This document shows positions 1 through 59,951 of a stretch of 59,951 nt of DNA, piece after piece (positions within the stretch are counted from its first letter, which is position 1; every line of letters starts with the position of its first letter). The notes below the pieces were generated by a model that saw only the letters and a program-made list of their open reading frames with translations, had not been told where the DNA came from and made no database searches. A program made the position numbers and the translations under genes. Origin of the DNA: Microcella alkaliphila (GTDB lineage: Bacteria > Actinomycetota > Actinomycetes > Actinomycetales > Microbacteriaceae); assembly GCF_004216855.1 (NCBI RefSeq), contig NZ_SGXT01000001.1, positions 1-59,951 on the forward strand, written 5' to 3'.

Positions 1-97
1 CGCCGCTGCTCGCGGGCTTCCCTGTCGATCATGGTCATCAGTGTCGTCCTTTCGTAAGAAGCCGACACCCCTTACACACACCATCTGACACCCTCAA
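1..97 (-). mobile_element. End of an inserted IS (probable IS256 type) with the start of its transposase
   Basis: On the minus strand an ATG at 38 opens a reading frame that begins MTMIDREAREQR and runs off the window. It is preceded by the purine-rich stretch GAAAGGA. Between this start and about base 97 lies non-coding sequence (GGTGTGTGTAAGGGGTGTCGG) that breaks the IS5-type transposase reading frame and resembles the upstream end of actinobacterial IS256/Mutator elements. The family call is inference from style only; the other end and target duplication lie outside the window. Confidence 0.35.
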
Positions 98-452
98 AGC
101 CCCCTGTGTGGCGCGGAAGCGTCGCGCCGTGCTGGTGGACGCGGGCGATCGTCGAGTCGATCGAGACCACCCAGTCCAGCCTCCCGGCCGCCTCGGACCG
201 CCGCTGCATCTCCGCGAGCAGCCGCTCCCAGGTGCCGTCCTCGGCCCAGCGCATGAAGCGCTTGTAGACCGAGTTCCACTTCCCGAACCGCTCCGGCACA
301 TCCCGCCACGGCGCACCCGTGCGGTACTTCCACGCCGCGCCCTCAACCGCCAGACGATGATCCGTCCACGACCTGCCCGCCGTCCTCACCGCTGGCAGCA
401 ACGGCTCCAGCACCACCCACACCTCGTCCGAGATCTCCTGTCGCACCACAGA
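97..452 (-). pseudogene. Truncated IS5-family transposase (N-terminal part)
   Basis: The frame reads from a GTG start at 452 (or 449) through RQEISDEVWVVLEPLLP, the usual N-terminal DUF4096-like domain of IS5-type transposases. It continues through GAPWRDVPERFGKW and reaches the first DDE aspartate in VVSIDSTIARVHQHG. After the GGF at about 96-104 the similarity stops and a stop codon follows at 72-74. Only about 118 of the roughly 270 residues expected remain, and the second aspartate and the glutamate are missing. It cannot be an active transposase by itself. Confidence 0.8.
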
Positions 453-501
453 CCCAGACTCGCCGAACACCAACCCAAAACCCTTGATCAACACGCCCTA
501 G
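97..501 (-). mobile_element. IS5-family element remnant, one terminus at about 498-501
   Basis: This stretch holds the 5' part of an IS5-type transposase and the terminal non-coding segment. Its right edge is taken at CTAG (498-501), because immediately to the right the sequence switches to the signal-peptide region of a sugar-binding lipoprotein. The left part of the element is replaced by another IS end, so neither a full inverted-repeat pair nor a target duplication can be shown. Confidence 0.6.
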
Positions 502-1483
502 TGGTTCGATCATCGCTCTCATCGGCTTGGCCGGCTGCTCCGGTCAAGCGACCGCCGACAATCCCGAGGGGTCGTCCGACTCTGCCATCCAGCTCGCCGG
601 TGTAATGGCCAACGCCACCGACCCGTATTGGATCTCTGTGATGTGCGGCGCCGACGCAGCCGCCAAGGAGGCAGGCGTCGAGCTGAAGTGGTACACGACT
701 CCGACGACGTCGACCGACACAATGTCTCAAGCATTCAACGCGGCGACACTGACCGAACCCGACGGCCTGATCCTGAACCCCTTCCAGGCGACCCAGTTCT
801 CCACACAGGTCGGAGAGCTGATGCAGGACGGGATTCCGGTCGTGACGAGCACACCGCTCGATCCCGCAACGCAGTACACCGACGTCCCCCTCGCGACGGA
901 CGGCTCCAATTTCGTCGACGAGTTCATGAAGATCCTGCCCGAGGGTCCCGGCAGCATCGTCGCACTGGGAGGTATTACAGGGATCCCCGTGCTCGACGCG
1001 ACGTGGAAGCCTCTCGAGGAAGCGGCCGCCGAGCAGCGTCCCGACATCACCGTGCTTCCGACGGAGTACACCGACTTCGATGTCACGAAGACCACCCAGA
1101 TTGTCAACGGGCTTCTCCTGGCGCACCCGGACCTGAGTGTCATCATCGCGTCGACCGGCCCCGAGGGTCAGGGTGCGGCGGCGGCGGTGCAGCAGGCGGG
1201 AAAGGCTGGTGACGTCAAGATCTGGGCGTACGACGCGGTTCCCGCCGAGGTGGAAGCGCTCAAGGATGGAGTGATCACGGTCCTGGCCGCTAAGCCTGCG
1301 CAGGCAGCGGGAGAGAAGTATGTCGCAGTCCTCCTGGAAGCGATCAACGACAATCCGGACAAGGAAGCGGTCTCACCACTGTCCCCGGCGCTCGATCCAC
1401 TGCCCCTGACCATCATCACCCAGGACAACGTGGACTCGCCTGAGGCGCAGGCCGCGATGTACAAGGAGACCTGCGACGCATGA
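500..1483 (+). pseudogene. Sugar ABC transporter substrate-binding lipoprotein, N-terminus removed by IS insertion
   Basis: The frame encodes a CUT2-type periplasmic binding protein (Peripla_BP_4 fold; DPYWISVMCGADAAAKEAG near the start). Immediately upstream the frame reads SIIALIGLAGCSGQ, the hydrophobic core and lipobox (LAGC, cysteine at about 536-538) of a lipoprotein signal peptide. The frame closes at a stop at 485-487 without any ATG or GTG. The only start codon, TTG at 527, lies inside the lipobox. The normal n-region, start codon, ribosome site and promoter were therefore lost to the IS5-type element whose edge is at about 498-501. The rest of the gene is intact (about 318 residues) and is followed by its ATPase and permease. 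The transporter is probably non-functional unless another binding protein serves it. Confidence 0.8.
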
Positions 1484-1489
1484 TCAGCC

Positions 1490-1522
1490 GGTTGGGAGGT
1501 CCGATCGGCGGATCTCCCAACC
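1490..1522 (+). terminator. Strong intercistronic hairpin after the binding-protein gene
   Basis: GGTTGGGAG (1490-1498) pairs perfectly with CTCCCAACC (1514-1522), and inside it TCCG pairs with CGGA. There is no T-run and the ATPase gene follows 22 bases later. A role as mRNA stabiliser or partial attenuator between binding protein and ATPase is more likely than full termination. Similar hairpins lie at 12020-12065 and 48745-48774. Confidence 0.65.
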
Positions 1523-1543
1523 ACTAATCGCAAGGAGTAGCAC

Positions 1544-2323
1544 ATGAGCAACGAAGCAACGAGGCCGGAGATTGCGATTGCCGGGCGTCATTTGGCCAAG
1601 AGGTTCGGCCACGTGCAGGCTCTGAGCGACGCCAGCATCACGGTGCCGTCGGGCAAAGTGGTGGCGTTGTTCGGCGACAACGGCGCCGGAAAGTCGACGT
1701 TCCTGAAGCTCCTCCTAGGCATCTACCAAAAGGATGCTGGGGAGTTGATCATCGGCGATGAGCAGGTGGAGCTGCACTCGGTTCGCGACGCCCAGCAACT
1801 CGGCGTCGACTGCGTCTATCAGGACCTGGCTCTCGCGCCCGATCTGTCGGTTGTGGACAACATGTTCCTCGGGCATGAGCTGACCCGGCCGGGTGCGCTC
1901 GGCTGGGCCGGCTTCGTCGACCGGAAGGAGATGGAGGAGCGCGCCGATGCCGCCCTACGGAACCTGTCCATCAAGTTGCCATCCCTGCGCGTCGCTGTTC
2001 AGGATCTCTCCGGCGGACAGCGTCAAGCCGTCGCCGTCGCTCGGGCGGTGATGTGGTCGAGGACAGCTGTGCTGATGGACGAGCCCACCGCAGCGCTCGG
2101 AGCCAGGCAGAGCGAGATCGTCTGCGATCTCATGCGCAGCGTCGCCGAGAGCGGCCTTGGAGTGCTCGTCGTCTCGCACGACCTCCCACGCGCGCTCAAG
2201 GTCGCGGACACGGTCAACATTCTCTGGCGGGGAAAGACGGCCCTGGAGGCCCCGGCCGCGGGGCTGACTGTTCCCGAAGTCGTGTCCACGATGGTCGGCT
2301 ACCAGGTTGGAGAGGCAGCATGA
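1544..2323 (+). CDS. Sugar ABC transporter ATP-binding protein (single-domain, CUT2 type)
   Basis: This 259-residue cytoplasmic ATPase should energise import of the sugar bound by the upstream lipoprotein. Visible motifs are Walker A GDNGAGKST (about residue 45), the Q-loop in VYQDLALAPD, signature LSGGQRQ, Walker B VLMDEP and the switch histidine in VVSHD. CUT2 ATPases such as RbsA usually have two fused ABC domains (about 500 residues); this is a half-size form, as also in the other two transporters of this window. The start has AAGGAG 9 bases upstream. The stop overlaps the permease start by 4 bases (ATGA). Confidence 0.9.
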   Translation: MSNEATRPEIAIAGRHLAKRFGHVQALSDASITVPSGKVVALFGDNGAGKSTFLKLLLGIYQKDAGELIIGDEQVELHSVRDAQQLGVDCVYQDLALAPDLSVVDNMFLGHELTRPGALGWAGFVDRKEMEERADAALRNLSIKLPSLRVAVQDLSGGQRQAVAVARAVMWSRTAVLMDEPTAALGARQSEIVCDLMRSVAESGLGVLVVSHDLPRALKVADTVNILWRGKTALEAPAAGLTVPEVVSTMVGYQVGEAA

Positions 2324-3369
2324 GTGCGACGCAGAACGCTCCTGCACAGGCGAAGGACGACGCCGCCGACACCCGAGCAGTCACGCAGGCACACCCGATC
2401 GTTCGCTGGCTCGGTTCCAGCGGAGCCTGGGTGCTTCTGCTCGATATCGCGCTCATCGCGCTGTTCTCGATCATCTCCCCCGGCAACGTGTTTTGGTCCC
2501 TGCAGAACCTGGAGTCGATGCTGCTGTCCGGCACGGTCACTCTGCTCCTCGCGCTCGGCATCGCGATGCTCCTCGGTGCGGGCGGCATCGACCTCTCCGT
2601 CGGAGCGAATCTCGTGTTCTCTTCGGTCGTGGCGGCTCTGACAATCCAGGCGCTCGCGCCGAATGGGGTCGCCTTCGCGCTGATCATGGGGGCAATCGCC
2701 GCGGTCCTCGCGGGTGCGCTGTTCGGCACCGTCAACGGCATCATCATCGGGGTCTTCGACGTCAACAGCCTGATCGCGACGCTCGGCACAACGGGGCTGG
2801 GCTTGGCGGCGGCGCTGCTGCTCACGGGCGGCTCGGACATCGGCGGCATGCCGGCAGAGCTTCAAGCCGGATTCGGGCTGAACACGCTGTTCGGCTTCAT
2901 CCCGCTTCCGTTCCTCGTCGCCATCGTCGCCTGGGTCATCCTGTGGGTCGTGCTGAGGAAGACACGGTTCGGCTCTCGCACCCTCGCAATCGGCTCGCTC
3001 CGACTTGTTGCTTCGAGAGCCGGCGTTCGAGTCTCCTGGCATATCCTCTCGCTGGCCGTGATGACCGGCGTGCTCGCAGGCATCTCCGGATTCATATCTC
3101 TGAGCAACTACGGCGCAACAAGTGTAAGCGGGCATCCTAACGATGCACTCGCGGCGATCACCGCCGTCGTCATCGGTGGAACACGCCTCGAGGGCGGGAG
3201 GGTGAGCCTCGCGGGCACAATTTGGGGAACCGCGCTTTCCGTGATCCTGGTGGGCGGACTCGTGATCATGGGCGTGCCGTCCTTCTGGCAGCTCGGCGCC
3301 GTGGGCTTCGTGCTGATCGTCGCGGTCTGCCTGGACCGCATCCAGGCCCGGCGCCGACCGTCGCTCTGA
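2320..3369 (+). CDS. Sugar ABC transporter permease (CUT2 / BPD_transp_2)
   Basis: This integral membrane protein of 349 residues has about nine to ten hydrophobic segments and the family signature around GAGGIDLSVGANLVFSS (about residues 86-102). It would form the channel with the ATPase whose gene it overlaps by 4 bases. The ATG at 2320 is preferred over upstream in-frame starts because those would run deep into the ATPase gene. The preceding binding protein is broken, so the transporter may be idle. Substrate is unknown; the downstream beta-glucosidase suggests a glycoside or its sugar (inference). Confidence 0.88.
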   Translation: MSATQNAPAQAKDDAADTRAVTQAHPIVRWLGSSGAWVLLLDIALIALFSIISPGNVFWSLQNLESMLLSGTVTLLLALGIAMLLGAGGIDLSVGANLVFSSVVAALTIQALAPNGVAFALIMGAIAAVLAGALFGTVNGIIIGVFDVNSLIATLGTTGLGLAAALLLTGGSDIGGMPAELQAGFGLNTLFGFIPLPFLVAIVAWVILWVVLRKTRFGSRTLAIGSLRLVASRAGVRVSWHILSLAVMTGVLAGISGFISLSNYGATSVSGHPNDALAAITAVVIGGTRLEGGRVSLAGTIWGTALSVILVGGLVIMGVPSFWQLGAVGFVLIVAVCLDRIQARRRPSL

Positions 3370-3389
3370 AAGAAGGGGATCACCAACCG

Positions 3390-4634
3390 ATGTCTGAGTC
3401 CATTGACCAGCTCGACATGCGCCAATCCAACCTCGCCCTCGTGCTGAGCGAGGTGATCCGCGGACCTCGAAGCAGAGCGCAGTTGGCCGACGACATCGGC
3501 ATGACAAAAGGTGCCGTAGGCAGCCTCGTCAATGAGCTGATCGCTCGCGGACTGGTTCGACTCACCGAGGCCGCTAGCACCGGCGGGGTCGGTCGCCCGG
3601 GGCAGACGGTGGAGGCGGTCGCATCCCGCGCGCACGCCATCGGGATCAGCTTCAGTCCGCCCTACGTGATCGGCACAACCGTGAACCTCACCGGAGATGT
3701 CGTGGCCCAGGAGAAGGCGACGCTGGTCGAACGGCACACTCCCATTGAGGAACTGATCGTGATCACCCGCGGCATCGTCGACCGACTGCACGAGTCGGTG
3801 CGAACGACATCTCCCGACTCGGTGCTGGCAGGGGTTGCAGTCGGTGTGCCGGACCTGGTCGATCCCTCTGCGGGAATCGTCCGGCGATCTCCGACCATCG
3901 GACTCAGCGACTACCCGCTCGCGGCCGTGCTCCGGACCGCGCTGGGTGACATCACCCCCCAGGTGGCGATCGACAACGATGCCACCTACGGAGCCCTCGC
4001 GGAGGCGCGCCGCCTGGGTGAGGCGGGAGGTGGAAACCTGCTCTACCTGACCGGCTCGATGGCGATGGGGTGCGGGATCATCGCCCAAGGGGTGCCGTTC
4101 CGCGGCTCGACCGGCTATGCGGGTGAGGTCGGCCACATGGTGATCAATCCCGACGGGAAGCTCTGCGTATGCGGCAGCCTCGGATGCTGGGAGTCCGAGA
4201 TCGGGTTGAATGCTTTCCTCACGCTGGCCGCGGACCCGGAAGATCCTGTGCGGGACACCACCATAGACGGGAACGAGCGCGTCGCCGCCATCGTGCAACG
4301 CGCGGAGGAGGGCGACCCGCGCGCGCTGCTCGCGATCCAGCAAGTGGCCCGATATTTAGGACTGGGGCTCGCGAGCCTGATCAACATCTTCAACCCGGAG
4401 GCGGTAATCCTCGGCGGGTATTTCATCCGGCTCTTCCCGTATCTTGTGCAGCCCGTGCAACGCATCGTGCACGAACGGGTGCTGTCCGAGCGCCTCGTTT
4501 CCTGTCGCATCCTCCACTCCGATCTGGAGATGTATGCCGGCGCCACCGGCGCCGGCATCGCGACCATCGACGCACTCGTGGCAGACCCCGCGAGTGTTCC
4601 GCGCCTCACCGCGACCTCCGCAGCAGCCCGCTGA
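3390..4634 (+). CDS. ROK-family transcriptional regulator
   Basis: The protein has 414 residues with an N-terminal winged helix (about residues 10-75: LSEVIRGPRSRAQLADDIG, then GAVGSLVNELIARGLV). A ROK sugar-kinase-like domain follows, with the aspartate in AIDNDATYGAL and the zinc motif GEVGHM...CVCGSLGCWE. ROK proteins with an HTH (NagC/Mlc/XylR type) repress sugar-uptake and glycosidase genes and are released by a sugar. The start at 3390 follows AGAAGGGGAT. The gene is 20 bases downstream of the permease in the same direction and precedes the NTF2-like and GH1 genes, so it probably controls this operon. Confidence 0.88.
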   Translation: MSESIDQLDMRQSNLALVLSEVIRGPRSRAQLADDIGMTKGAVGSLVNELIARGLVRLTEAASTGGVGRPGQTVEAVASRAHAIGISFSPPYVIGTTVNLTGDVVAQEKATLVERHTPIEELIVITRGIVDRLHESVRTTSPDSVLAGVAVGVPDLVDPSAGIVRRSPTIGLSDYPLAAVLRTALGDITPQVAIDNDATYGALAEARRLGEAGGGNLLYLTGSMAMGCGIIAQGVPFRGSTGYAGEVGHMVINPDGKLCVCGSLGCWESEIGLNAFLTLAADPEDPVRDTTIDGNERVAAIVQRAEEGDPRALLAIQQVARYLGLGLASLINIFNPEAVILGGYFIRLFPYLVQPVQRIVHERVLSERLVSCRILHSDLEMYAGATGAGIATIDALVADPASVPRLTATSAAAR

Positions 4635-4682
4635 TCTCAGGCACGCGAAACCGTGCACGCAGTATCTACGAAAGGAAGCACT

Positions 4683-5537
4683 ATGACCTCCACGACGCAG
4701 ACGGATCGAGTGGGACATCAAGTGGATGTAGCCACCTCCCTCATCAACGGGCTCGTCAATGGCGATGTCGCGGGCGTGAAGGACCTGTTCGTCGGGCCTG
4801 CCGACATCGACGACCCCGCCGCGGGCCGACAGATCGACGGGGGTTTCGACCGCCTTGTCACGTCCTGGGCGCCGGCGAATTTAGCGCGGGTCAAGTCGGT
4901 CGAGCTCGCCCACCACACTGCCGGAAAGGATGGGAAGTTCGCGGGCTCGGAATTCCACCTTGTTCTCGAAAAGGACGGCGGAGACAAGGATCTCGACGTT
5001 GTCGTCATCAGTGAGTTCGATGAAAGCGGCGGCCTCGTCCGCAATCGGCTCTACTACCGACTGGCCCGGGTCACCGGTGTGCAGCACCTCCGAACGCGCA
5101 TCCTCCCCGAGGAGCCCGTCCACCTCGAGCCCTTCAACCCCGTCTTGGACGCGTATCAGAAGGCGCTTCGCAAGGGCGACCCGGACGGCCAGGCGGACAC
5201 CTTCTCGGAGGATGGCGTGTTCAACGGACATGGCGAATCTCAAGACCTGCGCGATGGCGTCGGGATGGGGATCTACCGAGGCCGTGAAGAGGTTCGCGCC
5301 GTGCTGCGCGAGATGTTCGACATCGGCGATGAGGAAGCCGGGCACGCAGGTGAAGAGCATGCTGGAGCCGTGATCGAGAAGCTGAACGTGATCGACGACG
5401 GCACGACGACCGTGCTGGAGTTCAACATCGTGCACCTCAACCACCCCGTCAACCGCACCTCCGCGGGGGTCGCAGCGTACGAGCTCGGCTCCGATGGCCT
5501 GATTAAGGAGGCGCGCGTCTATGACGAAGCATGGTGA
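4683..5537 (+). CDS. Tandem NTF2/SnoaL-like domain protein, function unknown
   Basis: This 284-residue cytoplasmic protein has two repeats of an NTF2-like cone fold. The first covers about residues 10-130 (VATSLINGLVNGDVAGVKDLF) and the second about 150-284 (VLDAYQKALRKGDPDGQADTF, later GIYRGREEVRAVLREMF). Such domains serve as small enzymes or ligand-binding subunits, but no known active site can be assigned. The ATG at 4683 has AAAGGAAG 6 bases upstream. The end overlaps the GH1 gene by 17 bases, indicating translational coupling and a shared role in glycoside use. A tandem fusion of this fold beside a glycosidase is not a textbook arrangement. Confidence 0.7.
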   Translation: MTSTTQTDRVGHQVDVATSLINGLVNGDVAGVKDLFVGPADIDDPAAGRQIDGGFDRLVTSWAPANLARVKSVELAHHTAGKDGKFAGSEFHLVLEKDGGDKDLDVVVISEFDESGGLVRNRLYYRLARVTGVQHLRTRILPEEPVHLEPFNPVLDAYQKALRKGDPDGQADTFSEDGVFNGHGESQDLRDGVGMGIYRGREEVRAVLREMFDIGDEEAGHAGEEHAGAVIEKLNVIDDGTTTVLEFNIVHLNHPVNRTSAGVAAYELGSDGLIKEARVYDEAW

Positions 5538-6948
5538 CAACGACTCCCATCCATTCCTATGGGGAGTGTCGACGGCGGCATACCAGATCGAAGGCGCCGC
5601 GGCCGAGGACGGACGTGGCCCCTCGATTTGGGACACCTTCTCGCACGAGCCCGGCCGGGTACTGCACGGCGACACCGGTGACATAGCGACAGATCACTAC
5701 CACCGTCTCGAGGAGGATCTCGACCTCCTCAACGAGCTCGGCGTGGACGTCTACCGCTTCTCCTTCTCCTGGTCGCGGGTGCTCCCGACCGGCCGCGGGA
5801 AAGTGAACGAGCGAGGGCTTGAGTTCTACGACCGGCTCATAGACGGGCTGCTCGAGCGCGGCATCCTTCCGGTCCCCACGCTGTACCACTGGGACCTGCC
5901 ACAGGTTCTCCAGGACGAAGGCGGATGGGCTGCCACGGCAACCGTCGATGCCTTCGTCGAGTATGCGGCCGTCATGGCAGCCCGCTACGCGTCGCGGGTG
6001 CGAATGTGGACGACGATCAACGAGCCGTGGGTCGCGACGTACCTAGGGAATGCGATCGGCGTACATGCCCCCGGCAACCGCGATCACGACATCGCTGCTC
6101 GAGTCCACCATCACATGCTCGTCGCTCATGCCGCCGCAGCCGCCCGGATCCGCTCCGCTGTGGAGGGGGCATCAGTCGGCATCGCGCTGAACATGAGCCA
6201 CATCTACTCGGCCGTCGACTCGCCCGCATCGGATCGTGCAGCCGCGCTGGCGTTCGATCAGCTAGTGATGTCGTTTCTCGAGCCGCTCCGCTCCGGACGG
6301 TACCCAGAGGGCATCGCAGGATTCAGCGACCGCTGGACTGTTGGTGCGGGAATTGTCGAGGAAGGCCACCTTGCGGCGATAGCGGGCTCGCTCGACTTCC
6401 TATCGATCAACGAGTACCACCCGCGTTACGTCATCGACCCCACCGACATCGACGCGGCGCGGCTTGCCGGGTTCACAGGAGGCACCCCGTCCCCTTTCGC
6501 CCTCGGGCTTCCGTACCTCGACGTAGAACCGGCGGGCGTCGCCCACACCGTCAGCGGGTGGATGATCGACCCGCGCGGCCTGACGGACCTGCTTCTGCGT
6601 GTCAGCGAATTGGTACCCGAGCTCCCCTTGTATATAAGCGAGAACGGAGCGACCGCCCTCGACTACCGCGATCAGACCGGACATGTCGTTGACGATGCCA
6701 GGGTCGATTACCTCGACGGGCACATTCGTGCCGCCTTGGATGCCGTCGATCGCGGCGCGGACCTCCGTGGCTACTTCGCATGGAGCTTTCTCGACAACTT
6801 CGAATGGGCCGAGGGCTACTCTCAGCGGTTCGGCCTGGTCTATGTCGACTATCCCACCCAGGAACGCACGCCCAAGCGAAGCTTCGAGTGGTATCGCGCG
6901 CTCATCGAAGAGCACACTCTCGTCCCCAGCACCTCCGGCCTGAATTGA
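5521..6948 (+). CDS. Family 1 glycoside hydrolase (beta-glucosidase)
   Basis: The 475-residue protein matches the usual length of bacterial GH1 enzymes. The acid/base glutamate is in TINEPW (about E168) and the nucleophile in YISENGA (about E374). Other GH1 marks are FLWGVSTAAYQIEGA at the N-terminus, YRFSFSWSRVLP and the C-terminal FAWSFLDNFEWAEGY. No signal peptide is seen, so it acts on imported beta-glycosides in the cytoplasm. Its start lies inside the 3' end of the NTF2-like gene, behind AAGGAGG at 5506-5512. It is the last gene of the ROK-linked operon. Confidence 0.93.
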   Translation: MTKHGDNDSHPFLWGVSTAAYQIEGAAAEDGRGPSIWDTFSHEPGRVLHGDTGDIATDHYHRLEEDLDLLNELGVDVYRFSFSWSRVLPTGRGKVNERGLEFYDRLIDGLLERGILPVPTLYHWDLPQVLQDEGGWAATATVDAFVEYAAVMAARYASRVRMWTTINEPWVATYLGNAIGVHAPGNRDHDIAARVHHHMLVAHAAAAARIRSAVEGASVGIALNMSHIYSAVDSPASDRAAALAFDQLVMSFLEPLRSGRYPEGIAGFSDRWTVGAGIVEEGHLAAIAGSLDFLSINEYHPRYVIDPTDIDAARLAGFTGGTPSPFALGLPYLDVEPAGVAHTVSGWMIDPRGLTDLLLRVSELVPELPLYISENGATALDYRDQTGHVVDDARVDYLDGHIRAALDAVDRGADLRGYFAWSFLDNFEWAEGYSQRFGLVYVDYPTQERTPKRSFEWYRALIEEHTLVPSTSGLN

Positions 6949-7296
6949 AAGACCAGTCCTGGTGAATCAGCCGAACATGAAAGTCCCATTTTGGCAGCCT
7001 GCTCCCTGGTGGAGTGATTGATCCCGGGTGTCGCCGATGACCACGCGGACCCGCAGAGGCGTGAAAGAGCGTGTGAACAAAGAGCCTGTTTGCAGGGTGT
7101 TTACGGGGGCCCGTTCTTCGGCGTATTCCCGTGGGTCTTCAGGACTGGATGCCGAGAAAGCCGTGAGTACACGTAACGGGCTAACGATCGTGTCCTTCCC
7201 GACGACTACTCGACCCAATTCGAGTTGCATACTCCGGACGCTGACAGGCGCCTCCTGGGCCTCTCCTCATCGTGCGGCAGCGTTCGGGGCGGGTGG
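6949..7296. other. Intergenic stretch with no convincing gene
   Basis: About 350 bases between the GH1 gene and the convergent small ORF. Short open frames on both strands lack family resemblance. A 14-codon frame at 6976-7020 (MKVPFWQPAPWWSD, three tryptophans) has no clear ribosome site. ACCAG/CTGGT at 6952-6963 could form only a weak stem. Confidence 0.4.
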
Positions 7297-7572
7297 TCAG
7301 CACCAGCCACAGAGTGTGCGAAGAGCACGGATCTCCCCTGCGAGGCGTCTTTCTTCGCGTTTGAGTAGCTTGATCGTCTTTCGGATCGCCGCATGCGCTT
7401 GCTGACGCTCCATCCAAGACCCCGCCGCCGCGCTGGCGGGCATCGCGGTTGACACATCGACGCGCTGATCCACCAGCTGCCGTGCGAGGTCATGGCGTCT
7501 CACAGTCAGGCGAGCACGCAGGTCCAATGAGGAACGCAACTCGGTCTGGTACTTCTCGCGTGCGTCATTCAT
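7297..7572 (-). CDS. Small charged hypothetical protein
   Basis: A 91-residue frame rich in Arg, Lys, Glu and Leu (IKLLKREERRLAGEIRAL near the C-terminus) looks like a short helical or coiled-coil protein. Its ATG at 7572 overlaps the stop of the LacI gene as ATGA, the coupling pattern common in this window, which favours a real gene. I do not recognise a family. It could equally be a chance frame. Confidence 0.42.
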   Translation of the reverse strand: MNDAREKYQTELRSSLDLRARLTVRRHDLARQLVDQRVDVSTAMPASAAAGSWMERQQAHAAIRKTIKLLKREERRLAGEIRALRTLCGWC

Positions 7573-8594
7573 GCCGGTTCCACCAGCGATGGGGACGCCG
7601 ATGAACGCCGAATGATCAGTGACGGGGTGGCGACGTGCTCCCGCTCTTGAGCATCACCGGGTTCTTCGATCAGCATGGCGGCGGCAAGGCTACCGATTGC
7701 CTCGTTTCCCGGATCGATCGTGGTCAGCCCGATCTCTCGAAGGCCAGAGAGGTAGGTGTTGTCGTAACCGGTGAGAGCCACCTGATTGCCCGTGCGCTCC
7801 GCATAGCCGGCGATTGCCGCCATCGCGCCCACGGCCGCCAAATCATTCACGGCGGTAATCGCGGAGGGGGGTGCGGGATCGTCGAGTACCTGCTGCGCCG
7901 CGGCGTATCCGGCCGCCTCAGAGTAATCGGCCGCGCTGATGCGGATGTGGTCCCCAAGACCGAGCTCGACCATGGCTTCGCTATATGCCGCTGCCCGTGC
8001 GACCGAAACCGGGCCGCCTTCCCCGCCGAGGTGTGCGATACGCCTATGACCTTGCTCCGCCAAGTGACGTACCACCATCCGCATGCCGGCAGTATCGTCT
8101 CCGCGCACGGTGCGCGCGTGAGGCAGCCCTTCGGGGATGGCGCTGGCGACCACGACGGGAACATTGAGAGCGAGCCCGCCGATCTCCTGCATGTCGGGCA
8201 CGGACCCGACGATGAGGATGCCTTTCGGACGCAGATCGTGAAAGAGACTCAGAAGTCGACGATCCAGGATGTGCTGATCGTCGAGACGAGGCAGCGCCGC
8301 GCTGGTCATCAGGCTCACCTCGCCTGCGGCGGCCAGAGTGAACCGAGCGGCGTCGACGATCTCCGCGAACAACGGATTGTGAAGATCCGCAACGAGGATT
8401 GCGAAGAACCCACTGCCGGTGCCGGCAAGAGAGCGCGCGACGAGATTCGGCCGGAATCCCAGTTCTTCGGCCGCATCGAGCACGAGCTGACGCCGAGTCT
8501 CACTCACCGTATGGGGACGGGTGTATACGAGCGATACGAGAGATTTTGAGACCCCAGCCCGCTGAGCGACGTCGCGAATGGTCGGGCGTTTCAT
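7569..8594 (-). CDS. LacI-family transcriptional regulator
   Basis: The 341-residue protein has the LacI helix-turn-helix at its start (MKRPTIRDVAQRAGVSKSLVS) and a periplasmic-binding-protein-like effector domain (AILVADLHNPLFAEIV; ITAVNDLAAVGAM; VALTGYDNT). The start at 8594 is chosen because the HTH begins there; an in-frame start 31 codons upstream would add an unrelated extension. It is transcribed divergently from the ABC transporter at 8816. It probably represses that operon and responds to its substrate, a cyclitol or derivative (inference). Confidence 0.9.
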   Translation of the reverse strand: MKRPTIRDVAQRAGVSKSLVSLVYTRPHTVSETRRQLVLDAAEELGFRPNLVARSLAGTGSGFFAILVADLHNPLFAEIVDAARFTLAAAGEVSLMTSAALPRLDDQHILDRRLLSLFHDLRPKGILIVGSVPDMQEIGGLALNVPVVVASAIPEGLPHARTVRGDDTAGMRMVVRHLAEQGHRRIAHLGGEGGPVSVARAAAYSEAMVELGLGDHIRISAADYSEAAGYAAAQQVLDDPAPPSAITAVNDLAAVGAMAAIAGYAERTGNQVALTGYDNTYLSGLREIGLTTIDPGNEAIGSLAAAMLIEEPGDAQEREHVATPSLIIRRSSASPSLVEPA

Positions 8595-8680
8595 CGGCTC
8601 GCCACTGCCTTCCGGTCGAGCGAGGCGCCGTTGGAAATTATCACGAAAAGATACCTTCGTCCGTCTGAAGAGAATTACTC

Positions 8681-8716
8681 TTGACATTCAGGGCATGATG
8701 ACAGCATCATTATGTA
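8681..8716 (+). promoter_or_regulatory. Candidate promoter with LacI-type operator for the transporter operon
   Basis: A TTGACA (8681-8686) matches the -35 consensus. Directly downstream is a perfect inverted repeat ATGATG-ACAG-CATCAT (8695-8710), which lies where a repressor would block polymerase. The -10 is not clear (CATTAT or TATGTA near 8708-8716). Placement between the divergent LacI gene and the transporter supports an operator role. Confidence 0.5.
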
Positions 8717-8815
8717 CCTGGACCGGTCCAAACCGCCAGGCGGCAACGAAGCTTTCTCACCGAATCTCGCATTCGGTGCGGCCGTTGCCCACTCCATAGC
8801 AACGAAGGACGTTCA

Positions 8816-9925
8816 ATGAAGAAGTTCACTCCGCTGATCGTTGCGGTCAGCGCCCTCACGATCGTGTTGGCTGGATGTTCCGGTGGCAGCTCGGGTGGCG
8901 ACGCCAGCAGCGACGCCGGCGGGGACGGTCAGCAGGTCTTCATGCTGCTGCCGAACTCGACCACGACCCGCTTCGAAGCGCGAGACGCACCGTACTTTGA
9001 GGAGGCGCTCGCTACTGAGGCCCCCGACGCGGAGCTGACCGTCCTGAACGCCGAGGGCGATCCAGCTAAGCAGCAGCAGCAGGTCGAAGACGCCATCACT
9101 CAGGGCGCGTCCGTGATCGTGCTCGTTTCGGCCGACGCGAACCTCGCCGCCGGCTCGCTAGCTCTGGCTGATCAGGCGGGCGTTCCCGTGGTGCTCTACG
9201 ACCACGACGCCATCGGCGGTCCGGCGGCAGCGCAGGTGGTTTTCGATTCACTCGCCGTGGGCGAAGAACAGGGTGCGCGGGCGGCTGAGCTCGCAGAAGC
9301 CATGGAAGGCGAGGGCTTGAAGGTGGCCCGCATCATGGGCAACCCCGGGGAGTACGGCACTGAGCAGTACACCAAGGGTCAGAACGAGCACCTGCAGCCG
9401 CTCATCGACAGCGGCAAGATCGAGGTCGTCTGCGAGCAGAACATCACCAACTGGGATCCCGTGGTAGGCCAGGCCTTCATGGAGGACTGCCTCGCTCAGC
9501 AGAGCAACGACCTCGACCTGATTGTCGCCATGAACGATGGTCTGGCCGGTGCATCGATTGCTGCACTCACAACTCAGGGTCTCGAAGGGACGATCCCCGT
9601 GACCGCCGGTCAGGACGCCACCGTTGAGTCGTTGAACTACATCGTTCAGGGCTTCCAAGACAGCACCGTCTTCAAGGACCTGCGCCTCCAAGCGGAAGGG
9701 GCCGCCAAGATCACTGCGGCACTGCTGCGCGGCGAAGAGGTGCCTGAAGACCTGATCAACGGCGAAGTGGACAACGACTTCCAGATGGTCCCCGCAATGT
9801 TCCTCCCTGTATCGAACGTGACCATCGACAACATCCAGGACGTCGTTGACGCCGGGGTGTGGACGTGGGAGCAGATCTGCCAGGGCGCTGAGGAGACCGA
9901 AGTGTGCGTGGAGAATCTGCCGTGA
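8816..9925 (+). CDS. Sugar/cyclitol ABC transporter substrate-binding lipoprotein
   Basis: The 369-residue precursor has a lipoprotein signal peptide (MKKFTPLIVAVSALTIVLAG, then C at about residue 21) and a Peripla_BP_4 domain. The domain resembles xylose-, ribose- and inositol-binding proteins (VIVLVSADANLAAGSLALADQAGVPVVLYD). It captures substrate outside the membrane for the ATPase and permease that follow. The start has GAAGGACG about 8 bases upstream. Its stop overlaps the GTG start of the ATPase gene. The neighbouring iol-type genes point to an inositol or inositol derivative. Confidence 0.9.
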   Translation: MKKFTPLIVAVSALTIVLAGCSGGSSGGDASSDAGGDGQQVFMLLPNSTTTRFEARDAPYFEEALATEAPDAELTVLNAEGDPAKQQQQVEDAITQGASVIVLVSADANLAAGSLALADQAGVPVVLYDHDAIGGPAAAQVVFDSLAVGEEQGARAAELAEAMEGEGLKVARIMGNPGEYGTEQYTKGQNEHLQPLIDSGKIEVVCEQNITNWDPVVGQAFMEDCLAQQSNDLDLIVAMNDGLAGASIAALTTQGLEGTIPVTAGQDATVESLNYIVQGFQDSTVFKDLRLQAEGAAKITAALLRGEEVPEDLINGEVDNDFQMVPAMFLPVSNVTIDNIQDVVDAGVWTWEQICQGAEETEVCVENLP

Positions 9926-10734
9926 GTGACAACACCGCTCAGGTGGTCCGGCCCTCGAGAGACTTCGAGGGCCAGGCCCCCATCCTCAGCCTCACCGGGA
10001 TCAAGAAGGCTTACGGCGCAGTGACCGTGCTGCGCGGTGTCGATCTTCAGATCCGCCCTGGCGAGGTGGTCGCCCTCGTCGGTGACAACGGCGCCGGCAA
10101 ATCCACCCTGATCAAGACCGTCGCGGGCATCGTCCGGCCGGACGAGGGCGAGTACATCTTCGACGGCAAGCAAGTGGACATCCGGACGCCCAACGACGCG
10201 ACGTCGCTCGGGATCCAGACCGTCTACCAGGACCTCGCGCTATGCGACAACCTCGATGCGGTGCAGAACCTGTTCCTGGGCCGTGAGCTCGCCGGAGCCC
10301 CCATCTTCGGGCGACGGGTGAAGCGTGCCGAGTCGCAGAAGCGTGCGAAAGAGGTGCTGCGCCAGCTGCGGCTGGACAGCATCTCGCTGACCCGCCCCGT
10401 GGGCGCGATGTCGGGCGGCCAACGTCAGAACATCGCCATCGCACGGTCCATTCTGTGGAAGCCGAAGCTCGTTCTCTTCGACGAGCCGACCGCGGCGCTC
10501 AGCCACAGCGCGGCCGCGCAGGTCGGGGAGCTCATCAAAGGCCTCGCCGCTGACGGTCTCGGGGTCCTCGTCGTCTCGCACGACATCCACCAGTTCGTCA
10601 TCGACGTGACAGACACCACCTACGTCCTCCGGCTCGGCCGGGTCGCCGCCCGCTTCAACTCCAAGGAAGTGTCCGGCGAGACCATCGTCAACTCGATGGT
10701 CGGCGGCAATGAGGGAGTGAACTCAGCAGGATGA
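9922..10734 (+). CDS. ABC transporter ATP-binding protein (single-domain, CUT2 type)
   Basis: A 270-residue ATPase with Walker A GDNGAGKST, Q-loop VYQDLALCD, signature MSGGQRQ, Walker B LVLFDEP and switch VVSHD. The GTG at 9922 is chosen because GTGA overlaps the stop of the binding-protein gene; an upstream in-frame start at 9904 would add six residues. The signature begins with M rather than L. It overlaps the permease by 4 bases. Confidence 0.9.
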   Translation: MSDNTAQVVRPSRDFEGQAPILSLTGIKKAYGAVTVLRGVDLQIRPGEVVALVGDNGAGKSTLIKTVAGIVRPDEGEYIFDGKQVDIRTPNDATSLGIQTVYQDLALCDNLDAVQNLFLGRELAGAPIFGRRVKRAESQKRAKEVLRQLRLDSISLTRPVGAMSGGQRQNIAIARSILWKPKLVLFDEPTAALSHSAAAQVGELIKGLAADGLGVLVVSHDIHQFVIDVTDTTYVLRLGRVAARFNSKEVSGETIVNSMVGGNEGVNSAG

Positions 10735-12011
10735 GCACACACAACACGGGGCCTGCCGGCACGACCGGCATTGGCGATCCCGACACGGATATCGCGATCG
10801 AGACGCCTTCGGGCACGATCCAAACTCCTCCGCAGAAGCCGAATCGTCGGCAGATGCTGACTGCCCTGGCAACCAATTTCCGCGCTCTGCCGGTACTGGT
10901 CGCCCTCCTCGCGCTGGTGATCTTCTTCTCCACACAGTCGGACGTCTTCCTGTCCAGCAGGAACATCTCCAACCTCCTGGTGCAGACCGTCGTCACCGGC
11001 ACAATCGCACTTGGGCTGGTTTTCATCTTGCTCGTCGCCGAGATCTCCCTGTCGGTAGCGGCGATCAGCGGTGTCACCTCGGTGTTCATGGCCAAGTTGG
11101 TCGTCGAGGCCGGTGTTCCTGGCTGGCTCGCGATCGTCATCGCGATTTCGGTGGGCGTCCTCATCGGAATCCTCACCGGAGCGTGGGCGACCCGGTTCCT
11201 TGTACCCACGTTCGTCGTGACGCTGGGCCTGGGACTCGTGCTGAACGGCATACAGCTCGCGCTCCTGCCGGATTCGGGTCGTTACAGCCTGCTAGGCACT
11301 GGCATTGAGGACATCGCCGGCACCTACCTCACCGGAGTGTGGTCCTGGGGTTTCCTGGTCCTGGCCGTCGCCGCGGTCGGTCTGCTCGCGCTGAGCCGCT
11401 ACGGACGAAACCGGTCCTTCGGCATCGAGACATCGTTGCTGCGGGTGGTTATTCTGCCCGTCGCGGCCATGGCGATCATCGGCGGCGTCCTCGTCGCCGC
11501 TCTGAACAGCAGCCAGGGCGTGCCTCTCCCGGTTGCCATCTTCATGGTGCTGCTCGGACTTGCCGGCTATTTGCTGAGCGAGACCAGATTCGGTCTGCAC
11601 CTGTACGCGGTCGGCGGCAACGTCGACGCGGCAGCGCGATCGGGCATTTCCGTCCGCCGCATCAAAATGATCGCCTTCGCGATCAGCGGCGGCCTTGCGG
11701 CCCTCGCGGGTGTGATCGCGGCATCGCGGCTGCTCGGCGTCTCCGTCTCGTCCGGCGGCGGCATCGGTGGTGGTGCACTCCTGCTGAATGCCATCGCCGC
11801 AGCCGTGATCGGCGGCGTCAGCCTTTTCGGCGGTCGCGGACGCGCCTCCTCGGCGCTGCTCGGCGCCTTGGTGATCGGCACCGTCAGCAATGGACTGAAC
11901 CTGATGGGTGTCGAAACCCAGGTGCAGCTCATCGTCACCGGCGTGCTCCTCGTCCTGGCAGTCACCCTGGACCGGACCATCGAACGTGCCACCGGACCCA
12001 CCACCAAATAG
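10731..12011 (+). CDS. ABC transporter permease (XylH-like, CUT2)
   Basis: This 426-residue membrane protein is longer than the other two permeases in the window. About a dozen hydrophobic segments follow a hydrophilic N-terminal tail of about 50 residues. The family signature is in LLVAEISLSVAAISG (about residue 100). The length resembles xylose-type permeases. The start overlaps the ATPase stop as ATGA. A strong hairpin follows the stop before the dehydrogenase genes. Confidence 0.9.
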   Translation: MSTHNTGPAGTTGIGDPDTDIAIETPSGTIQTPPQKPNRRQMLTALATNFRALPVLVALLALVIFFSTQSDVFLSSRNISNLLVQTVVTGTIALGLVFILLVAEISLSVAAISGVTSVFMAKLVVEAGVPGWLAIVIAISVGVLIGILTGAWATRFLVPTFVVTLGLGLVLNGIQLALLPDSGRYSLLGTGIEDIAGTYLTGVWSWGFLVLAVAAVGLLALSRYGRNRSFGIETSLLRVVILPVAAMAIIGGVLVAALNSSQGVPLPVAIFMVLLGLAGYLLSETRFGLHLYAVGGNVDAAARSGISVRRIKMIAFAISGGLAALAGVIAASRLLGVSVSSGGGIGGGALLLNAIAAAVIGGVSLFGGRGRASSALLGALVIGTVSNGLNLMGVETQVQLIVTGVLLVLAVTLDRTIERATGPTTK

Positions 12012-12019
12012 ACCGACTG

Positions 12020-12065
12020 CGTTGGCCGGCCCGCTCCGCAAAGCGGCCCGGTGGGCTGGCCAACG
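12020..12065 (+). terminator. Strong hairpin between transporter and catabolic genes
   Basis: CGTTGGCC (12020-12027) pairs with GGCCAACG (12058-12065). Inside, GCCC pairs with GGGC, and CCGC-AAA-GCGG forms the tip. No T-run follows. It may terminate part of the transcripts or protect the transporter mRNA. Confidence 0.6.
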
Positions 12066-12119
12066 TGTTCATCACCCTTCCCAGCGGTTCGACCGCTCTC
12101 AGCATCCAGGAGATCTCAC

Positions 12120-13331
12120 ATGACCGCCTCCGGCGAAACCCCCCGCACCGTTGGTGTCGGCCTGATCAGCGTTGGCTGGATGGGACGACTGCACAGTCGC
12201 GCGTACTCCGTACTTCCCTTCTTCTACCCGGAACTGGGTATCCGCACCCGCCTCGTCGCCGCCGCCGACACCGCACCGGCCGGCCGGGAATACGCCGCAA
12301 ACGTGCTCGGATTCGAGCGGACCTTCGCCGACTACCGCGACGTCCTGGCCGACCCCGAAGTCGAGGTGGTGTCGATCTGCGCCCCGAACTTCCTGCACGC
12401 TGAAATCGCAGTCGCGGCGGCCGAAGCGGGCAAACCGTTCTGGGTGGAAAAGCCCGTCGGAAGGTCCGCGATCGAGACCGCCGCCGTCCGCGACGCCGCC
12501 GAGAAGGCCGGCGTGCCCACCACAATCGGTTTCAACTACCGACATGTGCCCGCCGTCGAGCACGCCCGTCAGCTGATCAACGAGGGCACGATCGGCACCA
12601 TCACCAACGTCCGCGGACGCTTCTTCGGAGGGTTCTCCTCCAACCCGGAAGACCCCTTCACTTGGCGCTTCGAGCGGGAGCAGAGCGGCAGCGGTGTCCT
12701 CAACGACCTGATGGGCCACCTTGCCGATCTGATCCACTACCTCCTCGGTCCGATCGGTTCCGTCACCGCCGTCACCGGCACCTACCTCACCGACCGACCC
12801 GGACTGAAAGGCACCCCTCACGAGGGGACACGGGTCCCGGTCCAGAACGAGGACTACGCCACGATGCTCATCCGCTTCGACGACTCCGCCGTCGCTGCCG
12901 GCGCCCTGGGCAGCCTCGAGGCGTCACGCATCGCCGTCGGACCCAAGTCGGAGTACGGCTTCGAGATCTTCGGCACCGAAGGCTCACTGCGATGGGAGTT
13001 CGAACGCCTCAACGAAATCGAGATCGCGATTGGTCGCACCGGGTCCCACGTCGGCTACACCCGGGTGTTCGCGGACCGCAGCTTCCCTGAGTACGACCGG
13101 TTCCAGCCCAGCTCCGGCACAGGGATGGGGTACGACGACCTCAAAGTCATCGAGGCGAAGAAGTTCCTCGTCTCCGCCACCGGCGGCCCGGCGGAAGGCT
13201 CCAACATCGCGGACGCGCTCGCCTCCGCACAGGTGCTCAGCGCCGCCGAGGAGTCGGCCGCGTCCAGCCAATGGGTGACCACCCCGGTCGTGCCCGGTAA
13301 CACCAGCAACACAAAGGAGAAGAGCGCGTGA
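12120..13331 (+). CDS. Gfo/Idh/MocA-family oxidoreductase
   Basis: The 403-residue NAD(P)-dependent dehydrogenase has an N-terminal Rossmann fold (VGLISVGWMGRLHSRAY), the family lysine in FWVEKPVG and a C-terminal substrate domain (HLADLIHYLLGP). The Rossmann glycine motif is G-x-x-x-x-G rather than GxGxxG (LISVGWMG), so cofactor binding may be unusual. The ATG at 12120 follows CAGGAG. It overlaps the next gene by GTGA. The likely role is oxidation of a cyclitol or pyranose hydroxyl; it resembles the protein at 44753-45943. Confidence 0.87.
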   Translation: MTASGETPRTVGVGLISVGWMGRLHSRAYSVLPFFYPELGIRTRLVAAADTAPAGREYAANVLGFERTFADYRDVLADPEVEVVSICAPNFLHAEIAVAAAEAGKPFWVEKPVGRSAIETAAVRDAAEKAGVPTTIGFNYRHVPAVEHARQLINEGTIGTITNVRGRFFGGFSSNPEDPFTWRFEREQSGSGVLNDLMGHLADLIHYLLGPIGSVTAVTGTYLTDRPGLKGTPHEGTRVPVQNEDYATMLIRFDDSAVAAGALGSLEASRIAVGPKSEYGFEIFGTEGSLRWEFERLNEIEIAIGRTGSHVGYTRVFADRSFPEYDRFQPSSGTGMGYDDLKVIEAKKFLVSATGGPAEGSNIADALASAQVLSAAEESAASSQWVTTPVVPGNTSNTKEKSA

Positions 13332-14227
13332 CCACGCCTGCCAAGATCGCCGGAGCCCCCATCAGCTGGGGTATCAGCGAGGTCGCCGACTGGGGCGTGC
13401 AGTTGGCACCCGACCGGGTCCTGTCAGAGATGCGCGCGCTCGGGCTCGCCGCGACCGAAATCGGTCCCGACGGATTCCTTCCGCCCTCACCCGAAGCAAA
13501 GGCGAAAACCCTCGCAGCGTACGACCTGACCGCTGTCGGCAGTTTCGTGCCTGTGGTGATGCACCAGGAGGACACGGATCCCTTGCCGCGAATTCTCCGC
13601 GAACTGGACGACTACGCGGCTGCGGGAGCGGACATCCTCATTGTCTGCGCCGTCACCGGCCTGGACGGATACGACACCACAAGGGAGGCAATGACCGACC
13701 GTCAATGGACGACGCTGCTGAACAACCTGGACAAGATCGCAGAGGCGGCCAGCGCTCGAGGGGTGACCGCGGCGCTTCACCCGCACGTCGGTTCCATGGT
13801 GGAAACCGCCGAGGACGTCACCCGTGTGGTCAACGACGCGTCGATACCGTTCTGCTTCGACACCGGCCACCTGATGATCGGCGGCACCGATCCGGTCGCT
13901 TTCGCGAAGGAACACGCCGCGCGGATCGCCCACACACATCTCAAAGATGTCGCCATTGCCGGCATGCAACGGGTGAAGGATGGCGAGATCAGCTACTTCG
14001 AAGCGATCGTCGCCGACAGCCTGTACCGCCCGCTCGGTCAGGGAGACGTCGATGTGCGCGCCATCGTGAAGAGCCTCATCGACAGCGGCTACACCGGCTG
14101 GTTCGTCCTCGAACAGGACAAGGTCGTCACCGCCATGCCCGCCGAGGGGGAGGGACCGATCTCTGACGCCCGACAGAGCGTGACGTTCCTGCGCGGGGTG
14201 CTCGACGAGTTGCAGAGCACATCATGA
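13328..14227 (+). CDS. IolE/MocC-like inosose dehydratase (xylose isomerase-like TIM barrel)
   Basis: A 299-residue TIM barrel. Marks shared with IolE are APISWGI at the start, ALHPHVGSMVET, FCFDTGHLMIGG (metal Asp and His), IAHTHLKDV, a GQGDVD segment and GWFVLEQD near the end. IolE dehydrates 2-keto-myo-inositol to the dione opened by IolD, whose gene lies downstream. MocC of rhizopine catabolism is the close alternative. It overlaps its neighbours on both sides by 4 bases, so it is tightly coupled with two dehydrogenases. Confidence 0.75.
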   Translation: MTTPAKIAGAPISWGISEVADWGVQLAPDRVLSEMRALGLAATEIGPDGFLPPSPEAKAKTLAAYDLTAVGSFVPVVMHQEDTDPLPRILRELDDYAAAGADILIVCAVTGLDGYDTTREAMTDRQWTTLLNNLDKIAEAASARGVTAALHPHVGSMVETAEDVTRVVNDASIPFCFDTGHLMIGGTDPVAFAKEHAARIAHTHLKDVAIAGMQRVKDGEISYFEAIVADSLYRPLGQGDVDVRAIVKSLIDSGYTGWFVLEQDKVVTAMPAEGEGPISDARQSVTFLRGVLDELQSTS

Positions 14228-15315
14228 CTGGGCTCCGCATCGGGGTCGTCGGCCTAGGACGAGTCGGCGTCATGCATGCGCGCAACATCGCCCAGGCGGA
14301 CGGCGTGTCCGATGTGATCCTGATCGGGCGCGACACCACCAAGACCGAGCACGCCGCGGACCTGATCCGTTCGTCCATCCTCGACGGCGCACCCGTCGAG
14401 CTGGCCGGCGAGTTCGCACCGACCGGCAACATCCCCGCCCGGATCCAGACGACCACAGCGCGATTCGGTGCAGCTCTGAGCGGGCTGGACGGCATCGTCG
14501 TCGCCACCTCCACTGAGACTCACCCACAGCTGGCCATCGAGGCCGCAGAAGCCGGAATCCCCGCGCTTGTGGAGAAACCGCTCGCCCTGGACCTGGCAAC
14601 GCTGGAAGCCACGTGCCGGCGACTGGAAGCGACCGGCTCGCCCGTCATGATCGCCTTCCACCGCCGGTACGACCCGGCACACCGCGCCTTGCGGCAGCGC
14701 ATTGCCGACGGTGAGGCCGGCACCGTCCGGATCATCTCCGCGACCGACCACGACCGCCTGCCACTCGATGTCGATTACATCCCTCGTTCCGGCGGCATTT
14801 GGCGCGACCTGCTGATCCACGATTTCGACATCATCCCCTGGGTCACCGGTCAGCGAATCGTCAGCGTCACCGCGCACGGCAGCGTCCTGGACGCCGCCGC
14901 CCACGCCGAACACGGCGACGTGGATACCGCTGCCGCCTTGCTGACGCTCGAGTCCGGTGCCATCGCCACCGTCACCGCAACCCGGCGCAACGGTGCAGGG
15001 CAGGATGTCCGGCTGGAGGTGTTCGGCAGCGATGGCACCTTCGGCGCGGGGATCAGTGACCGTACCCCGGTCACCTCCACCGAACCCGGCGGGAACGCGC
15101 CGACCGAGCCGTACCAGCAGTTCATCGACCGCTTCGAGCTCGCGTTCCGGGCAGAGACTGACGCCTTCCTCCGCCTGGCAGCCGGAACAGGAGAAAACGG
15201 CAGCCCACCGCGAGCAGGCGTCGACGCTCTCCGCGTCGCGCTCGCCGCGGCCCGCTCCCTGGAAACGGGCGCCACCGTCACCATCAACGGAGAAGCCTTG
15301 GAGGCAGTCTCATGA
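14224..15315 (+). CDS. Gfo/Idh/MocA-family dehydrogenase, probable inositol dehydrogenase paralogue
   Basis: The 363-residue protein has Rossmann motif GVVGLGRVG, a lysine motif PALVEKPLA and GGIWRDLLIHDFD, the loop found in inositol 2-dehydrogenases (Asp/His of the active site). Compared with the next gene it has an insert of about 25 residues after the first beta-alpha units. It overlaps both neighbours by 4 bases. It probably oxidises a different inositol isomer or derivative than the adjacent IolG. Confidence 0.82.
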   Translation: MTGLRIGVVGLGRVGVMHARNIAQADGVSDVILIGRDTTKTEHAADLIRSSILDGAPVELAGEFAPTGNIPARIQTTTARFGAALSGLDGIVVATSTETHPQLAIEAAEAGIPALVEKPLALDLATLEATCRRLEATGSPVMIAFHRRYDPAHRALRQRIADGEAGTVRIISATDHDRLPLDVDYIPRSGGIWRDLLIHDFDIIPWVTGQRIVSVTAHGSVLDAAAHAEHGDVDTAAALLTLESGAIATVTATRRNGAGQDVRLEVFGSDGTFGAGISDRTPVTSTEPGGNAPTEPYQQFIDRFELAFRAETDAFLRLAAGTGENGSPPRAGVDALRVALAAARSLETGATVTINGEALEAVS

Positions 15316-16322
15316 GTTCCCCGCTTCGGATCGGCCTCATCGGTACCGGCCGCATCGGTCAGGTGCACGCACGCAGCGTCGCCAGCATCGACGACGCCGA
15401 ACTGACGTGGGTGTGCGATCCATTCGAACAGGGCGCCCGGTCGCTGGCCGCGCGTTTCGGCGGCCAGGTCACCACCGACTCCGCAGAAGTGTTCGCCGCA
15501 GACGACGTCGACGCGGTGATCATCGCCTCGCCCACCTCCACGCATGTGTCCCTGATCGACGCGGCCATCAACGCCGGCGTGCCTGCTCTCTGCGAGAAGC
15601 CCATCGATCTGGACATCGGGAAGGTCGACGGACTTCGGCAGCGCGCGAACGAGTCCACCGTGCCATTCGCGCTCGGATTCAATCGCCGCTTCGATCCCCA
15701 CTTCGCTGCCGTGCACCGCCGTGTACTCGCGGGGGAGATCGGCCGGCTTGAGCAGCTGACCATCACAAGTCGTGACCCCGCCCCTCAGGCCAAAGAGTAC
15801 GTCGCCAGTTCCGGCGGAATCTTCCGCGACATGACCATCCACGACCTGGACATGGCGCGCTTCTTCGTCCCGGACATCGTGGAGGTGACCGCGCGCGGGG
15901 CGAACCAGTTTGACGAAGGAGCACGCGAGCTGGGGGACTACGACGCCGTCCAACTCGTACTGCGCGGTTCCCACGACGAGCTGATCTCCATCACCAATTC
16001 CCGCCACAGCGCCTACGGTTACGACCAGCGCCTGGAAGCTTTCGGGGACCGTGGCCTGCTGCAGGTCGGCAATGTCGGCCCCGACGTGGTGCGAGCGTTC
16101 ACCGGCCAGACGGTGGAAGCCGTCGGCCCGTACTTCAACTTCTTCGTCGAACGCTATGTCGACGCGTACCGCCTCGAGCTGATCGAGTTCCTCAAAGCCG
16201 TCCGTGGCGAGAATTCGACCAGCCCCAGCTTCGAGGACGGCCGTGCGGCGCTGGTTTTGGCCAACGCCGCCGAAGAGGCTGCGCGAACCGGAGCCAGCGT
16301 GAAAGTGGACGTGCACGCATGA
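15312..16322 (+). CDS. iolG: Inositol 2-dehydrogenase
   Basis: The 336-residue protein matches classical IolG length and motifs: LRIGLIGTGRIGQVHARS, CEKPIDLD (catalytic lysine), FNRRFDPHF and GGIFRDMTIHDLDMAR. It oxidises myo-inositol (or scyllo-/chiro-) at C2 to an inosose with NAD in the cytoplasm, the first step of the pathway. Start and stop overlap neighbouring genes by 4 bases. Confidence 0.87.
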   Translation: MSSPLRIGLIGTGRIGQVHARSVASIDDAELTWVCDPFEQGARSLAARFGGQVTTDSAEVFAADDVDAVIIASPTSTHVSLIDAAINAGVPALCEKPIDLDIGKVDGLRQRANESTVPFALGFNRRFDPHFAAVHRRVLAGEIGRLEQLTITSRDPAPQAKEYVASSGGIFRDMTIHDLDMARFFVPDIVEVTARGANQFDEGARELGDYDAVQLVLRGSHDELISITNSRHSAYGYDQRLEAFGDRGLLQVGNVGPDVVRAFTGQTVEAVGPYFNFFVERYVDAYRLELIEFLKAVRGENSTSPSFEDGRAALVLANAAEEAARTGASVKVDVHA

Positions 16323-17206
16323 GCGTCCCGCCCCTCGTCGCAACCTGCTGGACCAGCGCCGGCGCCGTGATGCCGATGGATCAGCCAGAGCTCAGCCCCC
16401 ACTCGGCGCTGGAACGGCTCACCGCGATCGCGATCACCGGCTGGAGCGGATTCGGTTTCAGTCAGGACGACCTCCGGCAAGTCGAAGCCACGATCGGATT
16501 CGCCGCCGTGCGCACTGCAGCTGATCAGCTCGGGCTCACACACATCGAAGTGGAGATAGCCGGTGGCTGGTGGGGCCCCGACGATCGGCTCTGGCGGCCG
16601 ACCTGGGAGCTGCTGCTACGCGCGGCCAAGGCGCTGAATGCGAAGTTCATCAAGGTAGGAACCGCATTCGGTGAACCACTGAAGGACATTGCGCCGCTGG
16701 TTGGACCGATGCGCTGCATCGCCGAGGAGGCACACGCGGTCGGCACGACCATCGCACTGGAACCCCTGCCGTTCGCAATGATCGCGTCGATGCCGCAGGG
16801 CGCGGACCTCATTCGCGCGGTGGACCACCCCGCCGCCGGACTGGTCGTGGATTACTGGCACGTGTTCCGGGCGAACACGTCCCTGGACGAGCTGGCAGAG
16901 CGCGTACCGGTGGAAATGGTGTTCGGCGTGGAACTCAGCGACGCCCAGCACGAGACCGTGGGCACGCTGTTCGAAGACACGCGTGACCGTCGCACTCTGC
17001 TGACCGAGGGCGCCCAAGACGTACCCGGGTTCATCCGCACCATCCGTGAGATGGGCTACACGGGAGCCTGGGGAGTAGAGATCCTCTCCGCCGAACACCG
17101 CGCCCGCAGCCTCGAAAACGGGCTCGCCCTTGCCCACGAATCCGCTGTGCGCGCCTTCGAGATGGCAGACCGCCCCATCAACGCCACGATCTCGTCCCCC
17201 ACCTGA
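16319..17206 (+). CDS. Xylose isomerase-like TIM-barrel protein (isomerase/epimerase family)
   Basis: The 295-residue protein has the metal-site pattern of the AP-endonuclease-2 superfamily: IALEPLPFA (Glu), LVVDYWHVF (Asp, His), VFGVELSDAQ and WGVEILSAEHR (Glu). It is distinct from the IolE-like protein upstream. Candidate roles are inosose epimerase/isomerase (IolI-like) or an enzyme for a substituted inositol. It overlaps iolG by 4 bases. Function is not settled. Confidence 0.75.
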   Translation: MSVPPLVATCWTSAGAVMPMDQPELSPHSALERLTAIAITGWSGFGFSQDDLRQVEATIGFAAVRTAADQLGLTHIEVEIAGGWWGPDDRLWRPTWELLLRAAKALNAKFIKVGTAFGEPLKDIAPLVGPMRCIAEEAHAVGTTIALEPLPFAMIASMPQGADLIRAVDHPAAGLVVDYWHVFRANTSLDELAERVPVEMVFGVELSDAQHETVGTLFEDTRDRRTLLTEGAQDVPGFIRTIREMGYTGAWGVEILSAEHRARSLENGLALAHESAVRAFEMADRPINATISSPT

Positions 17207-17267
17207 CGCGCCGCTTCGCGATTTTCACTGCGAACAGACCACGAACGAAACGAAGGAAAGGAACCCC

Positions 17268-18134
17268 ATGGCTCAGCCACGCATCTTCCGCGCCGGCGAC
17301 TGGGACACCATCACTCCCGATATCGCAGGCTGGACGTACATCAGCTTCACCGTCAAGACGCTCGCGCCGGGTGAATCGATCACCATCAGCGCCGACGAGC
17401 AAGAGCACGCGCTCGTGCCCCTCTCGGGCACGGTCACAGCGACCGTGAACGGCCAGGACATCGTCTTCGGCGGCCGAGCCAACGTCTTCGAGGGTCTCGG
17501 ACACACTCTCTACGTGGGTCGGGACACCGAGATCGTCCTCACCTCTGCCGCGGGCGTGGAGGTCGCGATCGCATCCGCCCCTGCCACCACCAAACACGAC
17601 CTCCGGCTGGTGACCCCGGATGACCTTCCCGTGGAGGCCCGCGGAGGCGGAAACGCGACCCGCCAGGTCGCGACGCCGATCCCACCCGGCTTCCCCGCGG
17701 ACCGGCTGCTCGTCGTGGAGGTGTGGACGCCGGGTGGCAACTGGTCCAGCTTCCCCCCGCACAAGCATGAGCACGACCACGACGGTGAAGCCGAACTGGA
17801 AGAGACGTACTACTACAGGCTGCGAGATTCCGAGAATGGGTGGGCCATCCAGCGCGCGTACTCGCCGGAACGGGGCTTCGAACTGGCAGAGCCGGTCTAT
17901 GACGGTGACATCTGCACGTTGCCTTGGGCGTACCACACCACGGTGGCCGCGCACGGACATGACCTCTACTACCTGAACGTTCTCGCCGGTCCGGCACCCG
18001 AGCGCACGTTGCAGGCGTTCCAGGATCCGGCCCTCGCGCCGCTGCAGAACGCCTGGCCCACCCTCGGCACCGACGTCCGAGTCCCCTTCATCCCCCGCTA
18101 CCCCGAGTCGACCTCCTCCATCGAACAGGACTGA
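17268..18134 (+). CDS. iolB: 5-deoxy-glucuronate isomerase
   Basis: A 288-residue bicupin. Metal-binding histidines are in FPPHKHEHDHDGEAELEE, a characteristic IolB block, followed by ETYYYRL and later LPWAYHTTVAAHGHDLYYLN. It converts 5-deoxy-D-glucuronate to 2-deoxy-5-keto-D-gluconate. The start follows GAAGGAAAGG. It is 4 bases upstream of iolD. A second, longer IolB is at 54369-55283. Confidence 0.92.
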   Translation: MAQPRIFRAGDWDTITPDIAGWTYISFTVKTLAPGESITISADEQEHALVPLSGTVTATVNGQDIVFGGRANVFEGLGHTLYVGRDTEIVLTSAAGVEVAIASAPATTKHDLRLVTPDDLPVEARGGGNATRQVATPIPPGFPADRLLVVEVWTPGGNWSSFPPHKHEHDHDGEAELEETYYYRLRDSENGWAIQRAYSPERGFELAEPVYDGDICTLPWAYHTTVAAHGHDLYYLNVLAGPAPERTLQAFQDPALAPLQNAWPTLGTDVRVPFIPRYPESTSSIEQD

Positions 18135-18138
18135 TGCA

Positions 18139-20019
18139 ATGTCGCAGACCACGTCTCCCCCCACCACCCGCCTCACCGTCGGCCAGGCGGTGATCAAGTT
18201 CCTGCAGGCGCAGTACGTCGAGCGTGACGGCGTCACCGAGAAGTTCTTCGGCGGCGGGTTCGGGATCTTCGGTCACGGCAACGTGGCCGGCATCGGCCAG
18301 GCCATGCTGCAGTACGAGAACGAGTTCCCCTACTACCAGGGCCGCAACGAGCAGGGCATGGTGCACATCGGCATCGGCTACGCCAAGATGCGCAACCGGC
18401 TCGGCGCCCTCGTCGTCTCCACCTCCATCGGGCCCGGCGCCACCAACATGGTCACCGGAGCGGCCACGGCGACTGTCAACCACCTGCCTGTGCTGCTGCT
18501 GCCAGCTGACGTGTTCGCCACGCGCGCCACCGGCGCCGTGTTGCAACAGCAGGAGATGCCGTACTCGATGGACATCACCGCAAATGATTCCTTCCGCGCC
18601 GTTTCGCGCTATTTCGATCGCGTCAACCGGCCCGAACAGCTGGCCTCTGCACTCCTGGAAGGCATGCGTGTGCTGACGAGCCCTGCCGACACGGGCGCGG
18701 TCACCATTGCGCTTCCTCAGGATGTGCAAGCAGAAGCATTCGATTTCCCGGAGGCTCTGTTCGCCGACCGGGTCTGGCACATCGCCCGAAATCGCGCCGA
18801 CCGCGCTGCGATCGCCCGCGCCGCCGCGATCATCAAGGCGGCGAAGAACCCGGTGATCATCGCCGGCGGGGGCGTCATCTATTCAGAGGCCACCGAGCAG
18901 CTCGTGGCGTTCGCGGAAGAGACCGGCATCGGTGTCGGCGTGACGCAAGCAGGCAAAGCGTCCTTCCCCCACCAGCACGACCTGGCCCTCGGCGCCCTCG
19001 GCGCCAGCGGCTCCAAGTACGCCAACGAGATCGCCGGCGAGGCCGACGTCGTCATCGGCATCGGCACCCGCTACACGGACTTCACCACCGCCTCGAACAC
19101 GCTGTTCGGCAACCCCGACGTGAAGTTCGTCAATATTAACGTCGCTGAAATCGACGCGCTCAAAGAGTCCGCCACCCCCCTCGTCGGTGACGCGCGCGAG
19201 ACTCTGACCGACCTGCTCGAGGCTTTGGCCGGGTGGAGTGTGTCAGACGAGATCCGTCAGGCGGCAGTCTCGAACGCCTCTGCGTGGCGCGCCGAGATCG
19301 ACCGGATCGTCGAGCTCGACGACGGTGCAACGCTGTCGCAGGCACAGATGCTCGGCATCCTCAACGCTGCCGCTGGTGAACGCGATGTCGTCGTGAACGC
19401 CGCCGGGTCCATGCCCGGCGACCTGCACCGGCTGTGGCGACCAGGCTCGACCAAGGGGTACGACATCGAGTACGGCAACTCCTGCATGGGATACGAGATT
19501 CCCGGCGCCATCGGCAACGGACTCGCCGACCGCACCCGGCACGTCTTCGGCCTCATCGGAGACGGCACCTACCTGATGCTCTCCCAGGAGATCCTCACCG
19601 CAGTGCAGGAGCACTTGAAGATCACGTTCGTGATCGTCGACAACTACGGCTACGGCTCGATCGCGGCCTTGTCCGAAACACGCGGCTCACAGGCATTCGG
19701 CACCCGCTTCAACGAGCGCGGCGACGGATCTATGCACGACGGCGCCCGTCTCGAGGTCGACTTCGCCGCGAACGCGGCCAGCTATGGGGCGAAGGTGTGG
19801 ACCGCCGACAACGCGACCGACTTCACCCGTGCGCTGGAGGAGGCCAAAGCATACGAGGGCACCAGCGTCGTCTACGTCCAGGTCGATGCGCAGGGACGCT
19901 TCGGCGGCTCCGGCGCGTGGTGGGACGTTCCCGTGCCTGAGGTATCCACGCTCGAATCCACGCAACAGGCGCGCGTCGAGTACGACCAGAACCGCGCCAA
20001 GCAGCATCTCTACCTGTGA
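18139..20019 (+). CDS. iolD: 3D-(3,5/4)-trihydroxycyclohexane-1,2-dione hydrolase
   Basis: The 626-residue ThDP-dependent enzyme hydrolyses the cyclic dione to 5-deoxy-glucuronate. Seen are the N-terminal ThDP glutamate region (YYQGRNEQGMVH), the central domain (NPVIIAGGGVIYS) and the C-terminal diphosphate motif GDGTYLM ending in DNYGYGS. Length fits IolD (about 635). It lies directly behind iolB. A hairpin follows the stop. The paralogue at 55280-57193 shares the same blocks. Confidence 0.93.
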   Translation: MSQTTSPPTTRLTVGQAVIKFLQAQYVERDGVTEKFFGGGFGIFGHGNVAGIGQAMLQYENEFPYYQGRNEQGMVHIGIGYAKMRNRLGALVVSTSIGPGATNMVTGAATATVNHLPVLLLPADVFATRATGAVLQQQEMPYSMDITANDSFRAVSRYFDRVNRPEQLASALLEGMRVLTSPADTGAVTIALPQDVQAEAFDFPEALFADRVWHIARNRADRAAIARAAAIIKAAKNPVIIAGGGVIYSEATEQLVAFAEETGIGVGVTQAGKASFPHQHDLALGALGASGSKYANEIAGEADVVIGIGTRYTDFTTASNTLFGNPDVKFVNINVAEIDALKESATPLVGDARETLTDLLEALAGWSVSDEIRQAAVSNASAWRAEIDRIVELDDGATLSQAQMLGILNAAAGERDVVVNAAGSMPGDLHRLWRPGSTKGYDIEYGNSCMGYEIPGAIGNGLADRTRHVFGLIGDGTYLMLSQEILTAVQEHLKITFVIVDNYGYGSIAALSETRGSQAFGTRFNERGDGSMHDGARLEVDFAANAASYGAKVWTADNATDFTRALEEAKAYEGTSVVYVQVDAQGRFGGSGAWWDVPVPEVSTLESTQQARVEYDQNRAKQHLYL

Positions 20020-20026
20020 TCGCATG

Positions 20027-20052
20027 GCGCCGGGTGTCGCACGTCCCGGCGC
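20027..20052 (+). terminator. Hairpin after iolD
   Basis: GCGCCGGG (20027-20034) pairs perfectly with CCCGGCGC (20045-20052), with a 10-base loop and no T-run. It lies between iolD and the aldehyde dehydrogenase gene and may partly separate their expression. Confidence 0.5.
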
Positions 20053-20089
20053 TGAGTTCGCAGCATCCGCTATTTGAGAGAGAAGATCC

Positions 20090-21559
20090 GTGACCACCTC
20101 TGCCGACGCCCTCAGCCGCATCCTCCACGACCTGCCGACTGGACTCTTCATCGGAGGCGAGTACCGCGCAGCCTCCGACGGTGCAACGTTTGCCGTCATC
20201 GATCCAGCCAACCTGCGGACGCTCACGCACGTCGCCAGCGCGAGCGTCAACGATGCCGTCGCTGCCGTCGATGCTGCAGCCGCGGCGGCAGCCGGCTGGG
20301 CAGCAACCCCGCCTCGCCAACGCGCGGTGGTCCTCTCTCGTGCATTCGAGCTCATGACCGAAGCCGCGGACGATCTGGCCACCTTGATCACCGCGGAGAA
20401 TGGCAAAGTGTTCTCGGACGCCCGCGGAGAGGTCGCGTACGCCGCCGAATTCCTGCGGTGGTACGCGGAGGAGGCGGTCCGTATCCCCGGCGCGCTGCAG
20501 ACCGCACCCTCCGGCGCAAACCGCATTCTCGTCTCCCATCGCCCGGTCGGCATCGCCATCCTGGTCACCCCCTGGAACTTCCCCGCGGCGATGGCGACAC
20601 GCAAGATCGGCCCCGCTCTCGCCGCCGGCTGCACCGTCGTGCTCAAGCCCGCCAGCGACACTCCTCTCACGGCGCTGGCGCTAGCGAAGATATTCGAGAG
20701 GGCCGGCGTGCCCGCCGGTGTCATCAATGTCGTCCCCAGTCGGCGCTCCGGGCCCGTTGTCAGCGCAATGATCCACGACCCGCGCACACGGAAGCTCTCG
20801 TTCACCGGCTCAACAGAGGTGGGTGTCGAGCTGATGCGCCTGGCCGCCGACAACGTGCTCAAGACCTCCATGGAACTCGGCGGAAACGCTCCCTTCGTCG
20901 TGTTCGACGACGCCGATCTCGATGCCGCCGTCGCCGGCGCCATGCTGGCCAAGATGCGCAACGGCGGCGAGGCTTGCACGGCTGCGAACCGCTTCTACGT
21001 CCAGGAGGGCATCGCCGCACGATTCAGCGAGGCTCTGGCCGCGAAGATGAGTGCGCTGAAGGCCGGCAACGGACTCGACGACGATGTCCAGCTCGGCCCC
21101 CTCATCAACGAAGCTGCACGCACCGACATCCACGCGCTCGTCACCGCCGCGATCGCTCAGGGAGCCACAGCCATCACCGGTGGAGAGCTGCCGAGCGGGG
21201 AAGGCTACTTCTACCCCGCTACCGTGCTCACCGACGTCGGCCACGACTTCACGATCCTTGACCACGAGATCTTCGGCCCGGTCGCGCCGATCGTCACCTT
21301 CGCCACAGAGCAGGAGGCCATCGACCTCGCCAACGGCACGCCGTTCGGACTGGTGTCCTACGTCTTCACCGGAGACCTCGGCCGCGGTCTCCGGGTCAGC
21401 GAGAAGATCGAATCCGGCATGGTGGGCATCAACCGCGGCCTCGTCTCCGACCCCGCCGCACCGTTCGGCGGAATGAAGCAGAGCGGCATCGGCCGCGAAG
21501 GCGGCGCCGAAGGCCTGCTGGAGTACATGGAGAGTCAGTACATCGCCGTCTCCTGGTGA
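20090..21559 (+). CDS. NAD(P)-dependent aldehyde dehydrogenase (GabD/succinate-semialdehyde type)
   Basis: The 489-residue protein has the ALDH motifs VTPWNFPAA, MELGGNAPFVVF (general-base Glu) and GGEACTAANRF (catalytic Cys), and ends with PFGGMKQSGIGREGG. These are marks of semialdehyde dehydrogenases that form free acids. It lacks the MmsA pattern seen at 52739-54286. In this cluster it could oxidise malonic semialdehyde, 5-deoxy-glucuronate or another aldehyde intermediate (inference). The GTG start follows GAGAGAGAAG. Confidence 0.88.
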   Translation: MTTSADALSRILHDLPTGLFIGGEYRAASDGATFAVIDPANLRTLTHVASASVNDAVAAVDAAAAAAAGWAATPPRQRAVVLSRAFELMTEAADDLATLITAENGKVFSDARGEVAYAAEFLRWYAEEAVRIPGALQTAPSGANRILVSHRPVGIAILVTPWNFPAAMATRKIGPALAAGCTVVLKPASDTPLTALALAKIFERAGVPAGVINVVPSRRSGPVVSAMIHDPRTRKLSFTGSTEVGVELMRLAADNVLKTSMELGGNAPFVVFDDADLDAAVAGAMLAKMRNGGEACTAANRFYVQEGIAARFSEALAAKMSALKAGNGLDDDVQLGPLINEAARTDIHALVTAAIAQGATAITGGELPSGEGYFYPATVLTDVGHDFTILDHEIFGPVAPIVTFATEQEAIDLANGTPFGLVSYVFTGDLGRGLRVSEKIESGMVGINRGLVSDPAAPFGGMKQSGIGREGGAEGLLEYMESQYIAVSW

Positions 21560-21598
21560 CAAGCAGCGTCACTGACCGGGGTGGCAGTGCGATTGGGG

Positions 21599-22339
21599 TC
21601 ACACGCGAGCGGCCGTCGTCTCCAGGGCCTCGGCCGCCCGCCGCAATTCGCCGACCAATGCATCCTGCTTCGTCCTGATCTCGGATGCCAGACCGGCGAG
21701 GGAAAGGGCACCCGCGATGGTGCCCGCTCTACCTTTCACCGGCACGCCGAGCGCGGCGATCCCCTCGGTGACATCTTCATCCGAGATGACATACCCGCGC
21801 CCACGGGTCTTGTCGACGTCGGCACGGAGTTCTTCGCCGCTGGTGAGCGTCTTCGCGGTGAACCGGGTTCTGGGGGACGAGGCGAGGAAGGTGTCGACGT
21901 CGGCGCCGAAGGCCAGCAGGGTTCGCCCCGCAGCGCCGGCGTTGAGTGGCAGGCTCCGGCCCGGCTTGAGCACCAGTACCCCGATTCCGCGACCTTGCTC
22001 CCATTCCAAGCACACGGCTTCGTCGTTTCGCAGCACGGAAAGGTATGCAGTCTGACCAGTGCGTTCGACGAGATCCAGCAGGACGCTGTGCGCACCGCTC
22101 CACTCTCGCATCGACGCGCGGGCGTTGTCGGCGAGGTGCAACCAGCGCAAGCTGAGTCGCGCCGTCGAGTCGGGCAATGACTCAGTCAATCCGATCGCGT
22201 TCAGCCCATCCAGCAGCCGGTAGACACTCGGTCGGGGCATCTGCACACGATCAGCGATCTCGCCGGGAGTGAGTGGACCTTCGGTGCTGAGCACCTCGAT
22301 CACGTCGTCGGCGTTGACGAGCACCTTGATGGGCCTCAT
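21599..22339 (-). CDS. IclR-family transcriptional regulator
   Basis: The 246-residue protein has an N-terminal winged helix (GPLTPGEIADRVQMPRPSVYRLLDGL) and the IclR effector domain (GQTAYLSVLRNDEAVCLEWEQ; RGYVISDEDVTEGIAALGVPV). It is convergent with the aldehyde dehydrogenase gene. Its ATG overlaps the stop of the second IclR gene by 4 bases, so the two are made from one transcript. IclR proteins sense small acids or sugar derivatives. Confidence 0.9.
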   Translation of the reverse strand: MRPIKVLVNADDVIEVLSTEGPLTPGEIADRVQMPRPSVYRLLDGLNAIGLTESLPDSTARLSLRWLHLADNARASMREWSGAHSVLLDLVERTGQTAYLSVLRNDEAVCLEWEQGRGIGVLVLKPGRSLPLNAGAAGRTLLAFGADVDTFLASSPRTRFTAKTLTSGEELRADVDKTRGRGYVISDEDVTEGIAALGVPVKGRAGTIAGALSLAGLASEIRTKQDALVGELRRAAEALETTAARV

Positions 22340-23157
22340 GAATTTTCCAATCCTTCTCCAAAGCCCAGCGCCCGGCTCGCGTCCGCAGCGGCTTCGACGG
22401 TCAGCGTAGCGACGTCCGGCGGCCCCAGGATGATCGCATTCCGCAAACCGCTGACGGAGATGGCGCCTTCCAATTCGCCCCGATGATTGAACACCGGAGC
22501 GCCAACCGCGCCGATCCCGGGGGTGACGTCTTCGTCAGAGATCGAATATCCGCGCGCCCGAATGAGGTCGATGGCATCGCGAAGAACTTTGTCGCCGGGC
22601 ACGTCTTCGCCGTCGCGCCGGCGAACGGCGAATCGCTCGAGGACTGCCTCGCGTTCCCCCTCCGGCAGAAACGCGAGAATCGCGAGCGGCGCCGCGCCGC
22701 GGTAGAGGGGAAGGGAATCCCCGAGTCGCATCGCCAGGGAGCGCACGTCTCTGCCATCCAGCCTTTCCACACAGACCGCGGCGTCCCCGCGACGGAAGCA
22801 GAGAAACGCGGTTGCGCCCGTGTCTCGACGTAACGACACCAGCGCCGCCGTGCACGCGTCGCGGACGCTCAATCGATCCTCCAGACGACTGCCGATTCGC
22901 ACGAAACGCACCCCCAGGCGGAAGTACCCACGGCGAAACTTCGAATCCACCCACCCGATGCTGGACAGCGAGGCCAGTAGACGGTACGTGGAACTCACCG
23001 GCTCGTTCACGGTGTCCGCAAGCTCCTGCGCCGTGGCTTCGCCGATGTCTTCCAGGGCAGCGATGATGGCCCCGGACTTCTCCAGGATCGCCATTCCCTC
23101 CGCGCCTCGTTCTATGTCCACCAGACAATTCTCACCGATCGGACGCCCATTGGGCAA
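22336..23157 (-). CDS. IclR-family transcriptional regulator (second of a pair)
   Basis: The 273-residue protein has a winged helix (GEATAQELADTVNEPVSSTYRLLASL) and an effector domain (GATAFLCFRRGDAAVCVERL; RGYSISDEDVTPGIGAVGAPVF). The start at 23157 lacks a clear ribosome site and is near a TATTTT, so leaderless translation is possible; an in-frame ATG at 23094 is the alternative. It is divergent from the transketolase operon, which it probably controls with its partner. Confidence 0.87.
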   Translation of the reverse strand: MPNGRPIGENCLVDIERGAEGMAILEKSGAIIAALEDIGEATAQELADTVNEPVSSTYRLLASLSSIGWVDSKFRRGYFRLGVRFVRIGSRLEDRLSVRDACTAALVSLRRDTGATAFLCFRRGDAAVCVERLDGRDVRSLAMRLGDSLPLYRGAAPLAILAFLPEGEREAVLERFAVRRRDGEDVPGDKVLRDAIDLIRARGYSISDEDVTPGIGAVGAPVFNHRGELEGAISVSGLRNAIILGPPDVATLTVEAAADASRALGFGEGLENS

Positions 23158-23238
23158 GAGTTAAAATATCACCTAGTAGACACCACGTTCGTTGAGTGGT
23201 AGTTTGGCTCTACTTCTTTACTTCATCCGAGGGGAATC

Positions 23239-24138
23239 ATGACCGCTGTCGATCACCGCTCCCACGACCACGTGGAGCTGGACACACTGGCACGACGTGC
23301 CCGTTGGCACATCGTGAATACCGTCGCCACCAGCAAGGCTGGGCATATCGGCGGGCCACTGTCGGCTGCCGATCTGCTCACCGCTTTGTACTTCCGCCAG
23401 CTGCGCATCGACCCCACGAACCCGAGCAACCCGGACCGTGACCGGTTCATCCTCTCCAAGGGGCACTGCGCGATCGGTCTGTACAGCGTTCTCGCGTTGC
23501 GCGGCTATTTCCCTGAGGAGGAGCTGGCCACCTTCGACCATGGCGATTCGCGTCTGCAGGGCCACCCGGACATGCTCCTCACCCCCGGCGTCGACGCTTC
23601 CACCGGTTCGCTGGGGCAGGGGCTGTCTGCAGGTGCAGGAATGGCGCTGGCGGCGAAGCGACTCGAGAAGGACTTCCATACGTGGGTGATGGTGGGTGAC
23701 GGCGAGATCGAAGAGGGCATGATCTGGGAGACCGTCATCTCTGCTCCTCGGTTCCGCCTCGACAACCTGACCCTCATCATCGATCTCAACGGCCTGCAGC
23801 AGTACGGCTGGCCTCGGGGCGAAGGCGATCGTTTCGACCGGAGCGAGCCTATGGGCCACGTCGACCTCGAAGCCGTCTTCCGCGGGTTCGGCTGGCAGAC
23901 CCTCTCCATCGACGGCCACGACTGGGAGGAGATCCTCACCGCCTATGCGACCGCAAACGAGCGCCGAGGGGTGGCCGGCACGCCGACGGTCATCATCGCC
24001 AACACCGCAAAGGGCCACGGCATCTCTTTCACACGCGGTACCTACAAGTGGCACAACGGGATCGCGACGACCGAAGAACTCGAACTAGCCCACTCTGAGC
24101 TCATCGCTGAGCTCCTCCTGGAAGGAAACGACCGATGA
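23239..24138 (+). CDS. Transketolase, N-terminal (ThDP-binding) subunit
   Basis: The 299-residue subunit carries GHIGGPLSAAD, LSKGHCAIGLY, STGSLGQGLSAGAG and the diphosphate motif GDGEIEEGMIWE ending in LIIDLNGLQ. Together with the following gene it equals a split transketolase, which moves two-carbon ketol units between sugars. Split forms often serve special catabolic routes instead of the pentose pathway (known for example in sulfoglycolysis). The ATG follows GAGGGGAATC. It overlaps its partner by 4 bases. Confidence 0.9.
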   Translation: MTAVDHRSHDHVELDTLARRARWHIVNTVATSKAGHIGGPLSAADLLTALYFRQLRIDPTNPSNPDRDRFILSKGHCAIGLYSVLALRGYFPEEELATFDHGDSRLQGHPDMLLTPGVDASTGSLGQGLSAGAGMALAAKRLEKDFHTWVMVGDGEIEEGMIWETVISAPRFRLDNLTLIIDLNGLQQYGWPRGEGDRFDRSEPMGHVDLEAVFRGFGWQTLSIDGHDWEEILTAYATANERRGVAGTPTVIIANTAKGHGISFTRGTYKWHNGIATTEELELAHSELIAELLLEGNDR

Positions 24139-25070
24139 AGGCGCAGCGCGTGGTGTGGGGCGAGACCCTCGCCGAAATCGCCTCAACCGACCCGACCTTG
24201 GTGGTCCTCGATGGCGACCTCGCCACCTCCACGCGGGCCGACATCGTCGCGGACAAGCAACCGGATGCGTTCATCGAAGTGGGCATCGCCGAACAGAACA
24301 TGGTCGGCATGGCGTTCGGGATGAGCACCCTCGGGTACCGCCCATGGCTGTCCACCTTCGGAGTCTTCCTCACCCACCGCGCGATCGATCAGATCCGCAT
24401 GCTCGTATCGCAAACCAAAGCGCCCGTACGTATCGCCGCTGCTTACAGCGGTCTGCTGAATGGGTCCAGCGGCAAGACGCACCAGGACATCGAAGACTTC
24501 GCCATCATGCGCGCGATGCCCAACATGACCGTGATCGCGCCTGCCGACGAATACGAGGCGGCCAGCGTGATCCGCTGGGCAGCCGAGCACCCCGGTCCCG
24601 TCTACATCCGATTCGCACGCGACGCCGTCACTCCCGTCTTCCCGGAGGACCACGTGTTCGAGGTGGCAAAACCCGTGGCCGTGCGGAACGGGTCTGATGT
24701 CACCCTCATCTCCACCGGTGTGCAGACTTCGCGCACTCTGGACGCAGCGAACATCCTGGCCGAGGCAGGGATCGAAGCGCAGGTCATACATCTGGCCACA
24801 TTGAAGCCGCTCGACGATGCGGCTCTGCTTTCCCTGATCGGCAACCAGGAGAATGTCGTCACTGTCGAAGACCACAGTCGCATCGGCGGCCTCGGCGGTC
24901 TCGTCGCCGAACTTCTGTCTGAGCGCGGCGGCACGCGGCTGACTCGGATCGGGCTCGAAGACCGCTGGTCGGAGTCAGCGCCCAACGAGTTCCTGCTGGA
25001 GAAGTATGGGCTCTCGGCCGAGCGCGTCGCCGAGAGCGTGAAGGCCAGTCTCCTGATCACTGCGAGGTGA
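24135..25070 (+). CDS. Transketolase, C-terminal subunit
   Basis: The 311-residue subunit has the pyrimidine-binding domain with the ThDP-activating glutamate in EVGIAEQNMVGMAFG, the segment SGKTHQDIEDFAIMRAMPNM and the C-terminal transketolase domain (VEDHSRIGGLGGLVAELL). It pairs with the protein encoded just upstream. Its stop abuts the kinase start at 25071, so the three genes are probably co-translated. Confidence 0.9.
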   Translation: MKAQRVVWGETLAEIASTDPTLVVLDGDLATSTRADIVADKQPDAFIEVGIAEQNMVGMAFGMSTLGYRPWLSTFGVFLTHRAIDQIRMLVSQTKAPVRIAAAYSGLLNGSSGKTHQDIEDFAIMRAMPNMTVIAPADEYEAASVIRWAAEHPGPVYIRFARDAVTPVFPEDHVFEVAKPVAVRNGSDVTLISTGVQTSRTLDAANILAEAGIEAQVIHLATLKPLDDAALLSLIGNQENVVTVEDHSRIGGLGGLVAELLSERGGTRLTRIGLEDRWSESAPNEFLLEKYGLSAERVAESVKASLLITAR

Positions 25071-26111
25071 GTGGTGTCACTGGCGGTCACCACCATGAGC
25101 CCACTCGCTGAGGCGCACCCGGACAGGACGCGGGTCGTCACCCTCACGCCCGCGCCGGCGGTGGATCGCGTTTACCTTCTGGACGGCCTGCAAGCGGGGC
25201 ATGTCAATCGCGCCCGACACGTCGAAGCGCATATCGCCGGCAACGGGGTCAATCTCGCCCGCGACTTGCACGCGTCCGGAAATGCTGTCTGCGCCGTCGT
25301 GCCGCTCAGCTTCGAGGCCGCCACCGACCTCACCAGTGACGAGCAGATCTTCCGAGTCGTCCCCGTTTCACACTCCATCCGAGTCAACACCGTCGTCATC
25401 GGAGCCGACGGTGTCACGACGAACATCAATCAGCCAGCGAACTCCCTGAGCCGCACCGACTGGGATGACCTCAGCCGCGCCGTCGCGGCGGCCGCGGATC
25501 ATCTCCGGGCGGACTGGATCGTCGTGGGGGGGAGCGTTCCCTCTAGCCGCAGCGGCGAAGGGCTAGACCCCCTCGTGCTGGCAGAGGTCGCCCGCGCCGT
25601 CGGTGCTCGATTGTGCCTGGACTCACCGGGCTCCGTGGTGGCCGAGTGGCTCGGGCAGGGTGTGTCAGTCGATCTGATCTCTCCGAACATCCACGAGCTC
25701 GAAGAGATCGTCGGCAAGCGCATTCGAACGATGGGTGAAGCTGTTGACTCAGGATCGGCACTGGTGAGCCAAGGAATCGGTGCCGTCCTGATCAGTCTGG
25801 GACGTGATGGCGCCGTCGTCGTCACGCCTACCCGACAGATCTGGGCGCACACCTCGCCTGCACGAGTCGTCAACACGACCGGCGCAGGTGATGCCGCGCT
25901 GGCCGGCATGATCGCGCTCTGGCGCGGTGAAGACGACCAGGACGCGATAGAAGCGGCTCTCGTTCGTGCCGTGCGGTGGGGACGCGCTGCCGTGGGGCTG
26001 ATCACGCCGACCATCAGCCCCGATGACATCGCACCTGACCACGTGCATCTGGGAAGTCCGCCGCGCTCAATGACTCTGCTGCAGGACTTGCCTTCCCTGC
26101 CGCCTCGATAA
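25071..26111 (+). CDS. PfkB-family sugar kinase (1-phosphofructokinase/LacC-like)
   Basis: The 346-residue kinase has the N-terminal [15 protein letters not shown] typical of the FruK/LacC branch and the C-terminal PfkB signature [13 protein letters not shown] with the catalytic aspartate. The usual GGKGxN motif reads [10 protein letters not shown], with asparagine in place of lysine. Substrate may differ from fructose-1-phosphate or tagatose-6-phosphate. Two adjacent GTG starts (25071, 25074) are possible. Genetic coupling to transketolase suggests a sugar intermediate of that route. Confidence 0.8.
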
Positions 26112-26166
26112 GTATGAGCATGTCTATGAGGCGCCGTCGCCGACGAAACCAAGAGAGAGTCAAACC

Positions 26167-28011
26167 ATGAGCGCACCGGAGTGGATCCGCCATCGTGGAC
26201 TTGTGGCCTGGGTGGAAGAGATGGCTGAGCTGTGCACACCGACGAACGTCCAGTGGTGCGACGGGTCGGATGCCGAGTACGACGCTCTGTGCGAGCAGCT
26301 CGTCGAGGAGGGCACATTCATCAGGCTGAATTCCGAGAAGCGGCCGCGCAGCTACCTTGCGCGTAGCGACGCGAGCGATGTCGCACGAGTGGAGGAGCGC
26401 ACATTTATCTGCGCGCGCAGCGAAGAGGATGCCGGTCCGACCAACAACTGGATGGACCCGAGGGTGATGATGCGGATTCTTCGTGGCCTCTTCGCCGGAT
26501 CAATGGCCGGCCGGACGATGTACGTGATCCCCTTCAGCATGGGTCCGCTCGGCTCTCCCATCGCTCAGCTGGGCGTGCAGATCACCGATTCACCGTACGC
26601 CGTCGTCAGTATGAAGATCATGACGCGCATGGGTCGTGCAGCAGCGGAGCAGCTCGGCGAAGACGGCGAGTTCGTGCCCTGCATGCACAGCGTCGGAGCG
26701 CCGCTGAGCGACGGCGAGCCGGATGTCGCCTGGCCCTGCAACCCGACCGAGAAGTACATCGTGCACTTCCCCGAGACGCGCGAGATCTGGTCGTACGGTT
26801 CCGGCTACGGTGGCAACGCGCTACTGGGGAAGAAGTGCCTCGCGCTGCGCATCGCCTCCACAATGGCACGCGACGATGGCTGGCTCGCCGAACACATGCT
26901 CATCCTCGGGGTGACGGACCCACAGGGTGAGAAGACTTATGTCGCGGCCGCGTTCCCGAGCGCGTGCGGCAAGACGAACTTCGCGATGCTGGTGCCACCT
27001 GCGAACTTCGCCGATCAGGGGTGGAAGGTCACCACGGTCGGCGACGACATCGCGTGGATCAAGCCCGGGGAGGACGGCACTCTGATGGCGATCAACCCGG
27101 AGGCGGGGTACTTCGGCGTCGCACCGGGGACTTCGTATGCGACGAATCCGAACGGGATGGAGTCGATCCGCTCCGACACGATCTTCACGAATGTCGCCCT
27201 GACGGACGACGGCGATGTGTGGTGGGAGGGGATGGACGGCCCGAAGCCGGCGCACGCGATCGACTGGCAAGGAAACGACTGGACGCCCGAGTCGGGGATC
27301 AAGGCAGCCCACCCGAACTCGCGGTTCACCTCGCCGGCGCGGTTGAATCCGGCGCTGGATGAGTCGTGGGACGACCCGCAGGGAGTGCCGATCCGGGCAT
27401 TCGTGTTCGGCGGCCGTCGCGCTGGCACCATCCCCCTCGTCGCTCAGAGCTTCAACTGGGCATTCGGCGTCTACATGGCCGCGACGATGGGCTCGGAGAC
27501 CACGGCCGCCGCGTTCGGTGAGCAGGGCGTGGTGCGCCGCGATCCGTTCGCGATGCTCCCGTTCTCGGGATACCACATGGGCGATTACATCAACCATTGG
27601 CTCGGATTAGGTCGGAACGTGCGCAACGCTCCCCGCATCTTCCAGGTCAACTGGTTTCGGCGCGACGAGGAGGGCAACTTCCTCTGGCCCGGGTTCGGCG
27701 ACAACATGCGCGTCCTGGAATGGATTGTGGCCCGCTCGCGCGGCCGCGCGCTCGCGATTGAGAGTCCGATCGGCTGGGTCCCGCGCTACGAGGACCTCAC
27801 GTGGGACGGCATCGACTTCTCTGAGGAGGACTTCTTCGCCTGCATGGCGATCAACCGCCGCGACTGGACTTCCGAGCTCCTAGACGTCGAAGAGCTCTTC
27901 ATGAAGCTCTACAACCGCTTGCCGAAGGAGATGGAGATGATCCGTTCCCTGACCACGAGCGCACTGTGGCGCTCGCCGAAGCAGTGGGAGATGAACACCG
28001 ACCCGACCTGA
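26167..28011 (+). CDS. pckG: Phosphoenolpyruvate carboxykinase (GTP)
   Basis: The 614-residue protein matches GTP-dependent PEPCK. It has the P-loop with reactive cysteine [13 protein letters not shown], the metal/substrate region [14 protein letters not shown] and the block [13 protein letters not shown]. It converts oxaloacetate to PEP and CO2, the entry to gluconeogenesis. The start follows AGAGAGAG. It lies 55 bases behind the kinase on the same strand. Presence in a catabolic operon is unusual, but in Corynebacterium glutamicum pck is reported to be under the inositol regulator IolR (from memory). Confidence 0.94.
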
Positions 28012-28185
28012 TCGCTGGAAGGAATCATACGGCGTCGGCCTTTAGCCCGAACGGACGCGCGCAGCACCGAACTAAGGAGCCCATCAGCCCGCTGGGCGCC
28101 CGTGCCGAGGTGGTGACTGCTGCTTCGACTCCGGCACCCAGCATGAATGGGCCTCCGCACGGCGGACGGGCGATCCGGATTCACC

Positions 28186-30213
28186 TCACGCTGTGACAAT
28201 CACGCGCGCCCGTGCGAGGTTCTGCACTCGCGCGAGTTCGACCGCCACATCACCGTCGACCTGCGCCGTGACCTGCGCGGTGACGAAGTAGGTTCCAGGT
28301 GTGTCGAATGCCTGCGCGTGCTCGAGCACGATCCGGCCGGCGGGTGCGATGTCCAGCGATTCACCCAGCGAGCCGGTGCCGGCGAAGTCAGCCATCGCCT
28401 CGATGATGACCCCATTGCCCGGCGCCTCAGCATCGACGCGCACGGTCACCGCCTGGCCGATGCCCACCGTGGTGGCCGCCGCGCCGTCGACGGTGACACG
28501 CACGACCGGCTGAACGCCCCCGCGATCATGCGCGCTGTCGGGCACGACGATCTGTCCGTCTTCGACCGAGTATGCGGTCGTGGGGGAGGGTTCGATGCCG
28601 TCTTCGACCCAGGCGGCCAGTTGACGGAGGGCGGCCTCGAGCGCACCGAGGTACGTGACCGTGCGGTCGGGGGACTCCTGCGGGTCGTCATCGCCGTGGA
28701 GCGCGTTGTCGATGAACCACAGTCGGAACCGCTCGTCGGCGGAATCCCCGAGGTGCTCCTCGACGCTCGCGCGATACCAGTCCGCCTGCCAGGGGAACGC
28801 CTCGCGATCGAGGAGACACGAGACCACGATCATCTTTCCGGTGATCTGCCCGGTCGGGACCGTGCCGGCCGCGCCCTGCGTGAACATCGGGCCGAGCAGC
28901 ATCGGGCGCTGCGGATACCGCGGAGTTCCATCGGCTTCACGGAATTGGTCCCAGACGGCATACTCCCCGCCGGGCACCTGGTGCCGGTGGTAGGTCTGCG
29001 CGGCCAGGAAGCCCGAGTTGTCGAGGGTGACCTCGTCGCCGGGGGCGATCGCAGTGACCAGGGCTTCCTGACCCGGCTCGATCGAGACGGTGGCCCCCTC
29101 GACCCCCGACAGCTGCAGCACAACCCCGGCCGCAGCACCGGTCCGGACGATGAGCTGAGCGCCCAGCATCCATCCCGACGGTACGTCGGCGAGCCGGAGC
29201 GCGGTGGCAACTGGTCCCGCGGACGCGGTGTGCAGATAGGACTCGTCTACACCTCCCACGACGAGGTCTTCGCCGGCCCCGCCGGAGCCTGCGACGAGTG
29301 CGGCGATCGCCGTGTCGAGCTGGACGCGGTCGCGGTGCACCGACGCGTCGGGATCCGCGCCGAGGTAGCCCTCGACGCTCCAGAAGTCCTCAGCGAACGT
29401 CGGGTCCGCCGCCATGACGCCCGGGTACAGGACGCTGAACGCGTGCATCCCCATCGTCTTCCACCCGAACCACGAGCGCGGGGGGAACCCCATCCGCGTG
29501 ACTTCTTCGAGAGCCGCTGCTTCCTCGGGGCTGAGATCGAGGGATGCCGGATCCCCGCCGGCATCGTACGCGTCGACGATCTCTTCGAAGCGGTCGCGCA
29601 GGATCCGCTGCGCATGCATTCGCACGCTGAACACGTTCGGGATCGACATCGGGCTGCCCGGGACGTACGGGACGAACCCGTCCCAGATGCCGTCGGTGTT
29701 CTCCGACGCGCCGATCGTGCGGTACGCGCCGCCGCTGCCACCGTACAGGTAGCCGAACGCGCGGTGCTCGCCATAGATCGTCGAGGCGACGACACGCGAG
29801 AAGCGTGCAGCAGCCGCGTTGGCCCGATACGCGCCGATGCTCGGGTCCAGCCCCGCGAACGGATTCGCCGCGTTCGGTCCCCCACCGTTGGTCTCGACGA
29901 AGTACCCGCCGCTGCCCACCGCGAATGCGATCTTGTTGTGCTGGCCGGTGACGAGCGGGGCGAGGTTCTCGCTCTGCGGCACGGGAGTGACGTGCTGGAA
30001 GAACCGCCCCGCGTAGGCCTCCGCGACCGGGAAGTACAGGGAGAACAGCGTCTCGGTGTCGGCGAAGCCGCCGTGCACGTAGCGGTGTCGCACCGGGGCG
30101 TCGCGCCACTCGTCGATGTCGACGAACGGCCCCCCGAAGTACTGGTCCGCCGGGTCGGCAGCCCATTCCGCATGGACGAGGGATATCTGGTCGGTCGTGG
30201 TCTGGGTGTTCAT
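28186..30213 (-). CDS. Large alpha/beta-hydrolase, tannase/feruloyl-esterase-like
   Basis: The 675-residue protein has a nucleophile elbow YGGSGGAYRT (Ser about 160). Candidate acid and base are in SCLLDREAFPWQADWY and DNALHGDDD. A beta-sandwich-like C-terminal region follows (VRVTVDGAAATTVGIGQAVT). No signal peptide is visible, so it may be cytoplasmic. The start at 30213 overlaps the GH43 stop as ATGA. In operon with GH43 and MFS genes it probably removes acyl or aromatic esters from plant oligosaccharides (inference). The open frame continues upstream on this strand but only as antisense to GH43 and MFS. Confidence 0.72.
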   Translation of the reverse strand: MNTQTTTDQISLVHAEWAADPADQYFGGPFVDIDEWRDAPVRHRYVHGGFADTETLFSLYFPVAEAYAGRFFQHVTPVPQSENLAPLVTGQHNKIAFAVGSGGYFVETNGGGPNAANPFAGLDPSIGAYRANAAAARFSRVVASTIYGEHRAFGYLYGGSGGAYRTIGASENTDGIWDGFVPYVPGSPMSIPNVFSVRMHAQRILRDRFEEIVDAYDAGGDPASLDLSPEEAAALEEVTRMGFPPRSWFGWKTMGMHAFSVLYPGVMAADPTFAEDFWSVEGYLGADPDASVHRDRVQLDTAIAALVAGSGGAGEDLVVGGVDESYLHTASAGPVATALRLADVPSGWMLGAQLIVRTGAAAGVVLQLSGVEGATVSIEPGQEALVTAIAPGDEVTLDNSGFLAAQTYHRHQVPGGEYAVWDQFREADGTPRYPQRPMLLGPMFTQGAAGTVPTGQITGKMIVVSCLLDREAFPWQADWYRASVEEHLGDSADERFRLWFIDNALHGDDDPQESPDRTVTYLGALEAALRQLAAWVEDGIEPSPTTAYSVEDGQIVVPDSAHDRGGVQPVVRVTVDGAAATTVGIGQAVTVRVDAEAPGNGVIIEAMADFAGTGSLGESLDIAPAGRIVLEHAQAFDTPGTYFVTAQVTAQVDGDVAVELARVQNLARARVIVTA

Positions 30214-31778
30214 CGGTGCGTGGTCTCTCTGATCGGGCGGGTCGATGGGGCGGGTGCGACGGCGTCGTTTCCGCGATAGGCGAAGTCGAGGAAGCGCACG
30301 CTCCCCGACTCGGCGAAAGGGCCGACGACGCGCCCGGTGAACGACGCAGCGGTCTCTGCCGACCAGAATCGTCCGTCCCACTCCGCGAGCACGATCGTGG
30401 CGCCGTCGGCGCCGGTCGCCTCGAGCGTGATCAGGTCGCCGCCTGCGCCGTCGTTGGGCATGAGGCGGTGGGGTCGCCGGGTGGTGAGGCGCAGCTCGAC
30501 GTCGTCGCCCACGACCGTGTGCGACGTCGATTGGCGGATGCCGGGAAGCGCTGCCGTCGCGGTCACCACGAGGTGGCCTTCTGCTCCGCGACGTGCGGTG
30601 GCGGTCAGGTGGAAGCGTTCGTCGTAGCGCAGACCGAGCCCTCCGGCACCGTCGCACGGTCGGACGAGGATCGCCGTTTCGCTGTCGATGTGTCGTTGGC
30701 GGCGGCCGATGAAGATCGGGCGTGCAGCGTCCAGGCCGGCGCCTATGCCGGTCAGGACGAGCGTGCCGTCCTCGATGGCGGCGACATCCGCGGGCAGTCG
30801 TCCTACCGCGAGCCATCCGGGGTCGGCGAGGTCGGTGGGGTCGCCCAGAGCGAACGCCTCGGTGAAGTCTTCGGCGCGGCCGGCCAGGTCGACCGGCGCG
30901 ACGAGGGGCCAGCCGTCCACCCATTCCACCGTGGTTGCGAAGGTCTCCCGTCCCAGGGGGGAGAAGCTGAGGCCGGTCCCGAGCGGTCGCACGCCGAGCG
31001 CGACGATCAGATCGGTGCCGTCGGGTCCTTCGATGAGGTCGGCGTGGCCGGTGTTCTGCACGGGTCGTGAGGTGCCGGTGGCCCGCAGGATGGGGTTGGC
31101 CGGTCCGGAGGTGAATGGCCCCTCGATGGACGGGCCGCGCGCGATGCTGGCCGCGTGGCCGCGCTCCGTGCCTCCCTCGGCGATGAGCAGGTACCAGTAT
31201 TCGCCGCGGCGGTAGAGATGCGGTGCCTCGGGGAACTGCAGTCCGGTCCCGGACCACAGCGACCGCGGTTCTTCCAGAGCCTGACCGGTGGCGAGGTCGA
31301 CACGGACCTGCTCGATGCCGTCGTGCCGCCCGGGCTGGTCGCCTCGCATCCGGTACGCCGAGTAGGTGACGTAGGCGTTGCCGTCTTCGTCCCAGGCCAG
31401 GTCGGGGTCGATGCCGTCCACGGCGGGGATGTCGACGCCGTCGCTCCAGGGTCCGGCCGGGTCGTCCGCCGCGAACACGACGCAGCCGCGAGCACTCATT
31501 CCCATCGCCACGATCACGTAGAACGTCCCGTCGCGGTAACGGATCGTCGGCGCCCACGCTCCCATCCCCGAAACGCTGTCGGCGATTCCGCTCTGCGCAA
31601 CGCGGTCGAGGACGTTGCCGATGTGCTGCCACGTCGAGAAGTCCTCGCTGCGGTAGATCGGCAGCCCGGGCAGGTACTCGAAGGAGGAGGTGACGAGGTA
31701 GTACGCGTCGTCGACTCGCACGCACGACGGGTCGGGGTTGAAACCCGGTATCAGCGGGTTGGGCAGGACGGACGGCAT
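30210..31778 (-). CDS. Family 43 glycoside hydrolase (beta-xylosidase/arabinofuranosidase)
   Basis: The 522-residue protein starts with the GH43 signature NPLIPGFNPDPS (catalytic base Asp), followed by DGIDPDLAWD (pKa-modulating Asp) and FPEAPHLYRR (acid Glu). A C-terminal beta-sandwich of about 200 residues is typical of XynB-type xylosidases. No signal peptide is present, so it acts on imported xylo- or arabino-oligosaccharides. It starts 3 bases after the MFS gene and overlaps the esterase by 4 bases. Confidence 0.92.
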   Translation of the reverse strand: MPSVLPNPLIPGFNPDPSCVRVDDAYYLVTSSFEYLPGLPIYRSEDFSTWQHIGNVLDRVAQSGIADSVSGMGAWAPTIRYRDGTFYVIVAMGMSARGCVVFAADDPAGPWSDGVDIPAVDGIDPDLAWDEDGNAYVTYSAYRMRGDQPGRHDGIEQVRVDLATGQALEEPRSLWSGTGLQFPEAPHLYRRGEYWYLLIAEGGTERGHAASIARGPSIEGPFTSGPANPILRATGTSRPVQNTGHADLIEGPDGTDLIVALGVRPLGTGLSFSPLGRETFATTVEWVDGWPLVAPVDLAGRAEDFTEAFALGDPTDLADPGWLAVGRLPADVAAIEDGTLVLTGIGAGLDAARPIFIGRRQRHIDSETAILVRPCDGAGGLGLRYDERFHLTATARRGAEGHLVVTATAALPGIRQSTSHTVVGDDVELRLTTRRPHRLMPNDGAGGDLITLEATGADGATIVLAEWDGRFWSAETAASFTGRVVGPFAESGSVRFLDFAYRGNDAVAPAPSTRPIRETTHR

Positions 31779-31781
31779 GGT

Positions 31782-33221
31782 CTACTTGACGCCCTTGAGG
31801 GGGAAGATCGCGACGGCGCCGAGGAACACGAGCACGCCGGCCGTGATCCAGATGCCGACGTAACCACCGGTCACCGCGACGACGGCGCCGGCGAGGATCG
31901 GACCGAGCGCCTGCCCGAGGTTCGAGCCGAGGCCGGCGACGCCGAGGTCGCGGCCGGCGGCCCTCTTGTCGGGGAGCACGTCGATGAAGAGCGCCTGATC
32001 GACCGGCAGGTAGATGCCGAACGCGATGCCGCCGACGATCGCCTGCAGGAACAGGCCGGGGACGGTGGGCCACACGATCGGAATGATCATGGAGGCGGCC
32101 ATCAGCAGAGACGCGACGATCACGAAGATGCGGCGCTTGCCGAGCTTGTCGGACAGCTTGCCCGCGATGAAGACGGCGATGATCGTGACGGGCACGCCGG
32201 TCAGCAGCAGGAGCGGCGCGAGCTGGGTCGCCTCGATCTGGCTGAGTGCCGGGCGCACGTAGCTCTGCAGCATGTAGAGGCTGAGAGCGGTCGACACGGT
32301 GTAGCCGAAGGTCAGCAGGATGCGGGCTACCCACACCCACCGGTAGTTGCGGTTGCGCAGCGCGATCGTGAAGCCGACGAAGAACGCCTTCCAGTTGAAC
32401 TTCGCGACCACGAGGTCTTTGGATGAGCGGTCGCGTGCGATCAGAACGAACATCACCCCGGCGAAGGCGACGAACGCCGCGAGGATGAAGTAGAAGTCCA
32501 AGCCGATCGTCGCGAACAGGGCACCGGCGGCGAGACCGCCCAGGAGGCCGCCGAAGAAGTTGCCGAAGCCGCCGAGAGCCGAGGCAGTGCCGCGCCGGTT
32601 CTCCGGCATCCGGTCGGCGACGGTCGTCATGAGCGGTCCGACGGCCGAGTTGAGCACGGCCTGCGTGAGCATGAACACGATCGCCAGCAGCGCGATGGTC
32701 GGCGCGAACCGCATTAGCGAGAGCAGCAGCGCTCCGGCGAGGGTGCCGAACAGGATCCAGGGTGCGCGGCGGCCCCACCGCGTGCGGGTGCGGTCGGCGA
32801 ACACGCCGACGATCGGCTGGATCAGCATGGTCAGCACGACGCCGATCGACGTGATGATCGCGAGCGACTGGGCGCGGGCGGCGTTGAACCCGCTGAGCAG
32901 CTCGAGCTGGCGCGCCTGCTCGGCCGTGGCGCTGGCGGTGCCGGCATCGATCGATTGCTGCAGGAGGGTGAGCTGCTGCAGATCGATCCCTGCGTCCGCG
33001 CCGGTGAACCATCCGCCGAACTCGATGAGCTGCACCTGATTGGGAAGCAGGATGCCGAGCACGGCGCCCCACACGGCGGTGATCGCGATCGTGAGGATCG
33101 TGTACCAGGTGAGGTAACGCCGCGACGACGGCCCCTTCACCCAGATCGGCGAAGTGCCGGGTTCCGTCGACTCGACGAACACGTCCTTCGGCTTCGGCTC
33201 GAATGTCTTGGTGCCGCTCAT
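31782..33221 (-). CDS. MFS transporter (sugar or glycoside permease)
   Basis: A 479-residue protein with about 12 membrane segments. The family loop between helices 2 and 3 reads GVFADRTRTRWGRRAPWI, and the equivalent loop in the second half is GKLSDKLGKRRI. The extended loop after helix 1 (about residues 60-110) is a feature of some large sugar MFS proteins. It is first in an operon with GH43 and esterase and divergent from a TetR gene. It probably imports the oligosaccharide those enzymes digest. Confidence 0.87.
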   Translation of the reverse strand: MSGTKTFEPKPKDVFVESTEPGTSPIWVKGPSSRRYLTWYTILTIAITAVWGAVLGILLPNQVQLIEFGGWFTGADAGIDLQQLTLLQQSIDAGTASATAEQARQLELLSGFNAARAQSLAIITSIGVVLTMLIQPIVGVFADRTRTRWGRRAPWILFGTLAGALLLSLMRFAPTIALLAIVFMLTQAVLNSAVGPLMTTVADRMPENRRGTASALGGFGNFFGGLLGGLAAGALFATIGLDFYFILAAFVAFAGVMFVLIARDRSSKDLVVAKFNWKAFFVGFTIALRNRNYRWVWVARILLTFGYTVSTALSLYMLQSYVRPALSQIEATQLAPLLLLTGVPVTIIAVFIAGKLSDKLGKRRIFVIVASLLMAASMIIPIVWPTVPGLFLQAIVGGIAFGIYLPVDQALFIDVLPDKRAAGRDLGVAGLGSNLGQALGPILAGAVVAVTGGYVGIWITAGVLVFLGAVAIFPLKGVK

Positions 33222-33328
33222 GCGATTCCCATCGTCTGTGATGTCCGACGCTCAGGAAACGGCTGTGTCACACCTGGAGCATGTCGGGTGAAAGAAGCAT
33301 GGCATGCACTTTTCGTGCGCGCAAGTCC

Positions 33329-33351
33329 AAATGCGCATACTATGCATGTTT
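33329..33351. promoter_or_regulatory. Candidate TetR operator between MFS and TetR genes
   Basis: AAATGCGCAT (33329-33338) and ATGCATGTTT (33342-33351) form an imperfect 23-base dyad with a 3-base centre, in the divergent region. It ends directly before the ATG at 33352. If that ATG is the start, the transcript could be leaderless or begin inside the dyad. Confidence 0.4.
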
Positions 33352-33990
33352 ATGGGTGCCGCACGTGGTGAGAGAGGTCCGTACGCGAAGGGGATCGCCA
33401 AGCGCGCCGAAATCCTTGACGCCGCGCTCGAGGTAATCGTCCGCGAGGGTTACAGCGGCGCGACCGTGAAGCGGCTCGCCGACGCGGTCGGCCTGAGCCA
33501 GAACGGACTGCTGCGCTACTTCGGCTCCAAGGACGCGCTGTTCGCCGAGATCCTGCGTCGGCGGGACGAGTTGGCGAACGACGAGGTCGACATCACGGAT
33601 CCGGACTTCGCTGAGACCCTGGTCGATCGGCTGCTGCAGGCCGTCGATGAACAGGTCGCTTCGCCCGGCATGGCCCAGCTCTCCCTGCGCGTGACGGGCG
33701 AGGCGACCGAGCCCGATCACCTCGCCCATGACTTCATCCGAGAGCGCTACGCCAGCATCCGGAAGGTCGTCGAAGACGCGATCCTCGCGCTCCAGCAGAC
33801 CGGCCGAATGGATGCCGACATCGACCCGGCCGCGGTGGCCGCTCTCGTGTACGCGAGCTGGGACGGTCTGCAGATCCAGTGGATGTACGACGACACGATC
33901 GACGTGCGCGCGCGCATGACCTACCTCGTGCGCGCGCTCGGAATAGAGGCCATGGCGAGCCGCGCTGCATTCGACTCGAAGGTCTCATAG
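33352..33990 (+). CDS. TetR-family transcriptional regulator
   Basis: The 212-residue protein has the TetR HTH (KRAEILDAALEVIVREGYSG, then LADAVGLSQNGLLRYFGSKDALF) and a helical ligand domain. The start at 33352 is chosen because the earlier in-frame ATGs (33304, 33331, 33346) precede a candidate operator and add Met/Cys-rich residues unlike the family; they cannot be excluded. It is divergent from the MFS-GH43-esterase operon and likely represses it. Confidence 0.85.
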   Translation: MGAARGERGPYAKGIAKRAEILDAALEVIVREGYSGATVKRLADAVGLSQNGLLRYFGSKDALFAEILRRRDELANDEVDITDPDFAETLVDRLLQAVDEQVASPGMAQLSLRVTGEATEPDHLAHDFIRERYASIRKVVEDAILALQQTGRMDADIDPAAVAALVYASWDGLQIQWMYDDTIDVRARMTYLVRALGIEAMASRAAFDSKVS

Positions 33991-34070
33991 ACCGAAGCTC
34001 GACTGCGCGAACACGGCGACGTGTGTACTACCGTCCTTGGTGGCGGCGATCGCCGATCAAAGGAGATCCG

Positions 34071-35015
34071 ATGACAGGCGAGACCGTTACCCCACCCCCG
34101 GGGCCTGCCCACCTCAGTGACACAGCTCGGGCGGCGATCGAGCAACCGATCATTCGTGCGCCCTTCCCGGCACTCCATGACCGAGCGGGCTGGGAGGAGC
34201 ACGTGCGAGGTGTGAACGGGTTCCTCGGCTCAGTCCTGCCGAACATGGAGCTTCCGCTGAGCTCTGAGCTCCAGCATCCCGGCGGAGTCCCGACGTATGT
34301 AATCACCCCTCACAATGCTTTTGACCAGCACGCGGTCTACCTCGACATCCACGGCGGGGCGCTGCTCTATGGTGCCGGCGACCTGACGCGCGTGATCGGC
34401 GAGCTCGGCGCAATGGGCACCGGAATCGTGCACTGGGCGGTCGATTACCGGATGCCGCCGGAGCACCCGTATCCTGCGGGTCTCGACGACCTCGTCGCTG
34501 TGTACCGTGCCCTTCTGGGCTCAAGAGAACCATCGCAGATCGTGGTCGGCGGGGGCTCCGCGGGCGGCAACCTCGCGGCCGCGTTGATGCTCCGCATCAA
34601 GGCGGCGGGCCTCCCGATGCCCGCTGCCTTGGTGCTACTCACCCCGGAAGTCGATTTGACCGAATCTGGCGACACGTTCACGACCTTGGCAGACGTCAGC
34701 GTCGGACTGCAGAGCCTGCGCGACGTGAACATCCTCTATGCGAACGGGCACGACCTGGAGGACGCGTACCTGTCGCCGCTGTTCGGCGACGTCACCGGCT
34801 TCCCTCCCACCTTGCTCATCTCGGGAACCCGCGATCTCTTCCTCTCGAACACTGTCCGCATGCACCGCGCGCTGCGGGAAGCCGGAGTCATCGCCGACCT
34901 GCACGTCATCGACGCACGCCCGCATGTCGGATTCATGAACGCGCCCGAGGAGCAAGCCGTGAATGCTGAGGTGCGCAGCTTCGTGCGTAGACACGTCGGC
35001 CTCGACGCGACCTAA
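34071..35015 (+). CDS. Alpha/beta-hydrolase, HSL (hormone-sensitive lipase) family esterase
   Basis: The 314-residue protein has the oxyanion motif DIHGGALLYG, the nucleophile motif VGGGSAGGNLAAAL, a likely acid in GTRDLFLSN and the histidine in ARPHVGFMN. The ATG at 34071 has AAAGGAG 7 bases upstream; the longer open frame reaching into the TetR gene is rejected. It may deacylate short-chain esters of plant sugars, in keeping with the esterase nearby. Confidence 0.88.
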   Translation: MTGETVTPPPGPAHLSDTARAAIEQPIIRAPFPALHDRAGWEEHVRGVNGFLGSVLPNMELPLSSELQHPGGVPTYVITPHNAFDQHAVYLDIHGGALLYGAGDLTRVIGELGAMGTGIVHWAVDYRMPPEHPYPAGLDDLVAVYRALLGSREPSQIVVGGGSAGGNLAAALMLRIKAAGLPMPAALVLLTPEVDLTESGDTFTTLADVSVGLQSLRDVNILYANGHDLEDAYLSPLFGDVTGFPPTLLISGTRDLFLSNTVRMHRALREAGVIADLHVIDARPHVGFMNAPEEQAVNAEVRSFVRRHVGLDAT

Positions 35016-35143
35016 CCGGTAGCCGAGGGCGGACCACGACATCGGCGCGGTGGCCAGCAACGGCAGGCGCTTCGTCTCGTTCCGGCAGTCCGGCCGGTCA
35101 CGCCCGAACTGATGATCCAACGGTGGGACGTCCAGGCGCATGG

Positions 35144-35326
35144 CTACGAAGGGGGCAACCGTTGCGCGGCAGCCGCTCGCCGCCTGTCCTCCCTAGCTGC
35201 CGACTCTGCCTCCCGATCGCCGAAGTAGCCACCCGCAAGGATCTCGGCTGCGCGGTGAAGAGTCTCGGGGAAAGCGGGGTCAGATTCACTGAGCTCGGCG
35301 AGCAGTCTCGTCTCCAGTGGGCGCAT
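35144..35326 (-). CDS. Small hypothetical protein
   Basis: A 60-residue frame (MRPLETRLLAELSESDPAFP, then ETLHRAAEILAGGYFGDREA) with natural-looking composition in a stretch of almost 400 bases otherwise without genes. No family is recognised. Overlapping frames on the other strand are less protein-like. The rest of 35016-35409 shows nothing definite. Confidence 0.4.
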   Translation of the reverse strand: MRPLETRLLAELSESDPAFPETLHRAAEILAGGYFGDREAESAAREDRRRAAAAQRLPPS

Positions 35327-35409
35327 CTCTCACCTATGCGTTGATGGCTTCGTCGAATACGCTTCGGGTGCCAAGGTGTTGCTCGCTCGAGGATGGTCCT
35401 TCCGGGGGG

Positions 35410-35775
35410 TCATCGGGGGTCGACGCGCAGCGTGGTCTGCCGTGCGAGCGCGCTGGTGATCGAGCGGGAGGGCGCGCCTCGGCCGTACTTGGCGAAGTAG
35501 GCGTCGTCGATCTCGGTGTCGTGGGTGTGGTCGAGGGTGAAGACCACCGGGCGGCTGGTGCCGGCATCGTGGAGGAAGCCTTCGAAGTGGTGGGCGACGC
35601 CCCGGTACCACTGCCCCTCGGGTCCTTTCACGGATCGCAGGTACAGGTTCCCGTCGACGACGACGTGCCACACGATCGTGAGGGTGCTCGATGAGCCGTC
35701 AGCGCGTCGCCCGGCGACCCGCACCTCGGAGGCGCGGTCGAGCTCGGCGAGCTCGGTGGGAGTCCATGCGGTCAT
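35410..35775 (-). CDS. DUF2255 family protein
   Basis: The 121-residue protein has the DUF2255 pattern: an N-terminal LAELDRASEVRVAGRRADGS, then TIVWHVVVDGNLYLRSVKG and DDAYFAKYGRGAPSRSITS near the end. The fold resembles a small flavin-binding split barrel; the biological role is unknown. It follows the aldo/keto reductase gene by 15 bases on the same strand. Confidence 0.8.
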   Translation of the reverse strand: MTAWTPTELAELDRASEVRVAGRRADGSSSTLTIVWHVVVDGNLYLRSVKGPEGQWYRGVAHHFEGFLHDAGTSRPVVFTLDHTHDTEIDDAYFAKYGRGAPSRSITSALARQTTLRVDPR

Positions 35776-35790
35776 GGTCGTCTCCGTTCG

Positions 35791-36663
35791 TCAGGCTTCG
35801 GGGATCTCGCGGCCGAAGGTCTCGAGCGTGATGTCCGCGGGTTCGGGGCCGCGGCGGATACCGGTGTCCAGTGCGTCGATCGCGGCGAGTTCGTCGGCGG
35901 TGAGTTCGAAGTCGAAGACGTCGAAGTTCTCGCGGATCCGGTCCGGGCGCACCGACTTCGGGATCGCGGAGCGGCCCTGCTGCAGGTGCCAGCGGAGCAT
36001 CACCTGCGCGGGGGTCCTGCCACGGGCCGCCCCGATCGTCGTGATGGTCGGGTCCTGGAGGGCGTTCGCGCCGCCGTCCCGGTAGGCGGTGATACCGCCG
36101 ATCGGGGACCAGGCCTGGGTGAGCACGCCGGCGGCGGCATCCGCGTCCTGCACCGCGCGCTGCGCGAAGTACGGGTGCACCTCGACCTGGTTGACGGCGG
36201 GCACGATGCTGGTCTGGTCGAGGAGCGCGGCGAGGTGGTCGGGCATGAGGTTACTGACCCCGATCGCCCGCACCCGGCCGTCTGCGAGAAGGGTCTCGAG
36301 GGCGTTGTACGCACCGCGGGTGAGGTCGAACCGGGACGGCAGCGCCTGGTGCAGCAGAAGCAGGTCGATCCGCTCGACGCCGAGCTTGCCGGCGCTCTTG
36401 TCGAACGCGTGGAGGGTCTTGTCGTATCCGTAGTCGCTGATCCATACCTTCGTCTCGATGAACACTTCGTCCCGTGTGAGGCCCGAGCGGCGGATCCCTT
36501 CGCCGACCTCGCGTTCGTTGCCGTACGCGGCGGCGGTGTCGATGAGCCGGTATCCGGTCTCCAGTGCGGCTTGGACAGCCGCGACTGTCTCGTCGGGCGG
36601 GGTCTGGAACACCCCGAACCCGAGCGCGGGCATCCGGATGTCGTTGTTGAGCGTGAGTTGCAT
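35791..36663 (-). CDS. Aldo/keto reductase
   Basis: The 290-residue NADPH-dependent reductase has MPALGFGVFQT, the catalytic tyrosine in IDTAAAYGNEREVG, the lysine in FIETKVWISDYG, the histidine in LLLLHQALPS and the cofactor block IPKSVRPDRIREN. It reduces small carbonyls. It forms a pair with the DUF2255 gene and lies beside a truncated second aldo/keto reductase. Confidence 0.92.
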   Translation of the reverse strand: MQLTLNNDIRMPALGFGVFQTPPDETVAAVQAALETGYRLIDTAAAYGNEREVGEGIRRSGLTRDEVFIETKVWISDYGYDKTLHAFDKSAGKLGVERIDLLLLHQALPSRFDLTRGAYNALETLLADGRVRAIGVSNLMPDHLAALLDQTSIVPAVNQVEVHPYFAQRAVQDADAAAGVLTQAWSPIGGITAYRDGGANALQDPTITTIGAARGRTPAQVMLRWHLQQGRSAIPKSVRPDRIRENFDVFDFELTADELAAIDALDTGIRRGPEPADITLETFGREIPEA

Positions 36664-36705
36664 TCTTCTGGCCTCCAGGCAGTAGGTGATGTTTGCGGTC
36701 GCCGG

Positions 36706-36990
36706 CTACCGGCCGACCATTCCCATGCCGGCGTCGTCGTACCGGTTCCCGGCCACCCCGAGCCGGTCGACCAGGCTGTTCAGGTCGGCGATGTCGTCTG
36801 CGGACAGCCCGACGGTGGTGGCTGCGGCGTTCTCGTCGATCCGCTCCCGCCGACGGGTCCCCGGGATCGGGACGACGTACGGGCGTTGGGCGAGAAGCCA
36901 CGCCAGCGCGACCTGTGCGGGGGATGCGCCGCGCGTGGCGGCGAGGGCGGTGACGTGGTCGATGAGGGCCTGGTTCTCGATCGCCGCGAT
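36706..36990 (-). pseudogene. Aldo/keto reductase C-terminal fragment
   Basis: The frame carries only the C-terminal third of an aldo/keto reductase: ENQALIDHVTALAATRGASP, then QVALAWLLAQRPYVVPIPGT and the cofactor-binding RRRERIDENAAA. Upstream of about 36990 the similarity ends, where an IS256-type transposase fragment on the opposite strand begins. The catalytic Asp-Tyr-Lys-His part is absent. Confidence 0.8.
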
Positions 36991-37004
36991 CGAGACCGTG
37001 TTCC

Positions 37005-37540
37005 ACGGCTCGTCCTGGCAGCGATGCCGGGTCCACTTCATGCGCAACGTGTTGGCGAACGTGCCCAAGACTGCAGGCCCCATGGTTGCCTCGATTATCC
37101 GCACGATCTTCGCCCAACCCGACGCCGAGCACGTGAACACCCAGTTCGACGAAGTCACGCGCATGCTCACCCGCTCCCACCCCAAGATCGCCGACATGCT
37201 CGAGACCGCGCGCGAGGACCTGCTCGCCTTCACCGGGTTCCCGACCGCGCACTGGCGGCAGATCTGGTCCACCAATCCGCTGGAGCGGGTCAACAAAGAG
37301 ATCAAACGCCGCACCGATGTCGTGGGCACCTTCCCGAACCCTGCCGCGCTACTGCGCCTGGCCGGGCACGTGTTGATCGAGCAACACGACGAATGGGACG
37401 GCGCCGACCGCCGCTACTTCAGCGAACACTCCATGAAACTCCTCAACGCGACAGAACAGGAGGTGGCAATCCCGGAACTGAACGCGGCATAATCACCAAA
37501 AGCTGATCCCGCACGGTGTTGAGAAACTCCACCACTCAAA
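37005..37540 (+). mobile_element. IS256-family transposase fragment with right terminus
   Basis: From about 37005 to 37492 the plus strand encodes the C-terminal part of a Mutator/IS256 transposase: SWQRCRVHFMRNVL, then TNPLERVNKEIKRRTDVVG (catalytic Glu region) and ending HSMKLLN. The N-terminal DD part is missing; the frame upstream is antisense to an aldo/keto reductase. A probable terminal sequence CACCACTCAAAGGGACGTC lies near 37529-37547. It is inactive. Confidence 0.8.
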
Positions 37541-37649
37541 GGGACGTCACCCTATCCGTTCGTCAGTCCCCACGGGCATGGGGTGTCGTACTGCTGTCCT
37601 ATGCTCAACTCAATGGCAAGGTCTGCCACAAAGTGTCGGAGGAGTTCTC

Positions 37650-38261
37650 ATGCGGGTATCCGTTCGTACCGCTGTCGTTTCGGTCGTCTTCTGCATGGTC
37701 GCCGTTCTTGGTGGGTGCTCTGGCGTCGAGAGTGAAAGCCCGGAGCCGGGCGCCTCGTCGACGCCGGGCGCCATTGAGGTCGAGGAGCAAATCTTCACTG
37801 TCGACGTGACGCTCGCCCGTTCACTGCTGGATCCGGCGCGCTCGCTGACCGACGAGGAAATCATCTCCGGCGCGGCGGATAACGGGATCTCGGCGGCCGT
37901 CGCGGGAGACGAGGTCGTCTACACGTTGACGAAGGCGCAGCGCGACGAGATGCTGACGCAGATGCGGTCTTCTGCTCAGGAAGCCATTGACGAGATGGTT
38001 GCCGATGACTCGAACTCGGTCACGGGTGTCGACTTCAACGAAGAGATGACTTCGTTCGAGGTGTCTGTGGATGGCGCTCGGTTTGCGCCGCTGGAGGGCC
38101 TTCTTGTCCTCGGGTTCTATGTGCAGGGTGCCTTATACCAGCAGTTCGATGGCGTGCCAGTAGATGAGGTCGACGTCTTGGTGGAGTTCGTGGACGACAC
38201 GACGGGCGAGGTGCTTGAGACGGGGTCGTACCAGGAAATGCGGACAAACTTAGGGCAGTAG
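37650..38261 (+). CDS. Lipoprotein of unknown function
   Basis: The 203-residue precursor has a signal peptide with lipobox VLGGC (Cys about residue 23), a Ser/Pro/Gly-rich linker and an acidic domain without a recognised family (IISGAADNGISAAVAGDEVV). It would sit on the outer face of the membrane. The ATG at 37650 has GGAGGAG 8 bases upstream. It lies just behind the IS256 remnant, in accessory DNA. Confidence 0.72.
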   Translation: MRVSVRTAVVSVVFCMVAVLGGCSGVESESPEPGASSTPGAIEVEEQIFTVDVTLARSLLDPARSLTDEEIISGAADNGISAAVAGDEVVYTLTKAQRDEMLTQMRSSAQEAIDEMVADDSNSVTGVDFNEEMTSFEVSVDGARFAPLEGLLVLGFYVQGALYQQFDGVPVDEVDVLVEFVDDTTGEVLETGSYQEMRTNLGQ

Positions 38262-38534
38262 GGGACTGACTTTTGCCGGTCGATGGCAACCCCTGGATGA
38301 ACTTCAGACGGCTGCAAACAGGAATGCCGCACGGAGAGGTGACATCTGAGATGTCTTGAACGCGCGGGCGTCTCGTAAGGAAGTCGCCGTACCCAAGGAG
38401 CCTGCCAAGCGCATGTGGGACGGTGGGCTCCCGAGCATTGCACCGGAGATCACGCCGGCCGGGGTCAGAACTTGGCTCGGTTCGCTCGGATCAGTGTTTT
38501 CCGTGCTTGAGGCAAGTTTTTCGACTTTGCGGGC

Positions 38535-39014
38535 GTGTCAGCCGAAAGTGCCGCACACATGCATTTCATGGACCCTTCAAACGCCGCGCGAGCGCGGAAC
38601 ACTACATTTCACCCACGTGTGGCAGCAGGCGTACCAACAGGGGGTGAGTTCACCGCGCGGGATCGGGCAGAAGACGCCCTCGCGCTCTCCAGTGCGGAGC
38701 AGGTCCCTGCCCACACTCCTATGGACCCAGAAGCTGCGCTGCGGTTCGCCGAGCAGTTGGTGGCGAGCAAGACTGCTCGCTTTCGCATGTCCGACGAGTC
38801 GATCCGAGACGACATCGCGCAGGACGCGGTCCTGTCTGCCCTCACCTCGGTGTCCAACAACCGTGCCGAAGGACTTACCGAGGGACTGATCGCTAGCGCC
38901 GTCAGGCGTGCCATGTCTGCTGCGATCTCCGAGCAAGGTGGCGCGCGCTGGCCCGAAGGTGTCAAGGCGCTTCGGATGCTGGATGAACAGGTGGAGGCGT
39001 TCGCCCGCGAGTAG
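38535..39014 (+). CDS. Hypothetical accessory protein, 5' part (possibly interrupted gene)
   Basis: The 159-residue frame has possible starts at 38535 (GTG), 38559 and 38568 (ATG). It includes NTTFHPRVAAGVPTGGEFTA, a short motif I associate with actinobacterial plasmid or phage proteins, and a helical part DDIAQDAVLSALTSV reminiscent of sigma-factor region 2. It ends in a TAG at 39012, and the same frame continues open to 39578. The two parts may be one gene broken by a nonsense mutation. Confidence 0.55.
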   Translation: MSAESAAHMHFMDPSNAARARNTTFHPRVAAGVPTGGEFTARDRAEDALALSSAEQVPAHTPMDPEAALRFAEQLVASKTARFRMSDESIRDDIAQDAVLSALTSVSNNRAEGLTEGLIASAVRRAMSAAISEQGGARWPEGVKALRMLDEQVEAFARE

Positions 39015-39029
39015 GGTCGAGAACCGACC

Positions 39030-39578
39030 ATGCGCGAGCGCAACGAACTCGCGCTTCAGATTCGAGACAACTGGCCCGACCCGCGACACCGACCACACAA
39101 CGCCTACCAGGCTCGAGTCATCCAGGAGGCCCGTCATCAGTCTCGGGACGCCCACCTGGAAACGGGCGGTGTCGACCCGGCGGAACTTATCGACGACGGT
39201 GAAGACCTTCGGCACTTGATCGAGATGGTGGAGGACGGGTCTGTCACCAAGGAGGTGGTCCGGCTGCGACTGTGGAACGCCGTCGCCAGGCAGGAAGGAG
39301 TGCCGCTCATCAACCGTCGACTGCCGGCCGGCACCGACGCCACGAAGAACATCCGCGCGGTCTCCGCAGCAGGCGGGCCGCTCGCGATCGCACGACGCTT
39401 CGTCCTGACCGAGGAGCTCACGCCGGAAGTCGAAGCGTTGCTCTACCCGTTCCACATTCGCCTAAGCAGGGACGCGCTCGACATCGCTCGGCTGCTCGTC
39501 TCGCGAGGCTCCGCTGGCGAGGTGTTGTGGCAGGCCGCGACCTTCGCCGCCGCTGACCGTTCGATGATGAGTCGGTAA
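39030..39578 (+). CDS. Hypothetical accessory protein, 3' part (same frame as 38535-39014)
   Basis: A 182-residue frame beginning MRERNELALQIRDNWPDPRH, rich in charged residues and helical. It is in the same reading frame as the previous entry, separated only by the TAG codon and five sense codons. There is no good ribosome site before the ATG at 39030. No family is recognised beyond the pattern of mobile-element proteins. Confidence 0.5.
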   Translation: MRERNELALQIRDNWPDPRHRPHNAYQARVIQEARHQSRDAHLETGGVDPAELIDDGEDLRHLIEMVEDGSVTKEVVRLRLWNAVARQEGVPLINRRLPAGTDATKNIRAVSAAGGPLAIARRFVLTEELTPEVEALLYPFHIRLSRDALDIARLLVSRGSAGEVLWQAATFAAADRSMMSR

Positions 39579-39783
39579 GACCCTGCTCGTACTCCATCGT
39601 GTGTCCAGATCACGCGCCGAAGCGACTCACGCGTGACACACGGACTGTCCTCGCAGTGGTCTCGCGCTGCCCTCGGAAGGTCGAGGTGGGTTTCGCCGCG
39701 TTTAGAGGTTGACGGCAACTCGACCGTCGTCTCGGCCCGCCTCGCAAGCGATTCGGGTCATCCAACGGAAGGTGATACCTCTC

Positions 39784-40179
39784 ATGACTCAGAACTTCGA
39801 CCCCCGCAACGACCAGGCCGGCCTGCCGTCTCTCGGGGCTGCCATCGCGATCCTGATCGACCGCGACCCGCTGGCGTTGCAGCACCAGGCGTGGCTGCAC
39901 CTGGCGGCCGACCGGTTCGAGCACGTGCACAAGTTCGGCGACTTGGGCGACACCGTCCCGCCGGAGGAGAGGGCCTCGGTCTACGCGCCGTTGCTGGTGG
40001 CCGCGTGCGGCGGCGTGCTGCCGACGATCTCGCAGTACGCCGCACACATCGCGCTTCACGTCGGAGGCCCGACCCAGGACTCGATCGACATGGTCCTGGA
40101 GCAGGAGCCGGCCGTCATGCGCGCCTACTGGCACGTCCTGCCTCCGAGGGCTATCGCTGACCAGATTCAGTTCCTCTAG
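39784..40179 (+). CDS. Hypothetical protein
   Basis: The 131-residue protein (starts MTQNFDPRNDQAGLPSLGAA) has balanced composition, a histidine-rich middle (WLHLAADRFEHVHKFGDL) and no signal peptide. The ATG at 39784 follows GGAAGGTGAT. I do not recognise a family. Its neighbours are also accessory ORFs. Confidence 0.55.
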   Translation: MTQNFDPRNDQAGLPSLGAAIAILIDRDPLALQHQAWLHLAADRFEHVHKFGDLGDTVPPEERASVYAPLLVAACGGVLPTISQYAAHIALHVGGPTQDSIDMVLEQEPAVMRAYWHVLPPRAIADQIQFL

Positions 40180-40202
40180 GGGAGTCCGCCGAGCCCTGCG
40201 CC

Positions 40203-40241
40203 TGTCCGCAATCGGTAGCGACGGAACACTGATTGCGGACA
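40203..40241. repeat. Perfect 11-base inverted repeat in a 350-base gap (40180-40530)
   Basis: TGTCCGCAATC (40203-40213) and GATTGCGGACA (40231-40241) are perfect inverted copies 17 bases apart. A related TGTCCGAAAAC lies at 40299-40309. GAGACG is repeated about 3.5 times at 40322-40342. No gene is seen in 40180-40530. The half-sites resemble the TGTCYG edge of serine-resolvase sites, but no recombinase gene is adjacent. Confidence 0.55.
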
Positions 40242-40530
40242 CGAGTTCTGCAACGACCTGAACCCCGAGTTCTCGCGGGTCTTCGTGGGCTCTCTGAAAG
40301 TGTCCGAAAACCTTCGATTTTGAGACGGAGACGGAGACGGAGCTGACCGCGGTCGGTGGGTGAATTCGCCCTCGGCTCAACTCGGGGCAATTCAAAGTGA
40401 CGGGCAATGCTCTCGACGAACGTCCCCAGCCCCACGCGCGGTGCTTTCGACGCTGCCGTAGCGCGGGTACCAATGCATTCCCGGATCCATCGGGAAAGGG
40501 GAACTCACTCCGCGGTGCCGCTGGCCCCTA

Positions 40531-41292
40531 CTACTTGTCGACGAGGGTTATCTCAAACGTGTAGAGATCAGGTGAGTAGCAGTGCTGTCCGTGTTCGACG
40601 GCGCGGCCGGAACTGTCGAAAGCGGTTCGCTTCATTGTTAGCACGGCGGCATTCCGGGGGAGTGATAGGAGCTCGGACTCGGACATGGTCGCGCTGCGGG
40701 CGCCAATCTGTTGCTTCGCGATCTTCATCGTGGTTCCGCGCGTTCGCAAGAGTTGGTACAGCCCGCGGTTGGCGAGTTCGTCTTTCGTGAAGTCCGCGAA
40801 CTCGCTTGGCAAGGTGTTGTCCAGGACCGCCAGCGGGACTCCGTCTGCGTAGCGAACCCGAGTGACGTGAAGGACTCGATCCCCCACTGCCACTCCTAGG
40901 GCGTTGGCTATCGTCTCGTCGGCAGTGCCAATCTCGTGCCGGACGACAGTTGTTGTGGGGTTTTGACCGGTTTGGCTCAAGTCTTCGTAGAGACTCGTCA
41001 ATTCCACATTGCGGGTGACTTGCCCGTGGACTACTTGGGTGCCGATGCCGCGACGCCTTACCAAGAGGCCCTTGTCGACCAACTCTTGGATCGCTCGGCG
41101 CACCGTCGGGCGAGAAAAGCCGAATCGCTGTCCAACGGAGACTTCGTTCTCCAGCCGAGCACCCGCCGGCAGCGTTTGGTCTCGGATGGCGCGCTCAAGA
41201 CGAGTGCTGATCTGGTGGTACAGCGGCATGGGGCTGGACCGGTCCAACTCAAGAAAGAAGTCTGCAGGCAGCACTGTCTCTGGTTGAACCAT
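40531..41292 (-). CDS. iolR: GntR-family (HutC/UTRA) regulator, probable inositol repressor IolR
   Basis: The 253-residue protein has a GntR winged helix (MPLYHQISTRLERAIRDQTL, then VGQRFGFSRPTVRRAIQELVDKGLL) and a C-terminal UTRA effector domain (VLHVTRVRYADGVPLAVLDN). The ATG at 41292 follows AGGAG. It is divergent from 41424 in the second inositol cluster. Actinobacterial IolR of C. glutamicum is GntR type, and a site in the divergent region matches the motif I recall for it. The name is therefore probable but not proven. Confidence 0.75.
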   Translation of the reverse strand: MVQPETVLPADFFLELDRSSPMPLYHQISTRLERAIRDQTLPAGARLENEVSVGQRFGFSRPTVRRAIQELVDKGLLVRRRGIGTQVVHGQVTRNVELTSLYEDLSQTGQNPTTTVVRHEIGTADETIANALGVAVGDRVLHVTRVRYADGVPLAVLDNTLPSEFADFTKDELANRGLYQLLRTRGTTMKIAKQQIGARSATMSESELLSLPRNAAVLTMKRTAFDSSGRAVEHGQHCYSPDLYTFEITLVDK

Positions 41293-41317
41293 AAGCCGCT
41301 CCTGTCACACCATTGCG

Positions 41318-41401
41318 TTGTCAGAACAATCTAACACGGACCATTCATGTAAACCCTTTCGACACGTCGCCTCATGGGCTAATATCAGAATGTCCTGACA
41401 A
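41318..41401. promoter_or_regulatory. Two inverted candidate GntR/IolR operators
   Basis: TTGTCAGAACA (41318-41328) and TGTCCTGACAA (41391-41401) are near-perfect inverted copies (10 of 11) flanking the divergent promoters. TGTCCTGACA fits KGWCHTRACA, the C. glutamicum IolR motif as I remember it, at all ten positions. The first site lies 26-36 bases upstream of the regulator start, suggesting autoregulation. The second lies 23 bases before the transaldolase-like gene. Confidence 0.6.
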
Positions 41402-41423
41402 AGTTGTTCGCTGGAGGCTCACC

Positions 41424-42518
41424 ATGATTTCTCACGTTGTCGAAGAGGCCGAATCAGAGCTTCCGCTCAAGCACGCGGCGAGACGCTTCCCGACCGTGTT
41501 GTGGAACGATTCGGCTGATCCAGTCGAGCTTGCATCGTCGATTGAGTTCGGCGCAGTCGGTGCGACGTGCAACCCCGTGATCGCCGTGGCTGCAGTCAAA
41601 GCTCATTTGGACGTGTGGAGGCCCCGAATCCACGAGCTCGCGGCCCTGCACCCGTCGGCAACGGAGTCAGAACTGGGTTGGCTTGTTGTCGAGGAGCTAT
41701 CGGTTCAAGCCGCTCGCCTGCTCGAGCCAGCGTTCAGGGCCAGTGGGGGCAGGGACGGACGACTGTCCCTGCAGACGGACCCCCGGCTGCACCGAAACGC
41801 TGCGGCCCTCGTCGCGCAGGCGGTCCGTTTCGCTGCGCTGGCGGACAACATCATCGTGAAGATCCCGGCGACGTCGGTGGGACTCGTAGCTATCGAGGAG
41901 GCGACCTATCGGGGCGTCAGCATCAACGTGACTGTCTCCTTCACTGTCGCGCAGGCGGTCGCGGCTGGCGAGGCCATCGAGCGGGGGCTTAGGCGTCGGG
42001 CTGACGATGGGTTACCGGAGCGCGAGTTCGGTTCCGTTGTCACGATCATGGGTGGTCGATTGGATGACTGGCTGAAGAGCTGGGCGCTCAAGAATCGCGT
42101 CTTGATCGATCCCGGCTACTTCGAGTGGGCAGGAGTCGCAGCACTCAAGCGCGCCTACGAGGTGTTCACCGAAAGGGGATACCGCTCGCGGGTGCTTTCC
42201 GCGGCCTTCCGCAACCACATGCAGTGGTCCGAGCTCCAAGGCGGAGACCTCGTGGTCTCACCCCCGTTCGACTGGCAGGCCCGCATCAATGAAAACCGCA
42301 TCGAGGCAGAGGACCGCATCGGCGTGCCCGTCGATCCGGAGATTCTGAACACGCTCCTCGCGAAAGTGCCGGAGTTCCGACGCGCGTATGAGATCGACGG
42401 GATGACACCTGAAGAGTTCGACACTTTCGGCGCGACCGTGAAAACCCTTCGCCAGTTCCTCGAGGCCGACGAGCAGCTGGACTCGCTCGTACGGGACGTC
42501 CTACTGCCGACCGCATGA
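41424..42518 (+). CDS. Transaldolase-family protein
   Basis: The 364-residue TIM barrel has transaldolase marks: the first strand aspartate in LWNDSADP, the motif GATCNPVIA in place of the usual TSNPxI, and the Schiff-base lysine in NIIVKIPATSVG. The ATG at 41424 follows GGAGG. It is divergent from the GntR gene and overlaps the thioesterase by 4 bases. A transaldolase or related dihydroxyacetone-transferring aldolase would act on sugar phosphates from inositol breakdown (inference). Confidence 0.8.
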   Translation: MISHVVEEAESELPLKHAARRFPTVLWNDSADPVELASSIEFGAVGATCNPVIAVAAVKAHLDVWRPRIHELAALHPSATESELGWLVVEELSVQAARLLEPAFRASGGRDGRLSLQTDPRLHRNAAALVAQAVRFAALADNIIVKIPATSVGLVAIEEATYRGVSINVTVSFTVAQAVAAGEAIERGLRRRADDGLPEREFGSVVTIMGGRLDDWLKSWALKNRVLIDPGYFEWAGVAALKRAYEVFTERGYRSRVLSAAFRNHMQWSELQGGDLVVSPPFDWQARINENRIEAEDRIGVPVDPEILNTLLAKVPEFRRAYEIDGMTPEEFDTFGATVKTLRQFLEADEQLDSLVRDVLLPTA

Positions 42519-42940
42519 GCACATCCCAGGATGATGTCGCGTTTCGCTCGCGACGATGGGTGCGCCCAGAGGACCTGAACGCGCACGGTACGCTCTTCGG
42601 GGGCAGCCTCCTTCGCTGGATTGATGAGGAGGCGGCGATCTACGCGATCATCCAACTCGGCAACCCTCGCGCCGTGACCAAATACATGTCCGAAATCGAT
42701 TTCGCCAGTACTGCAGCGCAAGGCGACCTGGTTGAGATTGGGATCCGCGCCACATCATTCGGCACCACATCGCTGACCATGCGGGCGGAAGTTCGCAACA
42801 TGATCACGCGCGCGCGCATCCTCACCATCGAAAAGATCGTGTTCGTCAGCGTGGACTCCGAGGGAAATCCCCTACCTCACGGGTATCGCGACATCACCTA
42901 CGACCGCGACAGATTGCCCGAGGGGAAGCAGACAACCTAG
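42515..42940 (+). CDS. Hotdog-fold acyl-CoA thioesterase
   Basis: The 141-residue protein has the YciA/BACH-type pattern VRPEDLNAHGTLFGGSLLRWIDEEAA and the second block MSEIDFASTAAQGDLVEIG. It should hydrolyse acyl-CoA. The start overlaps the transaldolase-like gene (ATGA). It is convergent with the SDR gene. Its role beside inositol genes is unclear; relief of CoA thioesters made by MmsA is one option. Confidence 0.87.
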   Translation: MSTSQDDVAFRSRRWVRPEDLNAHGTLFGGSLLRWIDEEAAIYAIIQLGNPRAVTKYMSEIDFASTAAQGDLVEIGIRATSFGTTSLTMRAEVRNMITRARILTIEKIVFVSVDSEGNPLPHGYRDITYDRDRLPEGKQTT

Positions 42941-42949
42941 CGATGTCAC

Positions 42950-43729
42950 TCACGAAGGTGCAGGGGTCCCGCACGACGCGGATGTGCCACCGTCGACGGG
43001 GATGATAGCTCCAGTGATGTAGCCGGCGTCAGGACTCGCAACGAAGAGCGCGACGCGCGCGATGTCTTCGGCGAGAGCGACTCGACCTAGTGCGATCCGG
43101 TTTAGAAGTCGGCCGGTGAAGGCGACATCATCGAGTCGGGACCTGGTGAGTCTGGACACCGTGAACCCGGGAGCAATGGCGTTCACTCGCACTCCTGATG
43201 CCCCCAGATCCAACGCCAGACCCTGGACCAAGACATTGACCGCTGCCTTCGTGGCGCCGTACGCAAACATTCCCCATTCGCCACGGAGCCCCGCGACCGA
43301 AGAGACGGCGAGGAAGTTCCCCCGGGTATCTCGAAGATGTGGGGCGGCGGCGCGAGCAAGAGCAATCACGGCGTCGACATTGATGGATCGCAGGCGATGC
43401 CACGCTTCATCGTCGAATGTGTCAATGGCACTTGGTTCGCTCGTGCCAGCGCTGGCAATGACGACATCTAGCTTGCCGAAGTGTTGAACTGTAGATGCGA
43501 CTGCTGCTTCCGTCGCTCCAAGCACCGTGAGGTCGGCGCTGATAGCGAGGGCCCGGTCGTCAGGGTATCCGCGCACCGCGTCGTCAAGCGACGTTGACGT
43601 TCGACCAACGACAGCCACGCTCGCGCCCTGTTCGAGAAACGCACGAGCGATCGCCAAACCGATGCCCGAACCGGCGCCCGTGACCAATGCGACTTTGCCC
43701 GCGTAGGGGTAAGTCGCCCAGGCGATCAC
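42950..43729 (-). CDS. Short-chain dehydrogenase/reductase
   Basis: The 259-residue SDR has the cofactor motif VTGAGSGIGLAIARA, the structural NAG region as ASAGTSEP (asparagine replaced), the catalytic serine in LAVSSVAGLRG, YGATK (Tyr/Lys) and the C-terminal GYITGAIIPVDGGTS. It overlaps the TIM-barrel gene upstream by 4 bases. It may oxidise or reduce a keto-inositol or sugar intermediate. Confidence 0.88.
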   Translation of the reverse strand: MIAWATYPYAGKVALVTGAGSGIGLAIARAFLEQGASVAVVGRTSTSLDDAVRGYPDDRALAISADLTVLGATEAAVASTVQHFGKLDVVIASAGTSEPSAIDTFDDEAWHRLRSINVDAVIALARAAAPHLRDTRGNFLAVSSVAGLRGEWGMFAYGATKAAVNVLVQGLALDLGASGVRVNAIAPGFTVSRLTRSRLDDVAFTGRLLNRIALGRVALAEDIARVALFVASPDAGYITGAIIPVDGGTSASCGTPAPS

Positions 43730-44739
43730 GCGGCTTGCGAGTCTTCGAGAGCTGCGTTCGCCGCCAGAAGAACTTCTGCCGCCACTGCGATGCCCTCGAG
43801 CCGTCCCAACTCGACATCTTCGTGCTCGATGTTGACCATCATGTCGGGATCAACCTCATGGAGTGCGCGGAGGAATTCCGTCCAGTACTCCACGTCATGG
43901 CCCTTGCCAAGCGCGACGAAGTCCCATGCGGCGTTCTTCGGCCACTCGTTCGCCCACTCATCGCCGCCGAGGTTGGTGCGCGGCTCATCTGCTGGAATGC
44001 GGCGGAAACTGTTGTCGAGCACGCCGTTGAGCGCGGCCCACTCTCGGTTCACTCGTACGTCTTTCGCGGCAGCGTGGAACACTAGAGAGCCGAGGTGGCG
44101 AACGACCGTCACTGGGTCCATCTGCTGCCAAAACAGGTGCGAGGCGTCGAGCTCCACTCCCACGTTCGTCGCACCGGTGAGTTCGATGAGCTTGTGAACG
44201 TCGGCGGAGTTGAACACGAGATTTTGCGGGTGAAGCTCAAGAGCTACCTTCACGTCATGGTCACGGGCCAGGCGGTCAGTCTCTCGCCAGAAGTCTGCGG
44301 CGATCTCCCACTGATAATCGAGCACATCCAGCGCGGCAGAGTTCCACGCGTTGACGACCCAGTTTGTTCTTGTTGACCCAGGTTCGCCGCCAGGGAGGCC
44401 AGACATCGTTACCACCCGATGTTGGCCCAGTCTTTGGGCCAACCGAATCGCTCGTCGTACGTCTTCAGCGTGCTTGTCCCCGATGACGCGGGTGGGGTGC
44501 AGGGGATTTCCGTTGCAGTTGAGTCCAGCAATCTCGACTCCCGTGCCGTCGAAGATCTCCAGAAAGTCGTCGCGAGCAGCATCGCTCACCAGGATGTCGT
44601 CGAAAGTGGGTATGTGCGTGGCGGGAAGGAATCCGCCAGTGTTGAGTTCGATGCCGGTGAGGCCGACTTCGGCAATCGCCTCCAAAGCAGCGGGGAGGGG
44701 CCGGTCGTGCAAGATCGCGTTGTACAGTCCGAGTCGCAT
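43726..44739 (-). CDS. Xylose isomerase-like TIM-barrel protein
   Basis: The 337-residue protein shows metal-site elements: ALELHPQNL (Glu), GVELDASHLFWQQ (Asp, His), LVFHAAAKDVRV (His, Lys) and VNIEHEDVELG (Glu). The start at 44739 is the ATG of MRLGLYNAILHD; upstream residues are antisense-like. It may act as the inosose dehydratase or epimerase of this cluster, which has no canonical IolE. It is 13 bases downstream of the dehydrogenase gene and overlaps the SDR. Confidence 0.78.
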   Translation of the reverse strand: MRLGLYNAILHDRPLPAALEAIAEVGLTGIELNTGGFLPATHIPTFDDILVSDAARDDFLEIFDGTGVEIAGLNCNGNPLHPTRVIGDKHAEDVRRAIRLAQRLGQHRVVTMSGLPGGEPGSTRTNWVVNAWNSAALDVLDYQWEIAADFWRETDRLARDHDVKVALELHPQNLVFNSADVHKLIELTGATNVGVELDASHLFWQQMDPVTVVRHLGSLVFHAAAKDVRVNREWAALNGVLDNSFRRIPADEPRTNLGGDEWANEWPKNAAWDFVALGKGHDVEYWTEFLRALHEVDPDMMVNIEHEDVELGRLEGIAVAAEVLLAANAALEDSQAA

Positions 44740-44752
44740 GAGCGGTTCCCCC

Positions 44753-45943
44753 CTAATCGTCGAGACGCACGACAGCGCCGCCGAGTCGCTCAGACTCGGC
44801 CACCGCTGCGAGCAGTTCCATGTTGTGGACGCCTTCGGCAAATCCGGCGTTACGAGGCAGAGAGATCGACTCGTCTAGCCCCGCGACTTCTTCCAGGAAC
44901 GCCCGTGCCTGAAAAAGGAAGCCTTCGTTCTGACCAAATCCGACTCCGGCGACATCTATGGGCATACCGCCGGCGACGTACGGGTGGGGATTGCCCAACG
45001 GGATACGACGGTAACCCTGTTGAGCCGGATCTCCTTCAGTGAGGAACAGTTCAATCTCCGCCGGGCGCGTTTGATTGAACTTCGCTGCTCCTCGCTCCGC
45101 GAAAACCTCAATCTGGAGGTCGTTGGCGTGACCAACCGCGACGCGAGACACCTCGATGGTCCCGGCAGCACCGCTGTCAAACGCTAGCGAAAAGGTGGCG
45201 TAGTCGTCGTTGTCGACGGTGTCATAGTCGTCCGAGACCTCTGCATGTCCGTGGCCGGACACCACCCCCACGGGCTTCGGGCGCTGAGGGATCACCGTGG
45301 CGAATCGGCCACCGCCTACTTCGGTGACGGTACCGGCCAGAAACTCTGCGAGGTAGCTTGCGTGGCTGCCGACATCTGCGAGTGCGCCAGAGCCCGAGGG
45401 GCCTTTGAAACGCCAGCTGATCGCAGATTTCGGGTCTGCCGCGTAGTCGGTCCAGTAGCGAATGCTGACGTGAAGGACCTTCCCGAGTTGTCCGGTCTGA
45501 ATGAGATCCCGGATGTAGGCGATCCCCGGCGACCGTCGAAATGTTAGGCCGATTCGCGCGACCGTCGATGCGGAGTCGGCGGCCGACGCCATCGCACGAG
45601 CAGATTCGAGCGTGTCCGACAGAGGCTTCTCGCACAGTACGTGCTTGCCAGCGGAAAGAAGCCCCTCCACGATCTCGCGGTGCAGGTGGTTCGCGACAAC
45701 CACGCTGACGACATCGATGTCATCAGCTGCGGCGATGGCCTGCCATGTCGTGTCGTGTCGGGAATAGCCGAATCGCTTCGCGGCGGCCTGCCCCGCTGGC
45801 TCGTAGGCATCAGCGATGGAGACAAGGCGAACTGACGGCAGAACGCTTTCGTACAGTGCAGGTGCGTTCCGATAGGCCGCGGCGTGCGCCTTACCGGCCA
45901 TTCCTGCACCAATGACGGCAACGCCGATACTTGAAGTGGCCAA
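44753..45943 (-). CDS. Gfo/Idh/MocA-family oxidoreductase
   Basis: The 396-residue protein has IGVAVIGAGMAGKAHAAAY (Rossmann), VLCEKPLSD (catalytic Lys) and GALADVGSHASYLAEFLAG. A TTG start at 45943 with AGGAGG 6 bases upstream is chosen over the longer open frame, whose N-terminus is not family-like. It resembles the enzyme at 12120. It heads a dehydrogenase, TIM barrel, SDR operon and probably oxidises an inositol isomer. Confidence 0.85.
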   Translation of the reverse strand: MATSSIGVAVIGAGMAGKAHAAAYRNAPALYESVLPSVRLVSIADAYEPAGQAAAKRFGYSRHDTTWQAIAAADDIDVVSVVVANHLHREIVEGLLSAGKHVLCEKPLSDTLESARAMASAADSASTVARIGLTFRRSPGIAYIRDLIQTGQLGKVLHVSIRYWTDYAADPKSAISWRFKGPSGSGALADVGSHASYLAEFLAGTVTEVGGGRFATVIPQRPKPVGVVSGHGHAEVSDDYDTVDNDDYATFSLAFDSGAAGTIEVSRVAVGHANDLQIEVFAERGAAKFNQTRPAEIELFLTEGDPAQQGYRRIPLGNPHPYVAGGMPIDVAGVGFGQNEGFLFQARAFLEEVAGLDESISLPRNAGFAEGVHNMELLAAVAESERLGGAVVRLDD

Positions 45944-46042
45944 CGCAGTCCTCCTGGACGAAACGGTCCGGCCTTCACAGCGCCGGCGCAGTGGGGAACC
46001 CTTAATCAGGGCCCCGATACTCGAACGATATAGTTGTCCGAA

Positions 46043-46053
46043 TGTCCTGTCAA
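46043..46053. promoter_or_regulatory. Candidate GntR/IolR operator upstream of the dehydrogenase operon
   Basis: TGTCCTGTCAA differs at one position from the site TGTCCTGACAA at 41391-41401. It lies about 100 bases upstream of the TTG start at 45943 on the promoter side of that minus-strand operon. It supports common control of both operons. Confidence 0.45.
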
Positions 46054-46173
46054 TGTTTCCCGAGCCCTGGATCGTATCGGAGGGGGCGGAGACCCGAGTG
46101 AACCCTTCTCCCATTGCAGTTGGAACAGTCCAACGAGGGTGGCGCTGACGGCCAATGGGAATCGCCGCGCTAA

Positions 46174-46512
46174 ACCCCCATTGTGATCGCCGGCACCCGC
46201 GAGAGCGTGCCGGCGGGGATTGATGCAGTGGCCAACGACAATGAGCAGGGGGCGCGTCTGGCGACGGAGCCGGCGGCCTTTGACGCAGCGTTGATTTTGT
46301 TGGTGCAGCCACAGGATGTCACTGCCCTCTTCGGTGTGGGTGACGTGATGGCGAGCGGCCCGCTGGTTGCAGCCCCGTAGTGGGGGCCCGTCGTCCCTCG
46401 GCAGTTGTCCGTTGTCGGCTACGACAACCTGTCGCTCGCGCGGACATGGCTAATCGATCTCACGACAGTGGACGACGGCTGTACCGTCGCTGGCGGGTTA
46501 AAGGGCTACGGT
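46174..46512 (+). pseudogene. Degenerate LacI-family regulator remnant
   Basis: Without a start, the frame reads VIAGTRESVPAGIDAVANDN and EQGARLATE, then FGVGDVMASG and, after an in-frame TAG at 46378, QLSVVGYDNLSLARTW. These are scattered blocks of a LacI effector domain in correct order with internal loss. The HTH is missing. The end runs under the 3' end of the minus-strand dehydrogenase gene. Apart from the operator candidate, nothing else is seen in 45944-46497. Confidence 0.75.
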
Positions 46513-47526
46513 CCGATGTTCAGCTGCACTTAGACGGGCCGCATCGAGCACCTCGAGGACAGCGACGCCCTCGCGAGCTGGCACCGGCCCTGTTCCTCCG
46601 CTTTTCACCGCCGCCGCGAAGGCATCGTAGTACGCGGCATAGTCTCCCTGGAGGGACGGTACGACACGGCACTCGGACGCTGTGGACAAAACTCCCCATC
46701 GGGCTTTGTCTTCGTAGCCCCACGTCGCGCGCTGTCCTGCGGGTCGCAACCCGGCCCGCAGCGCCTCGAACTGTACGTCGGTGAAATCTGAACGGTAGGA
46801 ACCGCACCGGCCGTGAACTCGCAACTCACGAGAACTCAGGTAGTTGAGCTTGCTCGAGGAAACGTGCGAGTGTGCGCCACACTCATGTTCGATCGAGATA
46901 ACGAACCCGCTGTCAGCAGACCCGGCATCAGTCTTCGCCCAGTCGAGTTGGGCAGACACGAATCGGGCGGGGCCCAAGAGGTAGAGCGCTTGGTCGACGA
47001 CATGGCTGCCGAGATCGCGCAGCAGTCCGCCCTCGTGCCCTCCGTCGAACGTACCTGGGTCGTCCTGGTCGCAACGCAGGTCCAGCCGGGTGATGTCGCC
47101 GAGCTTGCCGGAGTCGATCACAGCCCGCGCCGTGACAATGTCGCTGTCGAATCGGCGGTTATGGAACACGTTTAGCAAGAGCTTCGCGCGGTCCGATGCA
47201 TCCACGAGTTCACGACCCAAAGTCGCCGATGGCGCGAACGGCTTGTCTGCGACGACGTGAGCTCCTCGAGCGAGTGCCTCCAGCACGAGCTCGTGGCGAG
47301 TGGCGGCGGGGGTGGAGATCACCACCGCATCAACGCCCGCGTCGATCAAGTCGCCGAGCGACGCGTGCAAAGGGACACCAGGGTTGTCGGCCTGCGCGGC
47401 CCGCACGCGTTCCGGTGCGCGGGTCACGATGCCGACGAGGTCACACTCCGTGGATGCGTGGATGTATGGAGCGTGGAACATCTGCCCCCCGAGGCCATAG
47501 CCGACGAGGCCGATACGTATTGCCAT
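46498..47526 (-). CDS. Gfo/Idh/MocA-family oxidoreductase (scyllo-inositol dehydrogenase IolW-like)
   Basis: The 342-residue protein has IGLVGYGLGGQMFHAPYI, the N-terminal pattern of the IolW/YvaA branch, the lysine motif VVADKPFAP and GGLLRDLGSHVVDQAL. IolW-type enzymes interconvert scyllo-inosose and scyllo-inositol with NADPH. The start follows AAGGAGAT. It is divergent from the transporter at 47673, so substrate import and oxidation may be co-controlled. Confidence 0.83.
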   Translation of the reverse strand: MAIRIGLVGYGLGGQMFHAPYIHASTECDLVGIVTRAPERVRAAQADNPGVPLHASLGDLIDAGVDAVVISTPAATRHELVLEALARGAHVVADKPFAPSATLGRELVDASDRAKLLLNVFHNRRFDSDIVTARAVIDSGKLGDITRLDLRCDQDDPGTFDGGHEGGLLRDLGSHVVDQALYLLGPARFVSAQLDWAKTDAGSADSGFVISIEHECGAHSHVSSSKLNYLSSRELRVHGRCGSYRSDFTDVQFEALRAGLRPAGQRATWGYEDKARWGVLSTASECRVVPSLQGDYAAYYDAFAAAVKSGGTGPVPAREGVAVLEVLDAARLSAAEHRTVAL

Positions 47527-47672
47527 GAGATCTCCTTGGCGCGGACTTTGGTAACGATGAGGTCACAGTACGATCAAACTATTGTTAGTATGTGCGGACA
47601 TAGTCAACCATGTGTCTAGATCAATGCCGATCCCCGCCACTTGTGCGGCTCAACAATGAAGGGAGTCGCGGG

Positions 47673-48740
47673 ATGACGTCCACGCTGCTCGACACTGAGA
47701 AAGCCAGAACGAAGCGCCAGTTCGCGTCCGCCACGGCCCTGGTCGCCACGGCGATCACGGGTCTTGTGCTCGCAGGTTGCGCGACCGCAGACCCTGCGGC
47801 TGAACCAACTAACACCAGCGGTGGTGGCGACGCCACCGCATCCGACATCAACGTCGTCATCATGGGCGGTGCGCCCGATGATCCCTTCTGGTCCACGGTA
47901 AAGCGGGGCGCCGAGTCGGCAGCGAAGGCGGTTGAGGCTGCCGGAGGAACGGTGACGTTCGTCTCGATGCCCAACTACGACAACTTCAATGCTGACGCAG
48001 CGAAGCTTGTGGGAAACATGGCCGCCATGGATCCCAGCGCCGTGATCGTTCCCAACTGGTCCCCTGAGGCTCAGAACGAAAACATCACTTCCATTTCGAG
48101 CGCTGGAATCCCCGTTGTTATCTACAATTCGGGGTTCACCACTGTCGAAGAAGTAGGTGCGGAGATCTACATCGGGTCCGACGACACGATCGCAGGTGTG
48201 GCTGGCGGCGAAGCCTTTGCCGAAAGTGGCGCCACGAACGTTGTGTGTGTAAACACACTCCCGGGCACCACCAACTCGGAAGCCCGTTGTGCTGGTGTCA
48301 TCGAGGGCGCCAAGTCCGGCGGCGCAGAAGCCAGCTCGCTGAACTTGCCCAGCTCGCAGTTCGGCGACCCGTCAGCTGTCACCCAGGCAATCAAGGGTGC
48401 CCTCCTCAACGACCCCTCCATTGACGCCATCATCACCATTGGCACTACCGACGCGGACAGCGCTGCCGGGGCTATCGAGCAGGCAGGGGCTGCAGGCAAA
48501 GTGCTGCTCGGCACCTTCGATGTCTCGACGGCGTCGCTTGATCGGATCAAGGCGGGTTCGCAGTTGTTCTCCATTGACCAGCAGCCTTTCGCTCAGGGCT
48601 ACTACGCGGTGTCTCACGCCTTCCAGCTCGCGGCGTACGGCATCTACCTTCCGCAGAGCCCGCTCCTCACCGGACCGGCGCTCATCACGGCTGACAACGT
48701 CGACCTTGCCATTCTTGGAGCCGAACTCGGCGTTCGATGA
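47673..48740 (+). CDS. Inositol-type ABC transporter substrate-binding lipoprotein
   Basis: The 355-residue precursor has a basic n-region, hydrophobic core and lipobox VLAGC (Cys about residue 37), then a Peripla_BP_4 domain (VVIMGGAPDDPFWSTVKRGA; VIYNSGFTTVEEVGAEIYIG). The ATG at 47673 follows GAAGGGAG. It begins the transporter and iolC-aldolase-mmsA-iolBDH run, so inositol is the likely ligand. Confidence 0.9.
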   Translation: MTSTLLDTEKARTKRQFASATALVATAITGLVLAGCATADPAAEPTNTSGGGDATASDINVVIMGGAPDDPFWSTVKRGAESAAKAVEAAGGTVTFVSMPNYDNFNADAAKLVGNMAAMDPSAVIVPNWSPEAQNENITSISSAGIPVVIYNSGFTTVEEVGAEIYIGSDDTIAGVAGGEAFAESGATNVVCVNTLPGTTNSEARCAGVIEGAKSGGAEASSLNLPSSQFGDPSAVTQAIKGALLNDPSIDAIITIGTTDADSAAGAIEQAGAAGKVLLGTFDVSTASLDRIKAGSQLFSIDQQPFAQGYYAVSHAFQLAAYGIYLPQSPLLTGPALITADNVDLAILGAELGVR

Positions 48741-48744
48741 CTGT

Positions 48745-48774
48745 GTGGGGTGCCGGCGTATCCCGGCACCCCAC
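48745..48774 (+). terminator. Strong intercistronic hairpin after the binding-protein gene
   Basis: GTGGGGTGCCGG (48745-48756) pairs perfectly with CCGGCACCCCAC (48763-48774) around a 6-base loop. No T-run follows and the permease starts 45 bases later. It probably protects or attenuates, giving more binding protein than permease. Confidence 0.7.
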
Positions 48775-48819
48775 CCGTCGCACTCTTGAGTGCACGCCCA
48801 CAAAGAGAGGGAAGATCTG

Positions 48820-49905
48820 ATGAGTTCCACCGCTACCACCGGCTCGACTGCGCAGGTGCGCGTCCCACGGGCCGGCAACACCCCGCCTAGCACGAGCAAA
48901 GCGCCTTTCGATTGGCGCCGCCTCACGCACCGACCCGAGACTGGCGCTCTCGTGGGAACGCTGTCAGTCTTTATCTTCTTCGCGACCTTTGGGGGCGCTC
49001 AGTTCCTTTCAACAGGTGGCACCGCAAGTTGGTTGAACATCGCCGCTGAGCTCGCCATCATCGCGCTTCCCGTAGGACTCTTGATGATTGCCGGCGAATT
49101 TGACCTCTCAGTCGGATCTGTCGTGGCAGCTAGCTCCGTCACTCTTGCTCTCGTATCGGGTACCTATGGGGCGCCAGCGATCGTCGGCGTAGCGGCGGCC
49201 TTGGCAGTTGGCCTCCTAGTCGGCTTCGTCAACGGGTACATAGTCTCTCGATCAAAGGTGCCCTCATTCATCGTCACGCTAGCGATGCAATTCGCTCTTG
49301 CGGGGCTCACACTGGGCATTGCCCGTTTGATCACGGGCAGCACCAGCATCCCCCTGACCGCTGACCCCGTATCCAAGGCGATCTTTGGAACTCTCATTGC
49401 AGGCCAATTCGGGGTCGCCATCTTCTGGGCCGTCGGCATCGCTCTCGTCGTCGCTTGGATTCTCCAGATGACCAAGTACGGCAACTGGATCTTCGCCACC
49501 GGCGGCGACGCCGAGAGCGCTCGTGCGGCGGGCATCCCCGTCCGCAAGGTGAAAATTGGGCTCTTCATGGGATCGGCCCTCGGGGCTTCGCTCGTGGGCA
49601 TCATTCAGACGATGCTGTACAACGGGGCACAAACCGGCGTCGGCCAGTCCTTCGTCTTCAACTCCGTCATCGCGGTGGTGGTTGGAGGGGTCCTTCTGAC
49701 AGGCGGGTACGGATCCGTGGTAGGTGTGGCCCTCGGTTGCCTTACCTTCGCCGTCGTGAACCAAGGGATCTACTACACGGGCTGGAACTCAGACTGGGCC
49801 TCGCTCATTCTGGGCATCCTGCTTCTCGTCGCAGTGCTCATGAACAACACCTTCCGGCGGCTCGCGCTGAGCTCTGGCACCGGTAAATCCAAGGCAAAGA
49901 AGTAG
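48820..49905 (+). CDS. ABC transporter permease (CUT2)
   Basis: The 361-residue membrane protein has a hydrophilic tail of about 40 residues, about ten hydrophobic segments and the family signature MIAGEFDLSVGSVVAASS (about residue 95). The ATG at 48820 follows GAGAGGGAAG. In this transporter the order is binding protein, permease, ATPase, unlike the two upstream systems. Confidence 0.9.
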   Translation: MSSTATTGSTAQVRVPRAGNTPPSTSKAPFDWRRLTHRPETGALVGTLSVFIFFATFGGAQFLSTGGTASWLNIAAELAIIALPVGLLMIAGEFDLSVGSVVAASSVTLALVSGTYGAPAIVGVAAALAVGLLVGFVNGYIVSRSKVPSFIVTLAMQFALAGLTLGIARLITGSTSIPLTADPVSKAIFGTLIAGQFGVAIFWAVGIALVVAWILQMTKYGNWIFATGGDAESARAAGIPVRKVKIGLFMGSALGASLVGIIQTMLYNGAQTGVGQSFVFNSVIAVVVGGVLLTGGYGSVVGVALGCLTFAVVNQGIYYTGWNSDWASLILGILLLVAVLMNNTFRRLALSSGTGKSKAKK

Positions 49906-49918
49906 AAGGGGACCGGTC

Positions 49919-50719
49919 ATGGTTGCGCCACTGCTCAAACTTAACGACGTTTCGAAGTCATTCGCAGGCAGCAATGCACTCTCCGAAATCTCGCTCGAAG
50001 TCAAACCAGGCGAAGTCCTGTGTCTTCTCGGCGACAACGGTGCCGGAAAATCAACACTCATCAAGGTGCTTTCCGGAGTACACAAACCCACCTCCGGAAC
50101 AATTGAGGTCGACGGCCAGCAGCGAGTGTTCGAAAGCCCCAAAGACGCTGGCGATCTAGGAATCGCCACAGTGCACCAATACGGCGGCACGTTCCCACTG
50201 ATGTCCGTGGCAAGGTGCTTCTTCGTGGGCGAAGAGCCCACGAAAGGCGTCTGGCCCTTCCACTACTTCGACAAGAAGACCGCAGGACTCATTACCGTGC
50301 AAGAGATGCAGAAGCTCGGCATCACGCGGGTCACGGACGGGAGTCGGCTTGTGGGCAGCCTTTCTGGCGGAGAGCGGCAAACACTCGCTATCGCGCGAGC
50401 CGTGTACTTCGGCGCTCGAGTTCTCATCCTGGACGAACCCACGTCCGCCCTCGGTGTCAAGCAGGCAACACATGTCTTGAAGATCATCATGCAAGCCAGG
50501 GCGCAGGGAATCGCTGTGGTGTTCGTCACGCACAACGTGATGCATGCCATGGCTGTTGGTGACCAGTTCGCCGTTCTCATCCACGGGGAGAAGGCAGATG
50601 AATTCCGCAAGGGCGAACGAACTCGCGAGCAGATTACTGACCTGATGGCAGGTGGAGAGGCCATGGCAGCGCTTGAAGCTGAACTCGCCAGCCTCACCGG
50701 TCCGGTCCGTCTGCCGTGA
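49919..50719 (+). CDS. ABC transporter ATP-binding protein (single-domain)
   Basis: The 266-residue ATPase has Walker A GDNGAGKST, Q-loop TVHQYGGTFPLMSV, signature LSGGERQ, Walker B VLILDEP and switch VVFVTHN. The residue after the Q-loop glutamine is tyrosine rather than the Asp/Glu of the other two ATPases. The ATG follows AGAAGGGG. About 100 bases separate it from iolC. Confidence 0.9.
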   Translation: MVAPLLKLNDVSKSFAGSNALSEISLEVKPGEVLCLLGDNGAGKSTLIKVLSGVHKPTSGTIEVDGQQRVFESPKDAGDLGIATVHQYGGTFPLMSVARCFFVGEEPTKGVWPFHYFDKKTAGLITVQEMQKLGITRVTDGSRLVGSLSGGERQTLAIARAVYFGARVLILDEPTSALGVKQATHVLKIIMQARAQGIAVVFVTHNVMHAMAVGDQFAVLIHGEKADEFRKGERTREQITDLMAGGEAMAALEAELASLTGPVRLP

Positions 50720-50821
50720 TCTCCGGGGACGGTAGCCCATGATCTCCCACGAACGGACAAACAGTTCGCCAAACGGACCTGGTTGGGCCACCCCAAGCAA
50801 CTCCAGGAAAGGACTCGACCT

Positions 50822-51796
50822 GTGACGGACTCCAGCGAGCTCGAGCCCTATCAAGTGCTGACCATGGGGCGCATCGGTGTGGACATCTACCCCTTGCAGG
50901 ATGGGGTTGGTCTCGAAGACGTTGACAGTTTCGGTAAGTACCTGGGCGGTAGTGCCACTAACGTCGCGATCGCTGCCGCGAAGCACCAGTTGCGTACGGC
51001 AGTGATCTCCGCAGTAGGAAATGACCCTTTCGGGCGATACGCCCACCAGGAACTTCGCAGGTTGGGCGTCGACAACCGCTTTCTCGGCACGGTCGAGGGA
51101 CTGAATACGCCGGTCACCTTTTGCGAGATCTTTCCGCCGGACAACTTTCCGCTCTACTTCTACCGCGACCCCATCGCGCCCGATCTCATGCTCGACAGCG
51201 CGGAGCTCGACCTAGGTGCCATCACGCGAGCAGAGGTTTTCTGGGCCACCGTCACGGGTTTGTCCCGAGAACCCAGCCGCGCAGCGCACCATGCCGCCTG
51301 GGATGCGCGCGGGCGCGCACCGCTGACCATTCTCGACCTTGACTACCGCCCGATGTTCTGGAACTCGATGTCCGAGGCGCGCACGGAAGTGCAGAGGTCA
51401 CTCGGCAAGGTCACGGTAGCCGTGGGAAACCGAGAAGAGTGTGAAGTCGCTGTCGGGGAAACTGACCCGTACCGCGCGGCAGACGCCCTGTTGGAGAGCG
51501 GCGTAGAACTGGCCGTCGTGAAGCAAGGGCCCAAGGGCGTTCTGGCAAAAACCCGACAACAAACCGTCGAAGTGGAACCATACCCAGTCGACGTCGTCAA
51601 TGGACTCGGGGCTGGGGACGGCTTCGGCGGAGCGCTGTGCTACGGGCTGCTGCAGCGGTGGCCACTTGACCGCGTTCTGCGCTTCGCCAACATTGCAGGA
51701 GCCATCGTGGCAACACGACGCGAGTGCTCTACCGCCATGCCGACCACCGCCGAGGTCGAGGCCATCCTCAAGGAGGTATCAGGTGTCAATATCTGA
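50822..51796 (+). CDS. iolC: 5-dehydro-2-deoxygluconokinase
   Basis: The 324-residue PfkB kinase has LTMGRIGVDIYPLQDGVGLE, the IolC-type GGSATNVAIAAAK, FCEIFPPDNFPLYFYR and the C-terminal NGLGAGDGFGGAL with catalytic Asp. It phosphorylates 2-deoxy-5-keto-D-gluconate. The GTG at 50822 follows AGGAAAGG; an earlier in-frame ATG lacks such a site. It overlaps the aldolase by 14 bases. Confidence 0.92.
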   Translation: MTDSSELEPYQVLTMGRIGVDIYPLQDGVGLEDVDSFGKYLGGSATNVAIAAAKHQLRTAVISAVGNDPFGRYAHQELRRLGVDNRFLGTVEGLNTPVTFCEIFPPDNFPLYFYRDPIAPDLMLDSAELDLGAITRAEVFWATVTGLSREPSRAAHHAAWDARGRAPLTILDLDYRPMFWNSMSEARTEVQRSLGKVTVAVGNREECEVAVGETDPYRAADALLESGVELAVVKQGPKGVLAKTRQQTVEVEPYPVDVVNGLGAGDGFGGALCYGLLQRWPLDRVLRFANIAGAIVATRRECSTAMPTTAEVEAILKEVSGVNI

Positions 51797-52700
51797 ACTC
51801 GACCACCCATCTCATCAACTCGCCCCTGTCGATTTCGACCGGTTGAGGGCGACACGGTTCGGGAATCCGGATGAGATCGGAAGGGTTCTAAGCGCTCGCG
51901 AACGTCGACCTCTCGTCAGAGGCGATGGTCGGCTACTCATTATCGCCGCGGACCATCCAGCCAGAGGAGCTCTGGGAGTCGGCAACGATCCGATGGCAAT
52001 GGCGAATCGATACGACCTCTTGCGCCGGCTCATCGTCGCTCTCTCCCGCCCCGGCGTCGACGGAGTACTGGGAACCCCGGACATCATTGAGGACCTCGCG
52101 ATCCTCGGCGCGCTTGACGGGAAGGTCGCAGTTGGCTCGATGAACCGTGGCGGATTGCGTGGCTCGGTGTTCGAGATGGACGATCGTTTCACGGGATTCG
52201 ACATCGATTCGCTGGTCAGGGCGCGACTGGATGCGGCGAAGCTACTGGTACGTATCAGCTTGGAAGATGCGGGCACAGTCCGGACGCTCGAGGAGACTGC
52301 GAAAGCAGTGACGGATTCAGCTCATGCGAAGGTTCCGATCCTCCTCGAACCCTTCATGAGCGACTGGGTGAATGGTCGGGTCGTCAACGACCTCTCTACG
52401 AGCGCCGTCATCTCTTCGGTTGCCATCGCGTCCGGCCTGGGCGGCACATCTGCCTATAGCTGGCTCAAGCTCCCCGTCGTCAAGGACATGGAGCGAGTTA
52501 TGGAGGCCGCGACGCTGCCCACTCTCCTCTTGGGAGGAGACGCAGGAGACGACCCGGGGGAGACGTTCGCGTCGTGGGAAGCAGCTCTATCGCTTCCCGG
52601 CGTCCACGGACTCGTCGTGGGTCGGACACTTCTGTACCCCGCAGCTGACGACGTCGCGACCGCAGTTGATACTGCGGTGTCGCTGGTACACGGCTCGTAA
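51783..52700 (+). CDS. DeoC/LacD-type class I aldolase (Cgl0159 type), probable DKGP aldolase
   Basis: The 305-residue TIM barrel has LLIIAADHPARGALGVG, IIEDLAILGAL, LLEPFMSDWVNG and SAYSWLKLPV with the likely Schiff-base lysine. Its place after iolC and before mmsA makes it the candidate that splits 2-deoxy-5-keto-gluconate-6-phosphate to DHAP and malonic semialdehyde, in place of a class II IolJ. The GTG at 51783 follows AAGGAGG. Confidence 0.82.
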   Translation: MSISELDHPSHQLAPVDFDRLRATRFGNPDEIGRVLSARERRPLVRGDGRLLIIAADHPARGALGVGNDPMAMANRYDLLRRLIVALSRPGVDGVLGTPDIIEDLAILGALDGKVAVGSMNRGGLRGSVFEMDDRFTGFDIDSLVRARLDAAKLLVRISLEDAGTVRTLEETAKAVTDSAHAKVPILLEPFMSDWVNGRVVNDLSTSAVISSVAIASGLGGTSAYSWLKLPVVKDMERVMEAATLPTLLLGGDAGDDPGETFASWEAALSLPGVHGLVVGRTLLYPAADDVATAVDTAVSLVHGS

Positions 52701-52738
52701 GCGCTCACACAATCTCTGCCTTCAACGTTAGGAATCCC

Positions 52739-54286
52739 ATGGCCACGCACGGCAACTCAACTCCGCTCGACACCGACTCAGTGCCCATCGTTGGTCACTG
52801 GATCGACGGGAACCACGCTCCGTCGCACAGCGGCCGCACCGCCCCCATTCACAACCCTGCGACAGGAGCCGTCACGGCCCACGTCGCGCTGGCAGATGAC
52901 GGCGAGATCGCGGCAGCAATAGCATCCGCTCAACGAGGTTTCGAGACATGGAGCGGATACTCGATCTCCAAGCGGCAAACGGTGCTCTTCGCATTCAGGG
53001 AGCTACTCAACGCACGAAAGTCCGAACTCGCCGACATCATCACTGCCGAGCATGGGAAGGTGACCTCCGATGCCCTGGGCGAAATCGCCCGCGGGCAAGA
53101 GGTAGTTGACCTTGCCACGGGGTTCCCCCAGCTTCTCAAAGGCGGCTACTCCGAGAACGTGTCCACCGGCATCGACGTGTACTCCATCAAGCAACCGCTG
53201 GGAGTAGTCGGTGTCATCAGCCCCTTCAACTTCCCGGCCATGGTCCCCATGTGGTTCTTCCCCATCGCGATCGCCGCGGGCAATGCAGTCGTGATGAAGC
53301 CCTCAGAAAAGGACCCCTCGGCGTCGATCTGGTTGGCACAGCTGTGGAAGGAAGCCGGACTGCCCGACGGCGTTTTCACGGTGTTGCAGGGGGACAAGCT
53401 TGCCGTCGACGGACTGCTGGAGAGTCCGATAGTTCAGTCAATCTCCTTTGTGGGGTCGACCCCTATCGCTCAATACATCTATGAGACCGCGGCTCGCAAC
53501 GGGAAGCGGGTCCAGGCACTCGGGGGAGCGAAAAACCACATGCTGGTCCTACCGGATGCCGATCTGGATCTTGTCGCGGATCAAGCGGTCAACGCCGGGT
53601 ACGGCGCGGCAGGTGAGCGGTGCATGGCAATCTCGGTCGTGGTCGCTGTTGAACCGGTCGCAGATGAACTCATCGCGAAGATCGCCGATCGCATCCGGAA
53701 CCTCAAGATCGGCAACGGTGCAGGTGGAACAGATGGCGAGCCCGATATGGGACCGCTGATTACCGATGTGCACCGAGACAAGGTGTCGTCGTACGTCGAC
53801 ATCGCGGAGGCGGATGGCGCAACCATCGTCGTCGACGGTCGCGGCCTCACTGTCGACGGGCACGAGGACGGATTCTGGTTTGGGCCCACTCTCATCGACG
53901 ACATTCCGACAACCTCTCGTGCCTACCAAGAGGAAATCTTCGGCCCAGTGCTGTCCATCGTCCGAGTGACGACGTTCCAAGAAGGATTGGACCTGATCAA
54001 TTCGGGCATGTTCGGCAACGGCACGGCGATCTTCACGAACGACGGTGGTGCTGCACGGCGCTTCCAGAACGAAGTACAGGTCGGAATGATCGGAATCAAC
54101 GTACCCATCCCGGTCCCCGTCGCGTACCACTCTTTCGGTGGCTGGAAAGCGTCACTGTTCGGAGATGCCAAGGCGTACGGTGCCCAGGGGTTCAATTTCT
54201 TCACCCGCGAGAAAGCAGTCACCAGTCGTTGGCTAGATCCCGCCAAACACGGTGGGATCAACCTGGGCTTCCCCCAAAACAACTAG
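52739..54286 (+). CDS. mmsA: Methylmalonate/malonate-semialdehyde dehydrogenase (CoA-acylating)
   Basis: The 515-residue ALDH has the MmsA pattern VGVISPFNFPAMVPMWF, LGGAKNHMLVLPDAD and GAAGERCMAISV with catalytic Cys. It turns malonic semialdehyde with CoA and NAD into acetyl-CoA and CO2, the last step of inositol breakdown (iolA). The ATG at 52739 follows GTTAGGAATCCC. It stands between the aldolase and iolB. Confidence 0.93.
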   Translation: MATHGNSTPLDTDSVPIVGHWIDGNHAPSHSGRTAPIHNPATGAVTAHVALADDGEIAAAIASAQRGFETWSGYSISKRQTVLFAFRELLNARKSELADIITAEHGKVTSDALGEIARGQEVVDLATGFPQLLKGGYSENVSTGIDVYSIKQPLGVVGVISPFNFPAMVPMWFFPIAIAAGNAVVMKPSEKDPSASIWLAQLWKEAGLPDGVFTVLQGDKLAVDGLLESPIVQSISFVGSTPIAQYIYETAARNGKRVQALGGAKNHMLVLPDADLDLVADQAVNAGYGAAGERCMAISVVVAVEPVADELIAKIADRIRNLKIGNGAGGTDGEPDMGPLITDVHRDKVSSYVDIAEADGATIVVDGRGLTVDGHEDGFWFGPTLIDDIPTTSRAYQEEIFGPVLSIVRVTTFQEGLDLINSGMFGNGTAIFTNDGGAARRFQNEVQVGMIGINVPIPVPVAYHSFGGWKASLFGDAKAYGAQGFNFFTREKAVTSRWLDPAKHGGINLGFPQNN

Positions 54287-54368
54287 GTCGACTTACTCGG
54301 CAACGCCTCTACGGGAACGTGCTGCTGCCCTCGAGAATGCCTCCACGACAAACCGGACAAGCGAGAAC

Positions 54369-55283
54369 ATGACTGAACACAACTGGTTCCATCCACGCGG
54401 GGCCCTTGCCCGAGACGGGTGGGAGTCTGTTGTGGACGGTGATACTCCGGGCTGGGAACACACCGGTATCCGCATCGCACAGCTGTCGCCCGGCGACGAA
54501 GTTACCCTCGACGACCCAGGCGTCGAGCGCATCATCATCCCCCTCACTGGAGCCTTCGCAGTCACCTGGACACTGAATGACGAAGTGACGACCACTGAGC
54601 TCGCAGGACGACAGTCTGTGTTCGACGGGCCCACCGACGTGCTCTATCTATCTGCCGGTGCCAGAGCCGCGGTATCCGGAAGTGGCCGGTTCGCGGTCGC
54701 GTCTTCGCCCACTGACGAACGACACCCCTCTCGTCACATCCTTGCGGCGGAGACTGCCGTCGAGCTCCGCGGCGCCGGAGCGTCAAGCAGACAGGTGCAC
54801 AACTTCGGTACGCCGCCGTCGCTCGAAGCTGCACGTCTCATTGTGTGCGAGGTCATTACCCCCGCAAACAACTGGTCGTCCTACCCTCCCCACAAGCACG
54901 ATGAGTTCAACCCCGGACAAGAGTCGCGCCTGGAGGAGATCTACTACTTCGAATCTGCGCCCCAGCGGGGAAGCGAAATAGTTGCCCAGGACGGAGACCC
55001 GTTCGGCATGTTCAGCACCTACTCCTCGCCCGCCGGGGAGATCGACATCAACGCCATGGTGCGGACGGGCGACATTGCGCTTGTTCCTTACGGCTACCAC
55101 GGCCCCGCCGTGGCTGCTCCGGGATACGACCTCTACTACCTGAACGTGATGGCCGGCTCAGGCCCGGAACGTGCTTGGCTCATCACCGACGACCCCGCAC
55201 ACTCCTGGGTTCGACAGACTTGGAGCGCGCAAGACGTCGACTCCCGACTACCGTTCACCTCAAAGGGAGGCCCTCGCGAATGA
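54369..55283 (+). CDS. iolB: 5-deoxy-glucuronate isomerase
   Basis: The 304-residue bicupin has the IolB block YPPHKHDEFNPGQESRLEE and VPYGYHGPAVAAPGYDLYYL. It is longer at the N-terminus than the copy at 17268. The ATG at 54369 follows CAAGCGAGAA. It overlaps iolD by 4 bases (ATGA). Confidence 0.92.
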   Translation: MTEHNWFHPRGALARDGWESVVDGDTPGWEHTGIRIAQLSPGDEVTLDDPGVERIIIPLTGAFAVTWTLNDEVTTTELAGRQSVFDGPTDVLYLSAGARAAVSGSGRFAVASSPTDERHPSRHILAAETAVELRGAGASSRQVHNFGTPPSLEAARLIVCEVITPANNWSSYPPHKHDEFNPGQESRLEEIYYFESAPQRGSEIVAQDGDPFGMFSTYSSPAGEIDINAMVRTGDIALVPYGYHGPAVAAPGYDLYYLNVMAGSGPERAWLITDDPAHSWVRQTWSAQDVDSRLPFTSKGGPRE

Positions 55284-57193
55284 CCACGACGAAGACCATG
55301 ACGGTCAGCCAGGCCCTAATCGAGTTCCTTGGGCGCCAGTGGACCGTCGACGGCGGAATCCGTGAGCGCACCATCCCTGGCATGTTCGGAATCTTCGGTC
55401 ACGGCAATGTGGCCGGCATCGGTCAGGCCCTGCGGCAAGCGAACGTTGATGACCCCGACCTCATGCCCTACTACCAAGCCCGCAACGAGCAAGCGATGGT
55501 GCACCAATCAGTCGGCTTCGCCCGCATGCACCGTCGCCGAGCGACCTTCGCCTCGGCTGCCAGTGTCGGTCCCGGCGCGGCCAACATGCTCACCGGGGCT
55601 GCTCTGGCCACTACCAATCGACTACCCGCCCTCCTGCTCCCCAGCGATACGTTCGCAACGCGGGTCGCGGATCCGGTTCTCCAGCAGCTCGAGCAGCCAT
55701 GGGATATCGGGATGACCGTCAACGACGCATTCCGCCCACTCTCGAAGTTCTTCGACCGTGTCCAGCGACCCGAGCAGCTCTACTCGATAGCGCTGGCGGC
55801 CATGAGGGTGCTCACTGACCCTGCCGAAACGGGGGCCGTCACGATCTCGCTTCCTGAGGACGTCCAGGCGGAGCGGATCGATGTCCCGCTCGAGTTTCTC
55901 CAGGAGCGTGAGTGGCACATTAGGCGACCGCTTCCCGAGCGAGGTCCGCTAGCCCGAGCCGTGGCAGCAATCCGAGCCTCGAAGGCGCCGTTCGTCATTG
56001 CCGGCGGCGGCGTTCTCTATTCCAGTGCTGAACAACAGCTACAAGCGCTCGTGCAGGCCACGGGCATACCCGTCGGAACGTCGCAGGCTGGCGGCGGCGT
56101 GTTGAACTGGGATCACCCGCAGTACCTGGGTGGCGTTGGGGCCACGGGCACACTAGCGGCTAACCGCCTGGTGGCAGAGGCCGATGTAGTCATTGGCATC
56201 GGCACCCGCTACAGCGACTTCACCACGGCATCCCGCACCGCATTTCAAAACCCGGACGTCACGTTCATCAACATCAATATCGCTTCGTTCGACGCGTACA
56301 AGCACGGAACTCAACTCCCGATCGTGGCGGATGCGCGGGAAGCGATTCTCGCCCTCGCCACGGAACTCTCTGGCTTCACAGTCGATGGTGACCTGGCAGA
56401 ACGCATCGCTCGCGAGAAAGCCCTGTGGGATGCCTCTGTCGATCAAGCTTTCGAGAAGTCCGGCCTTTCCCTGCCCGGGCAGTCGGAGATCATCGGCACG
56501 GTTCAACAGGCGAGCGACCCGAGGGATGTTGTCGTTCAAGCTGCGGGGTCTCTTCCGGGAGACCTTCACAAACTGTGGCGCGTCCGGGATCCGCTCGGGT
56601 ACCACGTGGAGTACGCATTCTCGTGCATGGGATACGAGATCGCGGGCGGGCTCGGCGCCAAGCGGGGACTGATCGCTGACGGGGACAACCGCGACGTCAT
56701 CGTGATGGTCGGCGATGGGTCCTACTTGATGCTGAACTCAGAGCTCGTTACGGCCGTGGCCGAAAACATCAAGCTCATTGTGGTCCTCATCCAGAACCAC
56801 GGGTACGCCTCAATTGGCCACCTGTCGGAAACGGTCGGCTCAGAGCGTTTCGGCACGTGGTACCGCACCTATGACAGTGAGGCACGCAACTTCCAGGGCG
56901 ATGCCATCCTGCCCGTTGACCTCGCAGCCAACGCCCGCAGTTACGGCCTCGACGTCATCGAGGTCGACCCATCACCATCTGCAATCGACGATCTGCGAGA
57001 GGCTTTGGCCGCGGCGAAGAGGTCAGAAAGGTCAACGGTCATTCACATCAACAGCGACCCGCTCCTTTACGCGCCCGACGGCGCAGGCTGGTGGGACGTT
57101 CCCGTTTCGGAAGTGTCCACGCTCACGAGCACACAGAACGCTCGGGCTGAGTACGTCGAACAGCAAAAGTCGCAGCGGCCGCTCCTCGGCTAA
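55280..57193 (+). CDS. iolD: 3D-(3,5/4)-trihydroxycyclohexane-1,2-dione hydrolase
   Basis: The 637-residue ThDP enzyme has the same blocks as the copy at 18139: FGIFGHGNVAGIGQAL, YYQARNEQAMVHQS (ThDP Glu), FVIAGGGVLYS, GIGTRYSDFTTASRTAF and GDGSYLM ending in QNHGYASIG. In the diphosphate motif, asparagine is followed by HG instead of YG. The start overlaps iolB and follows GGGAGG. iolH lies 26 bases downstream. Confidence 0.93.
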   Translation: MTTTKTMTVSQALIEFLGRQWTVDGGIRERTIPGMFGIFGHGNVAGIGQALRQANVDDPDLMPYYQARNEQAMVHQSVGFARMHRRRATFASAASVGPGAANMLTGAALATTNRLPALLLPSDTFATRVADPVLQQLEQPWDIGMTVNDAFRPLSKFFDRVQRPEQLYSIALAAMRVLTDPAETGAVTISLPEDVQAERIDVPLEFLQEREWHIRRPLPERGPLARAVAAIRASKAPFVIAGGGVLYSSAEQQLQALVQATGIPVGTSQAGGGVLNWDHPQYLGGVGATGTLAANRLVAEADVVIGIGTRYSDFTTASRTAFQNPDVTFININIASFDAYKHGTQLPIVADAREAILALATELSGFTVDGDLAERIAREKALWDASVDQAFEKSGLSLPGQSEIIGTVQQASDPRDVVVQAAGSLPGDLHKLWRVRDPLGYHVEYAFSCMGYEIAGGLGAKRGLIADGDNRDVIVMVGDGSYLMLNSELVTAVAENIKLIVVLIQNHGYASIGHLSETVGSERFGTWYRTYDSEARNFQGDAILPVDLAANARSYGLDVIEVDPSPSAIDDLREALAAAKRSERSTVIHINSDPLLYAPDGAGWWDVPVSEVSTLTSTQNARAEYVEQQKSQRPLLG

Positions 57194-57219
57194 GCGCACA
57201 CGAGACACTGGAGGACCCT

Positions 57220-58089
57220 ATGGTCAAGATCGCCTACGACCCGACCCCGCTGCACCACAAGTTCACACTGTTGGAGTTTCCAGATGTCGTTGCGCGACTG
57301 GGATTCGAGCACATGCAGCTCACCCCCCACGCCGACTTCGCACCCTTTTTTCGTCACCCAAAGGCTGACGATGAGCTCGTTCGCGTATTGAAGAAGCGCG
57401 CGAAGGACGCAGGAGTTTCGATTCCAGCCCTGCTTCCTGTTCAAAGGATTAGCTGGCCAGATGAGCCCGAACGCCTCACGGCAGTTCGCAATTTCCGCCG
57501 CATCATTCAGCTTGCCGTTCAACTAGAGATCCCCGTCATCAACACGGAGTTCAGTGGCCGGCCAGAACGATCAGAAGAAAGCGAAGCGGCCTTCTACCGC
57601 TCAATGGAAGAGATCCTTCCAGTCCTCGAGAGCGAAGGCCTGCGAATCAACTTTGACCCGCACCCCGACGACTTCGTCGAGGACGGGGTGGAAGCATGGA
57701 GAGTCCTCCGTGGCCTGAACGACCCGAGCGTTGGCTTCGTCTATGTCGGATCGCACACCTTCCACTACGGCGACCGCGCGACGAGCCTGATCCACGAGCT
57801 AGGCCCTCGACTGGGAGCCGTGTACACGGCGGACACGTTCGACCACAAGCGTTCCCATGGCCTGCGATACATCAGCAATCCGCCCGGAAACACGGCCCGG
57901 GTTCACCAACACTTGAACATCGGTGTCGGGGACGTTGATTGGGATGAACTCTTCGCCGCGTTACGCGACACGGGCTACTTGGATCACGAGGACGCGCTGA
58001 TCGTGTCCAACGTCTTCGCGGAGGACGAGAACTGGGAAGAATCGGCCAGACTGCAACTGGAGAGTCTCTCTCGGCTCGTCGAAGGTTAG
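57220..58089 (+). CDS. iolH: IolH-like TIM-barrel protein
   Basis: The 289-residue protein follows the IolH pattern: FEHMQLTPHADFAPFFRHPK, INTEFSGRPERSEESEAAF, FDPHPDDFVEDG, SHTFHYGD and YISNPPGNTARVHQHLNIG. IolH is part of iol operons; its exact reaction is not firmly known. It ends the second inositol cluster. The ATG follows ACTGGAGGACC. Confidence 0.82.
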   Translation: MVKIAYDPTPLHHKFTLLEFPDVVARLGFEHMQLTPHADFAPFFRHPKADDELVRVLKKRAKDAGVSIPALLPVQRISWPDEPERLTAVRNFRRIIQLAVQLEIPVINTEFSGRPERSEESEAAFYRSMEEILPVLESEGLRINFDPHPDDFVEDGVEAWRVLRGLNDPSVGFVYVGSHTFHYGDRATSLIHELGPRLGAVYTADTFDHKRSHGLRYISNPPGNTARVHQHLNIGVGDVDWDELFAALRDTGYLDHEDALIVSNVFAEDENWEESARLQLESLSRLVEG

Positions 58090-58250
58090 CCCCACGCTGA
58101 AAAGTAGCCTGCCCTGGGTTTCTTGAGCACACGACATGGGGACGAGCCGGATAAGCAGACTCGATAGTGGCCTGACCCCAGATTTTCGGTCCATCGGTTA
58201 TGAGAGTCGTCTTGTTTCCCCGCCTGCCGGGGAGGAAGACTGGATGGACC

Positions 58251-58535
58251 ATGACCACAAGAAGGCGCCGGCACACGCCGGAACAGATCGTCCGCAAGCT
58301 CGGTATCGCTGACCGTGTCCTGGCCGACGGTGGTGACATTGCTGCTGCTTGTCGCGAGTTGGGCGTATCGGAGCAGACCTACTACCGGTGGCGCAACCAA
58401 TACGGCGGCCTGAAAGCTGAAGACGCGAAACGGCTCAAGGAGCTCGAGAAGCAGAACGCGACCTTGAAGCGGCTGCTGGCCGAGGCGGAGCTGGAGAAAG
58501 CGGCGTTGAAGGAGCTGGCTGAGGGAAACTTCTAG
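58251..58535 (+). CDS. IS3-family transposase OrfA
   Basis: The 94-residue protein has the HTH RHTPEQIVRKLGIADRVLAD, then GVSEQTYYRWRNQYGG, and a leucine-zipper-like helix (LKELEKQNATLKRLLAEAEL) used for multimerisation. The ATG at 58251 is preferred over an upstream in-frame start in the terminal repeat. Its end carries the frameshift site to OrfB. Confidence 0.92.
   Translation: MTTRRRRHTPEQIVRKLGIADRVLADGGDIAAACRELGVSEQTYYRWRNQYGGLKAEDAKRLKELEKQNATLKRLLAEAELEKAALKELAEGNF
58523..58529 (+). other. Slippery heptamer GGGAAAC for -1 frameshift
   Basis: G GGA AAC in the OrfA frame fits the X XXY YYZ rule. Two codons later OrfA stops (TAG 58533). After a -1 slip the frame continues KLLGPGRRRAAIRHLLSV into OrfB without a stop, giving the OrfAB transposase. 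Confidence 0.75.
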
Positions 58536-58576
58536 GCCCGGGCAGACGCCGCGCTGCGATCCGTCACCTGCTGAGC

Positions 58577-59371
58577 GTGTTCAATATCAGTGAGCGGATG
58601 GCGTGTCGTCTGGTCGGGCTGAGCAGATCCGCCTGGCGTCGACCCTTGATCTCGGAAACCTGCACCGACCCGGACGCTGCATTGCGATCCTGGTTGCGTG
58701 TTTGGGCGAAGGATCCTCCCCGCCGCGGCTACCGCAATGCTCACGCTGACGCGGTCGGTGAGGGTTGGGCGGTGAACGTCAAGAAGATCCAACGCCTCTG
58801 GCGTGAAGAGGGCTTGCGGGTGAGCGTGCGTCGTCGCCGTAAACGCGTCGGCGCCTCCACCGGTGAGTCGATCAGCGCCGTGGCACCGGACGACGTCTGG
58901 GCGATCGACTTCCAGTTCGATGCCACCGAGAACGGTCGCAGCGTGAAGATCGCCTCGATCATCGATGAGCACACCCGCGAATGCGTCGGCGGGCTGGTGG
59001 AACGCTCGATCACCGCCGACCGGCTCGTGGACGAGCTGGAGCTGATCGTTGTCCGGCGGGGACTGCCGCGGGTGTTGCGCTGCGACAACGGGCCCGAGTT
59101 CGTCTCCCACGCCCTTGCCGACTGGGCGAAAGACATGGTGGGCATCTCCTTCATTCCGCCGGGCCAGCCGTGGCGCAACGGCTATGTCGAATCGTTCAAC
59201 GCGCGCCTGCGCGACGAGTGCTTGAACCTGAACAGTTTCTACAGCCTCGCCCACGCGAAAGTCGTCATCGGTGACTGGCGACACGACTACAACCACGGCC
59301 GCCGCCACTCCGCCCTCGGCTACCTGACCCCGGCGGCCTATGCTCAAAACTGCACACATCGAAACCCGTGA
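58577..59371 (+). CDS. IS3-family transposase OrfB (DDE integrase domain)
   Basis: The 264-residue frame has the N-terminal HTH_21 part (KDPPRRGYRNAHADA, KKIQRLWREEGL) and the rve catalytic core: DVWAIDFQFD (Asp), RCDNGPEF (Asp) and NGYVESFNARLRDE (Glu). GTG at 58577 is the first start in frame, but the frame is open back to the slippery site, and the fusion OrfAB is the expected active product. Confidence 0.92.
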   Translation: MFNISERMACRLVGLSRSAWRRPLISETCTDPDAALRSWLRVWAKDPPRRGYRNAHADAVGEGWAVNVKKIQRLWREEGLRVSVRRRRKRVGASTGESISAVAPDDVWAIDFQFDATENGRSVKIASIIDEHTRECVGGLVERSITADRLVDELELIVVRRGLPRVLRCDNGPEFVSHALADWAKDMVGISFIPPGQPWRNGYVESFNARLRDECLNLNSFYSLAHAKVVIGDWRHDYNHGRRHSALGYLTPAAYAQNCTHRNP

Positions 59372-59412
59372 CGACTCTCACACGTGATGGACCTAACCAC
59401 GGGGGCAGACCA

Positions 59413-59694
59413 ATAGCATTCGGCCGCGCTACTTCACGCGCGTCTCGAAGTCTCGTCATTGCCCTGTGGGGCGGTACTCCGCGCTCTGCCGGGCGCATTG
59501 AGACTGGTGTTGGCGAGCGGGAGGATTATTTCGCTAGCGTCAGAGGATGATCTGTTGGGGGCCCCTCAGTCGACCCCCGTTTCAAGCGGCGTTCTGGAGT
59601 TTCGCAAGGAGCACCCACGAACAAGACCCGCTACGGCGGGGCTTTTCGTTTGCTCGCGAGGCGACGCCGGAGGCCGGTGAATGGAGGCTCGCGC
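59413..59694. terminator. Gap with one probable terminator at 59628-59647
   Basis: CCCGC-TACG-GCGGG (59628-59641) followed by GCTTTT forms a small rho-independent-like terminator on the plus strand. The rest of this gap holds no convincing gene. The gene it once served is not visible. Confidence 0.45.
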
Positions 59695-59862
59695 TCAGTC
59701 GCGAGGAAGGCGCACGGTCACCGTCGTACCCACGCTGAGCTCGCTGTCGATGTTGATGCGGCCGTGATGGGCGTCGACGATCGCCTTGACGATCGGCAGT
59801 CCCAGCCCGATGCCGCGGATTGCCGAACTGCGGGCCGTGTCGGCGCGGAAGAAGTGCTGACG
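59695..59862 (-). pseudogene. C-terminal fragment of a sensor histidine kinase
   Basis: The minus strand reads FFRADTARSSAIRGIGLGLP, then IVKAIVDAHHGRINIDSE and VGTTVTVRLPRD before a stop. These are the G-box region and last strands of a HATPase_c domain. The rest of the kinase is replaced from about 59863 by sequence typical of an IS end. Confidence 0.78.
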
Positions 59863-59864
59863 GC

Positions 59865-59951
59865 GCTCACTGAAATTCCTCAGTTCTGCTCATCGAAATT
59901 CCCCACCCCGGGTCGCTCCGCCGCGTGAGGCGGGCCTCCCTCGATGCTGGT
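59865..59951. mobile_element. End of another IS (possibly IS21 type), continuing beyond the window
   Basis: Two similar 18-base units occur in the same direction: GCTCACTGAAATTCCTCA (59865-59882) and GCTCATCGAAATTCCCCA (59888-59905), 15 of 18 identical. Repeated terminal units of this kind are usual at IS21-family ends. The element interrupts the histidine-kinase gene. Family assignment is inference. Confidence 0.5.

Follow-up and report, generated by a model that had tools for sequence, protein, structure and literature searches.

Inositol is plentiful in soil and plants, and the Bacillus-type pathway for myo-inositol comprises IolG, IolE, IolD, IolB, IolC, IolJ and IolA. The locus described here lies in a 59,951-nucleotide stretch of Microcella alkaliphila (contig NZ_SGXT01000001.1; the whole stretch is hereafter the window) and has in common with that pathway IolG, an IolE relative, IolD, IolB and the presumed intermediate, but the block lacks IolC, the aldolase and MmsA and instead carries a transketolase (TK) and an SSADH-like aldehyde dehydrogenase (ALDH). 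In the available text of a survey of inositol use, IolC is taken as a core gene (PMC9430895).

A closer parallel for the lower half is the sulfo-TK pathway of sulfoquinovose, which consists of SqwGH, SqwI and SqwF or SqwD according to the accessible part of a review (PMC12890257). As in that pathway, the TK proposed here would use a ketose that carries an anionic tail and no phosphate group, with triose phosphate as acceptor, and a further enzyme would handle the aldehyde product. The gene neighbourhood provides the linkage of a split TK to ketose-forming genes that such a mechanism requires. The proposed substrate is a carboxylate rather than a sulfonate and the product a C4 acid, and a single TK step is proposed, unlike in the sulfo-TK pathway, because the next carbon is a CH2. 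The hosts are actinobacteria here, whereas those named in the accessible part of the review are strict anaerobes (PMC12890257); the neighbours of the TK at our locus are iol genes.

The plant route from 5-keto-D-gluconate to tartrate is biosynthetic and is termed putative in the portion available of PMC11066805. It resembles our proposal in that a TK splits the C4–C5 bond of a 5-keto aldonic acid and a semialdehyde dehydrogenase follows, but here the proposed substrate is the 2-deoxy analogue and the genes stand within an inositol cluster. The Corynebacterium glutamicum iol2 cluster (oxiC-cg3390-oxiD-oxiE) shares with positions 12051–16322 the gene order Gfo-TIM-Gfo-Gfo, a likeness in order only, and the sections available of its description make no mention of IolB, IolD or a TK (PMC9603128). 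Among the open-licence papers listed, none describes a TK branch of inositol catabolism in its title or the opening of its abstract.

Gene content of the two clusters

The original prediction described positions 8816–21559 as a transporter, three Gfo/Idh/MocA dehydrogenases, two TIM barrels, IolB, IolD and a GabD-like ALDH. Profile scores agree with this content, but the end at 21559 was drawn too narrowly and the block extends to about 28011. Divergent from it on the reverse strand is a LacI-type regulator (7569–8687; NCBIfam LacI-type matches below cut-off), 40–64% identical homologues of which adjoin related clusters; all further genes of the block are on the forward strand unless stated. 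The ABC sugar transporter (8816–12011) comprises a substrate-binding protein (8816–9925), an ATPase (9904–10734) and a permease (10731–12011), and its type and position differ among related clusters. The gene that opens the Gfo-TIM-Gfo-Gfo run (12051–13331) encodes a levoglucosan-dehydrogenase-like oxidoreductase. Levoglucosan catabolism was rejected as the function of the cluster, given a score of only 286 bits against a cut-off of 650 and the presence of IolB and IolD.

The TIM barrel at 13328–14227 is likely an inosose dehydratase, since it aligns with solved IolE (9zmu/3cny) and scores 156 bits with TIGR04379 against a cut-off of 290. It is followed by an IolG-like dehydrogenase (14224–15315; 241 bits, cut-off 355), an IolG inositol 2-dehydrogenase just above that same cut-off (15312–16322; 357.4 bits) and a second TIM barrel of isomerase/epimerase type (16319–17206; PF01261), whose weak matches among solved structures are Lmo2234 and IolI. 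IolB, the 5-deoxy-glucuronate isomerase (17130–18134), scores 290.6 bits with TIGR04378 (cut-off 205); the profile aligns from residue 60 of the open reading frame onward, and the true start is probably downstream of 17130. IolD (18139–20019) reaches 845.6 bits with TIGR04377 (cut-off 715). The cluster thus exceeds the canonical cut-offs for IolB, IolD and IolG and falls short of that for IolE.

The ALDH (20090–21559) scores 543 bits with TIGR01780, below the cut-off of 646. Aligned with E. coli SSADH (3jz4), it retains the motifs MATRK, MRNGGEAC and GLVS, two arginines and one serine of which we take to form the SSADH carboxylate pocket. Both arginines are kept in the TK-linked ALDHs examined, as is the serine in those that cover the site (L192_0 does not). 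An identity as MmsA was ruled out by the SSADH-type best models and these pocket motifs.

Beyond the ALDH, two IclR-type regulators recognised by profile match (21599–22339 and 22336–23157, both on the reverse strand) form a pair that recurs next to TK and/or IolB/IolD in related loci. The TK is split into an N-terminal subunit (TKN, 23239–24138; PF00456) and a C-terminal subunit (TKC, 24135–25070; PF02779/PF02780), whose reading frames overlap by 4 bases; the best solved match by sequence of TKN is the split TK 6yak, and TKC matches 6yaj. The PfkB-family kinase of 1-PFK type (25071–26111) scores 192.5 bits with TIGR03168 (cut-off 216.4), and a GTP-type PEP carboxykinase (PEPCK, 26167–28011; NF003253, 987 bits) is one of two copies in the genome, the other lying on contig 5. 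The original prediction had pointed to the enzymes at 23239–26111 without naming them or a reaction. No IolC, Cgl0159-type aldolase or MmsA was found among the genes scanned from 8816 to 28011.

As the original prediction held, the kinase, aldolase and acylating dehydrogenase lie outside the first cluster, at 50783–54286 in a second cluster about 29 kb away: IolC at 50783 (365.5 bits, cut-off 300), a Cgl0159-type aldolase at 51600 (PF22649) and MmsA at 52739 (675.8 bits, cut-off 448.5). The second cluster also carries its own IolB and IolD, both above cut-off. Its reported lack of a canonical IolE is borne out, the TIM barrel at 57220 giving no IolE match at E 0.001, but the first cluster likewise holds only the distant IolE described above.

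Recurrence of the transketolase-iol block

Relatives of the TK were drawn from the best 80 loci of a contig scan and number at least those counted here. The subfamily set comprises 23 non-redundant loci among the matches listed, the window included, with TKC at least 59% identical; these loci are mutually related, such that P values are nominal, and two Curtobacterium genomes (G560, G579) carry the TK but stand outside the set. Controls were loci that carry a TKC relative of lower identity, chosen on that identity; of 77 such loci, 19 were dropped as shorter than 12 kb and 58 were kept. An IolD gene is found no more than 10 kb from the TK in 15 of the 23 listed loci and in none of the 58 controls, and an SSADH-type ALDH (at least 50% identical) is as close in 16 of 23 versus none of 58; the test stretches (14–59 kb) are longer than the control stretches (12–21 kb), but every IolD and ALDH gene counted is within 10 kb of the TK. 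Genes run in the order IolD-TKN-TKC-IolB in Tessaracoccus and TKN-TKC-IolD-ALDH-tartrate/D-malate-type dehydrogenase in Microbacterium yannicii. This recurrence of the gene set in other genera indicates that the arrangement is not due to chance.

A Curtobacterium plasmid carries a block syntenic with the window from the first Gfo gene onward, and in the 41 kb shown TK and PEPCK were found and IolC, aldolase and MmsA were not. Neither IolB nor IolD was seen in the examined stretch at 8 of the 23 listed TK loci, so the TK may act on other or broader substrates. Among the 15 listed IolD-linked TKs, no ALDH of at least 50% identity was found nearby at five, and a PfkB kinase is linked to eight and was not found near the other seven. 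A search of viral contigs gave no match.

In a quick tree, the 15 TK-linked IolDs, including that of the window, form one clade (SH-aLRT 100) apart from 43 other IolDs. The 23 TKs of the listed loci form one clade. An identity as ordinary transketolase was ruled out, the TK belonging to a separate split subfamily. No other TKC above 42% identity was present in an order sample of 149 genomes; closer ones were found in a later family search. A sequence elsewhere in the window's genome (C1:362744), considered as the housekeeping transketolase, looks like DXS, so it does not serve as a reference, and is still present in the TK alignment.

A profile search placed IolC above cut-off in 16 of 20 genomes or records; the four lacking it are the plasmid record taken alone and G229, G270 and G557, in which no IolD lies near the TK. 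A further search was positive in 9 of 9, representing seven distinct genomes, two of them already among the first 20. IolC is above cut-off in all 15 IolD-linked genomes, and genomes with a TK-iol block and no IolC were looked for and not found. The candidate TK branch is therefore parallel to IolC and not a replacement for it, and the keto acid could also go to IolC. In 11 of these 15 genomes IolC either sits on a different contig or lies over 150 kb away from the TK, although contig separation in drafts is no proof of distance; it is near the TK in the window, in G417 (43 kb) and in M. yannicii (same locus). These placements cover all of the 15 but Tessaracoccus.

A candidate transketolase branch and its alternatives

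We estimate a probability of about 70% that the cluster forms a self-contained island for cyclitol catabolism whose lower branch would use TK to convert a keto acid via malate semialdehyde to D-malate. Judged from their families, the dehydrogenases, the IolE-like dehydratase, IolD and IolB would convert inositol to 2-deoxy-5-keto-D-gluconate (HOCH2-CO-CHOH-CHOH-CH2-COOH), which, viewed from its CH2OH end, is a D-threo ketose, with the donor geometry of a TK. The split TK would transfer the C5-C6 ketol unit to triose phosphate, yielding xylulose 5-phosphate and leaving HOOC-CH2-CHOH-CHO, malate semialdehyde of D configuration, which the SSADH-like ALDH may oxidize to D-malate. The PfkB protein, a proposed sugar-phosphate kinase, and PEPCK could both help to regenerate the triose-phosphate acceptor. 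On balance we favour a new actinobacterial inositol pathway in which a dedicated split TK would cleave 2-deoxy-5-keto-D-gluconate, with inositol entering as xylulose 5-phosphate and D-malate; that these would take the place of DHAP and malonate semialdehyde as entry products is a reading towards which we also lean.

The original prediction left open whether the clusters are complementary halves or the first feeds another lower pathway, and the latter is now favoured by the plasmid block without IolC and the TK-dedicated IolD clade. Were they halves, the first would deliver 2-deoxy-5-keto-gluconate to IolC, aldolase and MmsA of the second, and the TK operon would serve the pentose phosphate part of some other process. 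The IolC found in all 15 IolD-linked genomes is in keeping with this, as are upper modules like the first cluster that sit with IolC in L082 and adjoin canonical clusters in L079 and L205/L077, but it is improbable in view of the interleaved runs IolD-TKN-TKC-IolB and TKN-TKC-IolD-ALDH, an IolD clade dedicated to TK, the plasmid with TK and PEPCK and no IolC, and a second cluster that already owns IolB and IolD. A non-orthologous kinase route, in which PfkB at 25071 would phosphorylate the IolB product, a housekeeping aldolase would cleave it and the ALDH would take malonate semialdehyde, draws on the place of this gene in the TK operon and on the fact that related PfkB-family kinases phosphorylate a CH2OH adjoining a ketone. 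We consider it very improbable: the IolC model gives 24 bits on PfkB, which together with its not being found near 7 of 15 IolD-linked TKs ruled it out as IolC; blastp against the window's IolC is not significant (24% over 63 residues, E 0.11); the ALDH has SSADH-type best models and pocket motifs; and the role of TK would be left unexplained.

A further alternative, which overlaps our preferred explanation, is that another cyclitol or inositol glycoside yields a different ring-opened keto acid, which TK would cut likewise to yield some other C4 semialdehyde, such as tartrate semialdehyde where IolB/IolD are missing from the cluster. The coexisting complete canonical set, the distinct IolD clade, the levoglucosan-dehydrogenase-like and second TIM enzymes, TK and ALDH modules without iol genes (L104, L106, L108, L114, G229) and the name of the tartrate dehydrogenase model all speak for it, but IolB and IolD exceed curated cut-offs for the standard reactions, and we regard it as rather unlikely.

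If the proposed TK branch is correct, lower inositol breakdown, with kinase/aldolase, transaldolase and transketolase variants, would be as interchangeable as sulfoglycolysis; a transaldolase-like gene found within other iol operons would represent a third type of lower half alongside kinase/aldolase and TK. Surveys based on IolC, as the available text of PMC9430895 describes, would overlook a second lower route. D-malate, not malonate semialdehyde, would be an intermediate, giving D-malate a physiological source and D-malate dehydrogenase a use, and a TK and dehydrogenase would become available for converting inositol into C4 hydroxy acids.

Tartrate/D-malate-type dehydrogenase and PEP carboxykinase

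In some hosts a tartrate/D-malate-type dehydrogenase may decarboxylate D-malate to pyruvate, and in others the linked PEPCK may drain the C4 acid. D-malate was proposed as product before this dehydrogenase gene was sought. In M. yannicii the ALDH stop codon overlaps the likely start of the dehydrogenase gene, and three proteins of related loci score 508–535 bits with TIGR02089 (tartrate/D-malate dehydrogenase), above its cut-off of 470.4; the model bears the name tartrate dehydrogenase. Of the 23 listed loci, two have a gene of this type within 5 kb of TK and a third has one at a distance of about 17 kb; one of the 58 control loci also has a relative (46% identical). The cut-off is exceeded in 5 of 13 genomes or records; the window's own genome has no match above it (best 340 bits). 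In a post hoc comparison, none of six records with linked PEPCK and five of seven without it exceed the TIGR02089 cut-off, an inverse relation.

A pyruvate end product gives no direct reason for PEPCK, which counts against our preferred explanation. In a sample of the genus Curtobacterium, TK is present in 8 of 60 genomes; PEPCK is at most 1.2 kb downstream of TK in all eight and is the sole PEPCK found in seven, whereas 16 of the 52 genomes without TK have a PEPCK.

A recurring gene block and a canonical inositol cluster

The window spans an entire contig, 59,951 bases long, from a genome of 2.69 Mb. The original prediction placed at 8816-21559 an inositol-type cluster with IolE-like, IolB and IolD enzymes that lacks IolC, aldolase and MmsA; gene calls and family models match this content and the finding is real. 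Adjacent genes either overlap or are separated by no more than 70 bases, and the order of the Gfo/Idh/MocA oxidoreductases (Gfo) and TIM-barrel enzyme (TIM), Gfo-TIM-Gfo-Gfo, equals C. glutamicum oxiC-cg3390-oxiD-oxiE, gene order alone being compared; in that species OxiD acts on both myo- and D-chiro-inositol, and OxiE on scyllo-inositol (PMC9603128). A pair of IclR genes, on the opposite strand, separates this cluster from a second operon encoding a split transketolase (TK; 23239-25070, subunits TKN and TKC), a PfkB-family kinase and a GTP-type PEP carboxykinase (PEPCK), in which TKN and TKC overlap by 4 bases, PfkB follows at 0 bases and PEPCK 55 bases on. Family models assign the canonical IolC, Cgl0159-type aldolase, MmsA, IolB and IolD to 50783-57193, this second IolD being 49% identical to the TK-linked one.

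A tblastn search with TKC (E 1e-40) returned one of 341 plasmid records above 60% identity, NZ_CP126261.1 of Curtobacterium sp. MCJR17_020. From its first Gfo the plasmid reads Gfo, TIM, Gfo, IolG, TIM, IolB, IolD and SSADH-like aldehyde dehydrogenase, followed by an oppositely oriented IclR pair, TKN, TKC, PfkB and PEPCK, the order of the window; the upstream LacI gene and transporters are arranged differently. The annotation of the 41 kb inspected lists neither IolC nor aldolase nor MmsA, and the IolC model has no match above 32 bits on the entire plasmid. The block travels as a unit. A two-TKC profile matched 14 of 398 family genomes, the window's own included (E <=1e-80), and a scan of genome contigs gave at least 13 named loci at 59-83% TKC identity, the next standing at 50%. 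TK had no match at 1e-45 in 25 same-genus genomes, some incomplete, and for this reason the block is regarded as accessory in the genus.

A candidate transketolase route after IolB

How might the IolB product be degraded? In the established pathway it is 2-deoxy-5-keto-D-gluconate, which viewed from its CH2OH end is a D-threo ketose like xylulose 5-phosphate and fructose 6-phosphate. Cleavage of C4/C5 by TK would release a C2 unit and HOOC-CH2-CHOH-CHO, a C4 semialdehyde with a terminal carboxylate that resembles the substrate of succinate-semialdehyde dehydrogenase (SSADH). The aldehyde dehydrogenase (ALDH) at 20090-21559 retains in alignment the SSADH carboxylate-pocket motifs MATRK, MRNGGEAC and GLVS, and its predicted product, with stereochemistry retained, is D-malate; PEPCK and PfkB could refill the triose-phosphate acceptor. 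There are two precedents for such a use of transketolase: in the sulfo-TK pathway, SqwGH acts on an anionic ketose that is not phosphorylated, glyceraldehyde 3-phosphate serving as the acceptor (PMC12890257), and transketolase plus semialdehyde dehydrogenase have been proposed to convert 5-keto-D-gluconate to tartrate, an E. coli transketolase mutant being reported active on 5-keto-D-gluconate (PMC11066805).

Tartrate dehydrogenase-type enzymes (TIGR02089) also decarboxylate D-malate. D-malate was predicted before TIGR02089 was searched for; of 13 genomes or records, 5 have a protein that scores over the model's curated cut-off. In Microbacterium yannicii the likely GTG start of this gene and the stop codon of the ALDH gene after TKN-TKC-IolD overlap, in Pseudoclavibacter helvolus the gene is 4.6 kb away from TKC and oppositely oriented, and that of genome G218 sits beside the cluster's transporter genes, ~17 kb from TK; G417 and G533 carry theirs on a contig other than TK's. 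Thus 2/23 TK loci have the gene within 5 kb of TK and a third has a copy in its cluster; of 58 control loci around more distant TKC relatives, one has a relative (46% identical). The genome of the window, those of Frondihabitans, G468 and Tessaracoccus and three from Curtobacterium have nothing above the cut-off, and the plasmid gave no match.

Within a Curtobacterium sample TK occurs in 8/60 genomes, all eight with PEPCK at most 1.2 kb downstream of TKC (with PfkB in between in C. pusillum DE0370 and on the plasmid). This PEPCK is the sole copy found in seven of the eight, as is the TK-linked copy of Frondihabitans; 16 of the 52 genomes without TK have PEPCK. The window's genome has a second PEPCK, and G218, G468 and G522 have one each, unlinked. 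The simplest reason for linked PEPCK, which is no direct consequence of D-malate conversion to pyruvate, is a C4-acid or gluconeogenic outlet.

Linkage and phylogeny of the transketolase

Among the matches listed, de-duplicated and with the window included, 15 of 23 TK loci have IolD and an IolB within 10 kb, and 16 have an SSADH-type ALDH (>=50% identity) at that distance (10/15 IolD-linked, 6/8 other), compared with 0/58 controls for either gene (Fisher P <1e-10, nominal since loci are not independent). Tessaracoccus bendigoensis, of a different family, reads IolD-TKN-TKC-IolB and M. yannicii TKN-TKC-IolD-ALDH; only 8 of the 15 IolD-linked loci have a linked PfkB.

All 23 TKs form one clade (support 100/100) and share a longer loop in TKN, QQ[YF]GW...DR[FY]DR, partial in two outgroup rows (L118, L160), and a TKC motif, YxGLLNG...GKTHQD, whose tyrosine is shared by several rows of the outgroup. 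At the TKC motif the C. hydrogenoformans split transketolase, the closest solved structure by sequence, and 6rjb have histidine and aspartate. IolD linkage is clustered on the TK tree (4 changes versus a shuffled mean of 10.6) and has no single origin, at least two changes being forced by well-supported branches. In a quick IolD tree without bootstrap, a single branch (SH-aLRT 100) separates the 15 TK-linked IolDs from 43 others that include the second IolDs of the window and of M. yannicii.

Co-occurrence with IolC and neighbouring loci

The original prediction left two options, that the cluster is the complementary half of the IolC cluster or that it feeds another lower pathway; the latter is better supported. 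IolC passes its cut-off in 16/20 genomes or records, including 12/12 IolD-linked genomes, and in a further three IolD-linked genomes (15/15), which indicates that the TK block comes in addition. Its role may lie with another cyclitol, with another condition or in escaping some limit of the kinase route. Upper-gene relatives adjoin canonical clusters in loci L079 and L205/L077 and occur with IolC in L082, so the upper module is not bound to one lower route. The transketolase reaction, absent from the original prediction, is our own proposal and would make this a new form of inositol catabolism; we put the probability of this predicted route at about 0.72, lowered to this value because IolC is present in all 15 and because, of the three dehydrogenase genes near TK, one stands 17 kb away.

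A transaldolase-family protein with a KIPAT motif bearing the catalytic lysine is encoded at 41313-42518, and a GntR gene diverges from it. Homologues of the transaldolase-family protein (63-69%) occur inside iol operons from other families in the order, with IolC and aldolase in L216 and L218, with IolC in L217 and without IolC across 16-20 kb in L220 and L221; by analogy to sulfo-TAL, the protein could act as a transaldolase on the IolB product. Between both clusters, 42950-46312 (minus strand) encodes an SDR, a weakly IolE-like TIM (39 bits) and a second levoglucosan-dehydrogenase-like Gfo, the TIM and Gfo pair recurring beside IolD in L079 and L220. The 710-residue ORF at 28147-30279 matches no Pfam or NCBIfam model at E 0.001; L072 holds a 34% match to part of this ORF, which suggests that it codes for a real protein.

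Five loci (L104, L106, L108, L114, L192) carry the same TK and SSADH-like ALDH without iol genes in the stretch, which suggests that other 5-keto acids feed this module; SDR-type genes lie near TK in the first four, and Pfam finds a PRISE-like reductase in L104 and L106 and an amidohydrolase in L104. Genome G114 (L079 1-7256, with L204) has an upper-module relative with a very divergent IolD and a 37% identical ALDH without the SSADH arginine motifs, and may therefore represent yet another lower route.
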